DNA of 64,000 nt, taken from the NCBI GenBank assembly GCA_026671195.1, contig JAPOHD010000027.1:682001-746000 (forward strand), read 5' to 3'. The notes under the pieces are model-generated. The model did not search any database. It saw only the letters and a list, made by a program, of their open reading frames with translations, and was not told the origin of the DNA. Positions 1 through 64,000 of this stretch are shown here, one piece after another (the stretch's first letter is position 1; each line of letters opens with the position of its first letter). This stretch comes from Draconibacterium aestuarii. GTDB taxonomy: Bacteria; Bacteroidota; Bacteroidia; Bacteroidales; Prolixibacteraceae. The position numbers and the translations under genes are program-made.

Positions 1-203
1 GTATCTTCCCAAAAACCAAGTTGGTGGTTTGTCTGGGCACAAGCCAGTTTAACTTCTCCAAAAGCTACAATTAGTTCCGGATGAATGGAATTTCCGGCGA
101 TTGTAAAATTTTCGACAGCTCGTGCAGTATGAATTCCCCAGAGTGCATCGGCCGGAATTTGTTTTTGTCCAAGTAAGTCAGTTTCTACTCTTGTCTGTAC
201 CAT
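1..203 (-). CDS. aspA: Aspartate ammonia-lyase, N-terminal part (runs off the window)
   Basis: The visible 67 residues (ATG at 203..201) match the start of the aspartase/class II fumarase family: ETDLLG, then PADALWGIHTARAVENF, then the start of a helical region. The family interconverts L-aspartate with fumarate and ammonium in the cytoplasm. It lies 75 bp downstream of hydG on the same strand. An aspartase gene often sits among hydrogenase maturation genes in anaerobes, and free ammonium has been proposed to matter for maturation. The C-terminal catalytic loop is outside the window. The PADA-GIHT form favours aspartase over fumarase. Confidence 0.88.
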   Translation of the reverse strand, partial: MVQTRVETDLLGQKQIPADALWGIHTARAVENFTIAGNSIHPELIVAFGEVKLACAQTNHQLGFWED

Positions 204-278
204 GATTTACCGGATTTTTAGATTTCTTGATTTGGTCTGCATCAATAAAAGTACATGCTTTTCTTCCAGGATCAAATC

Positions 279-1670
279 CTAGCAATACACATCATCTTTT
301 CCCGACTCAACTCTTTTTACCAGTTTCTCTGCACGTTGTTTGGCCAGACCCGACATTCCGGAAATGGAATCGGTTATTAGTTTGTTGCCAACTTCTATCG
401 TTTCGGGCGAAGCAAAATTTTGCAGATATTCTTTAAACGAACTTAAGGCATTGGGTGCACAGTGAAGGCGGATATCACCGGGTTTTGCCAGGTCCATAAA
501 GTCCTGCCCGGTTCGGCCCATACGATAGCAGGCTGTACAAAACGAGGGAATGTATCCCATTGATGCCACATCGCGGATAACTTCGTCGAGTTTGCGGTGG
601 TCGCCCAAACTAAACTGTCCCGAAATTTCATCCTCCTCTTCGTATCCTCCCGGATTGGTTTTACTGCCTGCCGAAATCTGGCTAACTCCAAGGGCAAAAG
701 TTTCGCGGCGCATTTTTGCAGTTTCGCGAGTCGACATGATTATGCCGGTATAAGGAACGGCCAAACGAAAAATAGCCACAATTTTTCTGAAATCAATATC
801 GGAAACCGGAAACGGTGGATGTGAGGCAATATCGCTGTTGGTGGCAGGTTCCAGACGTGGAACACTGATTGTGTGTGGCCCAACGCCAAACTTTTCTTCC
901 AGTTCGTTAATGTGCTGCATCATTGCCAGAATCTCAAAACGGTAATCGAAAAGACCAAATAATACGCCAATACCCACATCATCAATTCCGGCTTCCATAG
1001 CCCGGTGGAGCGCCCAAACCCGCCAGTTGTAATCGCGTTTTTTACCTCCAAGATGTACTTTGCTGTACGTTTCCCGGTGGTACGTTTCCTGGAAAATCTG
1101 GTAGGTGCCTATGCCCGCATCTTTTAACTGTCTGAATTCGTCTTTGGCGAGCGGGGCAACATTTACATTTACCCTACGAATTTCGCCATGTTCCGTTTTT
1201 ACATCGTAAACGGTTTTAATCGAATCAAGTACATACTGAAATCCTTGTTTCGGATACGATTCGCCTGCTACCAGCAACACGCGTTTGTGTCCCTGCCCAA
1301 TCAGTTCTTTCACCTCGCGGGCAATGTGTTCCTGTGGCAGTACAGTGCGCACAATTTCTTTGTTGGTTGTCCTGAAAGCACAGTACGAGCATTCGTTGGA
1401 GCAGAGGTTTGAAATATAGAGCGGCGCAAAAAGAACCAGACGTTTCCCGTAAATAGTCTCTTTTACGGTATTGGCGGTGTTAAACAATTCTCCAAGCATT
1501 TCAGGATCGCTGATGCAGGTTAGAACAGCTACATCGGCCATGTTTAAACCTTTCATTTCAGCTGCTTTTGCCAAGACTTCGCGTATTCTTTCGGGCTCAG
1601 GATTTAGATTCTGCTCAATGGTTTCCCAAATTTTTTTTTCGTTAATAAAATCGGCCGGCACATTGTACAT
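279..1670 (-). CDS. hydG: [FeFe]-hydrogenase H-cluster maturase HydG (radical SAM)
   Basis: HydG cleaves tyrosine with a radical SAM cluster and makes the CO and cyanide ligands of the [FeFe]-hydrogenase active site on a second, C-terminal cluster. The 463-residue protein has normal family length. The radical SAM motif CX3CX2C is at C90, C94 and C97 (NLCSNECSYCAFR). The auxiliary-cluster motif CX2CX22C is at C378, C381 and C404. This second motif separates HydG from ThiH. It starts 33 bp after the small ACT-type regulator and precedes aspA, so the three are probably one transcript. All key cysteines are present, so it should be functional. Confidence 0.97.
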   Translation of the reverse strand: MYNVPADFINEKKIWETIEQNLNPEPERIREVLAKAAEMKGLNMADVAVLTCISDPEMLGELFNTANTVKETIYGKRLVLFAPLYISNLCSNECSYCAFRTTNKEIVRTVLPQEHIAREVKELIGQGHKRVLLVAGESYPKQGFQYVLDSIKTVYDVKTEHGEIRRVNVNVAPLAKDEFRQLKDAGIGTYQIFQETYHRETYSKVHLGGKKRDYNWRVWALHRAMEAGIDDVGIGVLFGLFDYRFEILAMMQHINELEEKFGVGPHTISVPRLEPATNSDIASHPPFPVSDIDFRKIVAIFRLAVPYTGIIMSTRETAKMRRETFALGVSQISAGSKTNPGGYEEEDEISGQFSLGDHRKLDEVIRDVASMGYIPSFCTACYRMGRTGQDFMDLAKPGDIRLHCAPNALSSFKEYLQNFASPETIEVGNKLITDSISGMSGLAKQRAEKLVKRVESGKDDVYC

Positions 1671-1703
1671 GTTATTTACGTTTAAAGTAGTTACTAAAAG
1701 GTT

Positions 1704-1952
1704 TTATTTTTTCGATAATCCTGATTTTACCGAGACCCCTTGAATATTTCCAAGTTTCCCGGTTAGCACGCCCAATTCGTCGGTAGTGGCATCAATTACA
1801 AGAGTAATTACCGAAGTGTTTTCTTTTGCGTTAGGTAAACCGGTGCGGGCCAAAATCATTTCAGAATTCTGGCTTAGAATGTCGTTTACAATTCCCGAGC
1901 ATTTTTCGCGGTTTTCAATTATTATTCCTACAAATCCTAATCGTTTCAACAT
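1704..1952 (-). CDS. TM1266-type iron-only hydrogenase system regulator (small ACT-like protein)
   Basis: An 82-residue protein from the ATG at 1952. It starts MLKRLGFVGIIIENREKC and continues with a beta-alpha-beta pattern containing VITLVIDATTDELGVLTGKLG and GVSVKSGLSK. This matches the small TM1266/NikR-C/ACT-like family found beside hydE/hydG. The family is thought to be regulatory; its ligand is not known. A start 16 codons upstream (MMVFCFRL...) is possible, but that segment is unlike the family and comes from a short GAAGCCC repeat. It begins the leftward hydG-aspA unit and is divergent from hydE. Confidence 0.85.
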   Translation of the reverse strand: MLKRLGFVGIIIENREKCSGIVNDILSQNSEMILARTGLPNAKENTSVITLVIDATTDELGVLTGKLGNIQGVSVKSGLSKK

Positions 1953-2261
1953 AAAAAGTTTGAAGCCCGAAGCCCGAAGACGGAAGCAAAAGACCATCAC
2001 AGGTTTCAGACTGATTTATACCAATAAGTACTGCAGGATTATAAAGGAGAATCAGATTAATCAATAAAATTTATTCATTAATCATTTGTAGTTCTTCCCT
2101 AAAGTCAGCCGCAGCCTTCCCGCAGGATTTCGCCGTAAAAGTAATCTTTAATTTTATTGCTTGCTATGAGAAATGTCGTAAAGTACTTATGTTTTGCAAC
2201 TTATTTCAATAATATATAAACTGAAACTGTTTGCCGGCTGTTATTTTGAGCATAAATAAAT
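1953..2261. other. Divergent intergenic region between the hyd regulator and hydE
   Basis: About 310 bp between divergently transcribed hydrogenase maturation genes. It should hold both promoters, but only the hydE -7 element at its right edge is clear. No ORF, hairpin or further repeat is evident apart from the GAAGCCCGAAGCCCGAAG stutter near 1963-1981. Confidence 0.5.
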
Positions 2262-2269
2262 TACTTTTG
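2262..2269 (+). promoter_or_regulatory. Bacteroidota -7 promoter element for hydE
   Basis: TACTTTTG fits TAnnTTTG exactly and lies 14 bp before the hydE ATG, which implies a very short leader. No well-spaced TTG -33 element is visible. Confidence 0.55.
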
Positions 2270-2283
2270 CGAACACAAATTTG

Positions 2284-3348
2284 ATGGCTTTGGATAAACA
2301 GGAAATCATACAATTACTACGAACAAAAGGGGAGGAGCGCACGTCTTTGTTAAAACGTTCGCAGGAAACGAAGTTGAACGAAGTGGGGAATAAAGTTTAT
2401 TTCAGGGGCTTGATTGAGTTTTCGAATGTTTGTGCAAAAGATTGTTTGTATTGTGGCATTCGGAAAGGAAATGAAAAGGTGATTCGTTACGATGCCAAAG
2501 ACGAGGAAATTCTGAATGCCAGCCGTTTTGCGTGGGAGAACAATTTTGCTTCTGTGGTACTGCAATCTGGTGAATTGTCGTCACCGGCTTTTGTAAAGCG
2601 GGTAGATAGTTTACTGAAGAAAATTAAAAAGCTTTCAAGCAACGAACTTGGAATTACGCTGAGTTGTGGCGAACAAAGCCGTGAAACTTACAAGCGGTGG
2701 TTCGAAAGCGGGGCGCATCGTTACTTACTAAGAATTGAATCGACGAATCGAGAGTTGTATTATAAAATCCACCCGAACAATCAAACACATTCGTTTGATA
2801 AACGAGTAGAAGCGTTGGGATTTTTAAAGGAAACCGGTTACCAGGTTGGAACCGGAGTGATGATCGGATTGCCGTTTCAAACTTACGAACACCTGGCCGA
2901 TGATCTGTTGTTTTTCAAAAAGCTCGATATCGATATGTGTGGAATGGGACCTTATCTTGAACACGAAGACACGCCGCTATATCAATATCGTCATCTGTTA
3001 CAAACAAAGCAGGAACGTTTTGATTTGGCACTGAATATGATTGCCGTATTACGACTGTTAATGCCCGATATAAATATTGCCGCGGCAACGGCGTTGCAGG
3101 CCATTGATCCGGCCGGGCGCGAAAAAGCTTTGGCAGTGGGCGCCAACGTTATTATGCCTAATTTAACACCAACAGCCTACCGCGAAGAATACCAGCTGTA
3201 CGAAAATAAACCCTGTTTGGACGAAGATGCGGAATTGTGCCGGAATTGTTTGGAGGCGCGTATTCATGTTGCCGGTGCCGAAATTGGTTACGGCGAATGG
3301 GGCGATTCGAAACACTTTTCGAGAAGAACGCAGGAAAAAAAAGATTGA
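2284..3348 (+). CDS. hydE: [FeFe]-hydrogenase H-cluster maturase HydE (radical SAM)
   Basis: HydE is the radical SAM enzyme that acts with HydG and HydF to build the [2Fe] subcluster. The radical SAM cysteines are C50, C54 and C57 (NVCAKDCLYCGIRKGN). The core follows with SCGEQSRETYKRWFESGAHRY and IGLPFQTYEHLADDLLF, and the C-terminus has CRNCLEARIHVAGAEIGYGEWG. A TTG lies directly before the ATG at 2284; I use the ATG because it gives the usual short N-terminus. It is divergent from the regulator-hydG-aspA unit. HydF and the hydrogenase are not in the window; hydF is probably past the left edge. Confidence 0.96.
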   Translation: MALDKQEIIQLLRTKGEERTSLLKRSQETKLNEVGNKVYFRGLIEFSNVCAKDCLYCGIRKGNEKVIRYDAKDEEILNASRFAWENNFASVVLQSGELSSPAFVKRVDSLLKKIKKLSSNELGITLSCGEQSRETYKRWFESGAHRYLLRIESTNRELYYKIHPNNQTHSFDKRVEALGFLKETGYQVGTGVMIGLPFQTYEHLADDLLFFKKLDIDMCGMGPYLEHEDTPLYQYRHLLQTKQERFDLALNMIAVLRLLMPDINIAAATALQAIDPAGREKALAVGANVIMPNLTPTAYREEYQLYENKPCLDEDAELCRNCLEARIHVAGAEIGYGEWGDSKHFSRRTQEKKD

Positions 3349-3468
3349 TAGAGCTTGAAAAAGATTGAGGGGATTGAATCCGGATTACCGGATCGAAGTA
3401 ACCGGGTGTCGTTTTAATCACCTTCCGCGCAAAATCTGAAAATCCAACAATCCCAATTACAGCAGTTT

Positions 3469-4719
3469 CTAATGAATGCGTATTCCGGCATTTAATCCTA
3501 TCCAGAATTTCAAATTGGTATTCCCGCTCATTTTATCAACGATGGTATAAGGAGGAAAGTCGGAGCCGATTTTGCCATTCTCGTTTTCATATTTCGAAAC
3601 AAGAAGGTTAAAAGTTGGGCCGGTATAAAACTGCAGATGTTCATTTTTTCCGCCGGCAAAAGTTAGTTTTACCTGTTGCAGCCCGTTATACGCATCGGTC
3701 CATTTTTTACCTTCGTTAATTTGATAAGAAATGGCTTCTAGATTTACCCTGAAATTGTTTTGATTTACGAGGTGAGTTCCCAAACCATAACCAACTGCCC
3801 ATCTGAAATCGTCGCTCAAAAATTGTGTGCCGATGCTAAAAATATTGTAGAACTCATTTACTCCGAGTTTTAACGCCGCGTAAGTGTTCAGTCCCTCACT
3901 AAATCCAATTTCAAATTCATGAAACCCATTTCGAACGATACTTAAAAACCCAATAGGAACACCCGAAGAAATGCTATCAGCAATGTTTAAAAAACCTATC
4001 TGAACACCATTCACTTTTTTGGCAACGTTAAGCACTCCTGCAATCTGGGCTCCTTCAATACTGGTGGTAGCATTTACTACCCCTGCAATTTGTGCTCCGT
4101 TAACTGTTTTCCCGGCGTTTACTACCCCTGCAATTTGTGCTCCTTTTAAATCTTTTAGTGCAAAGTTAGTTACACCCCCAAGTTGTGCGCCGGTAATTTC
4201 GTGTGCATAATTGGCAACTCCGGCTGCCTGAATTACATATGAACTTCCCATTGTAAAGTTAATAACCCCGGCACCCTGGAATATTTGCGTGCTTCCAAGA
4301 TTTACGTTTGTTACCCCTGCAAACTGAAAAACGCTGGCATCGCCATAGGTAACGTTTGTTACCCCTGCAAACTGAAAAGCATTGGTTGTACCCAGATTAA
4401 TATTGGTTACCCCTGCAAATTGTGCTCCGGTTGCACTGGATCCGGTGTAATTCGTAACTCCTGCAAACTGAAAACCATTTACAAAATCGCGGTTTAAGTT
4501 GGCTATGCCACCAAATTCAGCACCTTCAACACCCGAATGGTAACCCGCAAGAATATTAAACGAAACATTGTTAACGGTATTGATCGAATTTGTTCCATTT
4601 GTTCCTATCGGGGTGATAAAAGTAACCTGTACAGGAGCTGTATTTAAAGTGCCTTTACTTTGGGCAAAGCTTTGAACAACAAATAGTGTAACGATGAGAG
4701 TGAGGATAGAAATCTTCAT
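3469..4719 (-). CDS. Secreted repeat protein of the LA_2272 surface-repeat type
   Basis: 416 residues with a signal peptide (MKISILTLIVTLFVVQSFAQ). From about residue 66 to 265 there are roughly 13 degenerate units of 14-16 residues built on GAQFAGVTN or GAQIAGVVN. A C-terminal part of about 150 residues with alternating aromatic strands follows, likely a beta domain. The repeat style (GxQIGxxN) recalls the LA_2272 surface repeat family of Leptospira, also seen in Bacteroidota. Its regular spacing suggests a beta-solenoid-like stack. Function is unknown, and cell-surface location is inferred from the signal peptide. A decayed copy of the 3' end of a paralogue lies just upstream. Confidence 0.75.
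   Translation of the reverse strand: MKISILTLIVTLFVVQSFAQSKGTLNTAPVQVTFITPIGTNGTNSINTVNNVSFNILAGYHSGVEGAEFGGIANLNRDFVNGFQFAGVTNYTGSSATGAQFAGVTNINLGTTNAFQFAGVTNVTYGDASVFQFAGVTNVNLGSTQIFQGAGVINFTMGSSYVIQAAGVANYAHEITGAQLGGVTNFALKDLKGAQIAGVVNAGKTVNGAQIAGVVNATTSIEGAQIAGVLNVAKKVNGVQIGFLNIADSISSGVPIGFLSIVRNGFHEFEIGFSEGLNTYAALKLGVNEFYNIFSIGTQFLSDDFRWAVGYGLGTHLVNQNNFRVNLEAISYQINEGKKWTDAYNGLQQVKLTFAGGKNEHLQFYTGPTFNLLVSKYENENGKIGSDFPPYTIVDKMSGNTNLKFWIGLNAGIRIH
3924..4524 (-). repeat. Intragenic tandem repeat encoding GAQFAGVTN-type units
   Basis: About 13 degenerate units of 42-48 bp within the coding sequence. On the plus strand the shared core reads GTTACCCCTGCAAACTGAAA in several adjacent units (for example 4309-4328 and 4361-4380), so some units are nearly identical at DNA level and may have expanded recently. 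Confidence 0.75.
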
Positions 4720-4901
4720 AATATTATATTATCTGTAGTTTGCAAAATTCCATATGGACCAAGGAATAAAATTAGCCATATAAACTCTTTTTCAATTCCT
4801 TCTGAGTTATTATTTTCTTTAAAAGACACATTAAAAATTGAAGGGTTGCATTTTGTGTGGATTTTTTTTGAATGCAGATACTTGTATAAATCTTTTATGA
4901 G

Positions 4902-5012
4902 TTAATCCTGTCTGGAATTTCAAATTGCAATTTCATCTCATCTATGAAAAGAACTTGGCGAAAGTCGTTTAATACTGTAGTTATTCTTCTTCCCATTTTC
5001 AGGCGAAAAGGA
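4902..5012 (-). pseudogene. Decayed 3' end of a paralogue of the neighbouring repeat protein
   Basis: Read on the minus strand, this stretch resembles the last ~110 bp of the repeat protein gene at 3469-4719. It shares the ENGK codons, then GATGAGATG against GATAAAATG, then AATTTGAAATTC followed by GGATTAA. The frame has stops, so it is not coding. It fits the leftover of a tandem duplication of the upstream gene. The rest of the 4720-5043 gap shows nothing recognisable. Confidence 0.45.
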
Positions 5013-5043
5013 CAATGCAAACGATGAAATGCGGCACTTCAGT

Positions 5044-6648
5044 TTAACTAAACGGAGTTTTAGTTTGTTTAATAATCCGGTTGTAATTGTCGATAGCAAC
5101 AAAGTAGTTCGGATCTTCCAAAACATTTACGTCGCAAATGGCTTCTGCTTTTTTAACCAGTTTTATGCAGTCTTTGCTTAAGTGGCGAAGGTGTATGGTT
5201 TTACCTGCTTTTTGGTAACGTTCTGCCAGTTTGTTAATGGCTTCAATGGCCGACTGATCCATAATTCTCGATTCTTTAAAATCAACAATAACTTCCTTTG
5301 GATCGTTTTGAATCTCAAATTTTGAATTGAAAAGAGTAGTTGAACCAAAAAACAGCGGTCCGTAAATTTCGTAGTGTTTAATGCCGTGTTCATCTGTTTT
5401 TTTACGGGCGCGGATACGGGTTGCATTTTCCCATGCAAAAACCAGGGCCGATACAATTACACCTGCCAACACTGCAATGGCGAGGTCAAAAATTACGGTT
5501 AATGCCGTTACCAATACAATCACCAGTAAATCGGAAACCGGTATTTTATTGATAATGTTAAAAGTACTCCAGGCAAAGGTTCCGATAACCACCATAAACA
5601 TTACACCAACAAGCGCCGCAATCGGTATCATTTCAATATAAGTTGATGCAAAAAGAATAAACATCAGTAGTGAAATGGCGGCAACGATTCCCGATAAACG
5701 TCCTCGGCCACCCGATTTGATGTTAATAATACTTTGTCCGATCATGGCGCAACCACCCATTCCTCCAAAAAATCCGTTTACAATATTGGCTGTTCCCTGG
5801 GCCACACACTCGCGGTTACCACTTCCGCGTGTTTCGGTTAGCTCGTCAACAAGGTTCAAAGTCATAAGCGACTCGATTAAACCTACTGCTGCAAGAATAA
5901 GTGAAAAAGGTAATATGAGTTCCAGTGTTGCCAGGTTAAAAGGAATAATTGGAACGTTAAAATTAGGTAATCCGGCTTTTATTCCTTCACCGCCACCGGC
6001 CTGAATAAAACTTTTTACAGTTTCTGTCTCAATGTTTCCAAAAATTACGATGCCCGAAACCACTACAATTCCAACCAATGCTGCAGGAATTGCCTTGCTG
6101 AGTTTAGGCAGAAAATACATAATTGCCATGGTTAAAGCTACCAGCCCCAGCATTATAAACAATGAAGTTCCACTGAGCCACTCGCCACCCATTTTAAACA
6201 TGTTTAGCTGCGACAGGAAAATAACAATGGCCAGGCCGTTTACAAAGCCCATCATAACCGAATGCGGCACCAATCGAATAAATTTACCAAGCCTGAAAAT
6301 GCCAAAAAGTGCCTGAATAATTCCTGCAAAAATCAAAGCTGCAAAAAGATACTGAAGTCCCTGCATTTCACCGACAGTACCCATCGCATTCCCTTTCTGT
6401 ATGAGGCTAACCATTACAACGGCCATGGCTCCTGTTGCTCCTGAGATCATTCCGGGGCGTCCACCAAAAATGGAAGTAACCAACCCCATCATAAATGCAC
6501 CGTACAATCCAACAATTGGCGAAACGCCTGCCACAAAGGCAAAGGCAACTGCCTCGGGTACCAATGCCAGCGAAACGGTTAATCCAGAAAGGATATCATC
6601 TTTAATGCTACCCTGTTTTTTATCGATAAATTCAAATTGAAATTTCAT
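5044..6648 (-). CDS. SulP-family anion transporter with STAS domain
   Basis: 534 residues. The N-terminal ~400 are strongly hydrophobic with about 10-12 membrane segments and SulP signatures: GLTVSLALVPEAVAFAFVAG near the start, IVGLYGAFMMGL, and the GNRECVAQGTANIVNGFFGGMGGCAMIG region. The C-terminal ~110 residues form a STAS domain, with KEVIVDFKESRIMDQSAIEAI as its core. The family moves sulfate, bicarbonate or other anions across the inner membrane, and the substrate cannot be told from sequence. Nothing nearby points to sulfate assimilation. It appears monocistronic, with a fucosidase gene upstream on the same strand. Confidence 0.92.
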   Translation of the reverse strand: MKFQFEFIDKKQGSIKDDILSGLTVSLALVPEAVAFAFVAGVSPIVGLYGAFMMGLVTSIFGGRPGMISGATGAMAVVMVSLIQKGNAMGTVGEMQGLQYLFAALIFAGIIQALFGIFRLGKFIRLVPHSVMMGFVNGLAIVIFLSQLNMFKMGGEWLSGTSLFIMLGLVALTMAIMYFLPKLSKAIPAALVGIVVVSGIVIFGNIETETVKSFIQAGGGEGIKAGLPNFNVPIIPFNLATLELILPFSLILAAVGLIESLMTLNLVDELTETRGSGNRECVAQGTANIVNGFFGGMGGCAMIGQSIINIKSGGRGRLSGIVAAISLLMFILFASTYIEMIPIAALVGVMFMVVIGTFAWSTFNIINKIPVSDLLVIVLVTALTVIFDLAIAVLAGVIVSALVFAWENATRIRARKKTDEHGIKHYEIYGPLFFGSTTLFNSKFEIQNDPKEVIVDFKESRIMDQSAIEAINKLAERYQKAGKTIHLRHLSKDCIKLVKKAEAICDVNVLEDPNYFVAIDNYNRIIKQTKTPFS

Positions 6649-6792
6649 GCTTCTTTTTTCTAAAGTCTTCAGTTACTGTTTACTATCAGCGCGCGAAAGT
6701 AGTCTAAAATTTCAGAGTTATGTTTTAGAGCATGTTTCTGAGCCCGGAGTTAATGTATTGTTAATTTGAAAAACGGGTGTGTGTAAGCAAAA

Positions 6793-6833
6793 AGACCCGT
6801 TCTGTATCTATAATAGAAATACAGAACGAGTCT
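6793..6833 (-). terminator. Terminator after the GH29 gene
   Basis: A 15-bp inverted repeat with one mismatch (arms 6793-6807 and 6819-6833, loop 11 nt). On the minus strand it is followed by a T run. It lies just downstream of the fucosidase stop and separates it from the SulP gene. Confidence 0.8.
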
Positions 6834-6856
6834 CTATTTTATCCCTGATTTAACAG

Positions 6857-8335
6857 CTATTTTACCTCTGAAATTTTTACAGCCCAGGCTAAATCGCAAG
6901 GCAGATTCTTTCTGATACTTGCCGGAATAAAGACCTTAACTCCTTCTTCGGTGTTTTGCCATTTCAGGTTGCCTTTGGCACCCAACAAGGTAAGTTTGGC
7001 ATCTTTAGCGGCTGTAATTCCTTTAACAGCAAACGAATCGGGCAAACCGCTTCCATCTTCTTCTTCCAGATAAATGGCGTAAACTGCTTTTGTATCTTTT
7101 TGCTGGCTTAAACAAATGTTATCGGTTTTGAAAGGCGCAACGGCACGTGTGGAATAGATTGCTTCACCATTGACGTCAATCCAGTTGCCCATAGATTCCA
7201 AAAGGCTGTAAGCACCTTCCGGCCATTTCCCATCGGGGCCGGGTGCAATGTTGTACAGTAAATTCCCGCCTTTGGCCACAATGTCAACCAACATATGAAT
7301 GGCTTGTTTTGGTGTCATAAACGAGGCATCGGGTACCCACGACCAACCTCCTCCGGCAATAATACACGATTCCCATGGGTAAGGAAGTTGTGAATCGGGA
7401 ACACGGTTTTCAGGTGTGAGATAATTTTGATTTGGGCCTCGAACAGCACGGTCAACCACAATTAGTCCGGGTTGCTTCTCACGTGCTTTTGCCGCAATTT
7501 CATCCATGCGGATGTCTTGATTAATGATGCGGTTTTTTATAAAACCTGACTTTGTTTCTCTCAGTTTGGAAGGATACATTTCGGGGAACTTGTCCACGTC
7601 TTTTTTTGATACCCATCCACCGTCTAACCAAAGAATATCGATCTTTCCATAGTCGGTCATCAATTCCATAATCTGGTTCTGGGTAAACTGAACAAAGTTT
7701 TCCCATTGCTCAGGGTATGCAGCAGGGTCGTAATTTACGTTACGATCGAGCGGAGGAAATTTGGGATCCCAGTAATATTCGCTGTTCCAGTCGGGTTTCG
7801 AGAAATAGGCACCTGCCCACAGTCCTTCTTCACGAAAGGCTTCGAAAATTTCTTTGGTTACATTTGCTTTTGGATTTACACTAAACGGACATGCCTTACT
7901 TGTAATTTTATAATCGGTGTATTTCGAGTCGAACATACAAAAGCCATCATGGTGTTTGGTGGTGAAAACAACGTATTTCATCCCTGCATTGTTTGCTGCT
8001 TTTGCCCATCTGTCAGGTTCAAACCCGGTTGGATTAAACGACAGTTTCAGGTTTTCATACTCTTTTTTGTAAGTAAAATAATCGTCAGGGTTACTTCCTT
8101 TTTTACGTTCGCACCAACCATAATCTTCAGGGCAAATCGACCACGATTCAACAACACCCCACTGACTATATGCTCCCCAGTGCATTAATAACCCAAATTT
8201 CAGATCTTGCCAATCTTCCAGTTTATCCAGAACTTTTTGGTCTTCAGGCCAAACATATTGAGTTATTTCGTGTTCGTATTGTGCGTTTGAAACAAGTACA
8301 AACAGGATTGGAATAAATAAGAGAAATTTTTTCAT
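6857..8335 (-). CDS. Alpha-L-fucosidase, GH29, secreted
   Basis: 492 residues with a signal peptide ending near VSNAQ. GH29 features are clear: LKFGLLMHWGAYSQWG at 45-60, KHHDGFCMFDS around 127-136, and the nucleophile region ILWLDGGW with D238 as the likely nucleophile. These retaining enzymes release L-fucose from glycans, here probably in the periplasm. The acid/base residue varies in the family and I cannot place it. No lipobox is seen. The gene stands alone without SusC/SusD, so it may support fucose salvage from oligosaccharides imported by another locus. cutC follows upstream on the same strand with 55 bp between. Confidence 0.92.
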   Translation of the reverse strand: MKKFLLFIPILFVLVSNAQYEHEITQYVWPEDQKVLDKLEDWQDLKFGLLMHWGAYSQWGVVESWSICPEDYGWCERKKGSNPDDYFTYKKEYENLKLSFNPTGFEPDRWAKAANNAGMKYVVFTTKHHDGFCMFDSKYTDYKITSKACPFSVNPKANVTKEIFEAFREEGLWAGAYFSKPDWNSEYYWDPKFPPLDRNVNYDPAAYPEQWENFVQFTQNQIMELMTDYGKIDILWLDGGWVSKKDVDKFPEMYPSKLRETKSGFIKNRIINQDIRMDEIAAKAREKQPGLIVVDRAVRGPNQNYLTPENRVPDSQLPYPWESCIIAGGGWSWVPDASFMTPKQAIHMLVDIVAKGGNLLYNIAPGPDGKWPEGAYSLLESMGNWIDVNGEAIYSTRAVAPFKTDNICLSQQKDTKAVYAIYLEEEDGSGLPDSFAVKGITAAKDAKLTLLGAKGNLKWQNTEEGVKVFIPASIRKNLPCDLAWAVKISEVK

Positions 8336-8390
8336 GCTAGTAATAGTATTAAGTTTTTAAAGTAAGTACATCGAAATCTGTTATCAGCGT

Positions 8391-9020
8391 TTACTTTTCC
8401 ACAAGTTCTCCGACAATTCGTCTTCCATGTAATTCGCTGGTTCCGGTTATCTTTTGGATCTCCTCAATATTTGAATCGAGAACTTTTCCTGCAACCAGTA
8501 TTGTAATTCTGCCATCTGCTTCGGCAATCATTTTTCGTATGGTTTCCTGTCCTTCCAAAGCAGTTGGTTTTCCGCCTGAAGTTAAAATACGGGTAATTCC
8601 CGGAATGGTTTTTAGTACTCGCACGCCTTCAACCGGATCTTCCATCTCGTCAATGGCTTTGTGAAAAGTTACCGGTAGCGGGCTGGCATATTCGGCCAAA
8701 TGGCGTGTGTTCTTCTCATCAATTTTATTGTCGGAAGTAAGCAGACCAATTACTACACCGGCTGCTCCGGCTTCTTTGGCGAGGTTAATTGCAATTTTTG
8801 TTTGTACCACTTCCAAATCTGAAAAAACAAAGTTGCCTGCACGCGGGCGCGCCATCACCATCATCGGTATATCCAGTTCGCTGCAACATTTTTGCATTAA
8901 ACGAAACGATGGGGTTAGTCCGTCGTTGGCCAGGTCAGAACATAGCTCAATTCGATTCGCACCTCTTTCTTGTGCCAGTTTGGCTTCCTTAAACGATTCT
9001 ACGCACGCTTCTTTTATCAT
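8391..9020 (-). CDS. cutC: CutC family protein
   Basis: 209 residues with the CutC TIM-barrel hallmarks: EACVESFKEAKLAQERGANRIELC at the start, DGLTPSF, MVMARPRAGNFVFSD, VTFHKAID, and ILTSGGKPTALEG. It was named for a role in copper homeostasis in E. coli; that role is disputed and the reaction is unknown. At 209 residues it is somewhat shorter than the usual ~240-250, and the C-terminus stops soon after ELHGRRIV. It lies upstream of the fucosidase on the same strand and is divergent from miaA. Confidence 0.92.
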   Translation of the reverse strand: MIKEACVESFKEAKLAQERGANRIELCSDLANDGLTPSFRLMQKCCSELDIPMMVMARPRAGNFVFSDLEVVQTKIAINLAKEAGAAGVVIGLLTSDNKIDEKNTRHLAEYASPLPVTFHKAIDEMEDPVEGVRVLKTIPGITRILTSGGKPTALEGQETIRKMIAEADGRITILVAGKVLDSNIEEIQKITGTSELHGRRIVGELVEK

Positions 9021-9208
9021 TTCAAATTGTATAAGTAATAAAACCCCAAAGATACGCGATTCTTTAAATATTTATAAAAACACAAAGCAATAATTAAATT
9101 AATTACAAAGTATTTACATTGCATTGTACCAATGAGGTTTAATTCCGCTAAATAAAAAATGGCTAAGCCGCCAATATTTCGTTAATTTGTAAGCTAAAAT
9201 TCTTTGGT

Positions 9209-10123
9209 TTGAGATACAATTTAGTTACGATATTAGGGCCAACTGCCACAGGAAAGACCGGTTTGGCAGCACATTTTGCAGCCCGTATGAATGGTGAAGT
9301 AATTTCGGCAGATTCGAGACAAGTGTACCGTGGAATGGATTTAGGTACCGGCAAAGACTACGAAGATTATTTTGTTGATGGTATTGAAGTGCCTTCTCAT
9401 TTGGTAGATATTGAGGCTGCCGGCGTACATTATAATGTATATCGTTTTCAAACCGATTTTATAAAAGTTTTTGAAGAAATTAATACCCGCAAAAAATTTC
9501 CGGTTTTGTGTGGTGGTAGTGGTTTGTATCTGGAAGCGGTTTTAAAAAACTACCGAATGATCGAAGTTCCACCCAATAAAGAATTGCGAAAGGAACTGGA
9601 AGGAAAAACGCTGGAAGAACTGACTGAGATTCTGAAAGGTTTAAAACCAAAACTTCATAATTATACCGATGTTGAAACCGACCGACGTGCGATTCGAGCC
9701 ATTGAAATTGAAAAATATTATGCCGAAAATCCTCGTGATGAATCGGAAATGCCAAATATTAACAGCCTGAATATTGGAATTGATTTCGACCGCGAAATGC
9801 GTCGCCAACGAATTACCAGCCGTTTGAAACAACGTTTGGATGAAGGCATGTTGGATGAAGTGCAGAAACTGCTCGATTCGGGTTTGACACCCGAGCAGCT
9901 TATTTACTATGGATTGGAATATAAATTTCTTACGCTGCATTTAATTGGTGAGCTCACTTTCGACGAAATGTTTTCGAAACTTGAAATTGCCATTCACCAG
10001 TTTGCCAAACGCCAAATGACCTGGTTTCGGGGCATGGAAAAACGGGGTACAAAAATTCACTGGATAAACGGACACCTGCCGATGGATGAAAAAGTGCAGG
10101 CGATAGTTCAATTGTTGAAATAA
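9209..10123 (+). CDS. miaA: tRNA dimethylallyltransferase MiaA
   Basis: MiaA adds a dimethylallyl group to A37 of tRNAs that read codons starting with U. The P-loop GPTATGKT is at residues 10-17, and ISADSRQVYRGMDLGTGK and LCGGSGLYLEAVL follow. 304 residues is normal. The frame has no ATG near the conserved N-terminus, and the TTG at 9209 gives the expected start RYNLVTILGPTATGKT. I therefore take TTG as the start, which is unusual in this window. The C-terminal QFAKRQMTWFRGM is typical. Confidence 0.95.
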   Translation: MRYNLVTILGPTATGKTGLAAHFAARMNGEVISADSRQVYRGMDLGTGKDYEDYFVDGIEVPSHLVDIEAAGVHYNVYRFQTDFIKVFEEINTRKKFPVLCGGSGLYLEAVLKNYRMIEVPPNKELRKELEGKTLEELTEILKGLKPKLHNYTDVETDRRAIRAIEIEKYYAENPRDESEMPNINSLNIGIDFDREMRRQRITSRLKQRLDEGMLDEVQKLLDSGLTPEQLIYYGLEYKFLTLHLIGELTFDEMFSKLEIAIHQFAKRQMTWFRGMEKRGTKIHWINGHLPMDEKVQAIVQLLK

Positions 10124-10152
10124 AACTTTTTTCATTATTAATAATTTGCAAT

Positions 10153-10246
10153 GTAACATAAGTAACACTTGTGTAACATGTGCTAAAATGCCCTGTAGAA
10201 TGCTGTTGCAGGTAACATCCTTTTAACATTTTGTAACATACTTGCA
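10153..10246 (+). promoter_or_regulatory. Candidate operator of the fructan locus: GTAACAT direct repeats
   Basis: GTAACAT or a close form starts at 10153, 10162, 10173, 10212 and 10233, with a weaker TTAACAT at 10223. The last two full copies extend to GTAACATnCTTnnA (10212-10225 and 10233-10246). They are exactly 21 bp apart and end 22 bp before the -7 element at 10269. This spacing fits an AraC-type activator bound as a tandem dimer. The likely binder is the AraC domain of the hybrid sensor at 23019-25802; that is inference. Confidence 0.6.
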
Positions 10247-10268
10247 CAAGCTACAAATTGTGCTGCTC

Positions 10269-10276
10269 TACCTTTG
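10269..10276 (+). promoter_or_regulatory. -7 element of the fructan operon
   Basis: TACCTTTG matches TAnnTTTG exactly and lies 34 bp before the ATG of the sugar porter. It is the only strong promoter seen for the seven-gene operon that follows. Confidence 0.7.
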
Positions 10277-10310
10277 AATCAGAGTTTTAAACCAATAATT
10301 CTGAATCGAA

Positions 10311-11654
10311 ATGAAGCAACAAAATGTATTTACTGTCGCAATAATTATCGCCTTGGGCGGATTTCTTTTTGGTTACGACATTGCCATGATGTCAGGAACC
10401 ACTTCTCAATTAGAATCACTTTATGATTTAAATAGTTTTTGGCTTGGTTTTACAGTTTCTGTTGCCATTATCGGAACTATAATCGGGACATTAATAATAG
10501 GCAAACCTGCCGAAAAGTTCGGTCGTAAAAAATCACTTATTGTTTTGTCAGGTCTTTTTGCCATTTCTACACTTGGAAGTGCATTTGCCATCAACTGGGG
10601 AATGTTGTTGGTTTGCCGTTTTATTACAGGTGTACTCTTGGGCGCAGCTACAGTTGTAACACCAATGTTTATTGCTGAGATTTCGCCAGCGAAAAAACGC
10701 GGACAGCTGGTACTCTTAAATCAGTTTTTTGTTGTAACCGCCATTTTTCTTGCATTTGCTGTAAATTATCTTTTGGCTCAGGCTATTGAAAATGCATCGT
10801 GGCGTTGGATGATTGGAGTTGAAGCCATTCCTGCTATCTCATTCTTTTTACTGCTGAATTTGGTTCCCGAAAGCCCTCGTTGGCTCGTTAACCAGGGGCG
10901 TAACAATGAGGCACTGGCTATTTTTAAACGTATTAAAGCCGAAAATCCGGAGGAAGAAGTTCGCATTGTACAGGAGTCGGTGGAACAGGAAATTGCCATG
11001 GGGCATGGAAAACTATTTGTAAAAGAAAACCGCTTACCTATATTTATTGCCATCACAATTGCTGCGTTTAACCAGCTGGCCGGAATTAATGCCATTATGA
11101 TTTATGCGCCACGTGTATTCGAAATGGCTGGTTTTGGAACCGACGCTTCCTTGCTGCAATCAATCTCAGTAGGAGTAACCAATCTGCTTTTCACCTTTGT
11201 TGCCCTGTTTCTGATCGATAAATATGGTCGCCGAACGCTGCTAATGATCGGCTCCGTGGGTATGGTATTTTTCCTTGGGATGCTTTCAAAATCATTTTTT
11301 ACTGAAAACTATTCCGACCTGGGTGGCTATGGCGTAATGATTTATTTGATGGGCTTTATTGCATTTTTTGCCTTTTCACAAGGGGCAGTTCTTTGGGTCG
11401 TAATTTCAGAAATATTTCCTAATAAAGTACGCTCGCAAGGTCAGGCACTTGGCAGTTTTACTCACTGGATTTTTGCCGCGGCTTTGATTTGGGGCTTCCC
11501 GGTTTTAAACAATACTGTTGGAGGAGGGCCATCCTTTGGCTTTTTCGCAATAATGATGGTGCTGCATTTCTTCTTTGCCTGGAAAGTGCTTCCTGAAACC
11601 AAAGGCAAATCGCTGGAAGAGATTCAGGTGGAAATGAAAAAAAGGAACAAGTAA
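10311..11654 (+). CDS. MFS sugar porter, probably fructose importer
   Basis: 447 residues, about 12 membrane segments, and sugar-porter (TC 2.A.1.1) signatures: GGFLFGYDIAMMSG, FGRKKSL, PESPRWLVNQGR, DKYGRRTLL and PETKGKSLEEIQ. It should carry monosaccharide across the inner membrane by proton symport. It is the first gene of the operon and is 26 bp from a fructokinase. The fructan locus of Bacteroides thetaiotaomicron has the same porter plus fructokinase pair, which supports fructose as substrate. Glucose or galactose released from raffinose-type sugars could also be carried. Confidence 0.9.
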   Translation: MKQQNVFTVAIIIALGGFLFGYDIAMMSGTTSQLESLYDLNSFWLGFTVSVAIIGTIIGTLIIGKPAEKFGRKKSLIVLSGLFAISTLGSAFAINWGMLLVCRFITGVLLGAATVVTPMFIAEISPAKKRGQLVLLNQFFVVTAIFLAFAVNYLLAQAIENASWRWMIGVEAIPAISFFLLLNLVPESPRWLVNQGRNNEALAIFKRIKAENPEEEVRIVQESVEQEIAMGHGKLFVKENRLPIFIAITIAAFNQLAGINAIMIYAPRVFEMAGFGTDASLLQSISVGVTNLLFTFVALFLIDKYGRRTLLMIGSVGMVFFLGMLSKSFFTENYSDLGGYGVMIYLMGFIAFFAFSQGAVLWVVISEIFPNKVRSQGQALGSFTHWIFAAALIWGFPVLNNTVGGGPSFGFFAIMMVLHFFFAWKVLPETKGKSLEEIQVEMKKRNK

Positions 11655-11680
11655 TTGTAACCAATAAATAATCAATTATA

Positions 11681-12577
11681 ATGGATATTAAGAACAATGA
11701 AATTCTGTGCATTGGAGAGGTGCTTTGGGATCGACTTCCAACGGGAGCCAAACCCGGGGGAGCACCAATGAATGTTGCACTTCATTTAAATGCTATTGGG
11801 TTGGATGTTGCCATTGCCAGCAGCATTGGTAATGATAAGGCCGGAGAAGAGCTCAAAATTTTCCTTCAAAACTCGGGCGTAAGTACAGCTTACATTCAAA
11901 CGGATGATTATTTGCCCACCAGTGAAGTGTTGGTTCATCTGGATGAAAACAACAACGCTACATACGAAATCTGTGAACCGGTGGCTTGGGATAATTTAAA
12001 ATTAACCGAATCGCTGGTAGAGAAAGCTAAAAATTCAGGTCTTTTAATTTACGGATCACTGGCATCGCGTAACCCGATTTCCAGAAATACGATTTCACAT
12101 TTACTGGATTATGATGGGGTAAAACTTATCGATGTAAATTTTAGAAAACCTTATGATTCGCAGGAGGTGGTTGAAGCCTTACTTCAAAAAACAGATGTTG
12201 TAAAATTGAATGATGACGAACTGGTGACTTTTGCCGGATGGTACAACAAACACAAATACGATGAGCACAGCCTGGTGAAATGGTTCGTTGCACAATACGA
12301 TATTCAAATGGTTTGTGTAACCAAAGGCGAAAATGGTGCTTTACTCTATTGCGATGGTGAATTCTACGAACATCCCGGGTTTAAAGTGAATGCGGTCGAT
12401 ACTGTTGGGGCAGGAGATGCATTCCTCGCCGGTTTAATTGCTTCACTGCTCAATAAAAAAGTACCCGCCGATGCACTTGCTTTTGCCTGTGCAACCGGTG
12501 CTTTTGTTGCATCTAAAGCCGGTGCTACACCTGAATACGATATGGATGAAATAAATGATATTCTATCACAAAACTAA
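11681..12577 (+). CDS. Fructokinase, PfkB family
   Basis: 298 residues with PfkB-family signatures: GGAPMNVALHLNAIG at 26-40 (sugar-binding GG motif) and DTVGAGDAF with catalytic D246. It should phosphorylate fructose with ATP in the cytoplasm, turning imported fructose into fructose 6-phosphate. The fructokinase call rests on the short N-terminal EVLWDRLPTGAKPGGAP form and on the operon. It sits between the porter and SusC with short gaps (26 and 34 bp). Confidence 0.9.
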   Translation: MDIKNNEILCIGEVLWDRLPTGAKPGGAPMNVALHLNAIGLDVAIASSIGNDKAGEELKIFLQNSGVSTAYIQTDDYLPTSEVLVHLDENNNATYEICEPVAWDNLKLTESLVEKAKNSGLLIYGSLASRNPISRNTISHLLDYDGVKLIDVNFRKPYDSQEVVEALLQKTDVVKLNDDELVTFAGWYNKHKYDEHSLVKWFVAQYDIQMVCVTKGENGALLYCDGEFYEHPGFKVNAVDTVGAGDAFLAGLIASLLNKKVPADALAFACATGAFVASKAGATPEYDMDEINDILSQN

Positions 12578-12611
12578 AGGATTTAAGTAATCAAAGTAAA
12601 CTAATCTAATT

Positions 12612-15600
12612 ATGATGAAAAAAAGTAAATTGAGAAAGGTAGCTAAAGGAATGTTAATCATTCTGTTTAGTTTGTTTTCAACGATTGCATTCGCACAACA
12701 GGTAACTGTTACGGGTAATGTTAAAGATGCCACTGGAGTGGGTTTGCCCGGTGTAACGATTGTTGAAAAAGGTACAACGAACGGAACAATTACCGATATT
12801 GATGGTAATTATTCGATTAATGTGGCTGGCAACGAAGCCGTTCTGCAAATTTCGTTTATTGGAATGAAAGCGCAGGAAATTGCCGTTGCCGGACAATCGA
12901 TTATCAATATTAACATGGAAGACGAAACCATTGGGTTGGCAGAAGTTGTTGCCGTTGGTTACGGTGTTCAGCGTAAAGCCGATTTAACGGGTGCAATTGA
13001 AGTGGTTGAAATGGAAGCTATTGAAACTGCAAGTTTAAGCTCGGGTAATCCAATGCAGGCTTTACAAGGCAGAGTTCCCGGTCTGTACATCGAAAAAACA
13101 GGGTCGCCTTCCGGAGCAAATAGTCGTATTCTTATCCGTGGTGAAAATACGTTGGGTGATAATAATCCACTTTACATTATCGATGGTGTACCAACAAAAA
13201 GACCGGAAGTATTTCAGGCATTAAGTCCAGGTTCAATTGTGTCGGTGCAAGTGCTAAAAGATGCATCGGCTTCTTCTATTTATGGAGCCAGAGCTTCAAA
13301 TGGAGTCGTAATTGTTACTACAAAAAATGGCTCAAAGCAAAAAGGGGAAGTAAATGTTCAGTTTAACTCAAACTTTTCTGTTCAAACCGAAAAACCAAAA
13401 CGTTTTGATATGGTTAATTCCGTTGACAGGGGAAGAGCTTTATGGCAGGCGTCTGTTAACGATGGAGTTGATCCGGCAAGTGGTTACGGTGAAATCTATA
13501 ATTTCGATTGGAATGGAGATTTTAATAATCCGGTATTAAATAGTGTTAGCGTACAACCTTATGTCGGAGGAGATCAAACAGTACCGGCAGGTGATACCGA
13601 CTGGCAAGACGAAACATACGAAACCGGCTTTGTAATTAATAACGATTTAACCATTTCTGGTGGAACAGATAAATCATCGGTACTATTAAATCTGGGATAC
13701 ATTAAAAATACGGGCATGTTAAAATATACCAATTACGACCGTATTAATGCGCGTATTAATGCGCAAACAAAAATGTTTGACGGGAAGGTTCGCACGGGTA
13801 TGAATGTACAGATGGTATCTTCAAACGAAACATTGGAAACTCCTGACCTCGGTAGTGCTCCAACTCCGGGACTGGCAGTTACTTTAGCGCCAACAATTCC
13901 TGTTTATACAACCGAAGGAGAATATGCCGGACCGATTGGATCAGGTTATTCTGATCGTAATAATCCCATTTTTATGCAATACATCAACCGTTGGGATAAC
14001 ACAAATCGTTCTTATTTATTTGGGAATGCTTTTGCAGAGATTGAACTTGTAAAGAATTTGGTACTTCGTACGAACGTGGGGGTCGATTATTCGAAGGTAA
14101 AAGATAAGGATATTGAAGTTAGTTTTACCAATGGATTTATTGCCCGCTCGGTGAACAATATGACCATGTATAATAGCGATTTTACAAGTATTTCCTGGTC
14201 GAATACAGCAAGTTATAAGTTGAACAAAGGCAAAAACGATTTTCAATTTTTACTTGGGGTAGAGGCTGTAAGAGATGATTTTAGTGATTTTACTGGCTAT
14301 AAAGAAGGATTCTCTTCGCAAACCGAAGACTTTTTTGTTTTGAGTGCAGGAACCAGCAATGGTAATAGTTTTGGAACCGCCAGCGGAAGTCGCTTGTTGT
14401 CACAATTCGGGAAAGTAGATTATAACTTTGACAATAAATATTTAGCTTCATTTACCTTGCGTCGTGATGGTTCGTCTCGATTTGGTGAAGAAAATCGTTA
14501 CGGATATTTTCCTGCAGCAACATTTGGTTGGAGAATAAAAGAAGAGAATTTTATGAGGGATATAGAATCCTTGTCGAATTTGAAATTCAGAGCAGGTTGG
14601 GGGCGTGTAGGAAACCAGGATGTGGGAGAATATGCCAGTCTTGGCTTATATGAACCGCGTTACGGTGCAACAGCAAATCAGGTTGCATCAATTTTTCACA
14701 ACGACTTCTTTGATCAGTACTGGAATGTAGGTACCGCCTACTCGCTAAGTGGTGCCGACACCGGAAATCTTCCTTCAGGATTTGTTTCTGTGCAGGGAGC
14801 AAACCCGGCACTTAGGTGGGAAACAACCGAAGAATTGAATGTTGGTATTGATTTTGGATTTTTCGACCAAAAGTTAATTGGTGCTTTTGATGTGTTTACA
14901 CGTAACACCACCGATATATTAATTCAACCTCCAATTGCATCTGCCTTAGGTGAAGGACAAAAACAGTTTTTGAATGGAGCAACGCAAAAGAACAAAGGTT
15001 GGGAATTTGCATTAAGCTACCGAAAAGAGGTCAGCAATGATTTTAATTATGAAGTTGCAACCAGTATTAGCCACTTTGTAGATAAAATAACCGAATTACC
15101 TGAAGAAGTTCGAACAGCTTATCCGGGTAATGCAGAACAAACGATCATTGGACATTCCAGTCGTTCGATATTTGGATATGTAACAGATGGTCTTTTCCAG
15201 AATCAGGCAGAAGTTGATGCACACGCTTCACAAGTTGGTGCTGCTCCTGGGAGAATTAGATACAAGGATTTAAATAATGATGGAGCAATTGATGCTCTCG
15301 ATCAGGACTTTTTAGGGACAACCCTTCCTGATTTGGAATATAGTCTTAGGATAGACCTTAATTACAAAAACTTCGATTTCTCTGTATTTGGGTCAGGTGT
15401 TGCAGGTAAAACAGGCTACGATGTTTATACGCAGTATAATGATTTTGTTCGAAGCAGAGATAATGTTGGACCCGGTGTCTTTCGTGCATGGACTCCTCAA
15501 AACCCAAACTCAACGGTTCCTGCTTTGAGTTTGTCGGATAATAACAACGAAGCAAGACCTTCTGATTATTATAATGTAAATGCGTCGTATTTTAAACTGA

Positions 15601-15800
15601 GAAACGTTCAGTTAGGATACACCTTTAATCAATCGTTTACCAATAGAATTAAGATTGAAAGACTACGAGTTTATTGTATGGCCGATAACTTATTTGTGCT
15701 TAAAAGTGGCGATTTTCAAGGACCTGATCCGGAAAGAATTGACGTCAATACCATTCCTATTCCAACGTCAATTTCATTTGGTGTAAATGTTACATTATAA
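12612..15800 (+). CDS. SusC-type TonB-dependent outer-membrane transporter (fructan locus)
   Basis: 1062 residues. Order: signal peptide (to about residue 28, AFAQQ), carboxypeptidase-like regulatory domain (about 30-115, GLPGVTIVEKGTTNGTITD), the SusC hallmark EVVAVGYGVQRK, plug domain (LIRGENTLGDNNPLYIIDG, VLKDASASSIYGARASNGVV), and a long beta-barrel ending SFGVNVTL. It imports oligosaccharides into the periplasm with a SusD partner. It lacks an N-terminal STN domain, unlike the second SusC in this window. That fits control by the hybrid two-component system instead of an anti-sigma relay. SusD follows after 21 bp. Confidence 0.97.
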   Translation: MMKKSKLRKVAKGMLIILFSLFSTIAFAQQVTVTGNVKDATGVGLPGVTIVEKGTTNGTITDIDGNYSINVAGNEAVLQISFIGMKAQEIAVAGQSIININMEDETIGLAEVVAVGYGVQRKADLTGAIEVVEMEAIETASLSSGNPMQALQGRVPGLYIEKTGSPSGANSRILIRGENTLGDNNPLYIIDGVPTKRPEVFQALSPGSIVSVQVLKDASASSIYGARASNGVVIVTTKNGSKQKGEVNVQFNSNFSVQTEKPKRFDMVNSVDRGRALWQASVNDGVDPASGYGEIYNFDWNGDFNNPVLNSVSVQPYVGGDQTVPAGDTDWQDETYETGFVINNDLTISGGTDKSSVLLNLGYIKNTGMLKYTNYDRINARINAQTKMFDGKVRTGMNVQMVSSNETLETPDLGSAPTPGLAVTLAPTIPVYTTEGEYAGPIGSGYSDRNNPIFMQYINRWDNTNRSYLFGNAFAEIELVKNLVLRTNVGVDYSKVKDKDIEVSFTNGFIARSVNNMTMYNSDFTSISWSNTASYKLNKGKNDFQFLLGVEAVRDDFSDFTGYKEGFSSQTEDFFVLSAGTSNGNSFGTASGSRLLSQFGKVDYNFDNKYLASFTLRRDGSSRFGEENRYGYFPAATFGWRIKEENFMRDIESLSNLKFRAGWGRVGNQDVGEYASLGLYEPRYGATANQVASIFHNDFFDQYWNVGTAYSLSGADTGNLPSGFVSVQGANPALRWETTEELNVGIDFGFFDQKLIGAFDVFTRNTTDILIQPPIASALGEGQKQFLNGATQKNKGWEFALSYRKEVSNDFNYEVATSISHFVDKITELPEEVRTAYPGNAEQTIIGHSSRSIFGYVTDGLFQNQAEVDAHASQVGAAPGRIRYKDLNNDGAIDALDQDFLGTTLPDLEYSLRIDLNYKNFDFSVFGSGVAGKTGYDVYTQYNDFVRSRDNVGPGVFRAWTPQNPNSTVPALSLSDNNNEARPSDYYNVNASYFKLRNVQLGYTFNQSFTNRIKIERLRVYCMADNLFVLKSGDFQGPDPERIDVNTIPIPTSISFGVNVTL

Positions 15801-15821
15801 ACAACTTCAAATTTTAAAATT

Positions 15822-17564
15822 ATGAAATACATAAATAAATATCTGGTTATTATTTTAATGATGGCATTATTTTTTGCCTCATGCAATGACTATCTAAATA
15901 CAGAACCGCAAGGTTTTGTTTCTGCCGGAGCTCCTACTGCTGAAGGTGCCGAAGGGTTGGTAACTGCTGCCTATGCAGGTATTGGAAATAACGACATGAT
16001 TGGTCTTATTGCCAGTATGTGGGTATATGGTAGTGTTCGTTCTGATGATGCCTACAAAGGCGGAGGTGGAACCGGTGATGTAGAACCTTTTAACTTTTAT
16101 GAGCAATATAATTTTACGCAGCCAGAACAAAGTTGGCTGGCCGGACTTCCTTTTACCTGGGAAAATTATTATATGGCTATTTCAAGAGCTAATGCAGCTT
16201 TGCGAATGTTGAATGAACTTAGCGATGCTGACTATGCCGATAGAACAACGCGTATGGCAGAAGCACGTTTTTTGAGAGCACATTCTCATTTCATGTTAAA
16301 AGTACTGTTTAAATATATTCCTTACATCGATGAAACAAAATCGAATGAAGAGATTTTAGCAACAAGTAACAGGGAATATTCCAATGATGAATTGTGGAAT
16401 AAAATTGCTGAAGACTTTAAGTTTGCAATGGATAATTTACCAACTGTGCAACCCGAAATAGGTCGTGCCAATAAATATGCAGCCGCGGCATATCTTGCTA
16501 AGCTGAGGTTGTATCAGGCGTACGAGCAGGACGAGAATAATCAGGTTATTAACATTAATCAATCAAGATTACAGGAAGTAGTTGATTTAACCGAAATGGT
16601 AATCTCTTCCGGAGTATATAGTTTACAGCCTGATTTTGCTGAAAACTTTTTAGCCGGATACGACAACGGTCCTGAATCTGTTTTTGCTATTCAATTCTCT
16701 ATCAGCGATGGTACAACAGCCGGACGTTTGAATTTTGAGAACGGATTGAACTATCCACACGGGGCGCCGCAATATGGTTGTTGTGGATTCCATCAACCGA
16801 GCCAGAATATGGTGAATGCTTTTGCCACTGATGAAAACGGACTTCCAAAATTCGAGACATTTAACGATGTTGAACTGAGTGCTGCAGATATTACACCTGA
16901 TGGTGTAACTGTTGATCCACGAATTGATCATTCAGTTGGAATTGATGGTCACCCATATAAATACCGCAACGAAGAAGCTTATATTTTCAGTAATAGCTGG
17001 GTAAGAGAAGCAGGTGTTTACGGATTTTTCCAGAGTATGAAAGAGCAGCAAGCAGCAGATTGTTCCTGTTATAAAAAGCAAGGTCCTTTTATGGGAGTTT
17101 CAAAAAATATCGATATCATTCGTTTTGCCGATGTTCTTTTAATGCAAGCCGAAGCGTATATTGAGTTAGGGCAGCAAGACAAAGCAATGCCTTTAATTAA
17201 TGAGGTGCGTGAACGTGCAGCTCAAAGTACAGGTCGCACAAAATTGGCCGATGGCACACCAGCTTCAAATTATTTGACTAATGAATACACTGTTTCAAAC
17301 ATCGATTGGTCGCAAGACAATGCACGCACTGCGTTACAGTGGGAACGTCGATTGGAGTTTGCTTTCGAAAGCCCACGTTTCTTCGACCTGGTTCGTTGGG
17401 GAATTGCAGAACCAGTGTTGAATAACTACCTTGAAACTGAAAAGACAAGAAGAGACTTTTTGAAAGATGCAAAGTTCACTGCCGGAAGAGATGAATATTA
17501 TCCAATTCCTCAACGTGAAATTGACTTTACAAAAGGTTTATATCAACAGAATCCCGGATACTAG
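15822..17564 (+). CDS. SusD/RagB-type surface glycan-binding lipoprotein (fructan locus)
   Basis: 580 residues with a lipoprotein signal (ALFFASC, lipid cysteine at 21) followed by the SusD start NDYLNTEPQGF. TPR-like helical segments and the RFADVLLMQAEAYIELGQ stretch are typical, as is the C-terminal YPIPQREIDFTKGLYQQNPGY. It caps the SusC barrel and binds the incoming glycan at the cell surface. A stable hairpin follows the stop by 12 nt and may lower expression of downstream genes. Confidence 0.96.
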   Translation: MKYINKYLVIILMMALFFASCNDYLNTEPQGFVSAGAPTAEGAEGLVTAAYAGIGNNDMIGLIASMWVYGSVRSDDAYKGGGGTGDVEPFNFYEQYNFTQPEQSWLAGLPFTWENYYMAISRANAALRMLNELSDADYADRTTRMAEARFLRAHSHFMLKVLFKYIPYIDETKSNEEILATSNREYSNDELWNKIAEDFKFAMDNLPTVQPEIGRANKYAAAAYLAKLRLYQAYEQDENNQVININQSRLQEVVDLTEMVISSGVYSLQPDFAENFLAGYDNGPESVFAIQFSISDGTTAGRLNFENGLNYPHGAPQYGCCGFHQPSQNMVNAFATDENGLPKFETFNDVELSAADITPDGVTVDPRIDHSVGIDGHPYKYRNEEAYIFSNSWVREAGVYGFFQSMKEQQAADCSCYKKQGPFMGVSKNIDIIRFADVLLMQAEAYIELGQQDKAMPLINEVRERAAQSTGRTKLADGTPASNYLTNEYTVSNIDWSQDNARTALQWERRLEFAFESPRFFDLVRWGIAEPVLNNYLETEKTRRDFLKDAKFTAGRDEYYPIPQREIDFTKGLYQQNPGY

Positions 17565-17575
17565 AAATAAATAAG

Positions 17576-17599
17576 GAGCGGCGACTTCGGTCGCTGCTC
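17576..17599 (+). other. UUCG-capped intercistronic hairpin after susD
   Basis: Arms 17576-17585 and 17590-17599 give a 10-bp G/C-rich stem with one G-U pair closed by a C(TTCG)G tetraloop. No T run follows, so it is probably not a full terminator. It may protect the susCD mRNA 3' end or attenuate the genes after it. Confidence 0.65.
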
Positions 17600-17619
17600 T
17601 AACTTATATCCTAACAAAT

Positions 17620-19029
17620 ATGAAACTTACGACGATCATAGCAATATTCCTTTTGTTGATGACTTTCGGGTGCAAGGAAAACAGCCGGAATTCATCGGGT
17701 GAAAATAGTGTACATTTTTCATCCGAAAACTTAGGTATGCCGGTTGGCTTGCATTTTTTCGAAAATGAATACCATCTTTTTTATAAGTATGCTGAAAATG
17801 ACAGTATGAATGGTCTTGGTCATTTAGTAAGTGAGGATTTAGTGTCCTGGGAGGAAACAACACCAGCATTTGAGTTTACTTCAGAAGAACAATTTACCTC
17901 GGCAAGTATAGTTCGTGATTGGAATAACAGTTCCGGTTTGGGAAACGAAGACAATGTAATTCTTGCCTACGTTTTAAAAAAAGATATTCTTTCAGTATCA
18001 TATAGTTACGATTTGGGGGAGAGCTGGAAAAACTGGGTCGAAAACATCAATTTGGATGCCCCGGTAATTGGTGTCAACGATTTTAAAGTAATATGGAATG
18101 AGGATGCACAAAAGTGGATCTTAGTTTTATTAATAGATTATGATGTTGAGTTTTATGCTTCCGATGATCTAAGGAATTGGGAATTTCAGTCGAAATTCGA
18201 TTCAGAGTCAACTGTAAAAAAAGGGACTTGGGCTGGTGTAGAATTTTTTCCGGTAGAATACAAGGAAACAACAGAGATAAAGTGGTGCCTGGCTATCAGT
18301 ACAACAGAAGGCGCTAAAAATGAAGGTTTAGGTACTCAGTATTTTGTTGGAAATTTTAACGACTTGCAATTTAGTACCACCGACGATGTAAAATGGATGG
18401 ATGGTGGCACTGATTACTATTCTCCGGTCGTTCTTTCAGATTATTTGCTTTTAAATAAAACTCCGTATTCTATTGCCAAAATTAATAAAAACCCGTCTCT
18501 GACTTTGGCTCGTTCGCTTTTTTTAATAAAAAGGTATAACGAATATTTTATTACTTCGAAACCAGTAAAAGAAATCAATCAATTAAAACATAAAACAAAA
18601 CAACTTGCCGCACAGGAATTTGAAGGGAAATTGAATATTAAACAAAGGCAGCAGCTGCCTCTTGAAATTAGTTTAACATTCGATTTAAACAACCGAATAT
18701 ACCTCGATTTTGCTGAAGTTTTTGGAGTAACATTTGAAAACGAAAATCAGGATAAATTAATTGTTGGATACCATAATGAGCGGCGTTATTTTTTTATTGC
18801 CTTCAACAATGAAATTGTTTTTACTCCTTGTGTTATTGAGCAACGCGAGGTAGAAATACAATTGATTGTAAATGACTCGTCGCTGGAACTTTTTGTCATG
18901 GACGGATTTATCTCAATGACAAAATCATATAGTACGGAAACGATATTAAACCAATTAAGTTTATTTACAGAAGGTGGCAAAATAGCATTGAAAGGTGCCG
19001 ACTTAACTGAATTGGAGGGTATTCGATGA
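17620..19029 (+). CDS. GH32-like lipoprotein lacking the catalytic residues; likely glycan-binding
   Basis: 469 residues with a lipoprotein-like signal (LLLMTFGC, cysteine 18). It aligns along its length with the active GH32 two genes downstream: EYHLFYKY, VIWNEDAQKW, GTQYFVGNF and a C-terminal beta-sandwich. The nucleophile motif WMNDPNG is NLGMPVG here, with Met40 in place of the Asp. The RDP motif is NDF (153-155). The acid/base motif WECPDLF is WAGVEFF, with Ala205 in place of the Glu. It should not hydrolyse fructan. Its place right after SusD is where a surface glycan-binding protein normally sits in such loci, so a binding role is my inference. Confidence 0.85.
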   Translation: MKLTTIIAIFLLLMTFGCKENSRNSSGENSVHFSSENLGMPVGLHFFENEYHLFYKYAENDSMNGLGHLVSEDLVSWEETTPAFEFTSEEQFTSASIVRDWNNSSGLGNEDNVILAYVLKKDILSVSYSYDLGESWKNWVENINLDAPVIGVNDFKVIWNEDAQKWILVLLIDYDVEFYASDDLRNWEFQSKFDSESTVKKGTWAGVEFFPVEYKETTEIKWCLAISTTEGAKNEGLGTQYFVGNFNDLQFSTTDDVKWMDGGTDYYSPVVLSDYLLLNKTPYSIAKINKNPSLTLARSLFLIKRYNEYFITSKPVKEINQLKHKTKQLAAQEFEGKLNIKQRQQLPLEISLTFDLNNRIYLDFAEVFGVTFENENQDKLIVGYHNERRYFFIAFNNEIVFTPCVIEQREVEIQLIVNDSSLELFVMDGFISMTKSYSTETILNQLSLFTEGGKIALKGADLTELEGIR

Positions 19030-19080
19030 GATAATATGCGTGCTTAATTTTTAAAGAAACTGAACCTTAAAAAATTACGG

Positions 19081-21300
19081 ATGAAACTAAAACAATTAAA
19101 TTACCTTTTACTTCTCATTTCTCTGTGTTTGGGAAACTTTGTATTTTCTCAAAATAAACAGGTGATTTCTCTACATACCAATGGAACTTCGGTGGTTTAT
19201 TCGGTCGATCAAATCAATCGGCTGGTATTTCAGTACTATGGGAAAAGGATTGAAGATGTTGGCCCCTTTATCGGTCATGCATATTATAAAAAATTAGATA
19301 CAGACAGGGATTTAAGTTACGAAGCCTATCCAACATTTGGCCTGGGCAATATTAATGAACCTGCATTTGCTGCTACTCATTACGATGGAAGTTTAAATAC
19401 CGAACTTGTTTATGTTGAACATGCATTGGATGAGTCGGTTTCAGGAATTAGTTATTTGATTATTAGCCTAAAAGATAAAGTGTATGATCTTAAGGTAGAG
19501 TTACATCTCAAAGCTTACTTAAAGGAAGATGTAATTACTCAGTGGGTTGAAATTACCAATCATGAACCAGCAGAAATTACACTAAACCGATTTTATTCCT
19601 CCTTTTTGAATGTTAAATCATCAACCTATTATCTGACTCACTTTTATGGACCTTGGGCCGGCGAAATGACAACGGTGGAAGAAAAAGTTGAAAATGGAAT
19701 TAAAATAATTGAGTCGAAAAAAGGAGTACGTACCACTCAGGGCGAAAATCCTTCCTTTATTTTAAGCCTGGATCATCCGGCTCGTGAAAATGAAGGGATG
19801 TGCTATGGAGGAGCTTTGGCCTGGTCAGGTAATTACCGCCTTGCTTTTCAGGTCGATGAATGGAAAAACCTAAATGTACTGTCCGGTATTAATCCCTTTC
19901 TTTCGGAATGGAAATTAAAACAGGGCGAAATATTCACAACACCTGAAATGATTTATTCTTTTAGTGCAGAAGGGCAAGGGAAAATCTCCCGCAATTTTCA
20001 TGATTGGGGACGTAATTATGGGCTTACCGGTGGATATGAACCACATGCAATTGTTTTAAACAGCTGGGAAGGCGCCTATTTTTCTTTTGATGAAAAGACG
20101 CTGATACACATGATGGATGAAGCAGCTAAACTGGGTATCGAAATGTTTGTACTGGATGATGGTTGGTTCGGAAATAAATATCCGCGGAACAATGATGATG
20201 CAGGGCTGGGAGATTGGCAAACAAATAGGCAGAAGCTACCACACGGGCTTGATTATCTCATTCAGCATGCCCGTTCAAAAGAACTGCAGTTTGGACTTTG
20301 GATTGAACCGGAAATGATCAACCCGGAAAGTGAATTGGCCGGGAACCACCCGGAATGGATTGTACAAAGTCCGGGGAGAGAGAAAATTACCTGGAGAAAT
20401 CAGTTGTTACTGGATTTATCGAATCCTCAGGTTCAGGAATTTGTATGGCAGGTGTTTGACAGTTTACTTACTACGCATCCTGGAATCTCATATATAAAAT
20501 GGGATGCAAATCGACATGTCGAACAAGCTGGTTCCACATTTCTTTTACCAGAAAAACAATCACATTTCTGGATTGCCTACACCAATGGTTTATATAGCGT
20601 GTATGAAAAGATTCGGGCGAAGTATCCCAATGTAATTATTCAGGATTGTGCATCGGGCGGTGGTCGTCTCGATTATGGTGCACTAAAATACCACAATGAA
20701 TTCTGGACCTCTGATAATACCGATCCCTTGTCGCGCATTTTCATTCAGTATGGAACCAACCTCATCTATCCTCCAGTGGCAACAGCTTCGCATGTTTCAA
20801 CCAGCCCCAACCATCAAACCGGGAGAGTAACGCCGCTTAAATTCAGGTTCGATGTAGCTATGACAGGCCGTCTGGGCATGGAGTTGCAACCCAGAGATAT
20901 TCAGGGAGATGATCGTGTTTTTGCTGAATACGCCATCCAAAATTATAAAAATCACATTAGGTCACTGGTCACAGAAGGAGATCTTTACCGTCTCATTTCT
21001 CCATATGATGAAGGAGGTTGGGCGTCACAACTTTTTGTGGATAAAAGTAAAATGACGGCTGTTCTGTTTGCCTTCAGCTTAGAACCGCATACCCGGGGGA
21101 TTTATCCAACAGTGAAGCTTAAGGGAATAGATCCCTCAAAAATGTATCAGATTACAGAGATAAACTCAAACGGGAAAAGCCGTTTCTGGGGAAATGAGCA
21201 ATTATTCCCCGGAGAATTTCTGATTAATGTCGGAATTGAACTGAAAATATCGGATCAGTTTGACAGTGGAGTTTTCTTGATTACTGAGGATGATTCTTAA
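19081..21300 (+). CDS. Alpha-galactosidase, GH36
   Basis: 739 residues with a signal peptide ending near FVFSQ. GH36 features: N-terminal beta domain (to ~310), then the barrel with LDDGWFG at 358-364, GLWIEPEMI, the nucleophile in YIKWDANRH (D475), QDCASGGGRLDYG, and the acid/base in FWTSDNTD (D545). The 70-residue distance between the two matches characterised GH36 enzymes. It removes alpha-1,6-galactose, probably in the periplasm. In a fructan operon this suggests use of raffinose-family sugars, which need both GH36 and GH32. Confidence 0.94.
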   Translation: MKLKQLNYLLLLISLCLGNFVFSQNKQVISLHTNGTSVVYSVDQINRLVFQYYGKRIEDVGPFIGHAYYKKLDTDRDLSYEAYPTFGLGNINEPAFAATHYDGSLNTELVYVEHALDESVSGISYLIISLKDKVYDLKVELHLKAYLKEDVITQWVEITNHEPAEITLNRFYSSFLNVKSSTYYLTHFYGPWAGEMTTVEEKVENGIKIIESKKGVRTTQGENPSFILSLDHPARENEGMCYGGALAWSGNYRLAFQVDEWKNLNVLSGINPFLSEWKLKQGEIFTTPEMIYSFSAEGQGKISRNFHDWGRNYGLTGGYEPHAIVLNSWEGAYFSFDEKTLIHMMDEAAKLGIEMFVLDDGWFGNKYPRNNDDAGLGDWQTNRQKLPHGLDYLIQHARSKELQFGLWIEPEMINPESELAGNHPEWIVQSPGREKITWRNQLLLDLSNPQVQEFVWQVFDSLLTTHPGISYIKWDANRHVEQAGSTFLLPEKQSHFWIAYTNGLYSVYEKIRAKYPNVIIQDCASGGGRLDYGALKYHNEFWTSDNTDPLSRIFIQYGTNLIYPPVATASHVSTSPNHQTGRVTPLKFRFDVAMTGRLGMELQPRDIQGDDRVFAEYAIQNYKNHIRSLVTEGDLYRLISPYDEGGWASQLFVDKSKMTAVLFAFSLEPHTRGIYPTVKLKGIDPSKMYQITEINSNGKSRFWGNEQLFPGEFLINVGIELKISDQFDSGVFLITEDDS

Positions 21301-21368
21301 AAGTACCAGAATTTTGCTCTCAATAGAGTAGTCCTAAATTAATACAGAATAAAATAATAGGTTTAAAA

Positions 21369-22967
21369 ATGAATAGAATGAGAATAAAAAACTATCTGTC
21401 GATCTTGGCGATTTCAATTGTAATCATTTTGCCAGCGTGTAAACAGAAAGAAAGTAAAGATCTGGGTAAAGAAGAAGTAGAGAATTATTATTCCGAAAAA
21501 TACCGACCCCAGTTTCACTTTTCTCCCGAAGCTAATTGGATGAACGATCCGAATGGGATGGTTTATTATGAAGGAGAGTACCATTTGTTTTACCAGTATT
21601 ATCCCGATTCTACTGTTTGGGGACCCATGCATTGGGGGCACGCCATAAGTACGGATTTGGTTCATTGGGAGCATTTGCCAATTGCACTCTACCCCGATAG
21701 TTTGGGCTATATTTTCTCAGGAAGTGCAGTTGTCGACTGGAACAATGCGAGCGGTTTTGGTACGGATGAAAATCCTCCGTTAATCGCTATTTACACGTAT
21801 CACAATCCGGATATTGCCAAAGCTGGTGGTACCGATGTGGAATCACAAGCAATTGCTTACAGTCTGGATAAAGGACGAAGCTGGATAAAATACGATGAAA
21901 ATCCGGTTATCCCGAATGATGGAAACCGTGATTTTCGCGATCCGAATGTGATTTGGAATGAAGATATTCAGAAATGGAACCTCCTGCTTTCTGCTCACGA
22001 CCATGTTCAGATTTATTCTTCGGATAACTTGAAAGAATGGCAGTATGAAAGTGATTTCGGTATTGACGCAGGAGGACATGGAGGGGTATGGGAATGTCCC
22101 GATTTATTCCCGTTACAGGTTGAGGGAACGGACAATACAAAATGGGTTCTTATCGTGAATATTAATCCCGGAGGCCCCAATGGAGGATCTGCAACACAAT
22201 ATTTTGTGGGCGATTTTGATGGGCACAAATTTATTGCCGATTCGAAAAAAACAAGCTGGATCGATTACGGGCGGGATAATTATGCCGGAGTAACATGGTC
22301 GGATATTCCAAAAGAAGATGGACGCCGCATATTTCTGGGGTGGATGAGCAACTGGGATTATGCGAATGTGGTACCCACTGAAAAATGGCGCAGTGCCATG
22401 ACTATTCCCCGCAAACTAAATCTTCAAAAGGCCAATGATGGTTTTGTGCTGGCTTCATTCCCAGTGGATGAACTGAAAAATATACGGACAGATGAATTTG
22501 AAATACCAGCTCAGGATATTTCGGAGAGGGTAGAAATTAATACACGATCTGTTCAATTGAATCGTTCAGAAATGGATTTTACTTTTCAGTTAAATTCGAA
22601 TTCACTATCCGGGGCAACCGAAGAATTTGGACTGGCTCTGAGTAATAACAAAGGAGAAATTTTTGAAATTAAATATTCACCAGAAACACAGACGTTTTAT
22701 ATCGATCGCACTAAAGCTGGATTAAATTCATTCTCTGATAAATTTGCCAGTAAATCTATTGCGAATTACAAGGCTGGCGACAATATGGAAATTCGTGTTT
22801 TTGTTGATGAGGCTTCGATTGAAGTTTTCGTTGATGGGGGAAAATTGGTTATGACTGAAATTGTTTTTCCATCAGAACCTTATTCAACGTTAGAAATGTT
22901 TTCAACCAACGGAGCGATTAAACTAAGCAGCGGAAAGTTGTGGAGTTTAAACTCTGTTTGGGAATAG
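21369..22967 (+). CDS. GH32 fructan hydrolase, lipoprotein (levanase/inulinase/invertase type)
   Basis: 532 residues with a lipobox (VIILPAC, cysteine 24). All three GH32 motifs are intact: WMNDPNG with nucleophile D60, RDP at 190-192, and WECPDLF with acid/base E242. A five-bladed propeller and C-terminal beta-sandwich are expected. It cleaves terminal or internal fructosyl linkages. Endo or exo action and levan versus inulin preference cannot be read from the sequence. The lipid anchor allows a surface location. It is the last gene of the operon, 68 bp after GH36. Confidence 0.95.
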   Translation: MNRMRIKNYLSILAISIVIILPACKQKESKDLGKEEVENYYSEKYRPQFHFSPEANWMNDPNGMVYYEGEYHLFYQYYPDSTVWGPMHWGHAISTDLVHWEHLPIALYPDSLGYIFSGSAVVDWNNASGFGTDENPPLIAIYTYHNPDIAKAGGTDVESQAIAYSLDKGRSWIKYDENPVIPNDGNRDFRDPNVIWNEDIQKWNLLLSAHDHVQIYSSDNLKEWQYESDFGIDAGGHGGVWECPDLFPLQVEGTDNTKWVLIVNINPGGPNGGSATQYFVGDFDGHKFIADSKKTSWIDYGRDNYAGVTWSDIPKEDGRRIFLGWMSNWDYANVVPTEKWRSAMTIPRKLNLQKANDGFVLASFPVDELKNIRTDEFEIPAQDISERVEINTRSVQLNRSEMDFTFQLNSNSLSGATEEFGLALSNNKGEIFEIKYSPETQTFYIDRTKAGLNSFSDKFASKSIANYKAGDNMEIRVFVDEASIEVFVDGGKLVMTEIVFPSEPYSTLEMFSTNGAIKLSSGKLWSLNSVWE

Positions 22968-22991
22968 ACGAAGTTTGGTTAAGTTCAGTTT

Positions 22992-23019
22992 GTCCGGTCC
23001 GTCAGTTGATGGATCGGAC
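22992..23019 (+). terminator. Terminator of the fructan operon
   Basis: A 13-bp stem with G-U pairs and a 2-nt centre (arms 22992-23004 and 23007-23019), followed by TAATTTTT. Its right arm touches the stop codon of the convergent regulator gene. Its core CGTCAGTTGATGGATCGG recurs in the htpG terminator and in the repeat at 57.4 kb. Confidence 0.75.
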
Positions 23020-25802
23020 TAATTTTTAGCAAATTCACTCGGCGAAATTCCAAACTGCTTTTTAAAACACCGGGTAAAATACGATGGTGACGAGAAGCCT
23101 ACCTCATAAGCAATTTCCGAAATGCTTTTACCGCTTGTTTTTATAAGGTTAAGTGACTGTTTTAGCTTTACCGACCGGACAAATTCACTTACCGACATTC
23201 CGGTAAGTTTTTTAATTTTCCGGTAAACATGTACGCGTGAAAGTCCGATTAGCTGGCTGAGTTCTTCCACCGATAGTTCTTCTTTATCGAGGTGTTGTTC
23301 CACAATATTGGAAACCTTGTTCAGAAATTTACGGTCCATCCTCGAAATTTGATCATCATCTACTTCAATAAACAACTGCCCTTTATAACGTTCATGCATT
23401 TTCTTACGGATTTCGAGTAGCTTTTTCACCCTGATTTGCAGGTGTTTACTGTTAAAAGGTTTAGGGATGTACGAATCAGCACCTTCTTCCAATCCTTCAA
23501 ACTTCTGTTCCAGCGAGGCCTTGGCCGTTAACAAAATTACCGGAATATGACAGGTTTTTAAGTCACTTTTAATTGTTCGTGTCAGTTCCAAACCATCCAT
23601 CTCAGGCATCATAATATCGCTGACGATCAAATCAGGTTCTTCTTCTTCGATTATGGATAAAGCTTCTTTTCCATTTTTAGCCTCCAAAATAGTATAATGT
23701 TCTTTTAAACTTTCTTTTACATAAGTTCGTACATCTTTTTCATCTTCAACCAACAGAATCAAAGGTTTTGCAGCATGCCCTAAATTAATTGTTGTTACTT
23801 TTGAAGGCTGATCCTGATCGATATAGATTTCATCGCTTATTGGTTTTTCATGAGTGTCTGGTTTTGAGTCCAATTTTGTTTCAATCTTTTCCTCACTTGT
23901 TAAATGCGTATCTCCAAGTGGTAAATGAATCGTAAAGGTGGTTCCTTTCCTTTCGGTACTTTCCACTTTTATTTTTCCATGATGTAGTTCAATAAACTCT
24001 TTGGAAAGTGATAATCCAAGCCCCGTTCCCTTAAAATCCTGCGATTTTTCAACCTGGTAAAAACGGTCGAAAATACGACTGAGGTGCTTCCCCGAAATCC
24101 CTTTCCCATTATCCCTGACTTCAATCACAACTTCTTCCTGCCAAATGGTTTCAACTACAGGTTTGGTTTTTTTTATTTGAATGCTGATCCTTCCATTTTC
24201 GGGAGTAAATTTGAATGCATTCGATAAAAGATTAAAAATTACCTTATCCAGTTTATCCCAGTCAAACCATACTTGTATTTCAGTTTCAGTAGAAGCAAAA
24301 TCGAGAGTTATTTTCTTATTTTCTGCCAGATTGGTAAACGACAGCTGAATCTCTTTTACAAACGAAACCAAATCATACCGACCAGCATGTAATTTCATTT
24401 TAGCATTTTCGATCTTCCTGAAATCCATCAACTGGTTGATCATTCGGAGCAAACGCAACGAATTGCGGTACATCATGTTAATCTGATTCTGAAATTCAAC
24501 AGGGATTTTTTTTGAATGAATCATGTTTTCCAATGGACCAACAATAAGCGTTAAAGGAGTCCTGAATTCATGTGAAATGTTGGTGAAAAAACGAAGTTTG
24601 GTTTGTGTTGCATTTTTCAGTTTTTCCGATACTTCAATAATCTGGTCGCGCTGTTTTATAATCTCACTGTTACGTTTCTCAATTTCCTTTTTTTGTTGCT
24701 CCAGTTTTATATTGGCTTGTTTTTTATTTCGGAATGCACGAAAAATAATTACAACCAAAATAAAAATAGCTCCCAATAAAAATAAAACTACAATTAGCAG
24801 GGTCCGCTGGTCGTTAAATTTGGAGATTTGGCGGTCGAGAATATCATTCTGTGATTCTATTTTCCCTTGCAGATTCTGAACTTGTTCCGTCTGTAGTTTT
24901 AAAATTTTGGCATTGTTTGAATCAATCACAACCGTTTCGAGAATATTTTCCCGATCAAAAGGGAGTCCGTTTAGTATTTTATGAGCAATCTGAATGGCTT
25001 CTTCACCTCCTGTGCGATAGAGAAACGTTGCATTCAGCTTCCCTTCAATTACTGCTTCCGTTCCTCCATCTTTTCCGTATAGCCCGTCTATTCCCAGAAA
25101 AAATTTATTCGAAACCTGGTTTTTTTTGCATATCTCGTGCGCGGCTATTGCCATTACATCGTTATGGGCAAATACAAGGTCAAAATCAATGTTCTCATCA
25201 ATCATATTTTGCATCACCACTTTACTATCGCTGTAATTCCACTTGCCCGACGGGGAGGTTACAATTTCAATATCCGGATAATTTTGCAGGCTGGTTCTAA
25301 AACCATTCGAGCGATCGATGGCGGGAGACGAGCCGTCCAATCCTCTGATTTCAATTATTGTACCTCTGCCTTCGAGGAGTTTTGCTGCATAACTTCCTGC
25401 TTCTTTTCCAATTAAATAGTTGTCTGATCCAATATACGCGGTGTAGGCATCAGACGAAATATTACGGTCGATTACGATTACGGGAATTCCGGAATTAAAT
25501 ACTTCTTCAACGATTGGAGTTACCGGATCTGATTCGTTTGGGGACACTATTAACAAATCAATTCCTTCGTTCAGAAATTCCTGAATATCACTGATCTGAT
25601 TTCTGTTACTATCGCCTGCATCTTTAATTGTTAACTCCAAATCGGGATGAAAAGCCAGTTCAATTATCATTTCGCGGTGCATGGCTTTACGCCACATATC
25701 GGCACTGGTGCACTGAGAAAAGCCAATTTTATATTTTTCTTTTGAATACGAATATTCCGTTATGATCAGAAAAAGTGCAAGAAAAAATACAAACTTATTC
25801 AT
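23019..25802 (-). CDS. Hybrid two-component sensor/regulator with periplasmic sugar-binding sensor (fructan locus)
   Basis: 927 residues. Order: signal peptide (1-20), periplasmic ribose-binding-protein-like sensor (about 22-310), membrane helix (334-356), coiled coil (360-400), histidine kinase with H411 (NISHEFRTPLTLI), ATPase domain (DNGKGIS, GTGLGLSLS), receiver with D729 (VSDIMMPEMDG), and an AraC-type HTH (845-925). The sensor type is that of the fructose-sensing BT1754 of B. thetaiotaomicron, in place of the usual propeller sensor. It probably binds free monosaccharide and activates the operon through the 21-bp repeats at 10212-10246. It is convergent with the operon it likely controls. 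Confidence 0.96.
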   Translation of the reverse strand: MNKFVFFLALFLIITEYSYSKEKYKIGFSQCTSADMWRKAMHREMIIELAFHPDLELTIKDAGDSNRNQISDIQEFLNEGIDLLIVSPNESDPVTPIVEEVFNSGIPVIVIDRNISSDAYTAYIGSDNYLIGKEAGSYAAKLLEGRGTIIEIRGLDGSSPAIDRSNGFRTSLQNYPDIEIVTSPSGKWNYSDSKVVMQNMIDENIDFDLVFAHNDVMAIAAHEICKKNQVSNKFFLGIDGLYGKDGGTEAVIEGKLNATFLYRTGGEEAIQIAHKILNGLPFDRENILETVVIDSNNAKILKLQTEQVQNLQGKIESQNDILDRQISKFNDQRTLLIVVLFLLGAIFILVVIIFRAFRNKKQANIKLEQQKKEIEKRNSEIIKQRDQIIEVSEKLKNATQTKLRFFTNISHEFRTPLTLIVGPLENMIHSKKIPVEFQNQINMMYRNSLRLLRMINQLMDFRKIENAKMKLHAGRYDLVSFVKEIQLSFTNLAENKKITLDFASTETEIQVWFDWDKLDKVIFNLLSNAFKFTPENGRISIQIKKTKPVVETIWQEEVVIEVRDNGKGISGKHLSRIFDRFYQVEKSQDFKGTGLGLSLSKEFIELHHGKIKVESTERKGTTFTIHLPLGDTHLTSEEKIETKLDSKPDTHEKPISDEIYIDQDQPSKVTTINLGHAAKPLILLVEDEKDVRTYVKESLKEHYTILEAKNGKEALSIIEEEEPDLIVSDIMMPEMDGLELTRTIKSDLKTCHIPVILLTAKASLEQKFEGLEEGADSYIPKPFNSKHLQIRVKKLLEIRKKMHERYKGQLFIEVDDDQISRMDRKFLNKVSNIVEQHLDKEELSVEELSQLIGLSRVHVYRKIKKLTGMSVSEFVRSVKLKQSLNLIKTSGKSISEIAYEVGFSSPSYFTRCFKKQFGISPSEFAKN

Positions 25803-26072
25803 GTAGTTCGTCTGAATTTGATAGTTCTAAGTCTACTAATTAATATCAGCAAGATAGTTGGAAATACAAACTATTCAAAACTTTATTCAGAGTCATTTCT
25901 AATGTTTTCCACAACCGGAGCGTTTACCTTATTGCTCATTATTTGATTTCTCTGATTTCTTAAAATATGGGATATTTTAAGAGATTATTTATGATAGTTG
26001 GCTGAATTGTAAAGCGTTGGATTGGCACTTAATCCTCTCGTTACAAAGTTTTTTTTTCAAGCTGAAAAGCCA
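25803..26072. other. Intergenic region between two regulator genes
   Basis: A divergent gap between the hybrid sensor and the ECF sigma gene. It is AT-rich with no ORF or repeat. The sigma gene's -7 element lies at its right edge; the sensor gene's promoter is not obvious. Confidence 0.5.
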
Positions 26073-26080
26073 TACATTTG
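26073..26080 (+). promoter_or_regulatory. -7 element for the ECF sigma gene
   Basis: TACATTTG matches TAnnTTTG exactly and lies 30 bp before the GTG start, so the sigma gene seems to be made by the housekeeping sigma factor. Confidence 0.6.
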
Positions 26081-26109
26081 CACACGACTAACTAAAAACT
26101 AAAATCAAC

Positions 26110-26718
26110 GTGTATCCTAACCAGAACTTGGATAGTATGTTATGGAAAGATTTTCTGGAAGGAAGCGAGAGTGCCCTTTCAAAAATCTATCTGAACAATG
26201 TGAACGACTTGTTTGCGTTTGGGTGTAAGTTTACAGTGGATAAAGCGTTGGTAAAAGATTGTATCCAGGAATTGTTTGTTACCCTCATCCAAACGCGTAC
26301 CCGGCTTTCGGAAACCAATAATGTTAAAGGGTATTTATTTACAGCCATTAAAAGAATGATTATTCGCGAAATGGTGCGATCAAGTAAGCTCGAAAATATT
26401 CTTGAGAGTGGTGATTACCGTTTCGAAATTGGTTTTGAAAACATCGATCCGGTTGAATTTGAAAACGATAATTATTCGAAAAAAATACTGGCTGTGCGTT
26501 CTGCCATTGAATCGTTAACCAGTCGCCAAAAAGAGGCACTTTATCTTAAATTCTATTTTGGACTGAGCCATAAAGAAATTGCCGAGATACTCCATTTGGA
26601 AGAACAGTCATCTCGCTCGTTAATAAGTCGTGCAATTCAAAAAGTACGAAGTGTTTTAAAGAGCGATAAGAAAAGAATTTCAAAAATTCTTTTTGTCGTA
26701 TTTGCCCGGCATTCCTAA
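26110..26718 (+). CDS. ECF RNA polymerase sigma factor (FecI-like)
   Basis: 202 residues from a GTG; an ATG nine codons later (26137, MLWKDF) is an alternative start. Sigma region 2 contains LVKDCIQELFVTLIQTR, and region 4 contains ESLTSRQKEALYLKFYFGLSHKEIAEIL followed by a helix for -35 recognition. It should direct the susCD pair downstream when released by the FecR protein, the common trans-envelope relay in Bacteroidota. The FecR gene begins 97 bp after its stop. Confidence 0.93.
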   Translation: MYPNQNLDSMLWKDFLEGSESALSKIYLNNVNDLFAFGCKFTVDKALVKDCIQELFVTLIQTRTRLSETNNVKGYLFTAIKRMIIREMVRSSKLENILESGDYRFEIGFENIDPVEFENDNYSKKILAVRSAIESLTSRQKEALYLKFYFGLSHKEIAEILHLEEQSSRSLISRAIQKVRSVLKSDKKRISKILFVVFARHS

Positions 26719-26815
26719 CTTTCAGCAAAAAACTGCTCTTCAATATAAAAATTTTCGTTATAAAACTATCTACATTTTTGCAATGCTTGTCTTATGGTTA
26801 TATAGACTGCAAAAA

Positions 26816-28012
26816 ATGGGAAAATATTCAACATATACTTCAACCGATTTTTTAAACGAAGAAACGTTTATTCGCTGGAGGTTAAAATCAGATAAAGAAG
26901 CCGTTAAGTTCTGGGAAAATTTCGTGAAGAAATACCCCGATAAACAGGAGGAAGTAAATGAAGCCATTGAGATTTTTAATCATTTCAATTTTGCTCACGA
27001 AGAATTAACGCTCGACGAGATCTTTACGATATGGAACAATGTGAAACATCATTCAGAAAAGAAAAGAAACGGAGGGTTTGCTATTCTGAAGTACGCCGCC
27101 ATTTTTATTCTGGTATTTGCTACGGGGGCGCTAAGTTATTATTTCTATAGCAGTTCTCAATCGAACGAATTTACCATTGCCGAAACCACACCGGTTAATT
27201 TTAACGAGGCACAGGTAATTCTTCCCGGTGGCAAATCAGTGCCACTTCGGTCAAAAGATTCGGAAATCAGATACGATGCAACGGGCGAAAAAGTGATTAT
27301 TGATAACGACACAATTTCGCAGCAACCAAACCAGGTTAAATCCGAAATGAACCGGGTAATCATTCCTTATGGCAAGAGTTCGCAGCTTACTCTTAGCGAT
27401 GGCACAAAAGTGTGGTTGAATGCCGGAAGCCAGTTAATGTACCCTTCTGTTTTTAGTTCGAAGCAACGCGAAGTTCTGTTGATTGGTGAGGCGTTTTTTG
27501 AGGTCGTAAAAAACGAAACCAGCCCGTTTATTGTTCGTACTGATCAGGCAGATGTGGAGGTATTAGGAACCAGGTTTGATGTGTCTGCATATCCTGATGA
27601 TAAAATATTTCAAACCGTTTTGGTTAGTGGGAGTGTAAGCGTTGAGACGAGAAAAGAGGGAATGCTCGGCCGAAAGGATAAAAAGGTATTGGAGCCAAAC
27701 CAAATGTACTCGCTTGATAAACAAAGTGGTGTAAATTACGTACATAGGGTTGATGTGGAAATCTACACTTCGTGGAAAGAAGGAATGTTTAACTGTGACA
27801 AGCAGGATTTAAACCGTGTAGTTCGAAAACTGGAAAGATATTATAACAAAAAAATCCATATAAAAGATCCCATGTTGGGCAGTTACAAAATTTCAGGAAA
27901 GCTTGATTTAAAGAATGACATTTCCGATGTATTGGATGTAATTCAGGCTTTTGTTCCCATCGACTGGGGAAAACAAAAAAACGGAGATTATTTTATCGTA
28001 AAACCAAATTAA
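26816..28012 (+). CDS. FecR-type anti-sigma factor
   Basis: 398 residues from the ATG at 26816 (MGKYSTYTSTDFLNEETFIRW). The open frame extends upstream over the sigma gene's end, but that part is not FecR-like. An N-terminal cytoplasmic sigma-binding part is followed by a membrane helix (AAIFILVFATGALSYYFY), a FecR domain (IPYGKSSQLTLSDGTKVWLNAGS, GEAFFEVVKNETSPFIVRT, VLGTRFDVSAYPD) and a C-terminal STN-interacting domain. It holds the sigma factor until the cognate SusC, which carries an STN domain, signals substrate. Confidence 0.93.
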   Translation: MGKYSTYTSTDFLNEETFIRWRLKSDKEAVKFWENFVKKYPDKQEEVNEAIEIFNHFNFAHEELTLDEIFTIWNNVKHHSEKKRNGGFAILKYAAIFILVFATGALSYYFYSSSQSNEFTIAETTPVNFNEAQVILPGGKSVPLRSKDSEIRYDATGEKVIIDNDTISQQPNQVKSEMNRVIIPYGKSSQLTLSDGTKVWLNAGSQLMYPSVFSSKQREVLLIGEAFFEVVKNETSPFIVRTDQADVEVLGTRFDVSAYPDDKIFQTVLVSGSVSVETRKEGMLGRKDKKVLEPNQMYSLDKQSGVNYVHRVDVEIYTSWKEGMFNCDKQDLNRVVRKLERYYNKKIHIKDPMLGSYKISGKLDLKNDISDVLDVIQAFVPIDWGKQKNGDYFIVKPN

Positions 28013-28140
28013 AACGCTTGCCTATGTGAACAACTACGTAAACGATCTATGCTATAAACCAAAGAACCGGAGAGTGTTCGCACCACCCGCCGGCTCATGA
28101 GAATAATTAATTAGAATCTTTAATTAAACGCTTTAAATTT

Positions 28141-31100
28141 ATGAATAAAATTTTTAAGAATGGCATAGCTGTGCATTCACGGCTTGTCAAAAAAACATTC
28201 CTTATTATGAGGCTAACGGTCATCCTGCTTATGTCTGCTATATTTGCATCTGCTGCAAGTAGCTATTCGCAAAACGCAAAATTTTCAATGCAATTAAATA
28301 ATGTAGCACTAAAACAGGTGTTTCATGAAATTGAAAAGTCAAGCGAATTTATAATTGTTTATTCCGACGATATTGTAAATGCCAATCAAAAAGTGGATGT
28401 TGAAGTTGATAATGTTGGCGTTGAAAATGTGCTTGAACAGGCATTGGAAGAAACAAATCTGACCTATAAAATCAGCGACAGGCAAATTGCAATCACTAAA
28501 AAGATGGGATCGGTTTTAATAAATATCGATCAGCAAAAGAAAACGATTAACGGATTGGTAAATGATTCGAACGGTGAGCCATTGCCCGGAGTAACCATTG
28601 TAGTAAAGGGAACTACTATTGGCACTGTAACCAATTTCGATGGAAATTTTACACTGGAAATTCCTGCCGACGCCGAGATTCTTTCCTTCTCTTTTGTTGG
28701 TTTCCAAACCCAGGAGATTTCAATTGGAACACAAACACTTTTTAATATTACCTTGATAGAAGATGTTCTGCAATTGGATGAGGTTATTGCAGTTGGTTAC
28801 GGCGTTCAGCGAAAAATCGACCAAACCGGAGCAACCAACCGCTTAACCGAGGAGAATATGAATAAAAGTATCGCAACTTCTCCGGTTGAAATGATGCAGG
28901 GACGGGTCTCTGGTGTAAACATTACTCAAAACAGTGGTGAGCCCGGTTCCGGAATGACTGTTCGTATTCGTGGAAATAACTCCATTCGTTCAGGTCAGGA
29001 GCCACTTTATGTGGTCGACGGTATTCCTTTGGATAATGCAGATATTACTCCAAACGGAGGTACGGCAGCCGGTATTAACGAAGCCGGTAATAAAAACCCA
29101 ATTGCATTTTTGAATCCGGAAGACATTGAATCGATTGATATTTTGAAAGATGCTTCTTCCACTGCCATTTATGGTGCACGTGGTGCAAATGGTGTTGTAC
29201 TTATTACTACTAAAAAAGGTAAAAAAGGCGAAGGAACATTGTCGTATGATGGGTATACCGGTATCTCTCAAATCAGGGAGAAAATGGATATTTTAAGTGC
29301 CGAACAGTTCCGCTCGTACCGAAAAGCTGATGGCGGTTCATTGCTCGACAAAGGAGCAAGTAATGATTGGCAGGATGAAATCTACCAAAACGGAATTCTT
29401 CAAAGCCATAATCTTTCGTTTGGAGGAGGTACCGATAAATTTACCTATCAAACATCGGTGGGCTATCTCGATCAGGAAGGTATTGTTGAAACAACAGGAA
29501 TTGAAAAATTCAATGGTCGGGTGAAAGTTTCGCAGGAAGCATTCGACGGGAAATTAAATATAGGTGCCAGCTTAATTGCATCGCATGTTACCGATACACG
29601 TGCCCCTATTTCTGAAACCGGTGGTTTTGAAGGCGACCTTATTTTAACATCGTTAAAACTGAATCCAACTTACCCGATTTACAATACCGACGGTTCGTAT
29701 TATCAGCACGACAAAGACCAACGTAACCCGGTTGCGATGTTAGATCTTGTTGACGACGAAACTCAAACCGATCGTATTTTGGCGAATATGTCAGCAGAAT
29801 TTGAAATCATAAAAGACCTGAAATACAAAATGAATCTTGGGTTCGATCGTACCGTTGCCGAACGCCGCGTAAATCAGGATAAAGAACTGATTTATTTGTC
29901 GAATAAAGGGGAGGCTGATATCAACAATATTACTGCCAACAATAAACTGATTGAGAACTATTTTACCTACTTAAAAGATTTTGACGAACACAAGTTTAAC
30001 TTTCTGGCAGGTCATGCATACCAGTATATTAAGGTAACCACCAGCGAAACGAATGTAAATGGTTTTGAGGTGGATGACATTAAATACACCGATAACCTGC
30101 AATACGGTAATTTCTCTTCGGCAACTGTAAATTCATCGGCCTACGAACGCGAATTGCAATCGTTTTTTGGAAGAATAAACTACAACTACAGAGATAAATA
30201 TTTAGTAACGGTTAATGCCCGTGCCGATGGTTCCTCGAAATTCGGAAAAAACAGCAAATACGGTTTTTTCCCATCAGCTGCTATTGCCTGGCGTGCTTCA
30301 GAAGAAGACTTCTTCCAGGGAATGGATAACCTGAGTAATTTGAAAGTTCGTTTGGGCTGGGGTTTAACCGGTAACCAGGAAATCCCTGATAAAATTTCCT
30401 TATTGTCGGTAGGTACCGAACCTTCGGCTAATGGTTATTTTAACGGCACACTTTCGCCTGGAATCACTTTCTTGCGCACTCCAAATCCGGATGTACAGTG
30501 GGAAACAACCATGCAAACCAACTTTGGTATCGACTTCGGATTTTGGGAAAACCGTTTAACAGGTACTCTGGATTTATTCAATAAAACAACTGAAGACGTA
30601 TTGTTGGAAGTACCGGCAAAAGCACCAGCGGCAACGCAAACACAATGGCAAAACGTTCCCGATCTGAAAATTGTGAACAACGGTATTGAAATTGGCTTGA
30701 ATGGCTTGTTGGTCGATAAAAAAGATTTCACCTGGGATATGGGTGTCAACTTTGCATACATCAGTAACGAAGTTAAAGACCTCCCGGTTAAACTTATTGA
30801 AACCGGTAATGCCAGCGGACAAGGTTTGTCGGGCACACGTGTTCAGATTATTACCAATGGTCAGCCTATCGGAACTTTCTACGGAATGGTTTACGAAGGG
30901 TTGGATTCGGATGGAATGGCTGTGTATAAAAAAGATGCTGAAGGAAACGAAGTAAAAGAATATTTGGGAACTGCACTTCCCGATTTTACTTACAGTTTAA
31001 GTACTTCAATAAATTGGAAACGTTTCGATTTCAGAATGTTTTGGTATGGTTCATCGGGCAACAAAGTGTACAACAACACTGCAAATGCCTTGTTTCTGAA

Positions 31101-31446
31101 AGGGCCTCTCGACAAAGGAAACAACGTAACTGTTGCTGTATTAAATTCTAACGAGAGTCCGGAGAACTCAAATGCATTCTCTTCACGTTTTATCGAAAAT
31201 GCATCGTTCCTGAGACTTTCGAACATAACAGTGGGCTACACGCTCGATACTAAAAATATTGAATGGCTCGGAAAAGCAAGACTTTACGTAACAGGTAATA
31301 ATTTACTGGTATTTACCGACTACACTGGTTTCGATCCTGAAGTTAGTGTTGATGCCAGTGAAAATGGTGTTCCTTCAATGGGAATCGATTATACCTCGTA
31401 TCCAAAACCAAGAACTTTTACTCTTGGCGTAAACATTCAATTTTAA
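28141..31446 (+). CDS. SusC-type transporter with STN signalling domain (ECF/FecR-controlled)
   Basis: 1101 residues. A long signal region (to about residue 44, SYSQ) is followed by an STN domain (about 50-120, FSMQLNNVALKQVFHEIEKSS), a carboxypeptidase-like domain (LPGVTIVVKGTTIGTVTNFDG), EVIAVGYGVQRK, the plug (VRIRGNNSIRSGQEPLYVVDG) and the barrel. The STN domain is the part that talks to FecR, matching the two genes upstream. The substrate is unknown; the GH130 gene downstream hints at mannosides. SusD follows after 21 bp. Confidence 0.96.
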   Translation: MNKIFKNGIAVHSRLVKKTFLIMRLTVILLMSAIFASAASSYSQNAKFSMQLNNVALKQVFHEIEKSSEFIIVYSDDIVNANQKVDVEVDNVGVENVLEQALEETNLTYKISDRQIAITKKMGSVLINIDQQKKTINGLVNDSNGEPLPGVTIVVKGTTIGTVTNFDGNFTLEIPADAEILSFSFVGFQTQEISIGTQTLFNITLIEDVLQLDEVIAVGYGVQRKIDQTGATNRLTEENMNKSIATSPVEMMQGRVSGVNITQNSGEPGSGMTVRIRGNNSIRSGQEPLYVVDGIPLDNADITPNGGTAAGINEAGNKNPIAFLNPEDIESIDILKDASSTAIYGARGANGVVLITTKKGKKGEGTLSYDGYTGISQIREKMDILSAEQFRSYRKADGGSLLDKGASNDWQDEIYQNGILQSHNLSFGGGTDKFTYQTSVGYLDQEGIVETTGIEKFNGRVKVSQEAFDGKLNIGASLIASHVTDTRAPISETGGFEGDLILTSLKLNPTYPIYNTDGSYYQHDKDQRNPVAMLDLVDDETQTDRILANMSAEFEIIKDLKYKMNLGFDRTVAERRVNQDKELIYLSNKGEADINNITANNKLIENYFTYLKDFDEHKFNFLAGHAYQYIKVTTSETNVNGFEVDDIKYTDNLQYGNFSSATVNSSAYERELQSFFGRINYNYRDKYLVTVNARADGSSKFGKNSKYGFFPSAAIAWRASEEDFFQGMDNLSNLKVRLGWGLTGNQEIPDKISLLSVGTEPSANGYFNGTLSPGITFLRTPNPDVQWETTMQTNFGIDFGFWENRLTGTLDLFNKTTEDVLLEVPAKAPAATQTQWQNVPDLKIVNNGIEIGLNGLLVDKKDFTWDMGVNFAYISNEVKDLPVKLIETGNASGQGLSGTRVQIITNGQPIGTFYGMVYEGLDSDGMAVYKKDAEGNEVKEYLGTALPDFTYSLSTSINWKRFDFRMFWYGSSGNKVYNNTANALFLKGPLDKGNNVTVAVLNSNESPENSNAFSSRFIENASFLRLSNITVGYTLDTKNIEWLGKARLYVTGNNLLVFTDYTGFDPEVSVDASENGVPSMGIDYTSYPKPRTFTLGVNIQF

Positions 31447-31467
31447 TCACCTTAAAAAGAAAGAAAA

Positions 31468-33015
31468 ATGAAACTAAAAAAATATATCATATTCATTCTA
31501 GTGCTTACGCTTACAGGAATGTTTTCGTGTACCGATTTAGAAGAAACTGTTTTGGATGAGCAACTGGGAACCGATCTTGTAAACAATCCTGATAACATTG
31601 AGGCGCTGATTAATCCTCCTTACGGAAGTTTGCGCAGAACCATTGAATGGTACGATTACTGGGCATTGCAGGAAGTCTCTACCGATGAAGTTATTATTCC
31701 GACCCGTGGAACCGACTGGTACGATAACGGCGATTGGCAACAATTACATTTACAAACCTGGACTGCCGACCACGGACGCATGAAAAACGTGTGGGAAGCG
31801 TTAAGCCAGGGAATGTCGCGTGCCAATACTGCCATTTATTACATCGGCCAATTCGATCAGGATGCAACAACCGAGCAGTTTATTAACGAAGCCCGTTTTT
31901 TACGTGCTTATTTTATGTACCTGATTAACGATTTGTACGGGCAAGTACCTTTCCGCGAAGCCGATGAGTTGGATTTTTCGATATCTCCAACTGTTTTATC
32001 AAGGAAAGAAGCTGCCGACTATATTATTGCTGAATTAAAAGCAATTCTTCCGAATTTGAAAACCAAAAGTGCAGTCGGTTCTGAAAGAGTAACGCAGGGA
32101 GCTGCCAAAGCTTTACTGGCAAAGGTTTATTTAAATTACGAAGTGTATGCCGGTGAAGCCAAATGGACTGAAGCAATTCAGTATTGCGACGAATTAATTA
32201 ACTCTGAGAATTATGCGGTTGCCGACGATTACTGGACCATGTTCCAGAAGGATGTAGTGGACCATCCTGAATTTATTTTACGTGTTCCGATGGACGACAA
32301 GGTGGATATGGGAAGTGGTAGTGTATGGGTTAACTTTACTTTGCATTATGCCCAGACTTTCGGAAATATTACCAGTTTGTGGAATGGTCCTTCAACAACC
32401 AAAACTTTTTTTGAAACCTGGGACCAGGAAAACGATGTGCGTTTTTACGACGATAGAAATATTGACGAACTTGGTTTTAACCAGGGATTTATGGTTGGGC
32501 AGCAATATGGAGTTGATGGTACTGCATTGGAGCAAAGAAACGGTGATCCGTTGATTTTTGTGCCAGAAATTAATTTGGGTAGTTCGCCCGAAAATGCGGG
32601 TATCAGAGTAAATAAATTTGCTCCGAATGCAAACACCGAAAGGCAGTTTTCGTCGCCTAACGATGTGCCGATTATGCGTATTTCGGATATTTACCTAATG
32701 CGTGCTGAAGCAAAACTACGCAATGGTGATGCCAACGGAGCATTGACTGATGTAAACTATATTCGCGAAAGAAGAAGTGCGGCCGGAAAAACGTTACCGG
32801 TATTAAGCGCGGTTACTTTAGACAATATTCTGGATGAACGTGGCTTTGAATTGTATTGGGAAGGACTACGTCGTCAGGATTTGGTGCGTTTTGGAAAATT
32901 TGGCGATGCCTGGCAGGAAAAACCTGCTACCGATGCTACAAAAGCACTGTTCCCTCTGCCAACTTCGGCAGTTGATGTAAATGAAAACTTAACCCAGAAT
33001 CCTGGGTATAATTAG
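31468..33015 (+). CDS. SusD/RagB-type lipoprotein (second locus)
   Basis: 515 residues with a lipobox (GMFSC, cysteine 21), then TDLEETVLDEQLG. It has the usual SusD helical features, including ISDIYLMRAEAKLRNGDANGAL, and ends LFPLPTSAVDVNENLTQNPGYN. It is the surface glycan-binding partner of the SusC directly upstream. A strong terminator follows, so the GH130 gene is probably in its own transcript. Confidence 0.95.
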   Translation: MKLKKYIIFILVLTLTGMFSCTDLEETVLDEQLGTDLVNNPDNIEALINPPYGSLRRTIEWYDYWALQEVSTDEVIIPTRGTDWYDNGDWQQLHLQTWTADHGRMKNVWEALSQGMSRANTAIYYIGQFDQDATTEQFINEARFLRAYFMYLINDLYGQVPFREADELDFSISPTVLSRKEAADYIIAELKAILPNLKTKSAVGSERVTQGAAKALLAKVYLNYEVYAGEAKWTEAIQYCDELINSENYAVADDYWTMFQKDVVDHPEFILRVPMDDKVDMGSGSVWVNFTLHYAQTFGNITSLWNGPSTTKTFFETWDQENDVRFYDDRNIDELGFNQGFMVGQQYGVDGTALEQRNGDPLIFVPEINLGSSPENAGIRVNKFAPNANTERQFSSPNDVPIMRISDIYLMRAEAKLRNGDANGALTDVNYIRERRSAAGKTLPVLSAVTLDNILDERGFELYWEGLRRQDLVRFGKFGDAWQEKPATDATKALFPLPTSAVDVNENLTQNPGYN

Positions 33016-33036
33016 TAACATTTAGTTCGAATAACA

Positions 33037-33068
33037 GGATCCATTGCCGGTTTGCCGGCAATGGATCC
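33037..33068 (+). terminator. Terminator after the second susCD pair
   Basis: A perfect 14-bp stem (arms 33037-33050 and 33055-33068) with a TTTG loop, followed by TTTTT. Confidence 0.9.
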
Positions 33069-33204
33069 TTTTTACTACTCACAAAAGGAGAATTTCTGCA
33101 GATGTTCATCTCAGAGTACGGCACTAATTTCTGTAAACTAATTTTTCTTGTCAATACAATCTGTAATCGATTGAGTTATTTTCATTCAAAAAAAATACGT
33201 CGAT

Positions 33205-34344
33205 ATGAGGAATCTAATTTTAATGATTGTTTGTCTTGTTATGCTTGTGCAGTGTACAAGTGTAAATGAAAAAGACGATCGCGGGTTTTTAGTCCCGTTT
33301 GTGAAGAATCCGGATGTGAATCCCTGTCTTGAGCCGTCGAATGAATTAAGTTTTGTTTGTCCTGTTCTGAATAAAAATGTGAGTTGGGAAGAAAAAGATG
33401 TTTTTAATCCGGCGTGTGTTGTAAAAGGTGATACCTTGTTTTTGCTTTATCGTGCAGAAGATATTTTGGGAAAATACCAGGGTACGTCGCGAATCGGATT
33501 GGCGTACAGTCTCGATGGGTATCATTTTACAAAAGAACCGAAACCAGTCCTGTTTCCGGAGAATGATGATTTTAAAATTTATGAATGGGAAGGAGGGTGC
33601 GAAGATCCTCGTTTGGTTGAAGGTGAAGATGGTAGGTATTATTTATATTATACAGCCTACGACGGCGATAAAGCACGACTTTTTGTTGCTTCATCGGTTG
33701 ACTTAAGGCATTGGACCAAATACGGATCAATATTTAAAGCGGCAGGCGATAAGTATGTAAACATGTGGTCGAAAGCCGGTGCTGTGGTTTGCCAGCAAAA
33801 GGAAGGTCAGTTGATGGCCACAAAAATTAAAGGAAAATACTGGATGTTTTGGGGCGAATCAAATATATATATGGCCACTTCAGAGAACCTGGTTGATTGG
33901 GAACCTGTGTTAGAGACTGATCAGGAGAAAATGCAACTGGATACCATGCGGGATTATACTACAGCCTTTAAGATTCTCTTTTCAACACGAGAAGGTAAAT
34001 TCGATAGTGAGCTGGTAGAGCCCGGACCTCCGGCAGTAATAACCGAAAAGGGCATTTTGTTTATTTACAACAGTAAGAATAGTCCTGTTTATGGAGATAA
34101 AATCCTTGCTCCGGGCACTTACGCAGCAGGTCAAATTATCCTTGATGAAAATGATCCAACCAGGGTCATTGATCGTATGGAGGATTATTTTATTACACCC
34201 GATCAACCTTATGAAATTACAGGGCAGGTGAATAATGTTTGCTTTGTTGAAGGACTGGCGTATTTCAGAAATAAATGGTTGTTGTACTACGGAACTGCCG
34301 ATTCGAAAATTGCAGTGGCTGAGTCAGCAAAAAGTCTGAAATAA
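33205..34344 (+). CDS. GH130 beta-mannoside phosphorylase/hydrolase, lipoprotein
   Basis: 379 residues with a lipoprotein-like signal (CLVMLVQC). The GH130 core is clear: VFNPACVVKGDTLFLLYRAED, SRIGLAYSLDGYHF, the hallmark EGGCEDPRLVEGEDGRYYLYYTAYDG, and ELVEPGPPAVITEKGILFIYNSKN. The family acts on beta-mannosides, by phosphorolysis in many members and by hydrolysis in some exported ones. An exported lipoprotein favours hydrolysis because phosphate sugars would be lost outside the cytoplasm; this is inference. It follows the ECF-controlled susCD pair and may share its substrate. Confidence 0.88.
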   Translation: MRNLILMIVCLVMLVQCTSVNEKDDRGFLVPFVKNPDVNPCLEPSNELSFVCPVLNKNVSWEEKDVFNPACVVKGDTLFLLYRAEDILGKYQGTSRIGLAYSLDGYHFTKEPKPVLFPENDDFKIYEWEGGCEDPRLVEGEDGRYYLYYTAYDGDKARLFVASSVDLRHWTKYGSIFKAAGDKYVNMWSKAGAVVCQQKEGQLMATKIKGKYWMFWGESNIYMATSENLVDWEPVLETDQEKMQLDTMRDYTTAFKILFSTREGKFDSELVEPGPPAVITEKGILFIYNSKNSPVYGDKILAPGTYAAGQIILDENDPTRVIDRMEDYFITPDQPYEITGQVNNVCFVEGLAYFRNKWLLYYGTADSKIAVAESAKSLK

Positions 34345-34489
34345 CGAATAATATTGGGTTACGACAGAAAAAATATTCGGCACGCACTTTTCTGCTTTAA
34401 TACAAATGGATAGGTATAATTGAAAAGCACGTGCCACCTTTAAAAGTACTTTTCCCGGTGAGGCCGGGATTGGTTTTACGAATAATCTG

Positions 34490-34513
34490 AGCCACCGGAA
34501 TCTTCCGGTGGCT
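34490..34513 (+). terminator. Terminator after GH130
   Basis: A perfect 11-bp stem (arms 34490-34500 and 34503-34513) with a 2-nt centre, followed by TTTT. It lies about 145 bp after the GH130 stop. The stretch between holds no ORF. Confidence 0.85.
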
Positions 34514-34673
34514 TTTTAACCCGAAATATGCATTCGGAAATTTATTACGCCTTGGAATTGCTTCAAAACAAGTCGTTTCACTAACTTTCTTCCACTCACC
34601 AGAACGTTGCTATGCCTTGTTTCAGAAAGTTCTTGTTTTGTTGCATTTTCAATGCTTAATAAATGAATGATGA

Positions 34674-34799
34674 AAAAGATTCTATCGCTCTATTGTATTA
34701 CGCTTAGAATGACAACAAGTTAGGGTTGAACGAAAGCCCTTAAAGCCTGTCATCCCGAAGCGTAGCAAGGAATCTGTTCAGAATCTAGTGGACACTACT
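34674..34799. mobile_element. MITE-like interspersed repeat, short form
   Basis: Two flanking modules in opposite orientation. The left module holds a reverse GTCATTCTAAGCGTAATAC-like segment ending in AGAATGACAAC. The right module reads GTCATCCCGAAGCGTAGC, then GGAATCTGTTCAGAAT, then TAGTGGACACTAC. The same two modules recur at 57419-57640 in the other orientation. No ORF is inside, so any mobility would depend on an enzyme encoded elsewhere. The right end abuts the 21-bp array that follows. Confidence 0.55.
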
Positions 34800-34805
34800 A
34801 TTTCC

Positions 34806-35065
34806 GAGCAACAAATAGATCGTAACGAGCAATATAAAATATAAAACGAGTAACATAAAACAATAAACGAGCAAAGTAAATAGATAAACGAGCAAAGTAA
34901 ATTGGTAAACGAGTAAATGAAATAGGCAAACGAGCAATGCTCGTCAGCCATAAATTGTTGCTCGTATAGTATATTCTTTAGCTCGATATATAATATTATT
35001 TACTCGTAACTAAATAAAAGTAGCTCGTTAGCTACTATTGGTTACTCGCTTGTAAATATGAGCTG
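34806..35065. repeat. Mirrored array of 21-bp units (7 forward, 6 reverse)
   Basis: Forward GAG cores (ACGAGCAAAGTAAAT-like) start at 34806, 34827, 34848, 34869, 34890, 34911 and 34932. Reverse CTC cores (TTTACTCGT-like) start at 34940, 34961, 34982, 35003, 35024 and 35045. Every step within each half is exactly 21 bp. The switch point is the palindrome ACGAGCAATGCTCGT. Between units only the core is conserved. Stops break every frame, so it is non-coding. It lies between the 3' ends of two convergent genes. Confidence 0.85.
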
Positions 35066-35094
35066 CATAAATACAAAATTACACTTATCAGATC

Positions 35095-37242
<2,148 letters not shown>

Positions 37243-37326
37243 TTAGCCAGAATAAAGTTTAAATAATCTTTAAGTATTGGCATTTGTTAGTATAAATAAT
37301 TCAGATTAAGCTGTTAAAAATCAATG

Positions 37327-37336
37327 CAAACGTTTG
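37327..37336. promoter_or_regulatory. CAAACGTTTG palindrome upstream of GH97
   Basis: A perfect 10-bp palindrome in the context TGCAAACGTTTGAA, about 100 bp upstream of the GH97 start. AAACGTTT centres are typical of LacI-family operators. No LacI-type regulator is in the window, so the match is only suggestive. Confidence 0.3.
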
Positions 37337-37440
37337 AAATGGATTGATTTTTTTTTGCTCCTTCTTTCTTATTTATTCAAAAATGAAAGAATACGAATAC
37401 TACCTCTAAAATCGGGTAATTTGTGTAGGTGCGATGTGGT

Positions 37441-38178
37441 CTACGTTCTGGACTCCCAAAGCAATTTTGCCTTTATCAATTCGGCTCCGTCGCTTTCGCG
37501 AACAACACTGCAAAGATGGTTATTATTATCCAGAAATTGTTTCTTCACACCCAGGCTGTCATCAGGAATACCTTCTTTGGCAAAGTTTATCTCAAATTCA
37601 ACCAATTCATTTTTCTCATGAAAATCAAAATCGTAGCTGTCGATAATTCGTTCCAGGTACCGGCCGCTGTTAAAATGCTGGTTAATATCGATTTCGTTAA
37701 ACAGGGCAGGGGTAAAGGTAAGTTCCTCCGATGATTTTGGTGGGCGGACTTTTCCGGCAGTTTGTTCAAAAACACGTTCTCCGTTTAAAGGAATATCCTT
37801 TAAGTCTTCCATCCGGATAATACGTTTTGTTTTTGCATCGAGCACCAGCCAGCTGGTAGTTGCCTGAATAATACTTTCTCCTTTGTCATCCAGAAACTCA
37901 ATGTCGCGCAGGGCAAGCAATCCTTCCACACCAACCGGCCAGGTTTCCATTGTAAATTTTTCTCCCCATTTGGGGCGCCTTTTTATTTTAACCAGGAGCC
38001 GCGATAAAACCCAGAATTGCTGTTCTTTTTTGAGGTTATCGAATCCGAATCCCAAAATTTCGGCATGTTCCCAGGCAATATCCTGGATTTGCCAAAACAG
38101 AAATGAGGTGGATAATTTGCCAAAACGGTTTACGAAGTACGATTTGGTGGTGAGGTGTTGTTTGTGTTTCATTGTCAT
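37441..38178 (-). CDS. Acyl-ACP thioesterase (FatA/FatB-like double hotdog)
   Basis: 245 residues from the ATG at 38178; a later ATG at 38172 is also possible. It matches the bacterial acyl-ACP thioesterase family: SFLFWQIQDIAWEHAEILGFG, WVLSRLLVKIKRRPKWGEKFTMETWPVG, then DINQHFNSGRYLERIIDSYDF with the N-x-H-x-x-x-x-Y active-site pattern of the second hotdog. It releases free fatty acids from acyl carrier protein in the cytoplasm. It is divergent from map. Confidence 0.9.
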   Translation of the reverse strand: MTMKHKQHLTTKSYFVNRFGKLSTSFLFWQIQDIAWEHAEILGFGFDNLKKEQQFWVLSRLLVKIKRRPKWGEKFTMETWPVGVEGLLALRDIEFLDDKGESIIQATTSWLVLDAKTKRIIRMEDLKDIPLNGERVFEQTAGKVRPPKSSEELTFTPALFNEIDINQHFNSGRYLERIIDSYDFDFHEKNELVEFEINFAKEGIPDDSLGVKKQFLDNNNHLCSVVRESDGAELIKAKLLWESRT

Positions 38179-38411
38179 AATTAGATCGCTGGAAGCAAGG
38201 AGCACGAAGTTGGAAGATGGAAATTACGCTTAAACTCTTCCGGAACAAACGCACCGATGCCGTTTATAAATCTTATTAACCAAAAGTATTGTCTTGCTGC
38301 TATGTGCTTCCGACTTCTGACTTCCGGCTTTGTTAAACTTTTCTGCAAATTTATTGTTCAGTTTTGAAAATCAATTACAAATGTTCAATTTTGCGCAATA
38401 TTTTAAGTTTT

Positions 38412-39191
38412 ATGGGAAAGATTATAATTAAAACACCTGAACAAATTGAAGGAATCAGACAAAGTTCGAAACTGGCTGCAAAAACATTGGATTTTGCCGA
38501 GCAGTTTGTTAAAGCAGGTGTAAATACTGAATTTATTGACGATAAAATTGAGGAGTTCATTCTTTCCCATGGGGCAATTCCTGCAACCAAGGGATACAAC
38601 GGTTACCCCAAATCGAGTTGTATTTCGCTGAACAACGTAATTTGCCACGGAATTCCTTCAAAAAAAACCATTCTGAAAGAAGGCGATATTCTGAACATCG
38701 ATATTACTACCATTTTAAATGGATATTTTGGCGATACATCGCGAATGTTTACCGTAGGGGAAGTTACCCCGGTTGCCAATGAATTAATTGATACCGCCTG
38801 GCACTGCCTCGATTTGGGGATTGAGCAGGTAAAACCCGGCAATCGGTTTGGAAATATTGGTTTTGTAATCAGCCGCTATGCCAAAGCAAAAGGATTTAGT
38901 GTGGTGTACGAATTTTGCGGGCATGGTGTGGGTATTGAGTTTCACGAAGAGCCACAGGTTGACCATGCCTCGCGACGTAACACCGGGCCTGAAATGAAAC
39001 CGGGAATGACGTTTACCATTGAGCCGATGATCAACCAGGGAAAACCAAAGGCTGTTATCGATAAAAACGATGGATGGACAGCGCGCACCATCGATAATCA
39101 ATTGTCGGCACAGTTTGAACACACGATTTTGGTTACCGAAACCGGCTACGAAGTGCTTACTGATGTGCACGATGAGTATGAGATAACCTGA
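38412..39191 (+). CDS. map: Type I methionine aminopeptidase
   Basis: 259 residues from the ATG at 38412 (MGKIIIKTPEQIEGIRQSSKLAA). An earlier in-frame ATG at 38364 adds 16 residues not typical of the family. Metal-binding and active-site stretches are present: ICHGIPS, ILNIDITTILNGYFGDTSRMF, EFCGHGVGIEFHEEPQV, GMTFTIEPMIN, and QFEHTILVTETGYEVLT. It removes the initiator methionine from nascent proteins and is usually essential. Confidence 0.96.
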   Translation: MGKIIIKTPEQIEGIRQSSKLAAKTLDFAEQFVKAGVNTEFIDDKIEEFILSHGAIPATKGYNGYPKSSCISLNNVICHGIPSKKTILKEGDILNIDITTILNGYFGDTSRMFTVGEVTPVANELIDTAWHCLDLGIEQVKPGNRFGNIGFVISRYAKAKGFSVVYEFCGHGVGIEFHEEPQVDHASRRNTGPEMKPGMTFTIEPMINQGKPKAVIDKNDGWTARTIDNQLSAQFEHTILVTETGYEVLTDVHDEYEIT

Positions 39192-39362
39192 TTCTGTTTC
39201 TGTCATTTCGACGAAGCATGAGGAGAAACAGGGCGAGAGAGATCGATATTCTGTTTCCGAAATACACGTAGTCGTTCAAAATAAATCAGAACATTAGTGT
39301 TTTTAAAAAATCTCTTTGCGTCTTCGTGCCTTTGTGTTGAGTACGAAAGTTACCACTATAAA

Positions 39363-39395
39363 AAAACCGCCATCCTTTTCAGAATAAGCGGCTTT
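39363..39395 (-). terminator. Probable terminator of the acidic repeat protein gene
   Basis: A short stem with one mismatch (arms 39363-39370 and 39388-39395) followed on the minus strand by a run of T. It lies 24 bp beyond the stop of the gene at 39419. Confidence 0.5.
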
Positions 39396-39418
39396 TCAAA
39401 AAATGAGGTATTCGCGTT

Positions 39419-39949
39419 TTATATTTTCCATACACTGTTATCTGTCATCCATGTTTCAATTTCTAAACCTTCTTCTGTTTCCAACTCGAATTCTATAGTT
39501 TGTACTCCAAAATAATCCATGTTTTTCATCCAGTCTTCCAGTTCTAATGCTTCTTCAGTTTCTACCTCGAAGTAAGCGGCAACTCCATTAAATAAGCTTT
39601 CGTTAGTCATCCAGCTTTCGATCTCAAGCCTGTTTTCAATTTCTGTTTCAATGTTTACTGTTTCGAAAAAGTTGTTTTCGTTAGTCATCCAGTTTTCCAA
39701 TTGTAAAGATTCTTCGGTTTCTTCTGTCAAATACTCGGCAAATGCACTTGCGTCGGTAGTCGAGTTGGCATCGGCTGATGCCGGAGTAGCTTCGCTTGTC
39801 ATGGCCATGGCTAATTGGCTAAAGCTGCTGTTTTCTAATACGGTTTTCCAAAAATCCTGAGCGTTTACTGTAATACTGATCAATACCAAACTTATAATTA
39901 CCGCCAGTGATTTTGTGATTGCTTTCTGAACATTGTCTTTTGTTTTCAT
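39419..39949 (-). CDS. Secreted acidic repeat protein, function unknown
   Basis: 176 residues. The signal sequence (SLAVIISLVLISITVNAQ) is followed by DFWKTVLENSSFSQLAMAM, a Ser/Thr/Ala-rich linker, and four copies of an acidic unit of about 30 residues with the pattern ETEE-x-LELE-x-WM-T-N-x4-F. Examples are LQLENWMTNENNF, LEIESWMTNESLF, LELEDWMKNMDYF and LEIETWMTDNSVW. I know of no named family. The regular Trp-Met and acidic residues suggest a repeat fold or a partner-binding or ion-binding surface. It has a real Shine-Dalgarno sequence, unusual here, and a long purine-rich leader, which suggests strong expression. Confidence 0.75.
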   Translation of the reverse strand: MKTKDNVQKAITKSLAVIISLVLISITVNAQDFWKTVLENSSFSQLAMAMTSEATPASADANSTTDASAFAEYLTEETEESLQLENWMTNENNFFETVNIETEIENRLEIESWMTNESLFNGVAAYFEVETEEALELEDWMKNMDYFGVQTIEFELETEEGLEIETWMTDNSVWKI

Positions 39950-39956
39950 GACTTTT

Positions 39957-39962
39957 CCTCCT
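39957..39962 (-). promoter_or_regulatory. Consensus Shine-Dalgarno site (AGGAGG)
   Basis: AGGAGG on the minus strand, 7 nt before the ATG at 39949. Bacteroidota genes seldom use a strong Shine-Dalgarno site, so this marks the acidic repeat protein as unusual. It also fixes the start. Confidence 0.7.
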
Positions 39963-40371
39963 GCTTCTTGTTTTCTTGTTTTTTTGCTTTGCTTGACTTG
40001 TTTTCTTCTGTTGTTTTTGTTTCTGTTTCGCTATTAAGACGCTTAAAAATTTTATTCGTTACACTTTTTTTAGAACTTTTTTAAAGATCGTACTCTTTTT
40101 TGCCTTGAAGTATGTAATGCAAATATAAGTACAAAAAATGGTACTATGCAAAACAAAGTAGTATATTTTTTGAAAATAATTTATAGTGTATCTGTTAAGT
40201 GTCACGTATAGAGGCAGATGAAATTGTTTTGTCGTAGACGAAAAATTGAACTTAAAATCATAAAAGTCGAATTTATTGAATGTTTTCGATTTTTAGATCA
40301 TGTAAAATATGCGCTAAATATTTTTATTTGAAATCTCAATTGCAGACTTTAAATACCATTTTTAAAGTTTC
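39963..40371. other. Divergent intergenic region with purine-rich leader
   Basis: About 70 bp next to the acidic repeat gene read as a nearly pure A/G leader on the minus strand. The rest is AT-rich and presumably holds its promoter. No ORF is seen. Confidence 0.5.
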
Positions 40372-40379
40372 TATCTTTG
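40372..40379 (+). promoter_or_regulatory. -7 element for the GroES-like gene
   Basis: TATCTTTG matches TAnnTTTG exactly, 23 bp before the ATG at 40403. Confidence 0.6.
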
Positions 40380-40402
40380 CATTTATCGAAAAAGCATAAG
40401 TT

Positions 40403-40786
40403 ATGTCGTTAATAATTGAAGAGAAAGATTTAGAGAAATTTATAATGGTTGGCGACCGGGTTTTGGTAAAACCTAAAAATCCGTCGGGTAAAACAAAGTC
40501 AGGACTTTATTTACCACCTTCGGTACAGGAAAACGAAAAAGTGCAAAGCGGCTACATTGTAAAAGTTGGTCCGGGGTATCCGATTCCTGCAGTTAGCGAG
40601 GAAGACGAAGCATGGAAAGAAAAAAAGGACGATGTGAAATATGTACCACTGCAGACACACATTGGCGACCTGGCAGTTTATTTAAATAAAAGCGGGCATG
40701 AAATAGAATTCAACAACGAAAAGTATATTATTTTACCGCACTCGGCAATTTTAATGATAATCAGAGATGAGAATTTATTTGAATAG
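40403..40786 (+). CDS. GroES/Cpn10-family protein, stand-alone and extended
   Basis: 127 residues. Cpn10 features: VGDRVLVKPKNPSGKTKSGLYLPPSVQENEKVQSGYIVKVGPG, then a charged insert with EEDEAWKEKKDDVKYVP, then GDLAVYLNKSGHEIEFNNEKYIILPHSAILMIIRDE. It is about 30 residues longer than normal GroES, and no groEL follows. Bacteroidota often keep such an extra Cpn10-like protein besides the groESL operon. A co-chaperone role is inferred only from the fold. Confidence 0.88.
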   Translation: MSLIIEEKDLEKFIMVGDRVLVKPKNPSGKTKSGLYLPPSVQENEKVQSGYIVKVGPGYPIPAVSEEDEAWKEKKDDVKYVPLQTHIGDLAVYLNKSGHEIEFNNEKYIILPHSAILMIIRDENLFE

Positions 40787-40810
40787 GGCACCGTATAATC
40801 CAAATAAAAA

Positions 40811-40839
40811 AGCCATTTCATTTTTATTTTGAAATGGCT
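40811..40839. terminator. Bidirectional terminator between the GroES-like and patatin genes
   Basis: A 10-bp stem (arms 40811-40820 and 40830-40839) with a T-rich sequence on both sides. It covers the last codons of the patatin gene and serves both convergent genes. Confidence 0.8.
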
Positions 40840-41594
40840 GTTTTATTATCGATTATTTCTTTCGTGGTTTTATAGCCTATTTCAAACAACTCTTCGGCAT
40901 GTTTTCGAAGGAACATTTCGTAGGCGTCAATCCCTTTGGGTTCGATATAATAGGTCGCATGTTTTTTGGCTTCTTCGGCTTTTACGTTTACACTCATATA
41001 AACGGTTCGTGTAGCAATCTGAATCAGGTTCTTCATTTTAGCCTTTGGATTTATCGGGCTGATATTTGAAACGATGAGTTGCTCGCAGTCATTCTTAATG
41101 GGTTCAATCGGAATATTATCCATTAATCCACCATCAACATACGAATCGCGACCGAGAACAACCGGAGCAAAAAGAACAGGAATGGATGATGAGGCCAAAA
41201 CGGTATCGCCAAGAGGTCCTGAATTCCGGTATTCCACTGTGCCTTTATTCAGGTTCGAAACGCACACATAGAAAGGAGTTTCGAGATCTTCAATCTTTTT
41301 AACCTTGATTTCTTTCTCAATAATTTCTTTTACCCCATCGAGTTTTAAAAGTCCGTCAACCGGCAAATGGATTTTTGTGTACTGAAATATCCATCCTTTT
41401 GTGAAGATTTCCAGGATTTCTTCCGGCAGCATTCCGGCAGCAATAAATGCTCCCACAATTGCTCCTGCACTCACTCCTGAAATTACTTCAGGTCTCATAC
41501 CTTTTTCGTAAAGCGCCGCAATCATCCCCAGGTGGGCAAAACCACGTGTTCCACCACCACTTAAAACCAGTCCTGTTTTGTATTTTTTAGTCAT
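40824..41594 (-). CDS. Patatin-like phospholipase
   Basis: 256 residues from the ATG at 41594 (MTKKYKTGLVLSGGGTRGFAHLG); an upstream in-frame start at 41651 adds a non-conserved tail. The oxyanion loop GGGTRG is at 13-18, the nucleophile elbow GVSAG has Ser42, and the catalytic Asp is in YVDGGLMDN. Patatins are Ser-Asp dyad lipid acyl hydrolases. There is no signal peptide or barrel, so it is cytoplasmic or loosely membrane-associated. The substrate is unknown. Confidence 0.93.
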   Translation of the reverse strand: MTKKYKTGLVLSGGGTRGFAHLGMIAALYEKGMRPEVISGVSAGAIVGAFIAAGMLPEEILEIFTKGWIFQYTKIHLPVDGLLKLDGVKEIIEKEIKVKKIEDLETPFYVCVSNLNKGTVEYRNSGPLGDTVLASSSIPVLFAPVVLGRDSYVDGGLMDNIPIEPIKNDCEQLIVSNISPINPKAKMKNLIQIATRTVYMSVNVKAEEAKKHATYYIEPKGIDAYEMFLRKHAEELFEIGYKTTKEIIDNKTAISK

Positions 41595-41699
41595 GTGTAA
41601 GTTTGTTCTGCAAAGGTAAAAAAAGGAGGAGAAAGATCCGTGAGAATCCAAAAGGTTGAATGAGATTGATTATTTCAAACGCATTCAACCTTTATCGAT

Positions 41700-43172
41700 T
41701 TATTTTTCTATCGAAAACCATTTGTTCATCAGGTCTTCGTCGTTGCGTTCGTTTTTATGAAAGAAAGCATTCACGCGGTTGTTGTAGATGTAATCTTGCT
41801 GGTATTCGTTGATATTTGAAATAATATCTTTCAGAGCAACCATCATCAGGTCTATTTCTTCATCTTTCATCGTTGGGTGTAACGACCAGCGCACCCACCC
41901 CGGTTTCTCTGAAAGGTCGCCCGTGTTAATTTTATCGGTAATTTCCTGCGATTGTTCGTACGATACTTCCAACAGAAAATGTCCGTAAGTTCCGGCACAT
42001 GCACAACCGCCCCGTGTTTGAATTCCGTATCTGTCGTTTAACAAACGAACCAGAAGATTGTAGTGTATTCCCTCAACATAAAACGAAATAACTCCCAAAC
42101 GATCGCGAACATTATCGGCAAGAATGTTTACTTTTTTTAGTTCATCGAGGCCGGCAAATGCTTTCTCCAGTAGTTCTTCTTCTCTTTTTCTGATATTTTC
42201 AATTCCCATCTGGTTTTTCAGATCGAAACAAAGTGCTGTTCGTATCGATTGCAAAAATCCAGGCGTTCCCCCGTCTTCACGTGCTTCAATATCGTCAACA
42301 TATTTGTATTTTCCCCAACGGTTGGTCCAGTCAACTGTTCCTCCACCCGGAGCATCAGGTACTTCATTTTTATACATCGATGCATCGAAAACAATAACGC
42401 CAGACGAACCGGGGCCTCCCAAAAATTTATGAGGCGAGAACATTATTGCGTCCAATTTCTGCATTGGATCTTCAGGGTGCATATTCATTTCGTCGTAAGG
42501 TGCCGAGGCCGCAAAATCGATAAAACAAACACCTCCGTGCTCGTGCATTATTTTGGCCAGATCGAAATAGGGAGTGCGAACCCCTGTAACATTCGAGCAA
42601 GCAGTAAACGATCCAATTTTAAAAGGGCGTTCTTTGTATTCTTCCAGTGCTTTTCGCAGGTTTTCAGGATCAACCAAAAGTCCTTCGCCGGGTTCAATAA
42701 CCACAACATCGGCATTGGTTTCGTACCACGAAGTTTGGTTCGAGTGGTGTTCCATATGTGTTACAAAAACCACTGGCCGCTCGCGCTCGGCAATACAACT
42801 TTTACCGGCAATTTTACCACAATATTTTAACCCAAGTATGCGCTGAAATTTATTGATAACGGCAGTCATCCCAAAGCCGGCGGTAATTATTATGTCGTTT
42901 GGTCCGGCATTTACATGTTGTTTGATCAACTGATGCGATTTGTGGTAAGCATGAGTCATCCGGATACCGGTTTCGCTGGTTTCGGTGTGTGTATTCCCAA
43001 CGTAAGGGCCAATCTCGTCGGTAATTTTACATTCAATTGGGCGGTATAAGCGTCCACTGGCAATCCAGTCGCCATAAATAATTTTTTTTGTTCCGTAAGG
43101 CGATTCAAATTCCTGGTCAATACCAACAATGTTTTCTCTGAACTTCTCAAAATGCTTTCCCAAACTACTCAT
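41700..43172 (-). CDS. Class V aminotransferase-fold PLP enzyme (cysteine desulfurase-like)
   Basis: 490 residues, larger than SufS/IscS (about 405). It has THMEHHSNQTSWYE (PLP-stacking His region), ACSNVTGVRTPYFDLAKIMHEHG, CFIDFAASAPYD and the Schiff-base lysine in FSPHKFLGGPGSSG (K249). A later GGCACAGTYGHF segment is Cys-rich at the place of the desulfurase catalytic Cys. The closest general match is SufS/CsdA-like proteins, but the N-terminus and the long C-terminal tail differ and no suf or isc genes are near. The real substrate is uncertain. Confidence 0.85.
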   Translation of the reverse strand: MSSLGKHFEKFRENIVGIDQEFESPYGTKKIIYGDWIASGRLYRPIECKITDEIGPYVGNTHTETSETGIRMTHAYHKSHQLIKQHVNAGPNDIIITAGFGMTAVINKFQRILGLKYCGKIAGKSCIAERERPVVFVTHMEHHSNQTSWYETNADVVVIEPGEGLLVDPENLRKALEEYKERPFKIGSFTACSNVTGVRTPYFDLAKIMHEHGGVCFIDFAASAPYDEMNMHPEDPMQKLDAIMFSPHKFLGGPGSSGVIVFDASMYKNEVPDAPGGGTVDWTNRWGKYKYVDDIEAREDGGTPGFLQSIRTALCFDLKNQMGIENIRKREEELLEKAFAGLDELKKVNILADNVRDRLGVISFYVEGIHYNLLVRLLNDRYGIQTRGGCACAGTYGHFLLEVSYEQSQEITDKINTGDLSEKPGWVRWSLHPTMKDEEIDLMMVALKDIISNINEYQQDYIYNNRVNAFFHKNERNDEDLMNKWFSIEK

Positions 43173-43410
43173 AAATCACTTTTTCTGAATGCCACAAATT
43201 AAACTACTTTGAGCGAATAAATTGAGGGTAAAAATCATAAAAAGAACGAAAGATATGTGATGAAGGTAACAAAAGTATCCCTAACCCTCCTGTCAATTTC
43301 AATTGAATGACAGGTTTCTTCAGCAGGCTCAGTTGTCAATTTAGAACCAAACTTTGCCCAATTTACAGGCTGAATGATTGTAATTCTGTCAAATCGTCAC
43401 AAAAAAGAAA
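43173..43410. other. Divergent intergenic region with an imperfect hairpin
   Basis: It contains CCTGTCA (43289-43295) and TGACAGG (43308-43314) around a TTCAATTGAA palindrome, then CTTCAGCAGGCTCAG, a phrase common in interspersed repeats of many bacteria. No ORF is seen. Confidence 0.5.
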
Positions 43411-43425
43411 TGGCACAAGGTTTGA
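43411..43425 (+). promoter_or_regulatory. Sigma54-like promoter upstream of htpG
   Basis: TGGCACAAGGTTTGA fits TGGCAC-N5-TTGC except for the last base. It lies 46 bp before the htpG start, so a start about 12 bp downstream would give a leader of about 35 nt. No TAnnTTTG element is seen closer. No enhancer-binding protein is in the window. Confidence 0.4.
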
Positions 43426-43471
43426 TTTTAGCCCGACGTAAAAATTAAAGTAAAACTAAAAATATATAAAA

Positions 43472-45526
43472 ATGCAAACAGGAAAAATTGGTGTTACCAG
43501 TGAGAATCTTTTTCCGATAATTAAAAAGTTTCTCTATTCTGACCACGACATTTTTTTAAGAGAGATTGTATCGAACGCAGTTGATGCAACACAAAAACTG
43601 AAAACGCTGGCTTCGAAAGGTGAATACAAAGGCGATGTGAGCAATGCAAAAGTTGTTGTAAAATTAGATACCGATGCAAAAACCATCACCGTTTCGGATA
43701 ACGGAATTGGGATGACAGCGGAGGAAGTTGAAAAATACATCAACCAGATTGCATTCTCAGGGGCCAACGAGTTTTTGGATAAATATAAAGATGATGCGAA
43801 CGCTATTATCGGTCATTTCGGACTTGGTTTTTACAGTTCGTTTATGGTGTCGGAGAAAGTGGATGTGATTACTAAATCACACAAAGAAGGTTCGCAGGCT
43901 GTAAAATGGAGCTGTAACGGCAGTCCTGAATTCACGCTCGACGAAGTTGAAAAAGAGGATGTGGGTACCGACATTGTAATGCACATCAGCGAGGAAGAAA
44001 AAGGATTTTTGGAGGACTCAAAAATCAGCGGGATTCTTGATAAGTACTGTAAATTTCTTTCTGTTCCGGTAATTTATGGAAAAGAGAAGGAATGGAAGGA
44101 TGGAGCTCAGGTTGATACAGATAAAGATCATCAGGTAAATGATGTGGCACCGGCCTGGACAAAAATGCCAGCTGATTTAAAAGATGAGGACTACAAAAAT
44201 TTCTACAGGAAATTATATCCAATGGGAGAGGAGCCGCTATTCAATATTCATTTGAATGTGGATTATCCGTTTAATCTGACGGGGATTTTGTATTTCCCAA
44301 AAATCAAAAACAATTTCGAGGTTCAGAAAAACAAAATTCAGTTGTACTGCAACCAGGTTTTTGTAACCGATTCAGTTGAAGGAATTGTTCCTGAATTTTT
44401 GACATTGTTGCACGGTGTTATCGATTCTCCGGATATTCCGCTGAACGTTTCCCGTTCGTATTTGCAGAGCGATTCGAATGTGAAAAAAATAAGCAGCCAC
44501 ATCAATAAAAAAGTAGCCGACCGTTTACACCAGATCTTTAAAGACAATCGCGAGGATTTCGAAAGTAAATGGGACGATCTGAAGATCTTTATTGAGTACG
44601 GTATGTTGACTGAGGAGAAGTTTTACGACCGTGCCATGAAATTTTTCATGCTGAAAAATACCGAAGGGAAATACTTTACCTGGGAAGAGTATGAAAAACT
44701 GGTAAAGGATAATCAGACTGACAAAGACAAGAATACCATTTATTTGTACTCAACCAATGTTGAAGAACAATTTACATTTGTTGAAGCGGCTAAAAACAAA
44801 GGATACGATGTTTTGGTGCTGGATGATGTTTTGGCGCCTCACCTGATTAATAAACTGGAGCAAAAATACACCGATAAACGTTTTGTGCGAGTGGATTCTG
44901 ACGTGGTTGAAAACCTTATTAAGAAGGATGACACCACAAAAGAAGAGTTGACATGGGAACAAAAGCAAGAATTATCGCCTGTGTTTCAGGCAGTTTGTCC
45001 CGAGGATAAAGATTACTCGTTTATTGTTGATTTCCAGGATTTGGGAGAAACCGGTTCGCCAATGGTAATCACACGCAACGAGTTTATGCGCCGAATGAAA
45101 GATATGAGCGCTGCCCAGGGCGGAATGAGTATGTACGGAGATATGCCTGAGAGTTTAAGTTTAGTGGTAAATACGACTCACCCGTTGGTGAAAAAAGTGC
45201 TGGATGCCAAAGACAAAAAACTGGGTAAAAAGCTGGAAGAACTGACTGCAGAATTAACAGGTAAAAAAGACGAAATTGCTGTGCTTGAAAAAGCAAAAGA
45301 AGGCAAGAAAGACGAGGAAGTTCCAGTTGCCGACAAAGAAAAACTGGACAGCTTAAATGCCGAGCTTGTTAAACTGGAAGAAACAAAACGTGAACAGCTT
45401 TCTGATTTTGGTAAGAAAAACAAAGTAGCCAAACAAATGGTTGATTTGGCTTTGCTTGCCAATGGATTGTTAAAAGGCGCAGATCTGGACAAGTTTGTAA
45501 AACGAAGTGTAGAACTTATAAAATAA
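43472..45526 (+). CDS. htpG: Molecular chaperone HtpG (Hsp90)
   Basis: 684 residues. The N-terminal ATPase domain has LFLREIVSNAVDATQKL-type helix 1, ITVSDNGIGMT, IGHFGLGFYSSFMV and later GTDIVMHI. The middle domain includes LPLNVSRSYLQ-like IPLNVSRSYLQSDSNVKKI. The C-terminal region carries a long Lys/Glu-rich segment (about 580-650) typical of Bacteroidota HtpG. It is an ATP-dependent folding chaperone of the cytoplasm. A sigma54-like element upstream and a strong terminator downstream make it a single-gene unit. Confidence 0.97.
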   Translation: MQTGKIGVTSENLFPIIKKFLYSDHDIFLREIVSNAVDATQKLKTLASKGEYKGDVSNAKVVVKLDTDAKTITVSDNGIGMTAEEVEKYINQIAFSGANEFLDKYKDDANAIIGHFGLGFYSSFMVSEKVDVITKSHKEGSQAVKWSCNGSPEFTLDEVEKEDVGTDIVMHISEEEKGFLEDSKISGILDKYCKFLSVPVIYGKEKEWKDGAQVDTDKDHQVNDVAPAWTKMPADLKDEDYKNFYRKLYPMGEEPLFNIHLNVDYPFNLTGILYFPKIKNNFEVQKNKIQLYCNQVFVTDSVEGIVPEFLTLLHGVIDSPDIPLNVSRSYLQSDSNVKKISSHINKKVADRLHQIFKDNREDFESKWDDLKIFIEYGMLTEEKFYDRAMKFFMLKNTEGKYFTWEEYEKLVKDNQTDKDKNTIYLYSTNVEEQFTFVEAAKNKGYDVLVLDDVLAPHLINKLEQKYTDKRFVRVDSDVVENLIKKDDTTKEELTWEQKQELSPVFQAVCPEDKDYSFIVDFQDLGETGSPMVITRNEFMRRMKDMSAAQGGMSMYGDMPESLSLVVNTTHPLVKKVLDAKDKKLGKKLEELTAELTGKKDEIAVLEKAKEGKKDEEVPVADKEKLDSLNAELVKLEETKREQLSDFGKKNKVAKQMVDLALLANGLLKGADLDKFVKRSVELIK

Positions 45527-45573
45527 GGAGTGAGAGTCGTGCAAACGACAAGGGTCAAGGGAGAGCTATAAAT

Positions 45574-45605
45574 AACGCCGGTTCGTCAGTTGACGGATCG
45601 GCGTT
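45574..45605 (+). terminator. Terminator of htpG
   Basis: A 15-bp stem with G-U pairs around a 2-nt centre (arms 45574-45588 and 45591-45605), followed by TATTTTTTAT. It has the core CGTCAGTTGACGGATCGG, shared with the fructan operon terminator. Confidence 0.85.
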
Positions 45606-45639
45606 TATTTTTTATCGGCTCTTTTTTTATACAAAAAGC

Positions 45640-46851
45640 TTATTTCCTGTCAGCAAAATCCTGCAAATACGAAAAGCGTTCTGTCAGTTTGCCATCTTTT
45701 GTAATGGATGCACGTTCTATAATTCCATCCGGATCTTCTCCAAAAAGACTTGGGAAAACCTTTTCAATCAGGTTTTGTCCAAAATCGAGCGAGGCATCTT
45801 TAGGAAGTTCGCAAGGCAGATTATCAACAGCCTGTACCGAAACATGATTCGGATTCGAAAAAGCCTCTTCGATTTCACCAGTTGCAATATTGTAATCGTA
45901 AAACGGATCGTCAATGGTCGATGCTTTTTTCGTAGATGGAATAGAGCCTTCAATATCGCAGGTAATATCTGAAATTACACTAATTCTAAAATCATCAGCT
46001 TTCATTTCATCTGCGGTAAATAATACCGGCGCTTTTGGATCCCAGTAGGCCGAGGCAATCAGCAAATCTGTTGCTGTTGTAAAAGGCTGAAATGCATTTT
46101 CATACTCCGTTGGATGATTGAAAAAGTGCAACAAATCGAAGGTTTCGCTGTCGCCGGTTTTTCGTACATAATTGTTTGGTAAAAGCTGCACATAAACGGC
46201 CTGTTCCGGTTCCTGATTCTTTAAAAAAGCTTCAGGCGAAACACGCATAATGTTCATATGGCTCAGTATTTCAATAACACCATGTGCTACCCTGCCATCG
46301 CCTGTAAGTGCAATTTTTATCGGAGGTAAAGTTACTTCGTCCAAATGTTGAAGCATTTCTTCCAGGTCATTGCATTCGTGAGCCGGTTTCAGATCGAATA
46401 ACTCGTTTTTTAATCCAAAAGCCCTAAAACCGTTATAGGCACCAACTAAACCGGCAAAGCGTCCAAATCCAATTATTCTAAATCCTTTGTTATCAGTTAA
46501 AACTTCATAGTCAACCAATTGAATTTTCTTTTCTAAAACAGCTTGTAGAAGTTTTCGGTTGTACTCCTGTTTTTTTATGGTGTGTGAAAAAAAGAGATAT
46601 TTTTTCCCGGGAATAAAATCTTCGATACGTACTTCTTTTACACCTAAAAGAATATCGCATTCGCTTAAATCTTCCTGTAAAATAATTCCCAAATCCGCAT
46701 ACTCTTTATCCTTAAAACTGCGTATTGCGCTGGGTTGTACCAATACTGTTACATTAGGGAATTTGTGCTGAACCTCAATGCATTGCCGGGGATTTAACGG
46801 TACACGTTTATCTGGAGGTGTTTTTCCTTCTCTTAAAATTCCTATCTTCAT
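45640..46851 (-). CDS. Saccharopine dehydrogenase / alanine dehydrogenase-like NAD(P) oxidoreductase
   Basis: 403 residues starting MKIGILREGKTPPDKRVPLNP, the AlaDH/PNT N-terminal signature. CDILLGVKEV, KYLFFSHTIKKQEYN and FGRFAGLVGAYNGFRAFG follow, with LTGDGRVAHGVIEIL as the nucleotide-binding loop, and SDITCDIEGSIPS. It resembles lysine-forming saccharopine dehydrogenases (LYS1 type) more than alanine dehydrogenase. The reaction is not certain: no partner lysine-pathway gene is nearby. It is cytoplasmic and convergent with htpG. Confidence 0.8.
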   Translation of the reverse strand: MKIGILREGKTPPDKRVPLNPRQCIEVQHKFPNVTVLVQPSAIRSFKDKEYADLGIILQEDLSECDILLGVKEVRIEDFIPGKKYLFFSHTIKKQEYNRKLLQAVLEKKIQLVDYEVLTDNKGFRIIGFGRFAGLVGAYNGFRAFGLKNELFDLKPAHECNDLEEMLQHLDEVTLPPIKIALTGDGRVAHGVIEILSHMNIMRVSPEAFLKNQEPEQAVYVQLLPNNYVRKTGDSETFDLLHFFNHPTEYENAFQPFTTATDLLIASAYWDPKAPVLFTADEMKADDFRISVISDITCDIEGSIPSTKKASTIDDPFYDYNIATGEIEEAFSNPNHVSVQAVDNLPCELPKDASLDFGQNLIEKVFPSLFGEDPDGIIERASITKDGKLTERFSYLQDFADRK

Positions 46852-47255
46852 AATTAGTGAAAAATTTATCGAAATTACGAAAATTTAGTCATTCCTATTC
46901 GATTAAAAATTAATTCTTAAAAATGAGATTTGTAATAATCGAGTTGAAGTAGTTCTTTAATTACATAATGGTGTGTGTGATAGGATGTATTAATGTGGAT
47001 TTTTGCATTGGGTTTGAATCGTATTAAGGGTCTAATTTGGAATAATTCCATTCCTACAAGTTCTAAAAAGTAAGATGATTTGAGGAAAGGAGATTTGACA
47101 GTGGGAAATAACTATTTTTATAGAAATGCGAAAAACAGACAATTTCCTTCCGGTTTAAAATGCGACATTCCCAATGTTATACAGTGCTAATTGCAAATTA
47201 AATTCATTCTTTTACAAAAAATTTCAATATTTGTTTGCACTAAAATCCAAATGAG
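46852..47255. other. Divergent intergenic region, no gene seen
   Basis: About 400 AT-rich bp between the dehydrogenase and the multihaem cytochrome. I see no ORF, repeat or convincing -7 element. Confidence 0.5.
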
Positions 47256-49619
47256 ATGAGAAGGAGATTATTCAAATTGGCGGTAGGATGTTTTGTTTTG
47301 TTGGGAATGTTCTCGTGTAAACCACGTGGACCGCAGCAAACAGTGGAAAATGAGTTCTCAGGATCGGAAAGTTGTCGCGAATGCCACGAAAAATTTTATC
47401 AGCTATGGGAGACATCGTACCATGGACAGGCCATGATGCCTGTAAATGCCGATTTTGTAGCAAAACATAATTTACCCGGCAGCAAACCAATTGACGTTGA
47501 AGGAAAAATGTATGAGATGGTTTCTTCTGATTCGACCATGACACTGTTGGAAAAAGAGGATGACAAACTAGTAAATTCCTATCAAATGATTTGGGCGATG
47601 GGAGGCCATAATGTATATACTTTTTTAACTCCCCTGGAGAAAGGAAAATTACAGACGGCTCCGCTGGCTTTCGATGCCAATCGTAACGAATGGTTTAATT
47701 ATCCGGAAGCAGGAGTGCGTATGTTTGATGCGGGCGTTGACCCCGACGAAGCATTGCCGTGGAAAGATGCTATGTTTACTTTTAATACGGGGTGTTACAG
47801 CTGTCATATCAGTCAGTTGAGTACTAATTTTGATTTAACTTCTGAAACCTATCATACAACCTGGCGCGAGGCAGGTATTAATTGCGAAACTTGTCATGGA
47901 CCGGCAGGCGAGCACATTCGTATTTTTAAAAATTTAAAAGAAGGAGAAGAAGCGAAGGAGTTAGGCTTGATAAGCACGAAAGTATTTACGCAAGAACAGC
48001 ACAATGCATCGTGTTCACCGTGCCATGCCAAAATGAGTCCGATTACGCCAAGTTACATGCCCGGCGATAAATTCTTTGATAACTATAATATTACTACACT
48101 CGAAGACCGCGATTTTTATCCTGACGGGCGCGATTTAGGCGAAAATTATACACTGACCGGCTGGATGATGAATAAATGTGTTCAGAAAAGTGAATTGCAT
48201 TGTGTTACTTGTCATACTTCAAGTGGTCGCGACCGAAATAAAGAGAATCCTAACCAGGCCTGTTTAACCTGTCATAACAACCGCAATGAAGATTTGGAGG
48301 CACACACCGGGCATCCGGCCAAAGCAGGTTTAACCTGTGTAAGTTGCCATATGCCAAAGCGCGAATTTGTAGGCCATTTTCTTCGAAGCGATCACTCGTT
48401 CCGTCCGCCAATGCCTGAAGCTACAATTAAGTTTGGATCTCCCAACGCCTGTAACCAGTGTCATACCGATAAAACGCCTGAATGGGCAAATGAAATTGTG
48501 AAAAAGCGCCCCAACGGAAATTACCAGGAGGAGACCTTAAAGTGGGCACAACTTATAAAAGAGGCTCGCGATAACGACTGGTCCAATATCGACAAAATAT
48601 ACAGTTATATAAAAAGCGGGAAACCCGACGAAGTGGTTACCACATCGTTTATTCGTTTGCTTGGAAACTGTAATCTGGAATCAAAATATCCGGTATTATT
48701 AGAAGCAATAAATTCAGAATCAGAATTGGTTCGATCGGCTGCAGCAATCGGTTTGAGTGGAAATGCTTCGGAAGAGGTAAAGAACGCGCTCTTAAAGGCC
48801 TGCCAGGATGAAATCAGGTTGGTTCGTATTCAGGCTGTAAATACGATACTTACCCTTGATCCTGCAAGATTTAACGGCGAGCAACAAACAATAATTGCCA
48901 ATGCCGAAAAAGAATATGTTGCATCGATGACTTCGCGCCTCGATAACTGGAGTAATCACTATAATCTAGGCATTTATCATCAGAATAAAGGAGAGGCACA
49001 GGCTGCTTTAAGTTCGTACGAAACAGCAGCTCGTTTGTATCCGGAATCGATTATGCCTCTGATAAACAGCAGCGTATTGTATTCCTATGTTGGTAATCAT
49101 GCAAAAGCAGAGGAGAATTTGAAAAAAGTGCTTGAATTCGATCCAAAGAACGAAGCGGCCAATTTAAATCTTGGATTGCTGCTGGCAGAACAGGGACGAT
49201 TGGACGAAGCAGAGGTGGCTTTACAAGCTGCGTTGGAACGAAACCCGGAAAACAATCCGGTGGCAGCAAAAAACCTGAGTGTGATTGTGGCGCAACGTGG
49301 TGATTTGGCCGGAGCGGTAAAATATGCAGCAATTGGAGCCAAAGCACGACCGAAAGATCCAAATTATGCTTATACCCTGGCATATTATCAGATGCAAAAC
49401 GGGCAAAAGGCTGAGTCGGTAAAAACCTTAAATGAGTTGATTAAAACGCATCCTCAGTTTTTAAGTGCCACAAGTTTTCTGGCCGACATTTATTTGCAGG
49501 ATGGTAATAAGAACAAGGCTATTCTGCTCTATAAGAATGCGCTGAAAACAGAAGGAATTTCGGCACAGGATAAGGCCGCTATTCAACAAACCATTACAAC
49601 TCTGCAGCAGGGAATGTAG
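47256..49619 (+). CDS. Octahaem c-type cytochrome lipoprotein with HEAT and TPR repeats
   Basis: 787 residues with a lipobox (LLGMFSC, cysteine 21). Eight CXXCH haem sites start at residues 40, 180, 210, 253, 316, 336, 361 and 399. After the haem domain come HEAT-like helices (about 450-545, ELVRSAAAIGLSGNAS) and at least four TPRs (about 555-770, YESIMPLINSSVLY, EAANLNLGLLLAEQGRLDEAEVAL). The N-terminal spacing recalls the cytochrome c554/multihaem superfamily. It is exported and lipid-anchored. The electron partner and substrate are unknown: the TPR tail suggests docking in a larger complex. No NrfH or other redox genes are adjacent. Confidence 0.92.
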   Translation: MRRRLFKLAVGCFVLLGMFSCKPRGPQQTVENEFSGSESCRECHEKFYQLWETSYHGQAMMPVNADFVAKHNLPGSKPIDVEGKMYEMVSSDSTMTLLEKEDDKLVNSYQMIWAMGGHNVYTFLTPLEKGKLQTAPLAFDANRNEWFNYPEAGVRMFDAGVDPDEALPWKDAMFTFNTGCYSCHISQLSTNFDLTSETYHTTWREAGINCETCHGPAGEHIRIFKNLKEGEEAKELGLISTKVFTQEQHNASCSPCHAKMSPITPSYMPGDKFFDNYNITTLEDRDFYPDGRDLGENYTLTGWMMNKCVQKSELHCVTCHTSSGRDRNKENPNQACLTCHNNRNEDLEAHTGHPAKAGLTCVSCHMPKREFVGHFLRSDHSFRPPMPEATIKFGSPNACNQCHTDKTPEWANEIVKKRPNGNYQEETLKWAQLIKEARDNDWSNIDKIYSYIKSGKPDEVVTTSFIRLLGNCNLESKYPVLLEAINSESELVRSAAAIGLSGNASEEVKNALLKACQDEIRLVRIQAVNTILTLDPARFNGEQQTIIANAEKEYVASMTSRLDNWSNHYNLGIYHQNKGEAQAALSSYETAARLYPESIMPLINSSVLYSYVGNHAKAEENLKKVLEFDPKNEAANLNLGLLLAEQGRLDEAEVALQAALERNPENNPVAAKNLSVIVAQRGDLAGAVKYAAIGAKARPKDPNYAYTLAYYQMQNGQKAESVKTLNELIKTHPQFLSATSFLADIYLQDGNKNKAILLYKNALKTEGISAQDKAAIQQTITTLQQGM

Positions 49620-49673
49620 AACACTTCGTGTTAGGCAGCAGTTTCATTTGAAAGGGGCAATAAATACAAAAAG

Positions 49674-49702
49674 GCCTGCTCTTTTTTGAAGTAAGAGCAG
49701 GC
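49674..49702 (-). terminator. Terminator, minus strand
   Basis: A 10-bp stem (arms 49674-49683 and 49693-49702) followed on the minus strand by TTTTTG. It lies 79 bp beyond the stop of the small gene at 49781 and also sits 55 bp after the cytochrome stop. Confidence 0.7.
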
Positions 49703-49780
49703 AGTTGCGGGGAATTTACACTATAAGGTGTTTGCTGTCTGTTTTTGATTTAAAAGTTGGAGTATGTACTGTGGTCATTT

Positions 49781-49993
49781 TTAAGCGGTAAACTTTACTG
49801 CTCTAAAAATATCCTGAAATGCTTCCTCAAGTACATCAGGATACAAATAGTAATATTTCACGCGGCACCATTTGTAAAATTCAAATCGCTCGTGGTCATC
49901 CATCAATTTGATACTTTCCTCTAATTCATTTCTGAACTGGTTTTTCTGAGAACTTGCCTCAGTTAAACATTTTTGTGCGTAGATTAGTAACAT
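49781..49993 (-). CDS. Small protein of unknown function
   Basis: 70 residues: MLLIYAQKCLTEASSQKNQF, then a helical charged stretch with EESIKLMDDHERFEFYKWCR, then an aromatic KYYYLYPDVLEEAF and a short tail. I do not recognise it. It is probably real: it has an A-rich leader (ACAAAACGAAAAGCAACT before the ATG), protein-like composition and a good terminator behind it. No signal peptide or membrane segment. Confidence 0.55.
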   Translation of the reverse strand: MLLIYAQKCLTEASSQKNQFRNELEESIKLMDDHERFEFYKWCRVKYYYLYPDVLEEAFQDIFRAVKFTA

Positions 49994-50395
49994 AGTTGCT
50001 TTTCGTTTTGTTGGTTATAAAGTATTGATGCCAGTTGATTTGTTAATATTTGGGAACTTACTCCTCAATTTCTACGTTCGCGATCTGCCAGGGAACAATA
50101 AAATCTGAATGAGTATGGTGTGCGGTACCATACGCTTTGTCGAAAAATCTTTGTCTGTTCTGACGACAATCAAACTCGTATGGACTTTGATTCGTCAATA
50201 ATCGTTTTTTGTTAGTTATCCGATGCATCGTTTATTAATTAGTTGGATAGCAAAAATAAGTTTCATACGCGTAATGCTCTACATTAAAACCATTCCATTT
50301 ATTTGTTCATTTTGTCCATTTTTAGTAACTTATAAACTAGTAGTGGCAAAACGATTGCAATCAATAAATATTAAATACTTCAAAATAGGCTGGTC
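49994..50395. other. Divergent intergenic region, no gene seen
   Basis: About 400 bp between the small protein and the STAND-type NTPase. It is AT-rich toward the right. A short open frame at 50223-50438 overlaps the next gene and has no coding character. No repeat is seen. Confidence 0.45.
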
Positions 50396-52045
50396 ATGGT
50401 TGCTGATGTATATAAATTATTGCGAAATCATGTTTTAACCAAAATTGACAAGGAAATTCTTTATGGTAAAGACTGTGTGGATTTATCGAAAATGATCTAT
50501 GAAAAAACAAACCGTCAGGTGAGTAGCACTACCATAAAACGTTTTTTTGGCCTGATAAAAAGCAAATTTAAACCGTCGAAATATACCCTTGATTCCCTGT
50601 CTGAATTTGTTGGGTTTAAAGACTGGAGTGATTTTTTTAATTCGTACGATGATGCACGATACTCACCTTCAAAATACGATTCATGGGTATTGCTAAAAAT
50701 GCGTTTTATGCAAATAACCGAGCACTGCCTTGAATCGCTGAAACAAAAAACCAATTATAAACCCGAAAAATTTGTTTACAGGTCGTTTATCGACAAGCGT
50801 TTTAACAACCTTCGGAAATCGGATGCCCGGGCTACCATGTTTGTGGCTCCCGATGGATACGGGAAATCGACAGCTATGATACATCTGGCCGAAAAAATAA
50901 TGGCAGATACCAGGGGAGAATTTAAAAACGATATTGTTTGTTTAATTGACGGGGGCATATTCTTTAACCTCTATTCGCTGAACCACAATATTGAACTGAT
51001 CAACCAACTTATCGATTTCAAAATACAGTCGAGCATCAGTGTTTATTTTCAGCAAAATCCCGAAAAAAGAAAAGGTAATTTGTGGGTGCTCATCGACAGT
51101 ATTGACGAAATATTCTTCGATGCTGAGCGGTACCGGCATTTGGTTGAAAACCTGATGCGCATATTAATGGCGCATAACAACAATTGGTTTAAAGTTATTT
51201 TAACCTGCCGGGCCGAGAATCTTGACGCATTTACACAGGCACTGAATAAAAATCCGATATTAAAAACATTTTGGTACGATGTGAAGTTTTTTGAGGAGAA
51301 AAAGGTAGATGCCATTAATATCCCCTTATTCAGTAACAAAGAAATAAAAGCCGTGTTACAGTTAAATAAGGTTGAGGAGAATTACAAAGAGATCTTTACC
51401 AGGTATAAGGATGTGCTGGAGATTGTGTCTCACCCCTATTCATTGTCGCTGTTTATAGGTGCATTTAAACAAAACGAAAATATTTCGGAAATCATTTTAC
51501 TGAATCGTTACACCAATACAAAAGTACTTTCGCCACCCTATCTTGAGGAAAAACAATTGCTGATTCGCCGTTTTATGAAACTTTGCAATTTTGGGAAAGA
51601 TTCCACTTCAGTAAGAAAGGATTTGTTGTTGAATCCCAAAAACATTACCCCTGCCTATCAGGAATTGCTTTCAAACGGAACAATATTCGAATACGTTCTT
51701 CCCGAAGACGGAATTATCAGCACTGTATATGTTAGCTTTTCTCAGGAAATTATTTTTGAATATTTTGTATTGAGTGTCTGGAGTAAGGATAAACCCTTTA
51801 CATCTGAATTGTTTTTTAGTATCATGGAGTTTTATAAACACTCGAAATATATACAGTGTAACCTGCTCAAATTATTTATCAAGAAATTAGTTCATCACCA
51901 AAATTTTGAAGTGATCAGACAAATTCACAATACCTTCAAACAATCAACATTGTTCGAAAATGAATATTCCAATATCTCCGGTTGTATGCCTGGCGTTGTG
52001 TCGGCCATTAAAGAAGCAGTTGAAAATCATAAATTTGCCTTTTAA
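50396..52045 (+). CDS. STAND/NACHT-like NTPase with HTH-like N-terminal domain
   Basis: 549 residues. Residues 28-80 (DLSKMIYEKTNRQVSSTTIK, then RFFG and later LDSLSEFVGFKDWSDFF) look like a helix-turn-helix. The P-loop is APDGYGKST at 151-159, Walker B is WVLIDSIDEIF at 230-240, and VILTCRAENL at 267-276 fits sensor 1. These features are those of STAND ATPases close to NACHT/AP-ATPases. The C-terminal 200 residues are helical and unassigned. Such proteins act as signalling switches and some as phage sensors. Here the role is unknown; neighbours are outer-membrane barrels and not effectors. Confidence 0.75.
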   Translation: MVADVYKLLRNHVLTKIDKEILYGKDCVDLSKMIYEKTNRQVSSTTIKRFFGLIKSKFKPSKYTLDSLSEFVGFKDWSDFFNSYDDARYSPSKYDSWVLLKMRFMQITEHCLESLKQKTNYKPEKFVYRSFIDKRFNNLRKSDARATMFVAPDGYGKSTAMIHLAEKIMADTRGEFKNDIVCLIDGGIFFNLYSLNHNIELINQLIDFKIQSSISVYFQQNPEKRKGNLWVLIDSIDEIFFDAERYRHLVENLMRILMAHNNNWFKVILTCRAENLDAFTQALNKNPILKTFWYDVKFFEEKKVDAINIPLFSNKEIKAVLQLNKVEENYKEIFTRYKDVLEIVSHPYSLSLFIGAFKQNENISEIILLNRYTNTKVLSPPYLEEKQLLIRRFMKLCNFGKDSTSVRKDLLLNPKNITPAYQELLSNGTIFEYVLPEDGIISTVYVSFSQEIIFEYFVLSVWSKDKPFTSELFFSIMEFYKHSKYIQCNLLKLFIKKLVHHQNFEVIRQIHNTFKQSTLFENEYSNISGCMPGVVSAIKEAVENHKFAF

Positions 52046-52318
52046 TCGGGATTCTGTATTAGAACTTTGGAATGAGCGCTTTTAACCCGGATTCCTAATA
52101 CGTCAAAAAAGTAAAACCAAATAGCTAACTTGCTGTATGCAGCAGTCAAGCCAACCCAATCCATAATTAGATCCAATATATCAATCAGTGATTTATCAGG
52201 CTTTGTAGGGTCAAGTTAAATGGAATTATGCATTAAGTAGTATCAATGTGCAATAGACTTTTTAATGCATATTGTGGGTTAAAATTTATCTTCAGATGGC
52301 CGTGTACCTGAGTTGGTT
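52046..52318. other. Intergenic region, left part
   Basis: It holds no ORF and no clear terminator for the NTPase gene. The promoter of the next gene lies at its right edge. Confidence 0.45.
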
Positions 52319-52385
52319 TTTGGCCAATTGGGATTACGATTGACTTATTTGGGCTAGTGAGCTGTTCCGCTACAGGCTATATTTA
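52319..52385 (+). promoter_or_regulatory. AraC-type operator and promoter of the first outer-membrane barrel
   Basis: GGG cores at 52330 and 52351 are 21 bp apart; the second is preceded by TTGA starting at 52340 (TTGA-N7-GGG). A -7-like TATATTTA begins at 52378, 27 bp after the second GGG. The geometry equals that of four other promoters in this region. The leader is about 65 nt. Confidence 0.6.
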
Positions 52386-52453
52386 CAGCAATAAAACGTA
52401 CTAAAAACTGAAAACAAATAATAATTCGGAGTAAAACAAAGGGGAAAATTTTA

Positions 52454-53212
52454 ATGAGATTAGTTATATTCATATTCTTGACAATGATCTTGAGCCAGAT
52501 CGCACGGGCGCAGGAAGTTGATTATGATGCAGAACATCAGGAATCTACCTTGCCCAACTTTTCGCGGGTACACTCCAACTTCGAGTTTTACAGTTTTAAT
52601 GGTGGCGAACGAGCCGTGCACTGGGTTACCAATGGTAAATTGGAATTAGGCGACAGGGATTATCTGAATCTTGAAATGATATGGGGGTATTATAATAAAG
52701 AGGGGAAACACGCCTGGACTCCCGGTGATTTTAGTCTTGCCTATTCGCGCAATTACTACTCCTCTAAATTTGGTGATTCGGGCTGGCAGGGCTGGTCGCC
52801 CACTGTAAAATTAATTCTTCCAACAGGAAATCCCGAGTATGCGGCCATTTTTGGTCACTGGATTTTGGAACCTTCTTTTCAGTACACGTGGTTATTAAAC
52901 GATGACCGTTTTTTCATCCGGAACAGATGGCGTGTAAACTTCCCCCTGGCCAATACAAACGACTGGCCCGAACCGCCAATCTTTTTACGTTTTGAGCCGC
53001 AGATCGGATTTGAGAACAGCAAATTTTGGGCCTCAGCCACCATGGACAACCGTATGGTGTTTAATATGGATGCCTATGTAATTTTTGGCCGATTGGATGC
53101 CGGTTACAAGATCAGTAAGAAAAGCGGAATAAACGTTTTTTATACTGAACGTTTGCGCGAAAAAGTATTATTTAAGAAATATGCCGGCGTGAGTTTTTAT
53201 TACAACTTTTAA
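52454..53212 (+). CDS. Outer-membrane beta-barrel protein (transporter-like)
   Basis: 252 residues with a signal peptide ending ARAQ. Amphipathic beta-strands with many aromatics run to the C-terminal VSFYYNF, whose terminal Phe is typical of outer-membrane barrels. Stretches such as WSPTVKLILPTGNPEY and NRWRVNFPLANTNDW resemble the broad MetA-like transporter barrels. Substrate unknown. It shares its operator design with the barrel gene downstream and with three secreted hydrolases. Confidence 0.7.
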   Translation: MRLVIFIFLTMILSQIARAQEVDYDAEHQESTLPNFSRVHSNFEFYSFNGGERAVHWVTNGKLELGDRDYLNLEMIWGYYNKEGKHAWTPGDFSLAYSRNYYSSKFGDSGWQGWSPTVKLILPTGNPEYAAIFGHWILEPSFQYTWLLNDDRFFIRNRWRVNFPLANTNDWPEPPIFLRFEPQIGFENSKFWASATMDNRMVFNMDAYVIFGRLDAGYKISKKSGINVFYTERLREKVLFKKYAGVSFYYNF

Positions 53213-53282
53213 ATTGTAGTCGGATAAATAAAAGCGACAGCTAATGCATATTCAGGGTTTGACAACAGAATACAGCTTCTAT

Positions 53283-53339
53283 CGGGATATCGGTTGACAC
53301 AATTGGGATGATATATTCAGCGTAGCTGCACTACATTTT
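53283..53339 (+). promoter_or_regulatory. AraC-type operator and promoter D1
   Basis: CGGGAT at 53283 and TGGGAT at 53304, 21 bp apart. TTGA at 53294 lies 11 bp before the second GGG (53305). A -7-like TACATTTT begins at 53332, 27 bp after that GGG. It would give a long leader of about 255 nt to the gene at 53598. Confidence 0.55.
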
Positions 53340-53458
53340 AATTTATACGCTTTGGGAGGTACTTGCCAATCACATAAAAAGCTGGTTATCCGAAATCTGC
53401 TGTTTGATCTCTCAAATGGAGATAACTGGTTGTGAGTATTGCCTGGGATTCACATAGA

Positions 53459-53525
53459 TTGACCAAATTGGATTTGTTACTGACCTGAAATGGGGCATAC
53501 ATGATGCCTTGTTGGTTGATATTTG
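53459..53525 (+). promoter_or_regulatory. AraC-type operator and promoter D2 (weaker)
   Basis: TTGACC at 53459 and CTGACC at 53480 are 21 bp apart, each followed by a GG-rich core (GGAT, GGGG; the second core is shifted by 1 bp). A -7-like GATATTTG begins at 53518. Leader about 68 nt, similar to the upstream barrel gene, so this may be the main promoter. Confidence 0.4.
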
Positions 53526-53597
53526 CGCTTGTATAAAGTAATGTACCAAAGGGAAAGTGTTCAGAAACAGAATTTTAAAAAACAAATAAAGAATAGC

Positions 53598-54419
53598 ATG
53601 AAACAAGTTAAAGTAATTTTAGTAGCTGCTCTGGCTGTATTTGGCCTCAATTCGGTGAGCGCGCAAGACGAGAGTTCGGGAACTGCGCTCAGCGAGCAGG
53701 AAGAGATTGCACAAAAACTGCAAAATCCGCTGGCAAGCATTATTGCCTTGCCCATACAGCATAACATTGGTACCGGAGTTCCGGGCTACGAAGGATCGAC
53801 GTACACCATGTTGTTGCAACCCATTATTGCAACCGATTTTAACAAGTTTAGCATTGTACACCGCGGTGTATTTGGTGCTTCTTACCTGCCTGCGTCAGAA
53901 GCAGGCGACGGAAGTGTTTTTGGAATGACCGATTTGAACTATTCGTTCTTTTTAGCGCCCAAAACAGGAAAAAAACTTGCCTGGGGAGTGGGGCCGTCTG
54001 TTGATTTGCCAACAGCAACCGACCAACGGTTAGGTAGTGGAAAATGGAGTGCCGGTGCCGGTTTTGTAATGGTGTATCAGCAAAACAAATGGACTTTCGA
54101 TATGGTATTTCGTCAAACCATGTCGTTTGCCGGAGACAGTGAACGCGCCGATGTGAGCCGTTTTGTGGGGCAAACCCTTGTGGCTTATGGCCTGGGTAAC
54201 GGATGGATTGTAAATACCTTTCCAACCATTACAGCCAACTGGAATGCCGAAAGTGGCCAGAAATGGACCATTCCTGTTGGGGGTGGCATAAGTAAACTGG
54301 TTTTCCTGGGTAAGATGCCTGTCTCTTTTGGCGCACAGTATTACAACAATGTGGTTCGTCCGGATTATGCGGGTAAAAGCGAATTCCGGTTTTCTACCAC
54401 ATTTGTGTTTGCAAAATAG
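53598..54419 (+). CDS. Outer-membrane barrel protein, neuromedin-U-like transporter type
   Basis: 273 residues from the ATG at 53598 (MKQVKVILVAALAVFGLNSVSAQ, signal peptide); the frame is open further upstream but without a second signal. A short helical part (SEQEEIAQKLQNPLASIIALP) is followed by strands such as QHNIGTG, GMTDLNYSFFLAP, WGVGPSVDLPTATDQRLGSG and a C-terminal FRFSTTFVFAK. This pattern is common in proteins loosely annotated as neuromedin U or transporter in Bacteroidota. Function unknown. It probably belongs to the same regulon as the barrel gene before it. Confidence 0.7.
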   Translation: MKQVKVILVAALAVFGLNSVSAQDESSGTALSEQEEIAQKLQNPLASIIALPIQHNIGTGVPGYEGSTYTMLLQPIIATDFNKFSIVHRGVFGASYLPASEAGDGSVFGMTDLNYSFFLAPKTGKKLAWGVGPSVDLPTATDQRLGSGKWSAGAGFVMVYQQNKWTFDMVFRQTMSFAGDSERADVSRFVGQTLVAYGLGNGWIVNTFPTITANWNAESGQKWTIPVGGGISKLVFLGKMPVSFGAQYYNNVVRPDYAGKSEFRFSTTFVFAK

Positions 54420-54427
54420 GCAAAACA

Positions 54428-54471
54428 AAAACCTCTCTGTACCGATCGCCCTGTGCGGACAGAGAGGTTTT
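54428..54471. terminator. Bidirectional terminator
   Basis: A perfect 13-bp stem (arms 54428-54440 and 54459-54471) bounded by A and T runs. It serves the barrel gene on the plus strand and the gene at 54497 on the minus strand. Confidence 0.85.
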
Positions 54472-54496
54472 TTATGTGATTTATTGTGAAATGTAA

Positions 54497-55144
54497 TTAC
54501 GAAGGGCTAATAATTCCCAGCATTTCAAGGTATTGAGGCTGGTCGGCAAGAGCCAGCCGGGCAATTTCAATATAGTCGGAATACCATTCCTGCAACGCAT
54601 CAACGGCTTCGTCGCGGGCTATGGTAGCGTCTTGTGCTTCACCCATTTCCTTTTTACGCATGGCCAGCTTTTCTTCGGCTATGATTACCAGTCCCAATCC
54701 GGTTTCAAGTTTTTCCTGTGTTTGTCCGTATCCGGCCATTTTTTCGAGCGCTTCTTCATCGGCCAACAGGTTCGCATAAAATACTTTGGTTTGCCCCAGC
54801 CAGTCCGAATGGCTGTCTTTTCGGCTCCCGTTCAGTTCCAGCTGAATATAGCGGTTGGTATCTTTGCGGAAAGCCACACGGGCAATCTTTAAAAAAGGGA
54901 TATACACGCGGTTGGCCTCTTCAATACTTTGGTTGAGGGCTTCTGTGGCCGCTTGTTGTTCCCCGTCTTCTTTTTTCTGCCGGTTGGTAAGCAACCCGGC
55001 TGTGGTGCGTAGGTCTTGTCCCTCTGCCAGACGTTCGGGTGTATAACCGAACTCTTGCAGTAAGGAAGCTATGGCCGCCTGGTTTATACCATTGTTTATG
55101 GCCACGCCTGATTTTGTTAGTAATTCATCGATTTTTTTACTCAT
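54497..55144 (-). CDS. Conserved-looking helical protein of unknown function
   Basis: 215 residues, almost all helical and charged, without a signal peptide. It begins MSKKIDELLTKSGVAINNGI, and has EALNQSIEEANRVYIPFLKIARVAFRKD, DWLGQTKVFYANLLADEEAL and EWYSDYIEIARLALADQPQYLEMLGI. Two similar segments (YIPFLKIARVAF near residue 80 and YIEIARLAL near 190) suggest an internal duplication of a helical bundle. I cannot name the family. It starts beside a long non-coding 21-bp repeat block. Confidence 0.7.
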   Translation of the reverse strand: MSKKIDELLTKSGVAINNGINQAAIASLLQEFGYTPERLAEGQDLRTTAGLLTNRQKKEDGEQQAATEALNQSIEEANRVYIPFLKIARVAFRKDTNRYIQLELNGSRKDSHSDWLGQTKVFYANLLADEEALEKMAGYGQTQEKLETGLGLVIIAEEKLAMRKKEMGEAQDATIARDEAVDALQEWYSDYIEIARLALADQPQYLEMLGIISPS

Positions 55145-55304
55145 CGTTAATCGTGTTAAGTTAAAGGGCGAATTGTTTTTTTTGAAAGTTATTTTTTACT
55201 TGTAATTATCTGCTATTGTGTTCTTGGGCTTTGCCTGCGCTGGTTAAGCGGCCTCTGTCGCTTCATTTCTTCTGCCCGAATTTTGTTCCCCCCCGCCATT
55301 GTTT

Positions 55305-55659
55305 CACGCACCTTCCGGTGCAAAAGCCTGCCGGTCGTTTACTTTTCGTTGCCTGTTACTGATTTTTTATCCCCGGTTATTAAATCTTCATTCGCGGTCA
55401 TATACTTTTAACTCTCCTCCACAAAACTTTGATTACCGGTTGCTTACTTTTGATTGCCGGTCAACTATTTCTGATTCACCGTCACAAATTTTTGATTGCC
55501 GGTCGCATACTTTTGATTCTCCGATGCCGGTGAATAAAAAGGGAGGGGTGGTTGGTTATTATTTTATGCCGGTATGCCAAAAATTTGAGGAGGTGAGCCA
55601 AAAAGTAGTGGGTTGTTGTTACATGCCGGTGGGCGTTGGTTAAAAAACGGGAGGTGTCT
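55305..55659. repeat. Mirrored array of 21-bp units (at least 10 forward, 6 reverse)
   Basis: Forward units (GATTGCCGGTC-N3-TACTTTT-like) are in register at 55326, 55347, 55368, 55389, 55410, 55431, 55452, 55473, 55494 and 55515, with a weaker one at 55305. The GATT core is exact at 55431-55515. Reverse units (GCCAAAAA-like) are in register at 55534, 55555, 55576, 55597, 55618 and 55639. All steps are exactly 21 bp. An open frame crosses it only because 21 is a multiple of 3. Flanks from 55145 and to 55785 hold no gene. Confidence 0.8.
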
Positions 55660-55785
55660 GTGAATTCTCATAATTAATGTGTTTAAAATTAAGGAAAGGC
55701 AAACAAATGTTTATAAAAACGTATTGAATATAATACGGTTAGAGATAAAAAACAAATAATATGTTTAAAAAGTTATTCTCCTGTA

Positions 55786-55866
55786 GCAAGTCTTCCTGCT
55801 TGTGCGCGAAACAATAGTTGGTAGTCTTAGTCTGTTTAATCCCTGGATTATTGTATAATCATCCGA
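55786..55866 (+). repeat. Direct repeat copy 1 flanking the TPR gene
   Basis: It begins GCAAGTCTTCCTGCTTGTGCG, shares AAACAATAGTTGG and ATTATTGTATAATC, and ends near CCGA. A second copy in the same orientation is at 57219-57300. The start holds a small inverted pair (GCAAG and CTTGTGC). Between here and the next gene (to 56164) is only non-coding DNA with fragments of common interspersed sequence. Confidence 0.65.
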
Positions 55867-56164
55867 TTGAATTGAACACAAATTTTTAAATAGACCAGGA
55901 GTTGAACTACATACACGAATTTTTAGCGCAGATTAAATTTCTCCTCTAACAATAAAAAAGTCCATATAACTTTCCCCTTTTTAAAGGGGAAATGGCTGTA
56001 GCGAACGAATGTGTGGCGGCTGTTGATAAAGGGCCGCAAAAGAGGTGGAATTCTCCTGGCACATGGTCTTTCGCTGCAGTATAACCCTGCTAATTTTATT
56101 TGGCATGTTAATGTAGGCATCGGAAAATGTGAATAACGTTAGGTTCCTTACTTGCAGCTAATTC

Positions 56165-56932
56165 TTACTCGGTAATATTTAGGAATTCTTCGTCAGTCCA
56201 CAAACCTTTGAAATCCTCATCTTTCCGTGCATGCTGTTTTAATCGAGGCATCTTTTCAACTGCTGTTTTCAAATCGGTAAGGGCGTTGGTTTTGTCTCCC
56301 ATTAAACAGTAAATACAGGCCCGATTGTAAATATTTGACGGGAAATCAGGAGCCAGGTCTATCCCCTTGTTAATCGCAATTATTGCTTCATCGAAATGTT
56401 TTAATTTAGCCAGTACGGCTGCTTTCATTCCCCAAAGGTCAAAACGGCTTGCATCGAGTGTTGTAGCTTTATCAAACGCTTTAAATGCTCCCTCATATTT
56501 TTGCATCGCACTTAAAGCCTGACCTTTCAAAATATAGTTCAGAGATGAGTCAGGTTGTAGTTCAATTAGTTGATTAATACATTCGATCCCTTCTTCATTT
56601 TTACCATGTTCGATTAAAATAAAGCTTTTAAAGAATATTATCCCTGTATTTTTCGGATAAAAAACGAGCAATGAGTCCAGTTGTTTTATTGCATACAATT
56701 CCCCCTCAGGCGTTCTTTTCATATTAGCCATCAACCAGAACTGTACTGCTTGTCTATTGTCTGGCTGGCTTTCCATAATTTTTGTCAAAATGGCGGAGGC
56801 TTCTTCTTTTTGTCCCTTCATTATCAGATCACGGGCTTTACCAACTTCGCCAGTTAAAGTTTCTTGTCCGAGTGTCGTCAGGCTGAATGTCACTGCCAGG
56901 ATAAGACTGATTAGAACGAATGATAATTTCAT
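56165..56932 (-). CDS. Secreted TPR protein
   Basis: 255 residues with a signal peptide (FSLTTLGQ). Tetratricopeptide repeats fill about residues 28-235; examples are ARDLIMKGQKEEASAILTKI, NYILKGQALSAMQKYEGAFK and AVLAKLKHFDEAIIAINKGI. The end reads ARKDEDFKGLWTDEEFLNI, a form seen at the end of TPR proteins that contain a last, partial repeat. Probably a periplasmic scaffold; partner unknown. It sits between two direct repeats and away from other genes, so it may have arrived or been duplicated as a unit. Confidence 0.85.
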   Translation of the reverse strand: MKLSFVLISLILAVTFSLTTLGQETLTGEVGKARDLIMKGQKEEASAILTKIMESQPDNRQAVQFWLMANMKRTPEGELYAIKQLDSLLVFYPKNTGIIFFKSFILIEHGKNEEGIECINQLIELQPDSSLNYILKGQALSAMQKYEGAFKAFDKATTLDASRFDLWGMKAAVLAKLKHFDEAIIAINKGIDLAPDFPSNIYNRACIYCLMGDKTNALTDLKTAVEKMPRLKQHARKDEDFKGLWTDEEFLNITE

Positions 56933-57218
56933 TTTAGCATAATTAGGTTAATGGAAAAAAAACTAAAATAGGGCATACAGTGATTTTATTATAGGTGCTG
57001 TAAATCAATTGCAAAACAATTTTGGATAAAGATGTTACGATTGACTTTTTTTCTGAAAGTATTTCAATATGCATCTTGTTTTCAATAATAATTTTTAATG
57101 GATATCCTTTGGCTATGAAATGAGATTTCATCTTATGTAATTTTTAGATGCCTGTCGTATTACACACAAATGAATATACACGCCTTATAATAAAAGGTTA
57201 CAAAAGTACTTCCCTGGC

Positions 57219-57300
57219 GCAAGTCTTCCTGCTTGTGCGCTAAACAATAGTTGGCACACTCGATCTGTTTTATTCCCTGTATTATTGTATAATCCCCCGA
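57219..57300 (+). repeat. Direct repeat copy 2 flanking the TPR gene
   Basis: Same orientation as the copy at 55786-55866, with roughly 75-80 percent identity by eye over 82 bp. The 56933-57218 stretch before it is AT-rich with no gene. Confidence 0.65.
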
Positions 57301-57418
57301 TGTAAGCGAACTAGGGGATGAAGCTCAGAGGAAGTCTGATTTTTCCAATACCCAATACTCAATACAGAATATACAACCAATTTACATTGAGTATTGTATA
57401 TTTTACATTGGGTATTTT

Positions 57419-57640
57419 AGTGGTGTCCATTAAATTCTGAACAGATTCCTCTCCGTCAGTCGACGGATCGGAATGACAACGGTTTAAGGACGTTGAATTG
57501 CGGTGGGGATATTTTGGCGGCTTTGCCGCCAAAATATCCCCACCGCATTAGCTTAATAACCTAAGCTGTTGTCATTCTGAGCGTAATGCAATGGAGCGAA
57601 AGAATCTCTTTCAAAATCCAGATTTTAGTGGACAGTAGTG
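57419..57640. mobile_element. MITE-like interspersed repeat, long form with central hairpin
   Basis: Left end TGGTGTCCATTAAATTCTG and right end (reverse complement) CTACTGTCCACTAAAATCTG form imperfect terminal inverted repeats. Inside are ACAGATTCC, a CCGTCAGTCGACGGATCGG segment and GAATGACAAC on the left, and GTTGTCATTCTGAGCGTAAT and AGAATCTC on the right. The modules match those at 34674-34799 in reverse. The centre holds a 23-bp hairpin absent from that copy. It is non-coding. Confidence 0.6.
57499..57547. repeat. Perfect 23-bp inverted repeat with 3-nt loop
   Basis: Arms 57499-57521 and 57525-57547 are exactly complementary with TTT between them. The arm begins TGCGGTGGGGATATTTTGG. It sits in the middle of the repeat at 57419-57640. 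Confidence 0.95.
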
Positions 57641-57696
57641 TGGTTATTTGTTTCGTGGATGTATATTGCACCCTGCTGCCGCGTGGTTTCACAGGC

Positions 57697-58683
57697 TTAC
57701 AACGGAATCACCTCTTTCGGATTAATGCCTTTTACTTTTTTAAACATCAGCGAAAATTTAGATACATTCTGATAGCCCAAATCATAGCCAACCTCGGTAA
57801 CCGAATACTTTCCCGATCGTAATCGCCGTAATGCCTCATCCATTTTGGCATGGGTGTGGAACTTTGAAACCGAAGAATCAAATACGGTGTTAAAATCGCG
57901 TTTTAGTTTAGATGTACTAATCCCATATTCCACGGCAATTTCATCCATGCTGATTTTTTCCTCTACTTTCGACAGTAAATAGTTTTTAATCTTCATTATG
58001 CGTTTGTAGTCATCAATATGCAAACCGTGTAAATCTTCTTTCTGCAACTGCTTATTCAACGAACTTAGCAGAAGTGTAAAAAGCTCCAGCCCCTTGCTCA
58101 TAATTAATGCTCTACTGCCAAAATCAGCTTTTTCTAAAAAAAAAATATCCTCAGCCATACGTTCCAGCTCCGAACTAACATGAGTATGATACCAGATGGG
58201 TTTATTATCGGGGAAAAGAGATTGAAGCAGGTTGTCGGCTTCAGGTATTATCTGACAAACAGCTTCTTTCGAGAATTTAACCGAGACAGATCGTATTTCG
58301 ATACGAGCCGGGTGAACCGTGTTTAATGGGAACAGGCCATTATGGAAAAACAAACCCATGGAACTTCCGGCTTCAGCCTGCAGTTGTTCGTTGGGGTTTT
58401 GCCGGGTGATTTGTCCTTCGTTAATCAGGGTTAAATGATAAAAATCTGAACGATCATCGGGTAAGCGGGTAGCATATATTTTCTTTTGTAAGAATTGCTG
58501 AAATAAAATGATTTCAAATTCAGGCAGTAGTTTTACAATAGATACATTCATTCGGTTACCACCCGTATGTACTTCATAACTACTATTGGTTCGGGTGCCC
58601 CCAAATAGTTTTTCCAACGCATCCAGGTAATTTTCTACACCGCCCTCTTTAATATGAAATGAATAGTTCTCTTCGTTTTGCAT
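57697..58683 (-). CDS. AraC-family transcriptional regulator 1
   Basis: 328 residues. An N-terminal sensor-like domain (about 1-220) begins YSFHIKEGGVENYLDALEKLFGG. The C-terminal HTH pair contains KISMDEIAVEYGISTSKLKRDF and YSVTEVGYDLGYQNVSKFSLMFKKVKGINPKEV. It is a paralogue of the regulator at 60392: same length, same ends and similarity throughout. It is divergent from the M20 hydrolase and probably binds the 21-bp repeats between them. The signal it senses is unknown. Confidence 0.92.
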   Translation of the reverse strand: MQNEENYSFHIKEGGVENYLDALEKLFGGTRTNSSYEVHTGGNRMNVSIVKLLPEFEIILFQQFLQKKIYATRLPDDRSDFYHLTLINEGQITRQNPNEQLQAEAGSSMGLFFHNGLFPLNTVHPARIEIRSVSVKFSKEAVCQIIPEADNLLQSLFPDNKPIWYHTHVSSELERMAEDIFFLEKADFGSRALIMSKGLELFTLLLSSLNKQLQKEDLHGLHIDDYKRIMKIKNYLLSKVEEKISMDEIAVEYGISTSKLKRDFNTVFDSSVSKFHTHAKMDEALRRLRSGKYSVTEVGYDLGYQNVSKFSLMFKKVKGINPKEVIPL

Positions 58684-58750
58684 TTGTTCATGTTATCAGA
58701 CCCTTAAAATAAGAGAAACCATTTAAGTATACAATTTTATCAGCCGGATC

Positions 58751-58817
58751 TTGAACTCAAAGGGCGTTTTGTTGATCTGCAAGGGCGGAATAATAAGCTC
58801 CTTTTCCTCCAAATTTG
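58751..58817 (+). promoter_or_regulatory. AraC-type operator and promoter of the M20 hydrolase
   Basis: TTGAACTCAAAGGGCG (58751-58766) and TTGATCTGCAAGGGCG (58772-58787) are direct repeats exactly 21 bp apart. CAAATTTG at 58810 is a near-consensus -7, 27 bp after the second GGG. The best example of the half-site in the window. Confidence 0.75.
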
Positions 58818-58893
58818 CAGCATAAATAAAAACAACCTGTTGAAAAATAGACAGATTATAAAATATTAAAAAAAACATTTTAAATAAGAAATT

Positions 58894-60255
58894 ATGAAAA
58901 CAATAATTAAACGAAATTGGACAATCAGTTTGATGAGTATGCTAATGGTTTTTATGGCCTTTACTCTTAAGGCGCAGGAAAGTACCCTTCCTCAATCGGT
59001 TATCGATAAAATGGAAAAGGTTGTTGATAAAAAAGAAGGATATATCCTTGATATATTTAAGGATATTCATGCTAACCCGGAATTAGCTTTTAATGAGGTT
59101 CGCACTGCCGGAATAGTAGCAAAGGAGCTTGAAAAGTTAGGATTTGAAGTGCAAACAGGTATTGGTGGAACCGGTGTGGTTGGTGTGCTTCGAAATGGCG
59201 AGGGACCAACTTTTATGTATCGCGGCGATATGGATGCAGTGATAGTAGAAGAAAATACCGGCTTACCTTATGCCAGTACCAAGCGTGTAAAGAATGAAGA
59301 AGGTGAGGAGATACCTGTAGCTCATTTGTGTGGACACGATGCCAATACCACATGGGTAATTTCATTGGGACATACCATGGCCCAAATGAAAGAGCATTGG
59401 TCGGGTACCCTGGTATTAGTGGGGCAGCCTGCCGAAGAGACGGTATCAGGTGCACAAGCTATGATGGATGATGGTTTATACACGAAATACAATGTGCCTC
59501 AACCTGATTATTTCCTGGCGCAGCACACATCACCATTTCCTACAGGAACAGTAATATCTACCGATGGTCGTTATACTACCGGAACAACTCATATGGATAT
59601 TGTTTTTCACGGTGTTGGCGGACATGGTTCATCACCCCACCATGCTATCGACCCGGTGGTAATGGCAGGTATGGCGATTGTACAACTGCAAACAGTAGTT
59701 TCGCGAATTGCCGACCCTGAAGAGGTGGCTGTTTTAACCATTGGTAGCGTACAAGCCGGAACAGTACACAATGTAATTCCAACAGAGGCACATTTAAAAC
59801 TGAAACTGCACTTTTCTAACGATGAAGTAATGCAGAAGATGATTAAAAGTATTCATGATATTGCCAATGGTATTGCTTTATCCAACGGACTATCAGGTGA
59901 TATGATGCCAACCATTACTCAAAGTGGTTTCGGTCCTGCCATTCATAACGATAAAGAATTTATGGAAACCATCCGCAAGGCTACCGATCGGGTTGATTTT
60001 ACTACTAACCGCATTGATAACCTTACCCTTCCTGCATCAGAAGACGCTTTTGCTTTGATTCACGGATTGGAAGATGTAAAAGGTGCTTACATGTTTATAG
60101 GAACAACAGACCCTGTAGTACTTGCAAAGGCACGTGCCGAAGGGAAAGAATTTGCTTTTATGCCACATGATCCGGGTTACCAGGTAGACTTAAACGGAAT
60201 TACTTTTGGTTCAAAACTGGCTGCTTTAATTGCCTTGGAAATAATGCAGAAGTAA
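58894..60255 (+). CDS. Secreted M20D-family amidohydrolase/peptidase
   Basis: 453 residues with a signal peptide (AFTLKAQ). M20D features: DIHANPELAFNEVRTAGIVAKEL, YRGDMDAV, LCGHDANTTWV, GQPAEETVSGAQ, AQHTSPFPTGTV, HGVGGHGSSPHHAIDPV, and a C-terminal FMPHDPGYQVDLNGI. Family members split N-acyl or amide-linked amino acids such as hippurate, or cap aminoacyl conjugates. The usual CGHDxH motif has Asn in place of the last His; the Cys and first His metal ligands are kept. It is likely periplasmic. The substrate is unknown. Confidence 0.9.
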   Translation: MKTIIKRNWTISLMSMLMVFMAFTLKAQESTLPQSVIDKMEKVVDKKEGYILDIFKDIHANPELAFNEVRTAGIVAKELEKLGFEVQTGIGGTGVVGVLRNGEGPTFMYRGDMDAVIVEENTGLPYASTKRVKNEEGEEIPVAHLCGHDANTTWVISLGHTMAQMKEHWSGTLVLVGQPAEETVSGAQAMMDDGLYTKYNVPQPDYFLAQHTSPFPTGTVISTDGRYTTGTTHMDIVFHGVGGHGSSPHHAIDPVVMAGMAIVQLQTVVSRIADPEEVAVLTIGSVQAGTVHNVIPTEAHLKLKLHFSNDEVMQKMIKSIHDIANGIALSNGLSGDMMPTITQSGFGPAIHNDKEFMETIRKATDRVDFTTNRIDNLTLPASEDAFALIHGLEDVKGAYMFIGTTDPVVLAKARAEGKEFAFMPHDPGYQVDLNGITFGSKLAALIALEIMQK

Positions 60256-60280
60256 TCTGATTCAAAAAAATATAAGTAAA

Positions 60281-60303
60281 AGCTCGTGCCTGTGGTACGG
60301 GCT
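60281..60303 (+). terminator. Terminator of the M20 hydrolase gene
   Basis: A 10-bp stem with two G-U pairs (arms 60281-60290 and 60294-60303), 3-nt loop, followed by TTTTTTT. Confidence 0.85.
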
Positions 60304-60391
60304 TTTTTTATGAAAGTATTTTCTCTTATACCCATCCTCTTGTCTTTCTCCCGTTGCGCAAGTCTTCCGACTCCGTGCTGCCGACTTCCCG

Positions 60392-61378
60392 CTACAAGGG
60401 TATCACCTCTTTCGGATTAATACCTTTTACTTTTTTAAACATCTGCGAAAATTTCGACAGGTTTTGATAACCCAGATCATAGCCAACTTCCATTACCGAA
60501 TAGTTGCCGGTGCGCAGCCGACGATAGGCTTCATCCATTTTTGCATGGGTATAAAATTTATAAATGGTTGTATTGAATAAGGTTTTAAAGTCGCGTTTTA
60601 ACTTCGAGTCGCTAATGCCAAACTGGCTTGCAATATCTTCAATGTTTACCTTCCGCTCTAAATTCGAAAGCAAAAAGCCTTTTATTTTTAACAAACGATT
60701 ATAGTCGTCAAGATGCAATCCGTTCAGTTCATCCTGGTCAAGCTGGCTTTTTAATGTTTTCATTAAAACCGGCAAAATATCCAGTCCGCGTGCCATTGCC
60801 AGGGGAATACGTCCGTAATCCGCATTTTCGTAATAAAATAACTCATCAAGCATTTTGTCCAGTTCACTGTTTATGGCAGTATGGTAGGCTTTGGGTTCTT
60901 CATCTCCAAAAAGAGAATCCAACAAACCTATGGCTTCAGGCATTAGTTCACCCAGCGCTTTTTTTGAGAATTTATAGCCGATGGATTGGGTATCGCTACG
61001 TTGGGGAAAAGCCGATGTAAAAGGGAAAAGTCCGTTGTAAAGAAATATCCCGTTTGAGCTGCCGGCCTGGGTATATTTTAAACTATCCTGGTAGTTTTGT
61101 TTTATCTGTCCCTGGTTAATCAGGTTAAAATGATAAAAATCGGCGCGTTCATCCGGTTCGCGTTCCACAATTATTTCCTGGTGGTAGTTTATCTGAGCAA
61201 CAATTAGGTCGAATTCATCCAGATAGGTATAGCTGGATACGCATATCCGGCTTAATCCTTGTTCGATTAACACACGGTTACCATTCATGGTTCCTCCCAG
61301 CTTCTGCACCAAAGCCTCCATGTAGTTATCTGCTCCGCCTTCCTTAAGCTTAATAATATGTGAAGAATCATTTGTCAT
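60392..61378 (-). CDS. AraC-family transcriptional regulator 2
   Basis: 328 residues, a paralogue of the regulator at 57697. It begins SHIIKLKEGGADNYMEALVQKLGG. The HTH region has VNIEDIASQFGISDSKLKRDF and YSVMEVGYDLGYQNLSKFSQMFKKVKGINPKEV. The recognition helices are close to those of its paralogue, so the two may share sites. It is divergent from the serine hydrolase, whose operator is a variant of the common half-site. Confidence 0.92.
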   Translation of the reverse strand: MTNDSSHIIKLKEGGADNYMEALVQKLGGTMNGNRVLIEQGLSRICVSSYTYLDEFDLIVAQINYHQEIIVEREPDERADFYHFNLINQGQIKQNYQDSLKYTQAGSSNGIFLYNGLFPFTSAFPQRSDTQSIGYKFSKKALGELMPEAIGLLDSLFGDEEPKAYHTAINSELDKMLDELFYYENADYGRIPLAMARGLDILPVLMKTLKSQLDQDELNGLHLDDYNRLLKIKGFLLSNLERKVNIEDIASQFGISDSKLKRDFKTLFNTTIYKFYTHAKMDEAYRRLRTGNYSVMEVGYDLGYQNLSKFSQMFKKVKGINPKEVIPL

Positions 61379-61433
61379 AGTGGACTTAAAATTACAAGAA
61401 AGTTACAACATCGCAATACTGCTTAATACACGT

Positions 61434-61500
61434 TTGTAACTTTTGGAGCAGAACCAGCAACTTTTGGAGCGAAACAAAGGAGAAAGAAGCTATAGTTTTG
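61434..61500 (+). promoter_or_regulatory. AraC-type operator and promoter of the serine hydrolase
   Basis: AACTTTTGGAGC is repeated at 61438 and 61459, exactly 21 bp apart; the first copy is preceded by TTGT. TAGTTTTG at 61493 is an exact -7, 27 bp after the second GG. Leader about 20 nt. Confidence 0.75.
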
Positions 61501-61524
61501 CTTATAAATTTAAAAGTTACAAAT

Positions 61525-62844
61525 ATGAAAACAGTAAAAATACTTTTGATCGCCATGATGGGATTTTCCTTTGGGATAGGGCAGGCGTCAGGCCAAACTG
61601 ATAATACAAAAACAAAACCGATACCACCTTCACCGGTATCCGTTTTTAAAAAAGATGTGTCTGCTGAAAAAGCATTGGAATACCGAAGAGACTATCGTGG
61701 TAGAGATTTCCTGATCAACGGAGATAGAGGGACATACAGTTTTATTAATGTACCTGAAATGTACCAGACAGCTACCGTTTATCGCAGTGGCGGACAGGTA
61801 GCAATGCTGGAGAAAAATATTGATGCATCACTATTGGGCACCATGACCGATACCGACGCCGGTAAAATGCCTTTAAAAGATTTATTAACCGACGAAACTG
61901 CCCGTATGCAAGGTCTGTTGGTGATTCATGATGGTAAAATTGTATTGGAAGAGTACCCGGGAATGCGCGAACTGGATAAACACAGCTGGTTTTCGGCTTC
62001 GAAACAAATATTAGGACTTACAGTGCATATCCTGGAGGAAGAGGGATTGATTGACCTGGAGCAAACAGTAAATTATTACTTGCCTGATTATAATAATGAT
62101 GACTGGAAGAAGGTGAAAGTTAAGCACCTGTTGCACCATGTATCGGGAATGGACTATGTGGAAACCAATGCCAATTTTATGAATCCCGAACATGCCTTGG
62201 CAAGAGTTACTTCATATGCCCTTGCGTCGCGTCACGAAGATGGAGGACAGTCGGCATATGATATATTAAAAGAGGTGAGAAGTTATATTGAACCGGGTGT
62301 AAAGTACGATTATGCTTCGCCAAATACCCAAATTCTTGGTTTTATTGTAGAGCGTGTTACCGGTAAAAAATATGAGGAAGCTGTTGCCGAAAGAATATGG
62401 ACACAAGTTGGAATGGAAAGTGATGGTCACTATGCATTATCAGCCCAGGGAGAACCAATTTCGGCCGGATATTTTACCTCTCGTTTGCGCGACATGGGCC
62501 GTTTTGGCATGCTGTATACGCCAAGCTGGAACAAGGTGACTGATAAGCAAATTATAAGCGACACCTATTTCGATAAGGTATATGATACCACTTATGCCGA
62601 TGCCCTTAAACGCGGTGTGGAAACCGATAAGTCGAAATATTTTAAAGATGGCCAGTCGCATGCTACTTACCAATGGGATATTGTTTTCTCGGATGGCGAC
62701 ATGTACAAAGCCGGTCGTTACGGACAGGGTATTTATGTATCACCTGAGACCAATACGGTGGTCGTATTTTTCTCAAGTGTATACCTGAATCAGCTTTATG
62801 TTCCCGGTTTTGCCCGCCAGTTGGTACAGCAAAATTATCGATAA
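61525..62844 (+). CDS. Secreted serine hydrolase, beta-lactamase/class C-like fold
   Basis: 439 residues from the ATG at 61525, with signal peptide (ending near QASGQ). A TTG in frame nine codons earlier is part of the -7 region and unlikely as a start. Features: MQGLLVIHDGKIVLEEYPG, the SxxK site in SWFSASKQILG (S157, K160), LLHHVSGMDY, YDYASPNTQILGFIVERVTG with the Tyr of the second motif, and GQGIYVSPETNTVVVFFSS near the end. This family includes esterases, D-aminopeptidases and oligomer hydrolases besides beta-lactamases. Role unknown; probably periplasmic. Confidence 0.9.
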   Translation: MKTVKILLIAMMGFSFGIGQASGQTDNTKTKPIPPSPVSVFKKDVSAEKALEYRRDYRGRDFLINGDRGTYSFINVPEMYQTATVYRSGGQVAMLEKNIDASLLGTMTDTDAGKMPLKDLLTDETARMQGLLVIHDGKIVLEEYPGMRELDKHSWFSASKQILGLTVHILEEEGLIDLEQTVNYYLPDYNNDDWKKVKVKHLLHHVSGMDYVETNANFMNPEHALARVTSYALASRHEDGGQSAYDILKEVRSYIEPGVKYDYASPNTQILGFIVERVTGKKYEEAVAERIWTQVGMESDGHYALSAQGEPISAGYFTSRLRDMGRFGMLYTPSWNKVTDKQIISDTYFDKVYDTTYADALKRGVETDKSKYFKDGQSHATYQWDIVFSDGDMYKAGRYGQGIYVSPETNTVVVFFSSVYLNQLYVPGFARQLVQQNYR

Positions 62845-62868
62845 GTAATAGAAGAATAGAATAGTAGG

Positions 62869-62895
62869 AGCCTGCTTTGTTTTTCAAGGCAGGCT
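62869..62895 (+). terminator. Terminator of the serine hydrolase gene
   Basis: A stem of about 11 bp (arms 62869-62879 and 62885-62895) with a T-rich loop, followed by TTCTTTT. Confidence 0.8.
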
Positions 62896-62900
62896 TTCTT

Positions 62901-62967
62901 TTGAGCGAATCGGGACTTGGATTGACTTTATCGGGATAAAGTATCAGTTGTTCAGTCTATACTTTTG
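62901..62967 (+). promoter_or_regulatory. AraC-type operator and promoter of the alpha/beta hydrolase
   Basis: TTGAGCGAATCGGGA (62901-62915) and TTGACTTTATCGGGA (62922-62936) are direct repeats 21 bp apart. TACTTTTG at 62960 is an exact -7, 27 bp after the second GGG. Confidence 0.75.
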
Positions 62968-63034
62968 GAATGTTGATTTTCGAGTCAACGTTGGTCGGTA
63001 AAATGCGATTTAAACAATTAAAAATAAACAAGTA

Positions 63035-64000
63035 ATGAAAAAAGGATTTTATAGCTTATTAATGATGGCCCTTGTTGTTCTTGGCGCAAATGCGCAACAA
63101 TCATTTTACAATCCGGTAGTACCCGAGATTGTTCAGTATAAAGTAACTGAAGGTGTTAAATACGGAGAAGGAAAGGTGAAAGTAGATAATAAAATTGCCA
63201 CAAAAGATTTAACAATGGATGTGTACTATCCAGTTGCCGAAGCAGAAGGTCCTCGTCCTGCTGTACTTCTATCTTATGGAGGTAGTTTCCATCGCGGAAA
63301 TCCACGCGTTCCTTACAACGGTTTTGGCGGACAAACCACTACCATGAGCCAGTATGCCATGGCTTATGCAGCGGAAGGATTTACTGTATTTACCATTGAT
63401 TATCGTGTAGCTCCTGATAATCCTGTAGTCGACACACCCGAAGGTTATTCCGATGAAGACTTAGATACCGGGATTTATTCCGCTCCGGCTACCATTGCTC
63501 AAACAAATATGATTCGTGCACAAATGGGATTGGAGCCTCTGGCTGTTGAGAATGCAGAAGTAGTATTAAGGGCAACATTGCGTGGAGCTTGTGAAGATCT
63601 GCGTACCGCTATTCGTCATATTAAAAAAGAAGCAACAACTTATCATATCGATCCGGATAAAATTGCCATTGGTGGTTTTTCTGCAGGTGGTGTAATGAGT
63701 ATTAATGTGGCCTTCGGAATGAAAGAAGAAGTAGCTGCTGTATTTACCAACTCAGGATTTCCTGTTGCTTTTAAAATGGATAAGTTGGTTACAGAGAGTG
63801 AAAAGAATCCGCCAATTATGATGTTTATGGCAGATAACGATTTACCTGTTGTTACCCTGGCAACTTCGCCATTCTTACAAATTTTGGATAAAAACAATGT
63901 AGAGTATCATTTTAACTGGGTGCCCGGTTTCGGTCATTTCTATCCGGGAGGAGCAGTAAGCTTATCCGATAAAGGCGATAAAATGCCTGTGATTGTGCGT
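63035..64000 (+). CDS. Secreted alpha/beta hydrolase (esterase-like), runs off the window
   Basis: The ATG at 63035 begins a frame open to the window end (322 residues seen). Signal peptide MKKGFYSLLMMALVVLGANAQ. The alpha/beta hydrolase pattern is present: SYGGSFHRG (oxyanion loop), YAAEGFTVFTIDYRVAP, the nucleophile in GGFSAGG (S216), MFMADND with a likely acid, and FGHFYPGG with the likely His. It is like carboxylesterases that act on acetylated or feruloylated compounds. Substrate unknown. It completes a set of three secreted hydrolases sharing one promoter design. Confidence 0.9.
   Translation, partial: MKKGFYSLLMMALVVLGANAQQSFYNPVVPEIVQYKVTEGVKYGEGKVKVDNKIATKDLTMDVYYPVAEAEGPRPAVLLSYGGSFHRGNPRVPYNGFGGQTTTMSQYAMAYAAEGFTVFTIDYRVAPDNPVVDTPEGYSDEDLDTGIYSAPATIAQTNMIRAQMGLEPLAVENAEVVLRATLRGACEDLRTAIRHIKKEATTYHIDPDKIAIGGFSAGGVMSINVAFGMKEEVAAVFTNSGFPVAFKMDKLVTESEKNPPIMMFMADNDLPVVTLATSPFLQILDKNNVEYHFNWVPGFGHFYPGGAVSLSDKGDKMPVIVR

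What the first reader, a model, noticed from the sequence alone, without database searches (positions are those of the whole stretch)
52319..62967. A shared 21-bp tandem operator links two barrels and three secreted hydrolases into one putative regulon
Seen directly: at 58751, 62901, 53283, 52319 and (as a variant) 61434 there are two direct half-sites of form TTGA-N7-GGG, exactly 21 bp apart. The first G of the second core lies exactly 27 bp before the first base of a TAnnTTTG-like -7 (58783/58810, 62933/62960, 53305/53332, 52351/52378, 61466/61493). Two helical turns plus a fixed distance to the promoter is what a tandem-binding AraC activator needs, and two AraC paralogues are encoded between these genes. 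The set (two outer-membrane barrels, an M20 amidohydrolase, a class C-like serine hydrolase, an esterase) looks like an uptake and cleavage system for an unknown amide- or ester-linked substrate.
Basis: partly seen in the sequence, partly recalled or inferred. Interest (0 to 1): 0.85.

Follow-up and report, generated by a model that had tools for sequence, protein, structure and literature searches.

The report
AraC-controlled hydrolase regulon with tandem operators
A set of bacterial genes for secreted enzymes and outer-membrane proteins shares the same paired DNA control site, which is conserved in related bacteria and, among the genomes compared, found almost only where one subfamily of AraC regulator is present, so this looks like a real, undescribed gene network of a familiar type.

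Summary
All five sites are present, with half-sites 21 bp apart and 27 bp from the second GGG to the -7 element. Three are strong; 61434 is a variant and 53273-53339 is weak.

In relatives' AraC loci not used to define the motif, the 21/27 geometry ranks first of 744; in two further genomes, first of 667. A model trained only on relatives finds 12 own-genome sites at E<0.002, intergenic by inspection. Of 61 genomes, all 7 with a close AraC homologue carry the site, against 3 of 54 without. Relatives have it before all five of the window's gene types, and before small lipoproteins, other hydrolases, a stress protein and a flavin oxidoreductase.

Best reading: cupin-type AraC activators bind two 17-bp direct half-sites beside the -7 box, within 1 bp of the E. 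coli araI2 position. Substrate and inducer are unknown. Published Bacteroides AraC-type regulators also use 21-bp direct repeats, so this is a new member of a known kind.

The parts
52319..52385 (+). tandem operator plus -7 element (52378-52385) before barrel 1
   Evidence: E 3.2e-4 genome-wide with a model trained on relatives only; 12/14 + 5/6 matches
   Evidence: ORF; no Pfam hit; relative L101:3432-4148 also has a site
   Evidence: first half lacks TTGA; E 0.19; score 12.1
53459..53525 (+). better operator and -7 element before barrel 2, not in the finding
   Evidence: E 6.1e-4; score 31.4
   Evidence: ORF; no Pfam hit; relatives with sites L092:12264 and L098:13767
57697..58683 (-). AraC1, cupin plus double-HTH regulator
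   Evidence: Pfam HTH_18 E 8e-16; AlphaFold2 model and fold matches
58751..58817 (+). operator and -7 element before the M20 gene
   Evidence: 20/20 pattern matches; E 0.34 in the calibrated scan; matrix score 23.5, Markov null maximum 16.1
58894..60255 (+). M20 amidohydrolase with signal-like N-terminus, 453 aa
   Evidence: TIGR01891 E 1.5e-68 above cut-off; sites before relatives in G007, G008, G013 and Carboxylicivirga sediminis
60392..61378 (-). AraC2, 50% identical to AraC1
   Evidence: Pfam HTH_18 E 6e-17; alignments
61434..61500 (+). variant operator and -7 element before the serine hydrolase
   Evidence: 13 of 17 repeat identity at 21 bp; matrix score 16.1; not in the calibrated scan at E up to 10
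61525..62844 (+). class C beta-lactamase-like serine hydrolase (PF00144), 439 aa
   Evidence: Pfam E 1.2e-32; 17 related genes with sites in 10 genomes, own included
62901..62967 (+). operator and -7 element before the esterase
   Evidence: E 1.5e-5 genome-wide; 20/20 matches
63035..64000 (+). alpha/beta hydrolase (esterase-like) with signal-like N-terminus, runs past the window end
   Evidence: BD-FAE and Abhydrolase_3; relatives with sites

Best explanation
The repeated element is the operator-promoter of a regulon activated by a subfamily of single-component AraC regulators: AraC1 and AraC2 in the window and a third paralogue on contig C4. Each target has two direct half-sites, about wTGAnCnnnwkGGrnTA (17 bp), 21 bp apart on one face of the DNA. 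The downstream half ends just before the spacer of a Bacteroidota -7 box (YAnnTTTG). Two AraC subunits would sit side by side and, when the cupin domain senses its ligand, contact RNA polymerase in place of a good -33 element. Shown here: the motif, its fixed geometry, its conservation, its genomic targets, its association with this AraC subfamily, and (by model) the regulator's domain build. Inferred: that these AraC proteins bind it, that they activate rather than repress, and that the paralogues share sites because their recognition helices are nearly identical. Products look mostly exported by their N-termini (by eye): hydrolases, barrels and small lipoproteins. The most likely role is a response to, or use of, an unidentified amide- or ester-containing compound.
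Against: No binding, start-site or expression data. In the window alone the plain pattern is weak at a loose threshold. 61434 and 53273 are poor matches. G005 has one strong site (E 6.3e-9) but no AraC at E up to 1e-40; G001 and G029 have one weak site each. G020 has the AraC but only one site at E up to 0.01. 7 of 19 relatives' regions score under 15/20 upstream of AraC.
Confidence: 0.83

Rival explanations
1. The element is bound by a different kind of regulator (for example a LytTR-type or response-regulator protein, which also bind direct repeats near this period), and the AraC genes are merely neighbours or targets.
For: Direct repeats of about two helical turns are not unique to AraC proteins (recalled). 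G005 has a strong site but no close AraC homologue. Sites also lie on contigs without a close AraC gene (C7, C9, C62).
Against: Site and AraC co-occur in 7 of 7 genomes. In 12 of 19 relatives' regions a site lies just upstream of AraC, reading away from it. The half-site shape (4 bp, 7-bp gap, GG-rich box, 21-bp period) is that of AraC-type operators (shape recalled; 21-bp period in Bacteroides).
Confidence: 0.08
2. The sites are ordinary sigma-A or alternative sigma promoters with no dedicated activator; the tandem TTGA/GGG boxes are extended promoter elements.
For: Every site has a -7 box, though this is by construction of the search.
Against: Two boxes repeat each other at 21 bp, and absence of this AraC goes with absence of the sites in 51 of 54 related genomes.
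Confidence: 0.03
3. The geometry is real for part of the set, but the 61434 and 53273 sites are chance or decayed; the serine hydrolase is not in the regulon.
For: 61434 is absent from the calibrated scan at E up to 10 and 53280 has E 0.19; one of twenty window shuffles reached 16.1, the score of 61434.
Against: Serine hydrolases are the commonest target group: 17 genes in 10 genomes. In Tamlana a serine hydrolase lies divergent from an AraC2-like gene (likeness by eye) with a 17/20 site between them (L100:9952). 61434 has 13 of 17 repeat identity.
Confidence: 0.25
4. The regulon is a stress or detoxification response rather than nutrient uptake and cleavage.
For: A universal stress protein gene carries a site in own C4:92353 (E 0.08) and in G007, and flavin oxidoreductase genes in four genomes; a candidate site precedes a TetR/RND efflux cluster (L063:4866, score 22.8).
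Against: Secreted-looking hydrolases are the largest class of annotated targets; the efflux site formed a group of its own.
Confidence: 0.35

Closest known systems
Bacteroides AraC-type operators: RhaR and the hybrid two-component systems (HTCS)
   Same: Published direct repeats with 21-bp periodicity or average distance, in the same phylum (passages of PMC3870299; passages of PMC3878776).
   Different: Those control sugar and polysaccharide genes. HTCS proteins are membrane sensor kinases; these are 328-aa cupin plus HTH proteins. Their motifs were not aligned with this one, so sequence difference is not tested.
E. coli AraC with araI1-araI2 at pBAD
   Same: Cupin plus double-HTH regulator, proximal half at about the same distance from the start site (the 17-bp TAGC-N7-TCCATA shape and the 21-bp period are recalled).
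   Different: Different letters, Bacteroidota -7 box instead of -35/-10, many targets, no sugar pathway among them; no looping site was sought.
ToxT and Rns (AraC family, fatty-acid controlled)
   Same: Best full-length Foldseek matches (ToxT E 4e-11).
   Different: 14% identity, whole-chain TM 0.3-0.4 with rmsd near 16 A, probably because the domains are oriented differently; shared fatty-acid control is not shown. Rns sites are mostly about 40 bp apart (PMC8329261 passage).

Membership tests
AraC/XylS family regulator | C-terminal DNA-binding domain with two helix-turn-helix motifs | tested here: met
AraC/XylS family regulator | N-terminal cupin-like sensor and dimerisation domain (AraC subtype) | tested here: met
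AraC-type tandem operator | Two direct half-sites with about 21-bp period | tested here: met
AraC-type tandem operator | Proximal half-site adjoins or overlaps the -35 region | tested here: met
   Fixed 27-bp distance to -7; -50 to -34 if the flavobacterial -7 position holds; start sites not mapped
AraC-type tandem operator | Binding and ligand-dependent activation by the regulator | not testable with these tools
   Needs protein and RNA work
Hybrid two-component system (HTCS) | Periplasmic sensor plus histidine kinase plus receiver in one protein | tested here: not met
   328-aa proteins with only AraC HTH families in Pfam and a cupin-HTH model
LytTR-type regulon | LytTR regulator encoded with the sites | not tested
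   Considered only; no LytTR search was made

The most novel reading that the evidence does not exclude
A modular non-sugar regulon of Bacteroidota. A family of cupin-AraC paralogues sharing one operator switches on secreted hydrolases, barrels, tiny lipoproteins of unknown role and two non-coding transcripts. It may be triggered by an acylated amide or ester signal and so act as a sense-and-destroy (signal- or toxin-quenching) programme.
Probability: 0.15. Interest if true: 0.65.

Novelty: new member of a known kind. Interest (0 to 1): 0.47.

Why it matters
Transcription control in Bacteroidota is best known for sugar loci (as in the two regulon papers). This gives a checked operator matrix with a fixed promoter distance for a non-sugar AraC subfamily, a list of candidate co-regulated exported proteins of unknown role (including 52-66-aa lipoproteins), and a direct route to the inducer through reporter screens.

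Tried and rejected
Loose pattern matching alone: TTGNC-N5-TGGG pairs with up to 3 mismatches gave 42 hits against 40 for the reversed control, so such patterns cannot define the regulon; a trained model was used instead.

Chance clustering within the window: rejected.

sRNA conservation: two sites, C7:43577 and C20:757464, drive stretches without a convincing ORF that end in terminator-like hairpins and fold better than shuffles (z -2.8 with 0 of 200 shuffles, z -3.2 with 1 of 100 shuffles as stable). Neither is found as a whole in the 36 other genomes of the genus (one partial match of about 45 bases in G019), and no Rfam family reaches its gathering score. Left as an aside.

Fourth AraC-like protein at C20:754944 (23-28% identity): set aside as a different subfamily.

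In print: nine searches showed 21-bp repeats for other Bacteroides regulators and, in the listings seen, nothing on this regulon; one search matched 2,501 papers and 3,345, of which only the best 10 and 15 were listed. Only open-licence PMC papers are held. Only passages were seen of PMC3870299, PMC3878776, PMC9723704, PMC4760080 and PMC8329261, and passages with a figure legend of PMC11434276.

Limits of counts: the model was trained on 29 of the 48 hits listed (at most eight listed per locus), picked by hand; of the 19 left out some were duplicates (L107, L111) or weak, but some scored 16-17. One search used 19 of 22 AraC loci (L107 and L111 repeat L091 and L095; L110's sites are near-identical to L095's). 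One search used stricter filters. In one search a gene was assigned to each site by a simple rule (long or signal-like ORF starting within 400 bases), and several sites in named relatives were training sites.

Full report
Check of the observation. A sixth pair at 53459-53525 (16 of 20) is a better candidate for barrel 2. In the window the 21/27 geometry is the only first-ranked one of 667 at thresholds 16-18, but rank 6 at 15.

Test on relatives. AraC1 has two close paralogues in its genome, AraC2 (51%) and C4:157749 (54%). By matching coordinates, Maribellus sediminis (L091) is G020 and the Draconibacterium MAG (L095) is G036, both listed as the window's genus. In G007 and G013, used neither for the motif nor for the model, 21/27 gave 18 hits against a mean of 0.2 and ranked first of 667.

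Refined motif. 29 relatives' sites align without gaps. Half-site: wTGAnCnnnwkGGrnTA, a 17-bp unit with a 4-bp box, a 7-bp gap and a GG-rich box. If TAnnTTTG lies at -12 to -5 as in Flavobacterium psychrophilum (PMC9723704, passage), the halves cover -71 to -55 and -50 to -34. In E. coli the proximal AraC site is -51 to -35 (PMC11434276, legend).

Own-genome regulon. The relatives-only model gives 12 sites with E<0.002: three in the window (barrel 1, barrel 2, esterase), three before tandem 55-66-aa lipoproteins (C62), one divergent from the third AraC and one before its paralogue (C4:157512, C9), one before a short broken-looking gene (C4:155246), one before a 123-aa protein (C68), and two before stretches without a convincing ORF (C7, C20:757464). 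By inspection all twelve lie between genes; at C68 a 120-aa ORF overlaps on the other strand. The M20 site has E 0.34 and the universal stress protein site 0.08; both have a counterpart site in G007. The matrix scores of the M20 site (23.5) and the 61434 site (16.1) compare with a Markov-null maximum of 16.1 in 19.64 million positions, and with one shuffle-derived 16.1 in twenty window shuffles.

Co-occurrence. Of 61 genomes, 7 have a close AraC homologue and all 7 have a site at E up to 0.01 (12, 5, 11, 6, 9, 1 and 4 sites). Of 54 without, 3 have one site each, one of them strong (G005). Fisher 2.8e-7, uncorrected for kinship. The training set included sites of G003, G008, G036 and G020 (as L110, L112, L095 and L091), but none of G007, G013 or the window's own genome.

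Targets. In the window and 33 loci the matrix found 86 sites at score 16 or more after dropping repeats of the same gene, 82 with a gene behind them. Of the four without, two are the own C7 and C20 stretches, one is cut by a locus end (L173, seen whole in L174) and one is L105. Groups, with genes and genomes: PF00144-type serine hydrolases (17, 10), small lipoproteins (13, 7; one of them 114 aa), a 642-666-aa protein whose C4 copy has no Pfam match (7, 6), M20 (5, 5), a short protein beginning MKRSxQNIF (4, 4), flavin oxidoreductase (4, 4), Omp85-like (4, 4), barrel 2 (3, 3), esterase (3, 3), amidohydrolase-3 (3, 3), a lumazine-binding-like protein (3, 2), barrel 1 (2, 2), universal stress protein (2, 2), a 67-aa membrane-like protein (2, 2), a TPR-like protein (2, 2), choloylglycine-hydrolase type (2, 2), a sulfatase-containing group (2, 2) and four single genes (Pfam was run on one to four members of a group). 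These loci were fetched by AraC or by site, so the counts are not an unbiased census.

Regulator. The 15-sequence alignment keeps the recognition regions almost unchanged (L100 and L106 could not be included), which would explain one operator for several paralogues and genera. The AlphaFold2 model of AraC1 (pLDDT 84.5, pTM 0.62) is a cupin-like half plus an AraC double-HTH half.

What is new. Direct repeats of 21 bp are published for Bacteroides RhaR (PMC3870299, passages) and, as an average, for 16 HTCS regulators (PMC3878776, passages). The kind is known. The subfamily, its operator letters, its promoter distance and its non-sugar regulon did not show in the listings of the searches named.

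What stays open. Which paralogue acts where, the inducer, the substrate, and whether activation is direct. The hydrolase theme is real but not exclusive, so the uptake-and-cleavage reading remains a hypothesis.

Noticed in passing
L061:9580-9850 (own C7:43579-43849) and L063:14465-14830 (own C20:757464-757829): Tandem operators precede 200-300-nt stretches without a convincing ORF that end in terminator-like hairpins and fold better than shuffles: candidate AraC-controlled small RNAs, not found as a whole in the 36 other genomes of the genus examined.
   Followed up: partly
L062:9411-10700 (own C62:89410-90699); also L095, L170, L171, L174, L176, L178: 52-66-aa lipoproteins (MKxxKxLAxAF...SCSDD...) with their own operators, three in tandem in the own genome and others in several genomes; role unknown (one gave a sub-threshold match to DUF6520, E 0.19).
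   Followed up: partly
L063:4866-4932 (own C20:747865-747931): Candidate tandem site with GTA in place of GGG in both halves, score 22.8, before a TetR-like gene and a TolC/MFP/RND-like efflux cluster (by eye) just right of the window.
   Followed up: no
L100:10001-10993: The Tamlana AraC2-like gene has an in-frame stop in this assembly although a site stands before the neighbouring serine hydrolase; only described.
   Followed up: no
L060:6760-7220 (own C4:154759-155219, minus strand): The gene behind the C4:155246 site is split into a 37-aa and a 107-aa frame, while the Maribellus relative has one 154-aa frame.
   Followed up: no
window 57500-57546: A perfect palindrome of two 22-base arms around TTT, between the TPR gene and AraC1 (by eye).
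   Followed up: no
window 55787-55868 and 57220-57302: A dispersed imperfect repeat of about 80 bp (caagtcttcctgcttgtgcg...) on either side of the TPR gene (by eye).
   Followed up: no
window 10311-25802: A fructan-type utilisation locus by appearance: MFS transporter, fructokinase-like, SusC/SusD pair, GH32-like enzymes and a hybrid two-component regulator.
   Followed up: no
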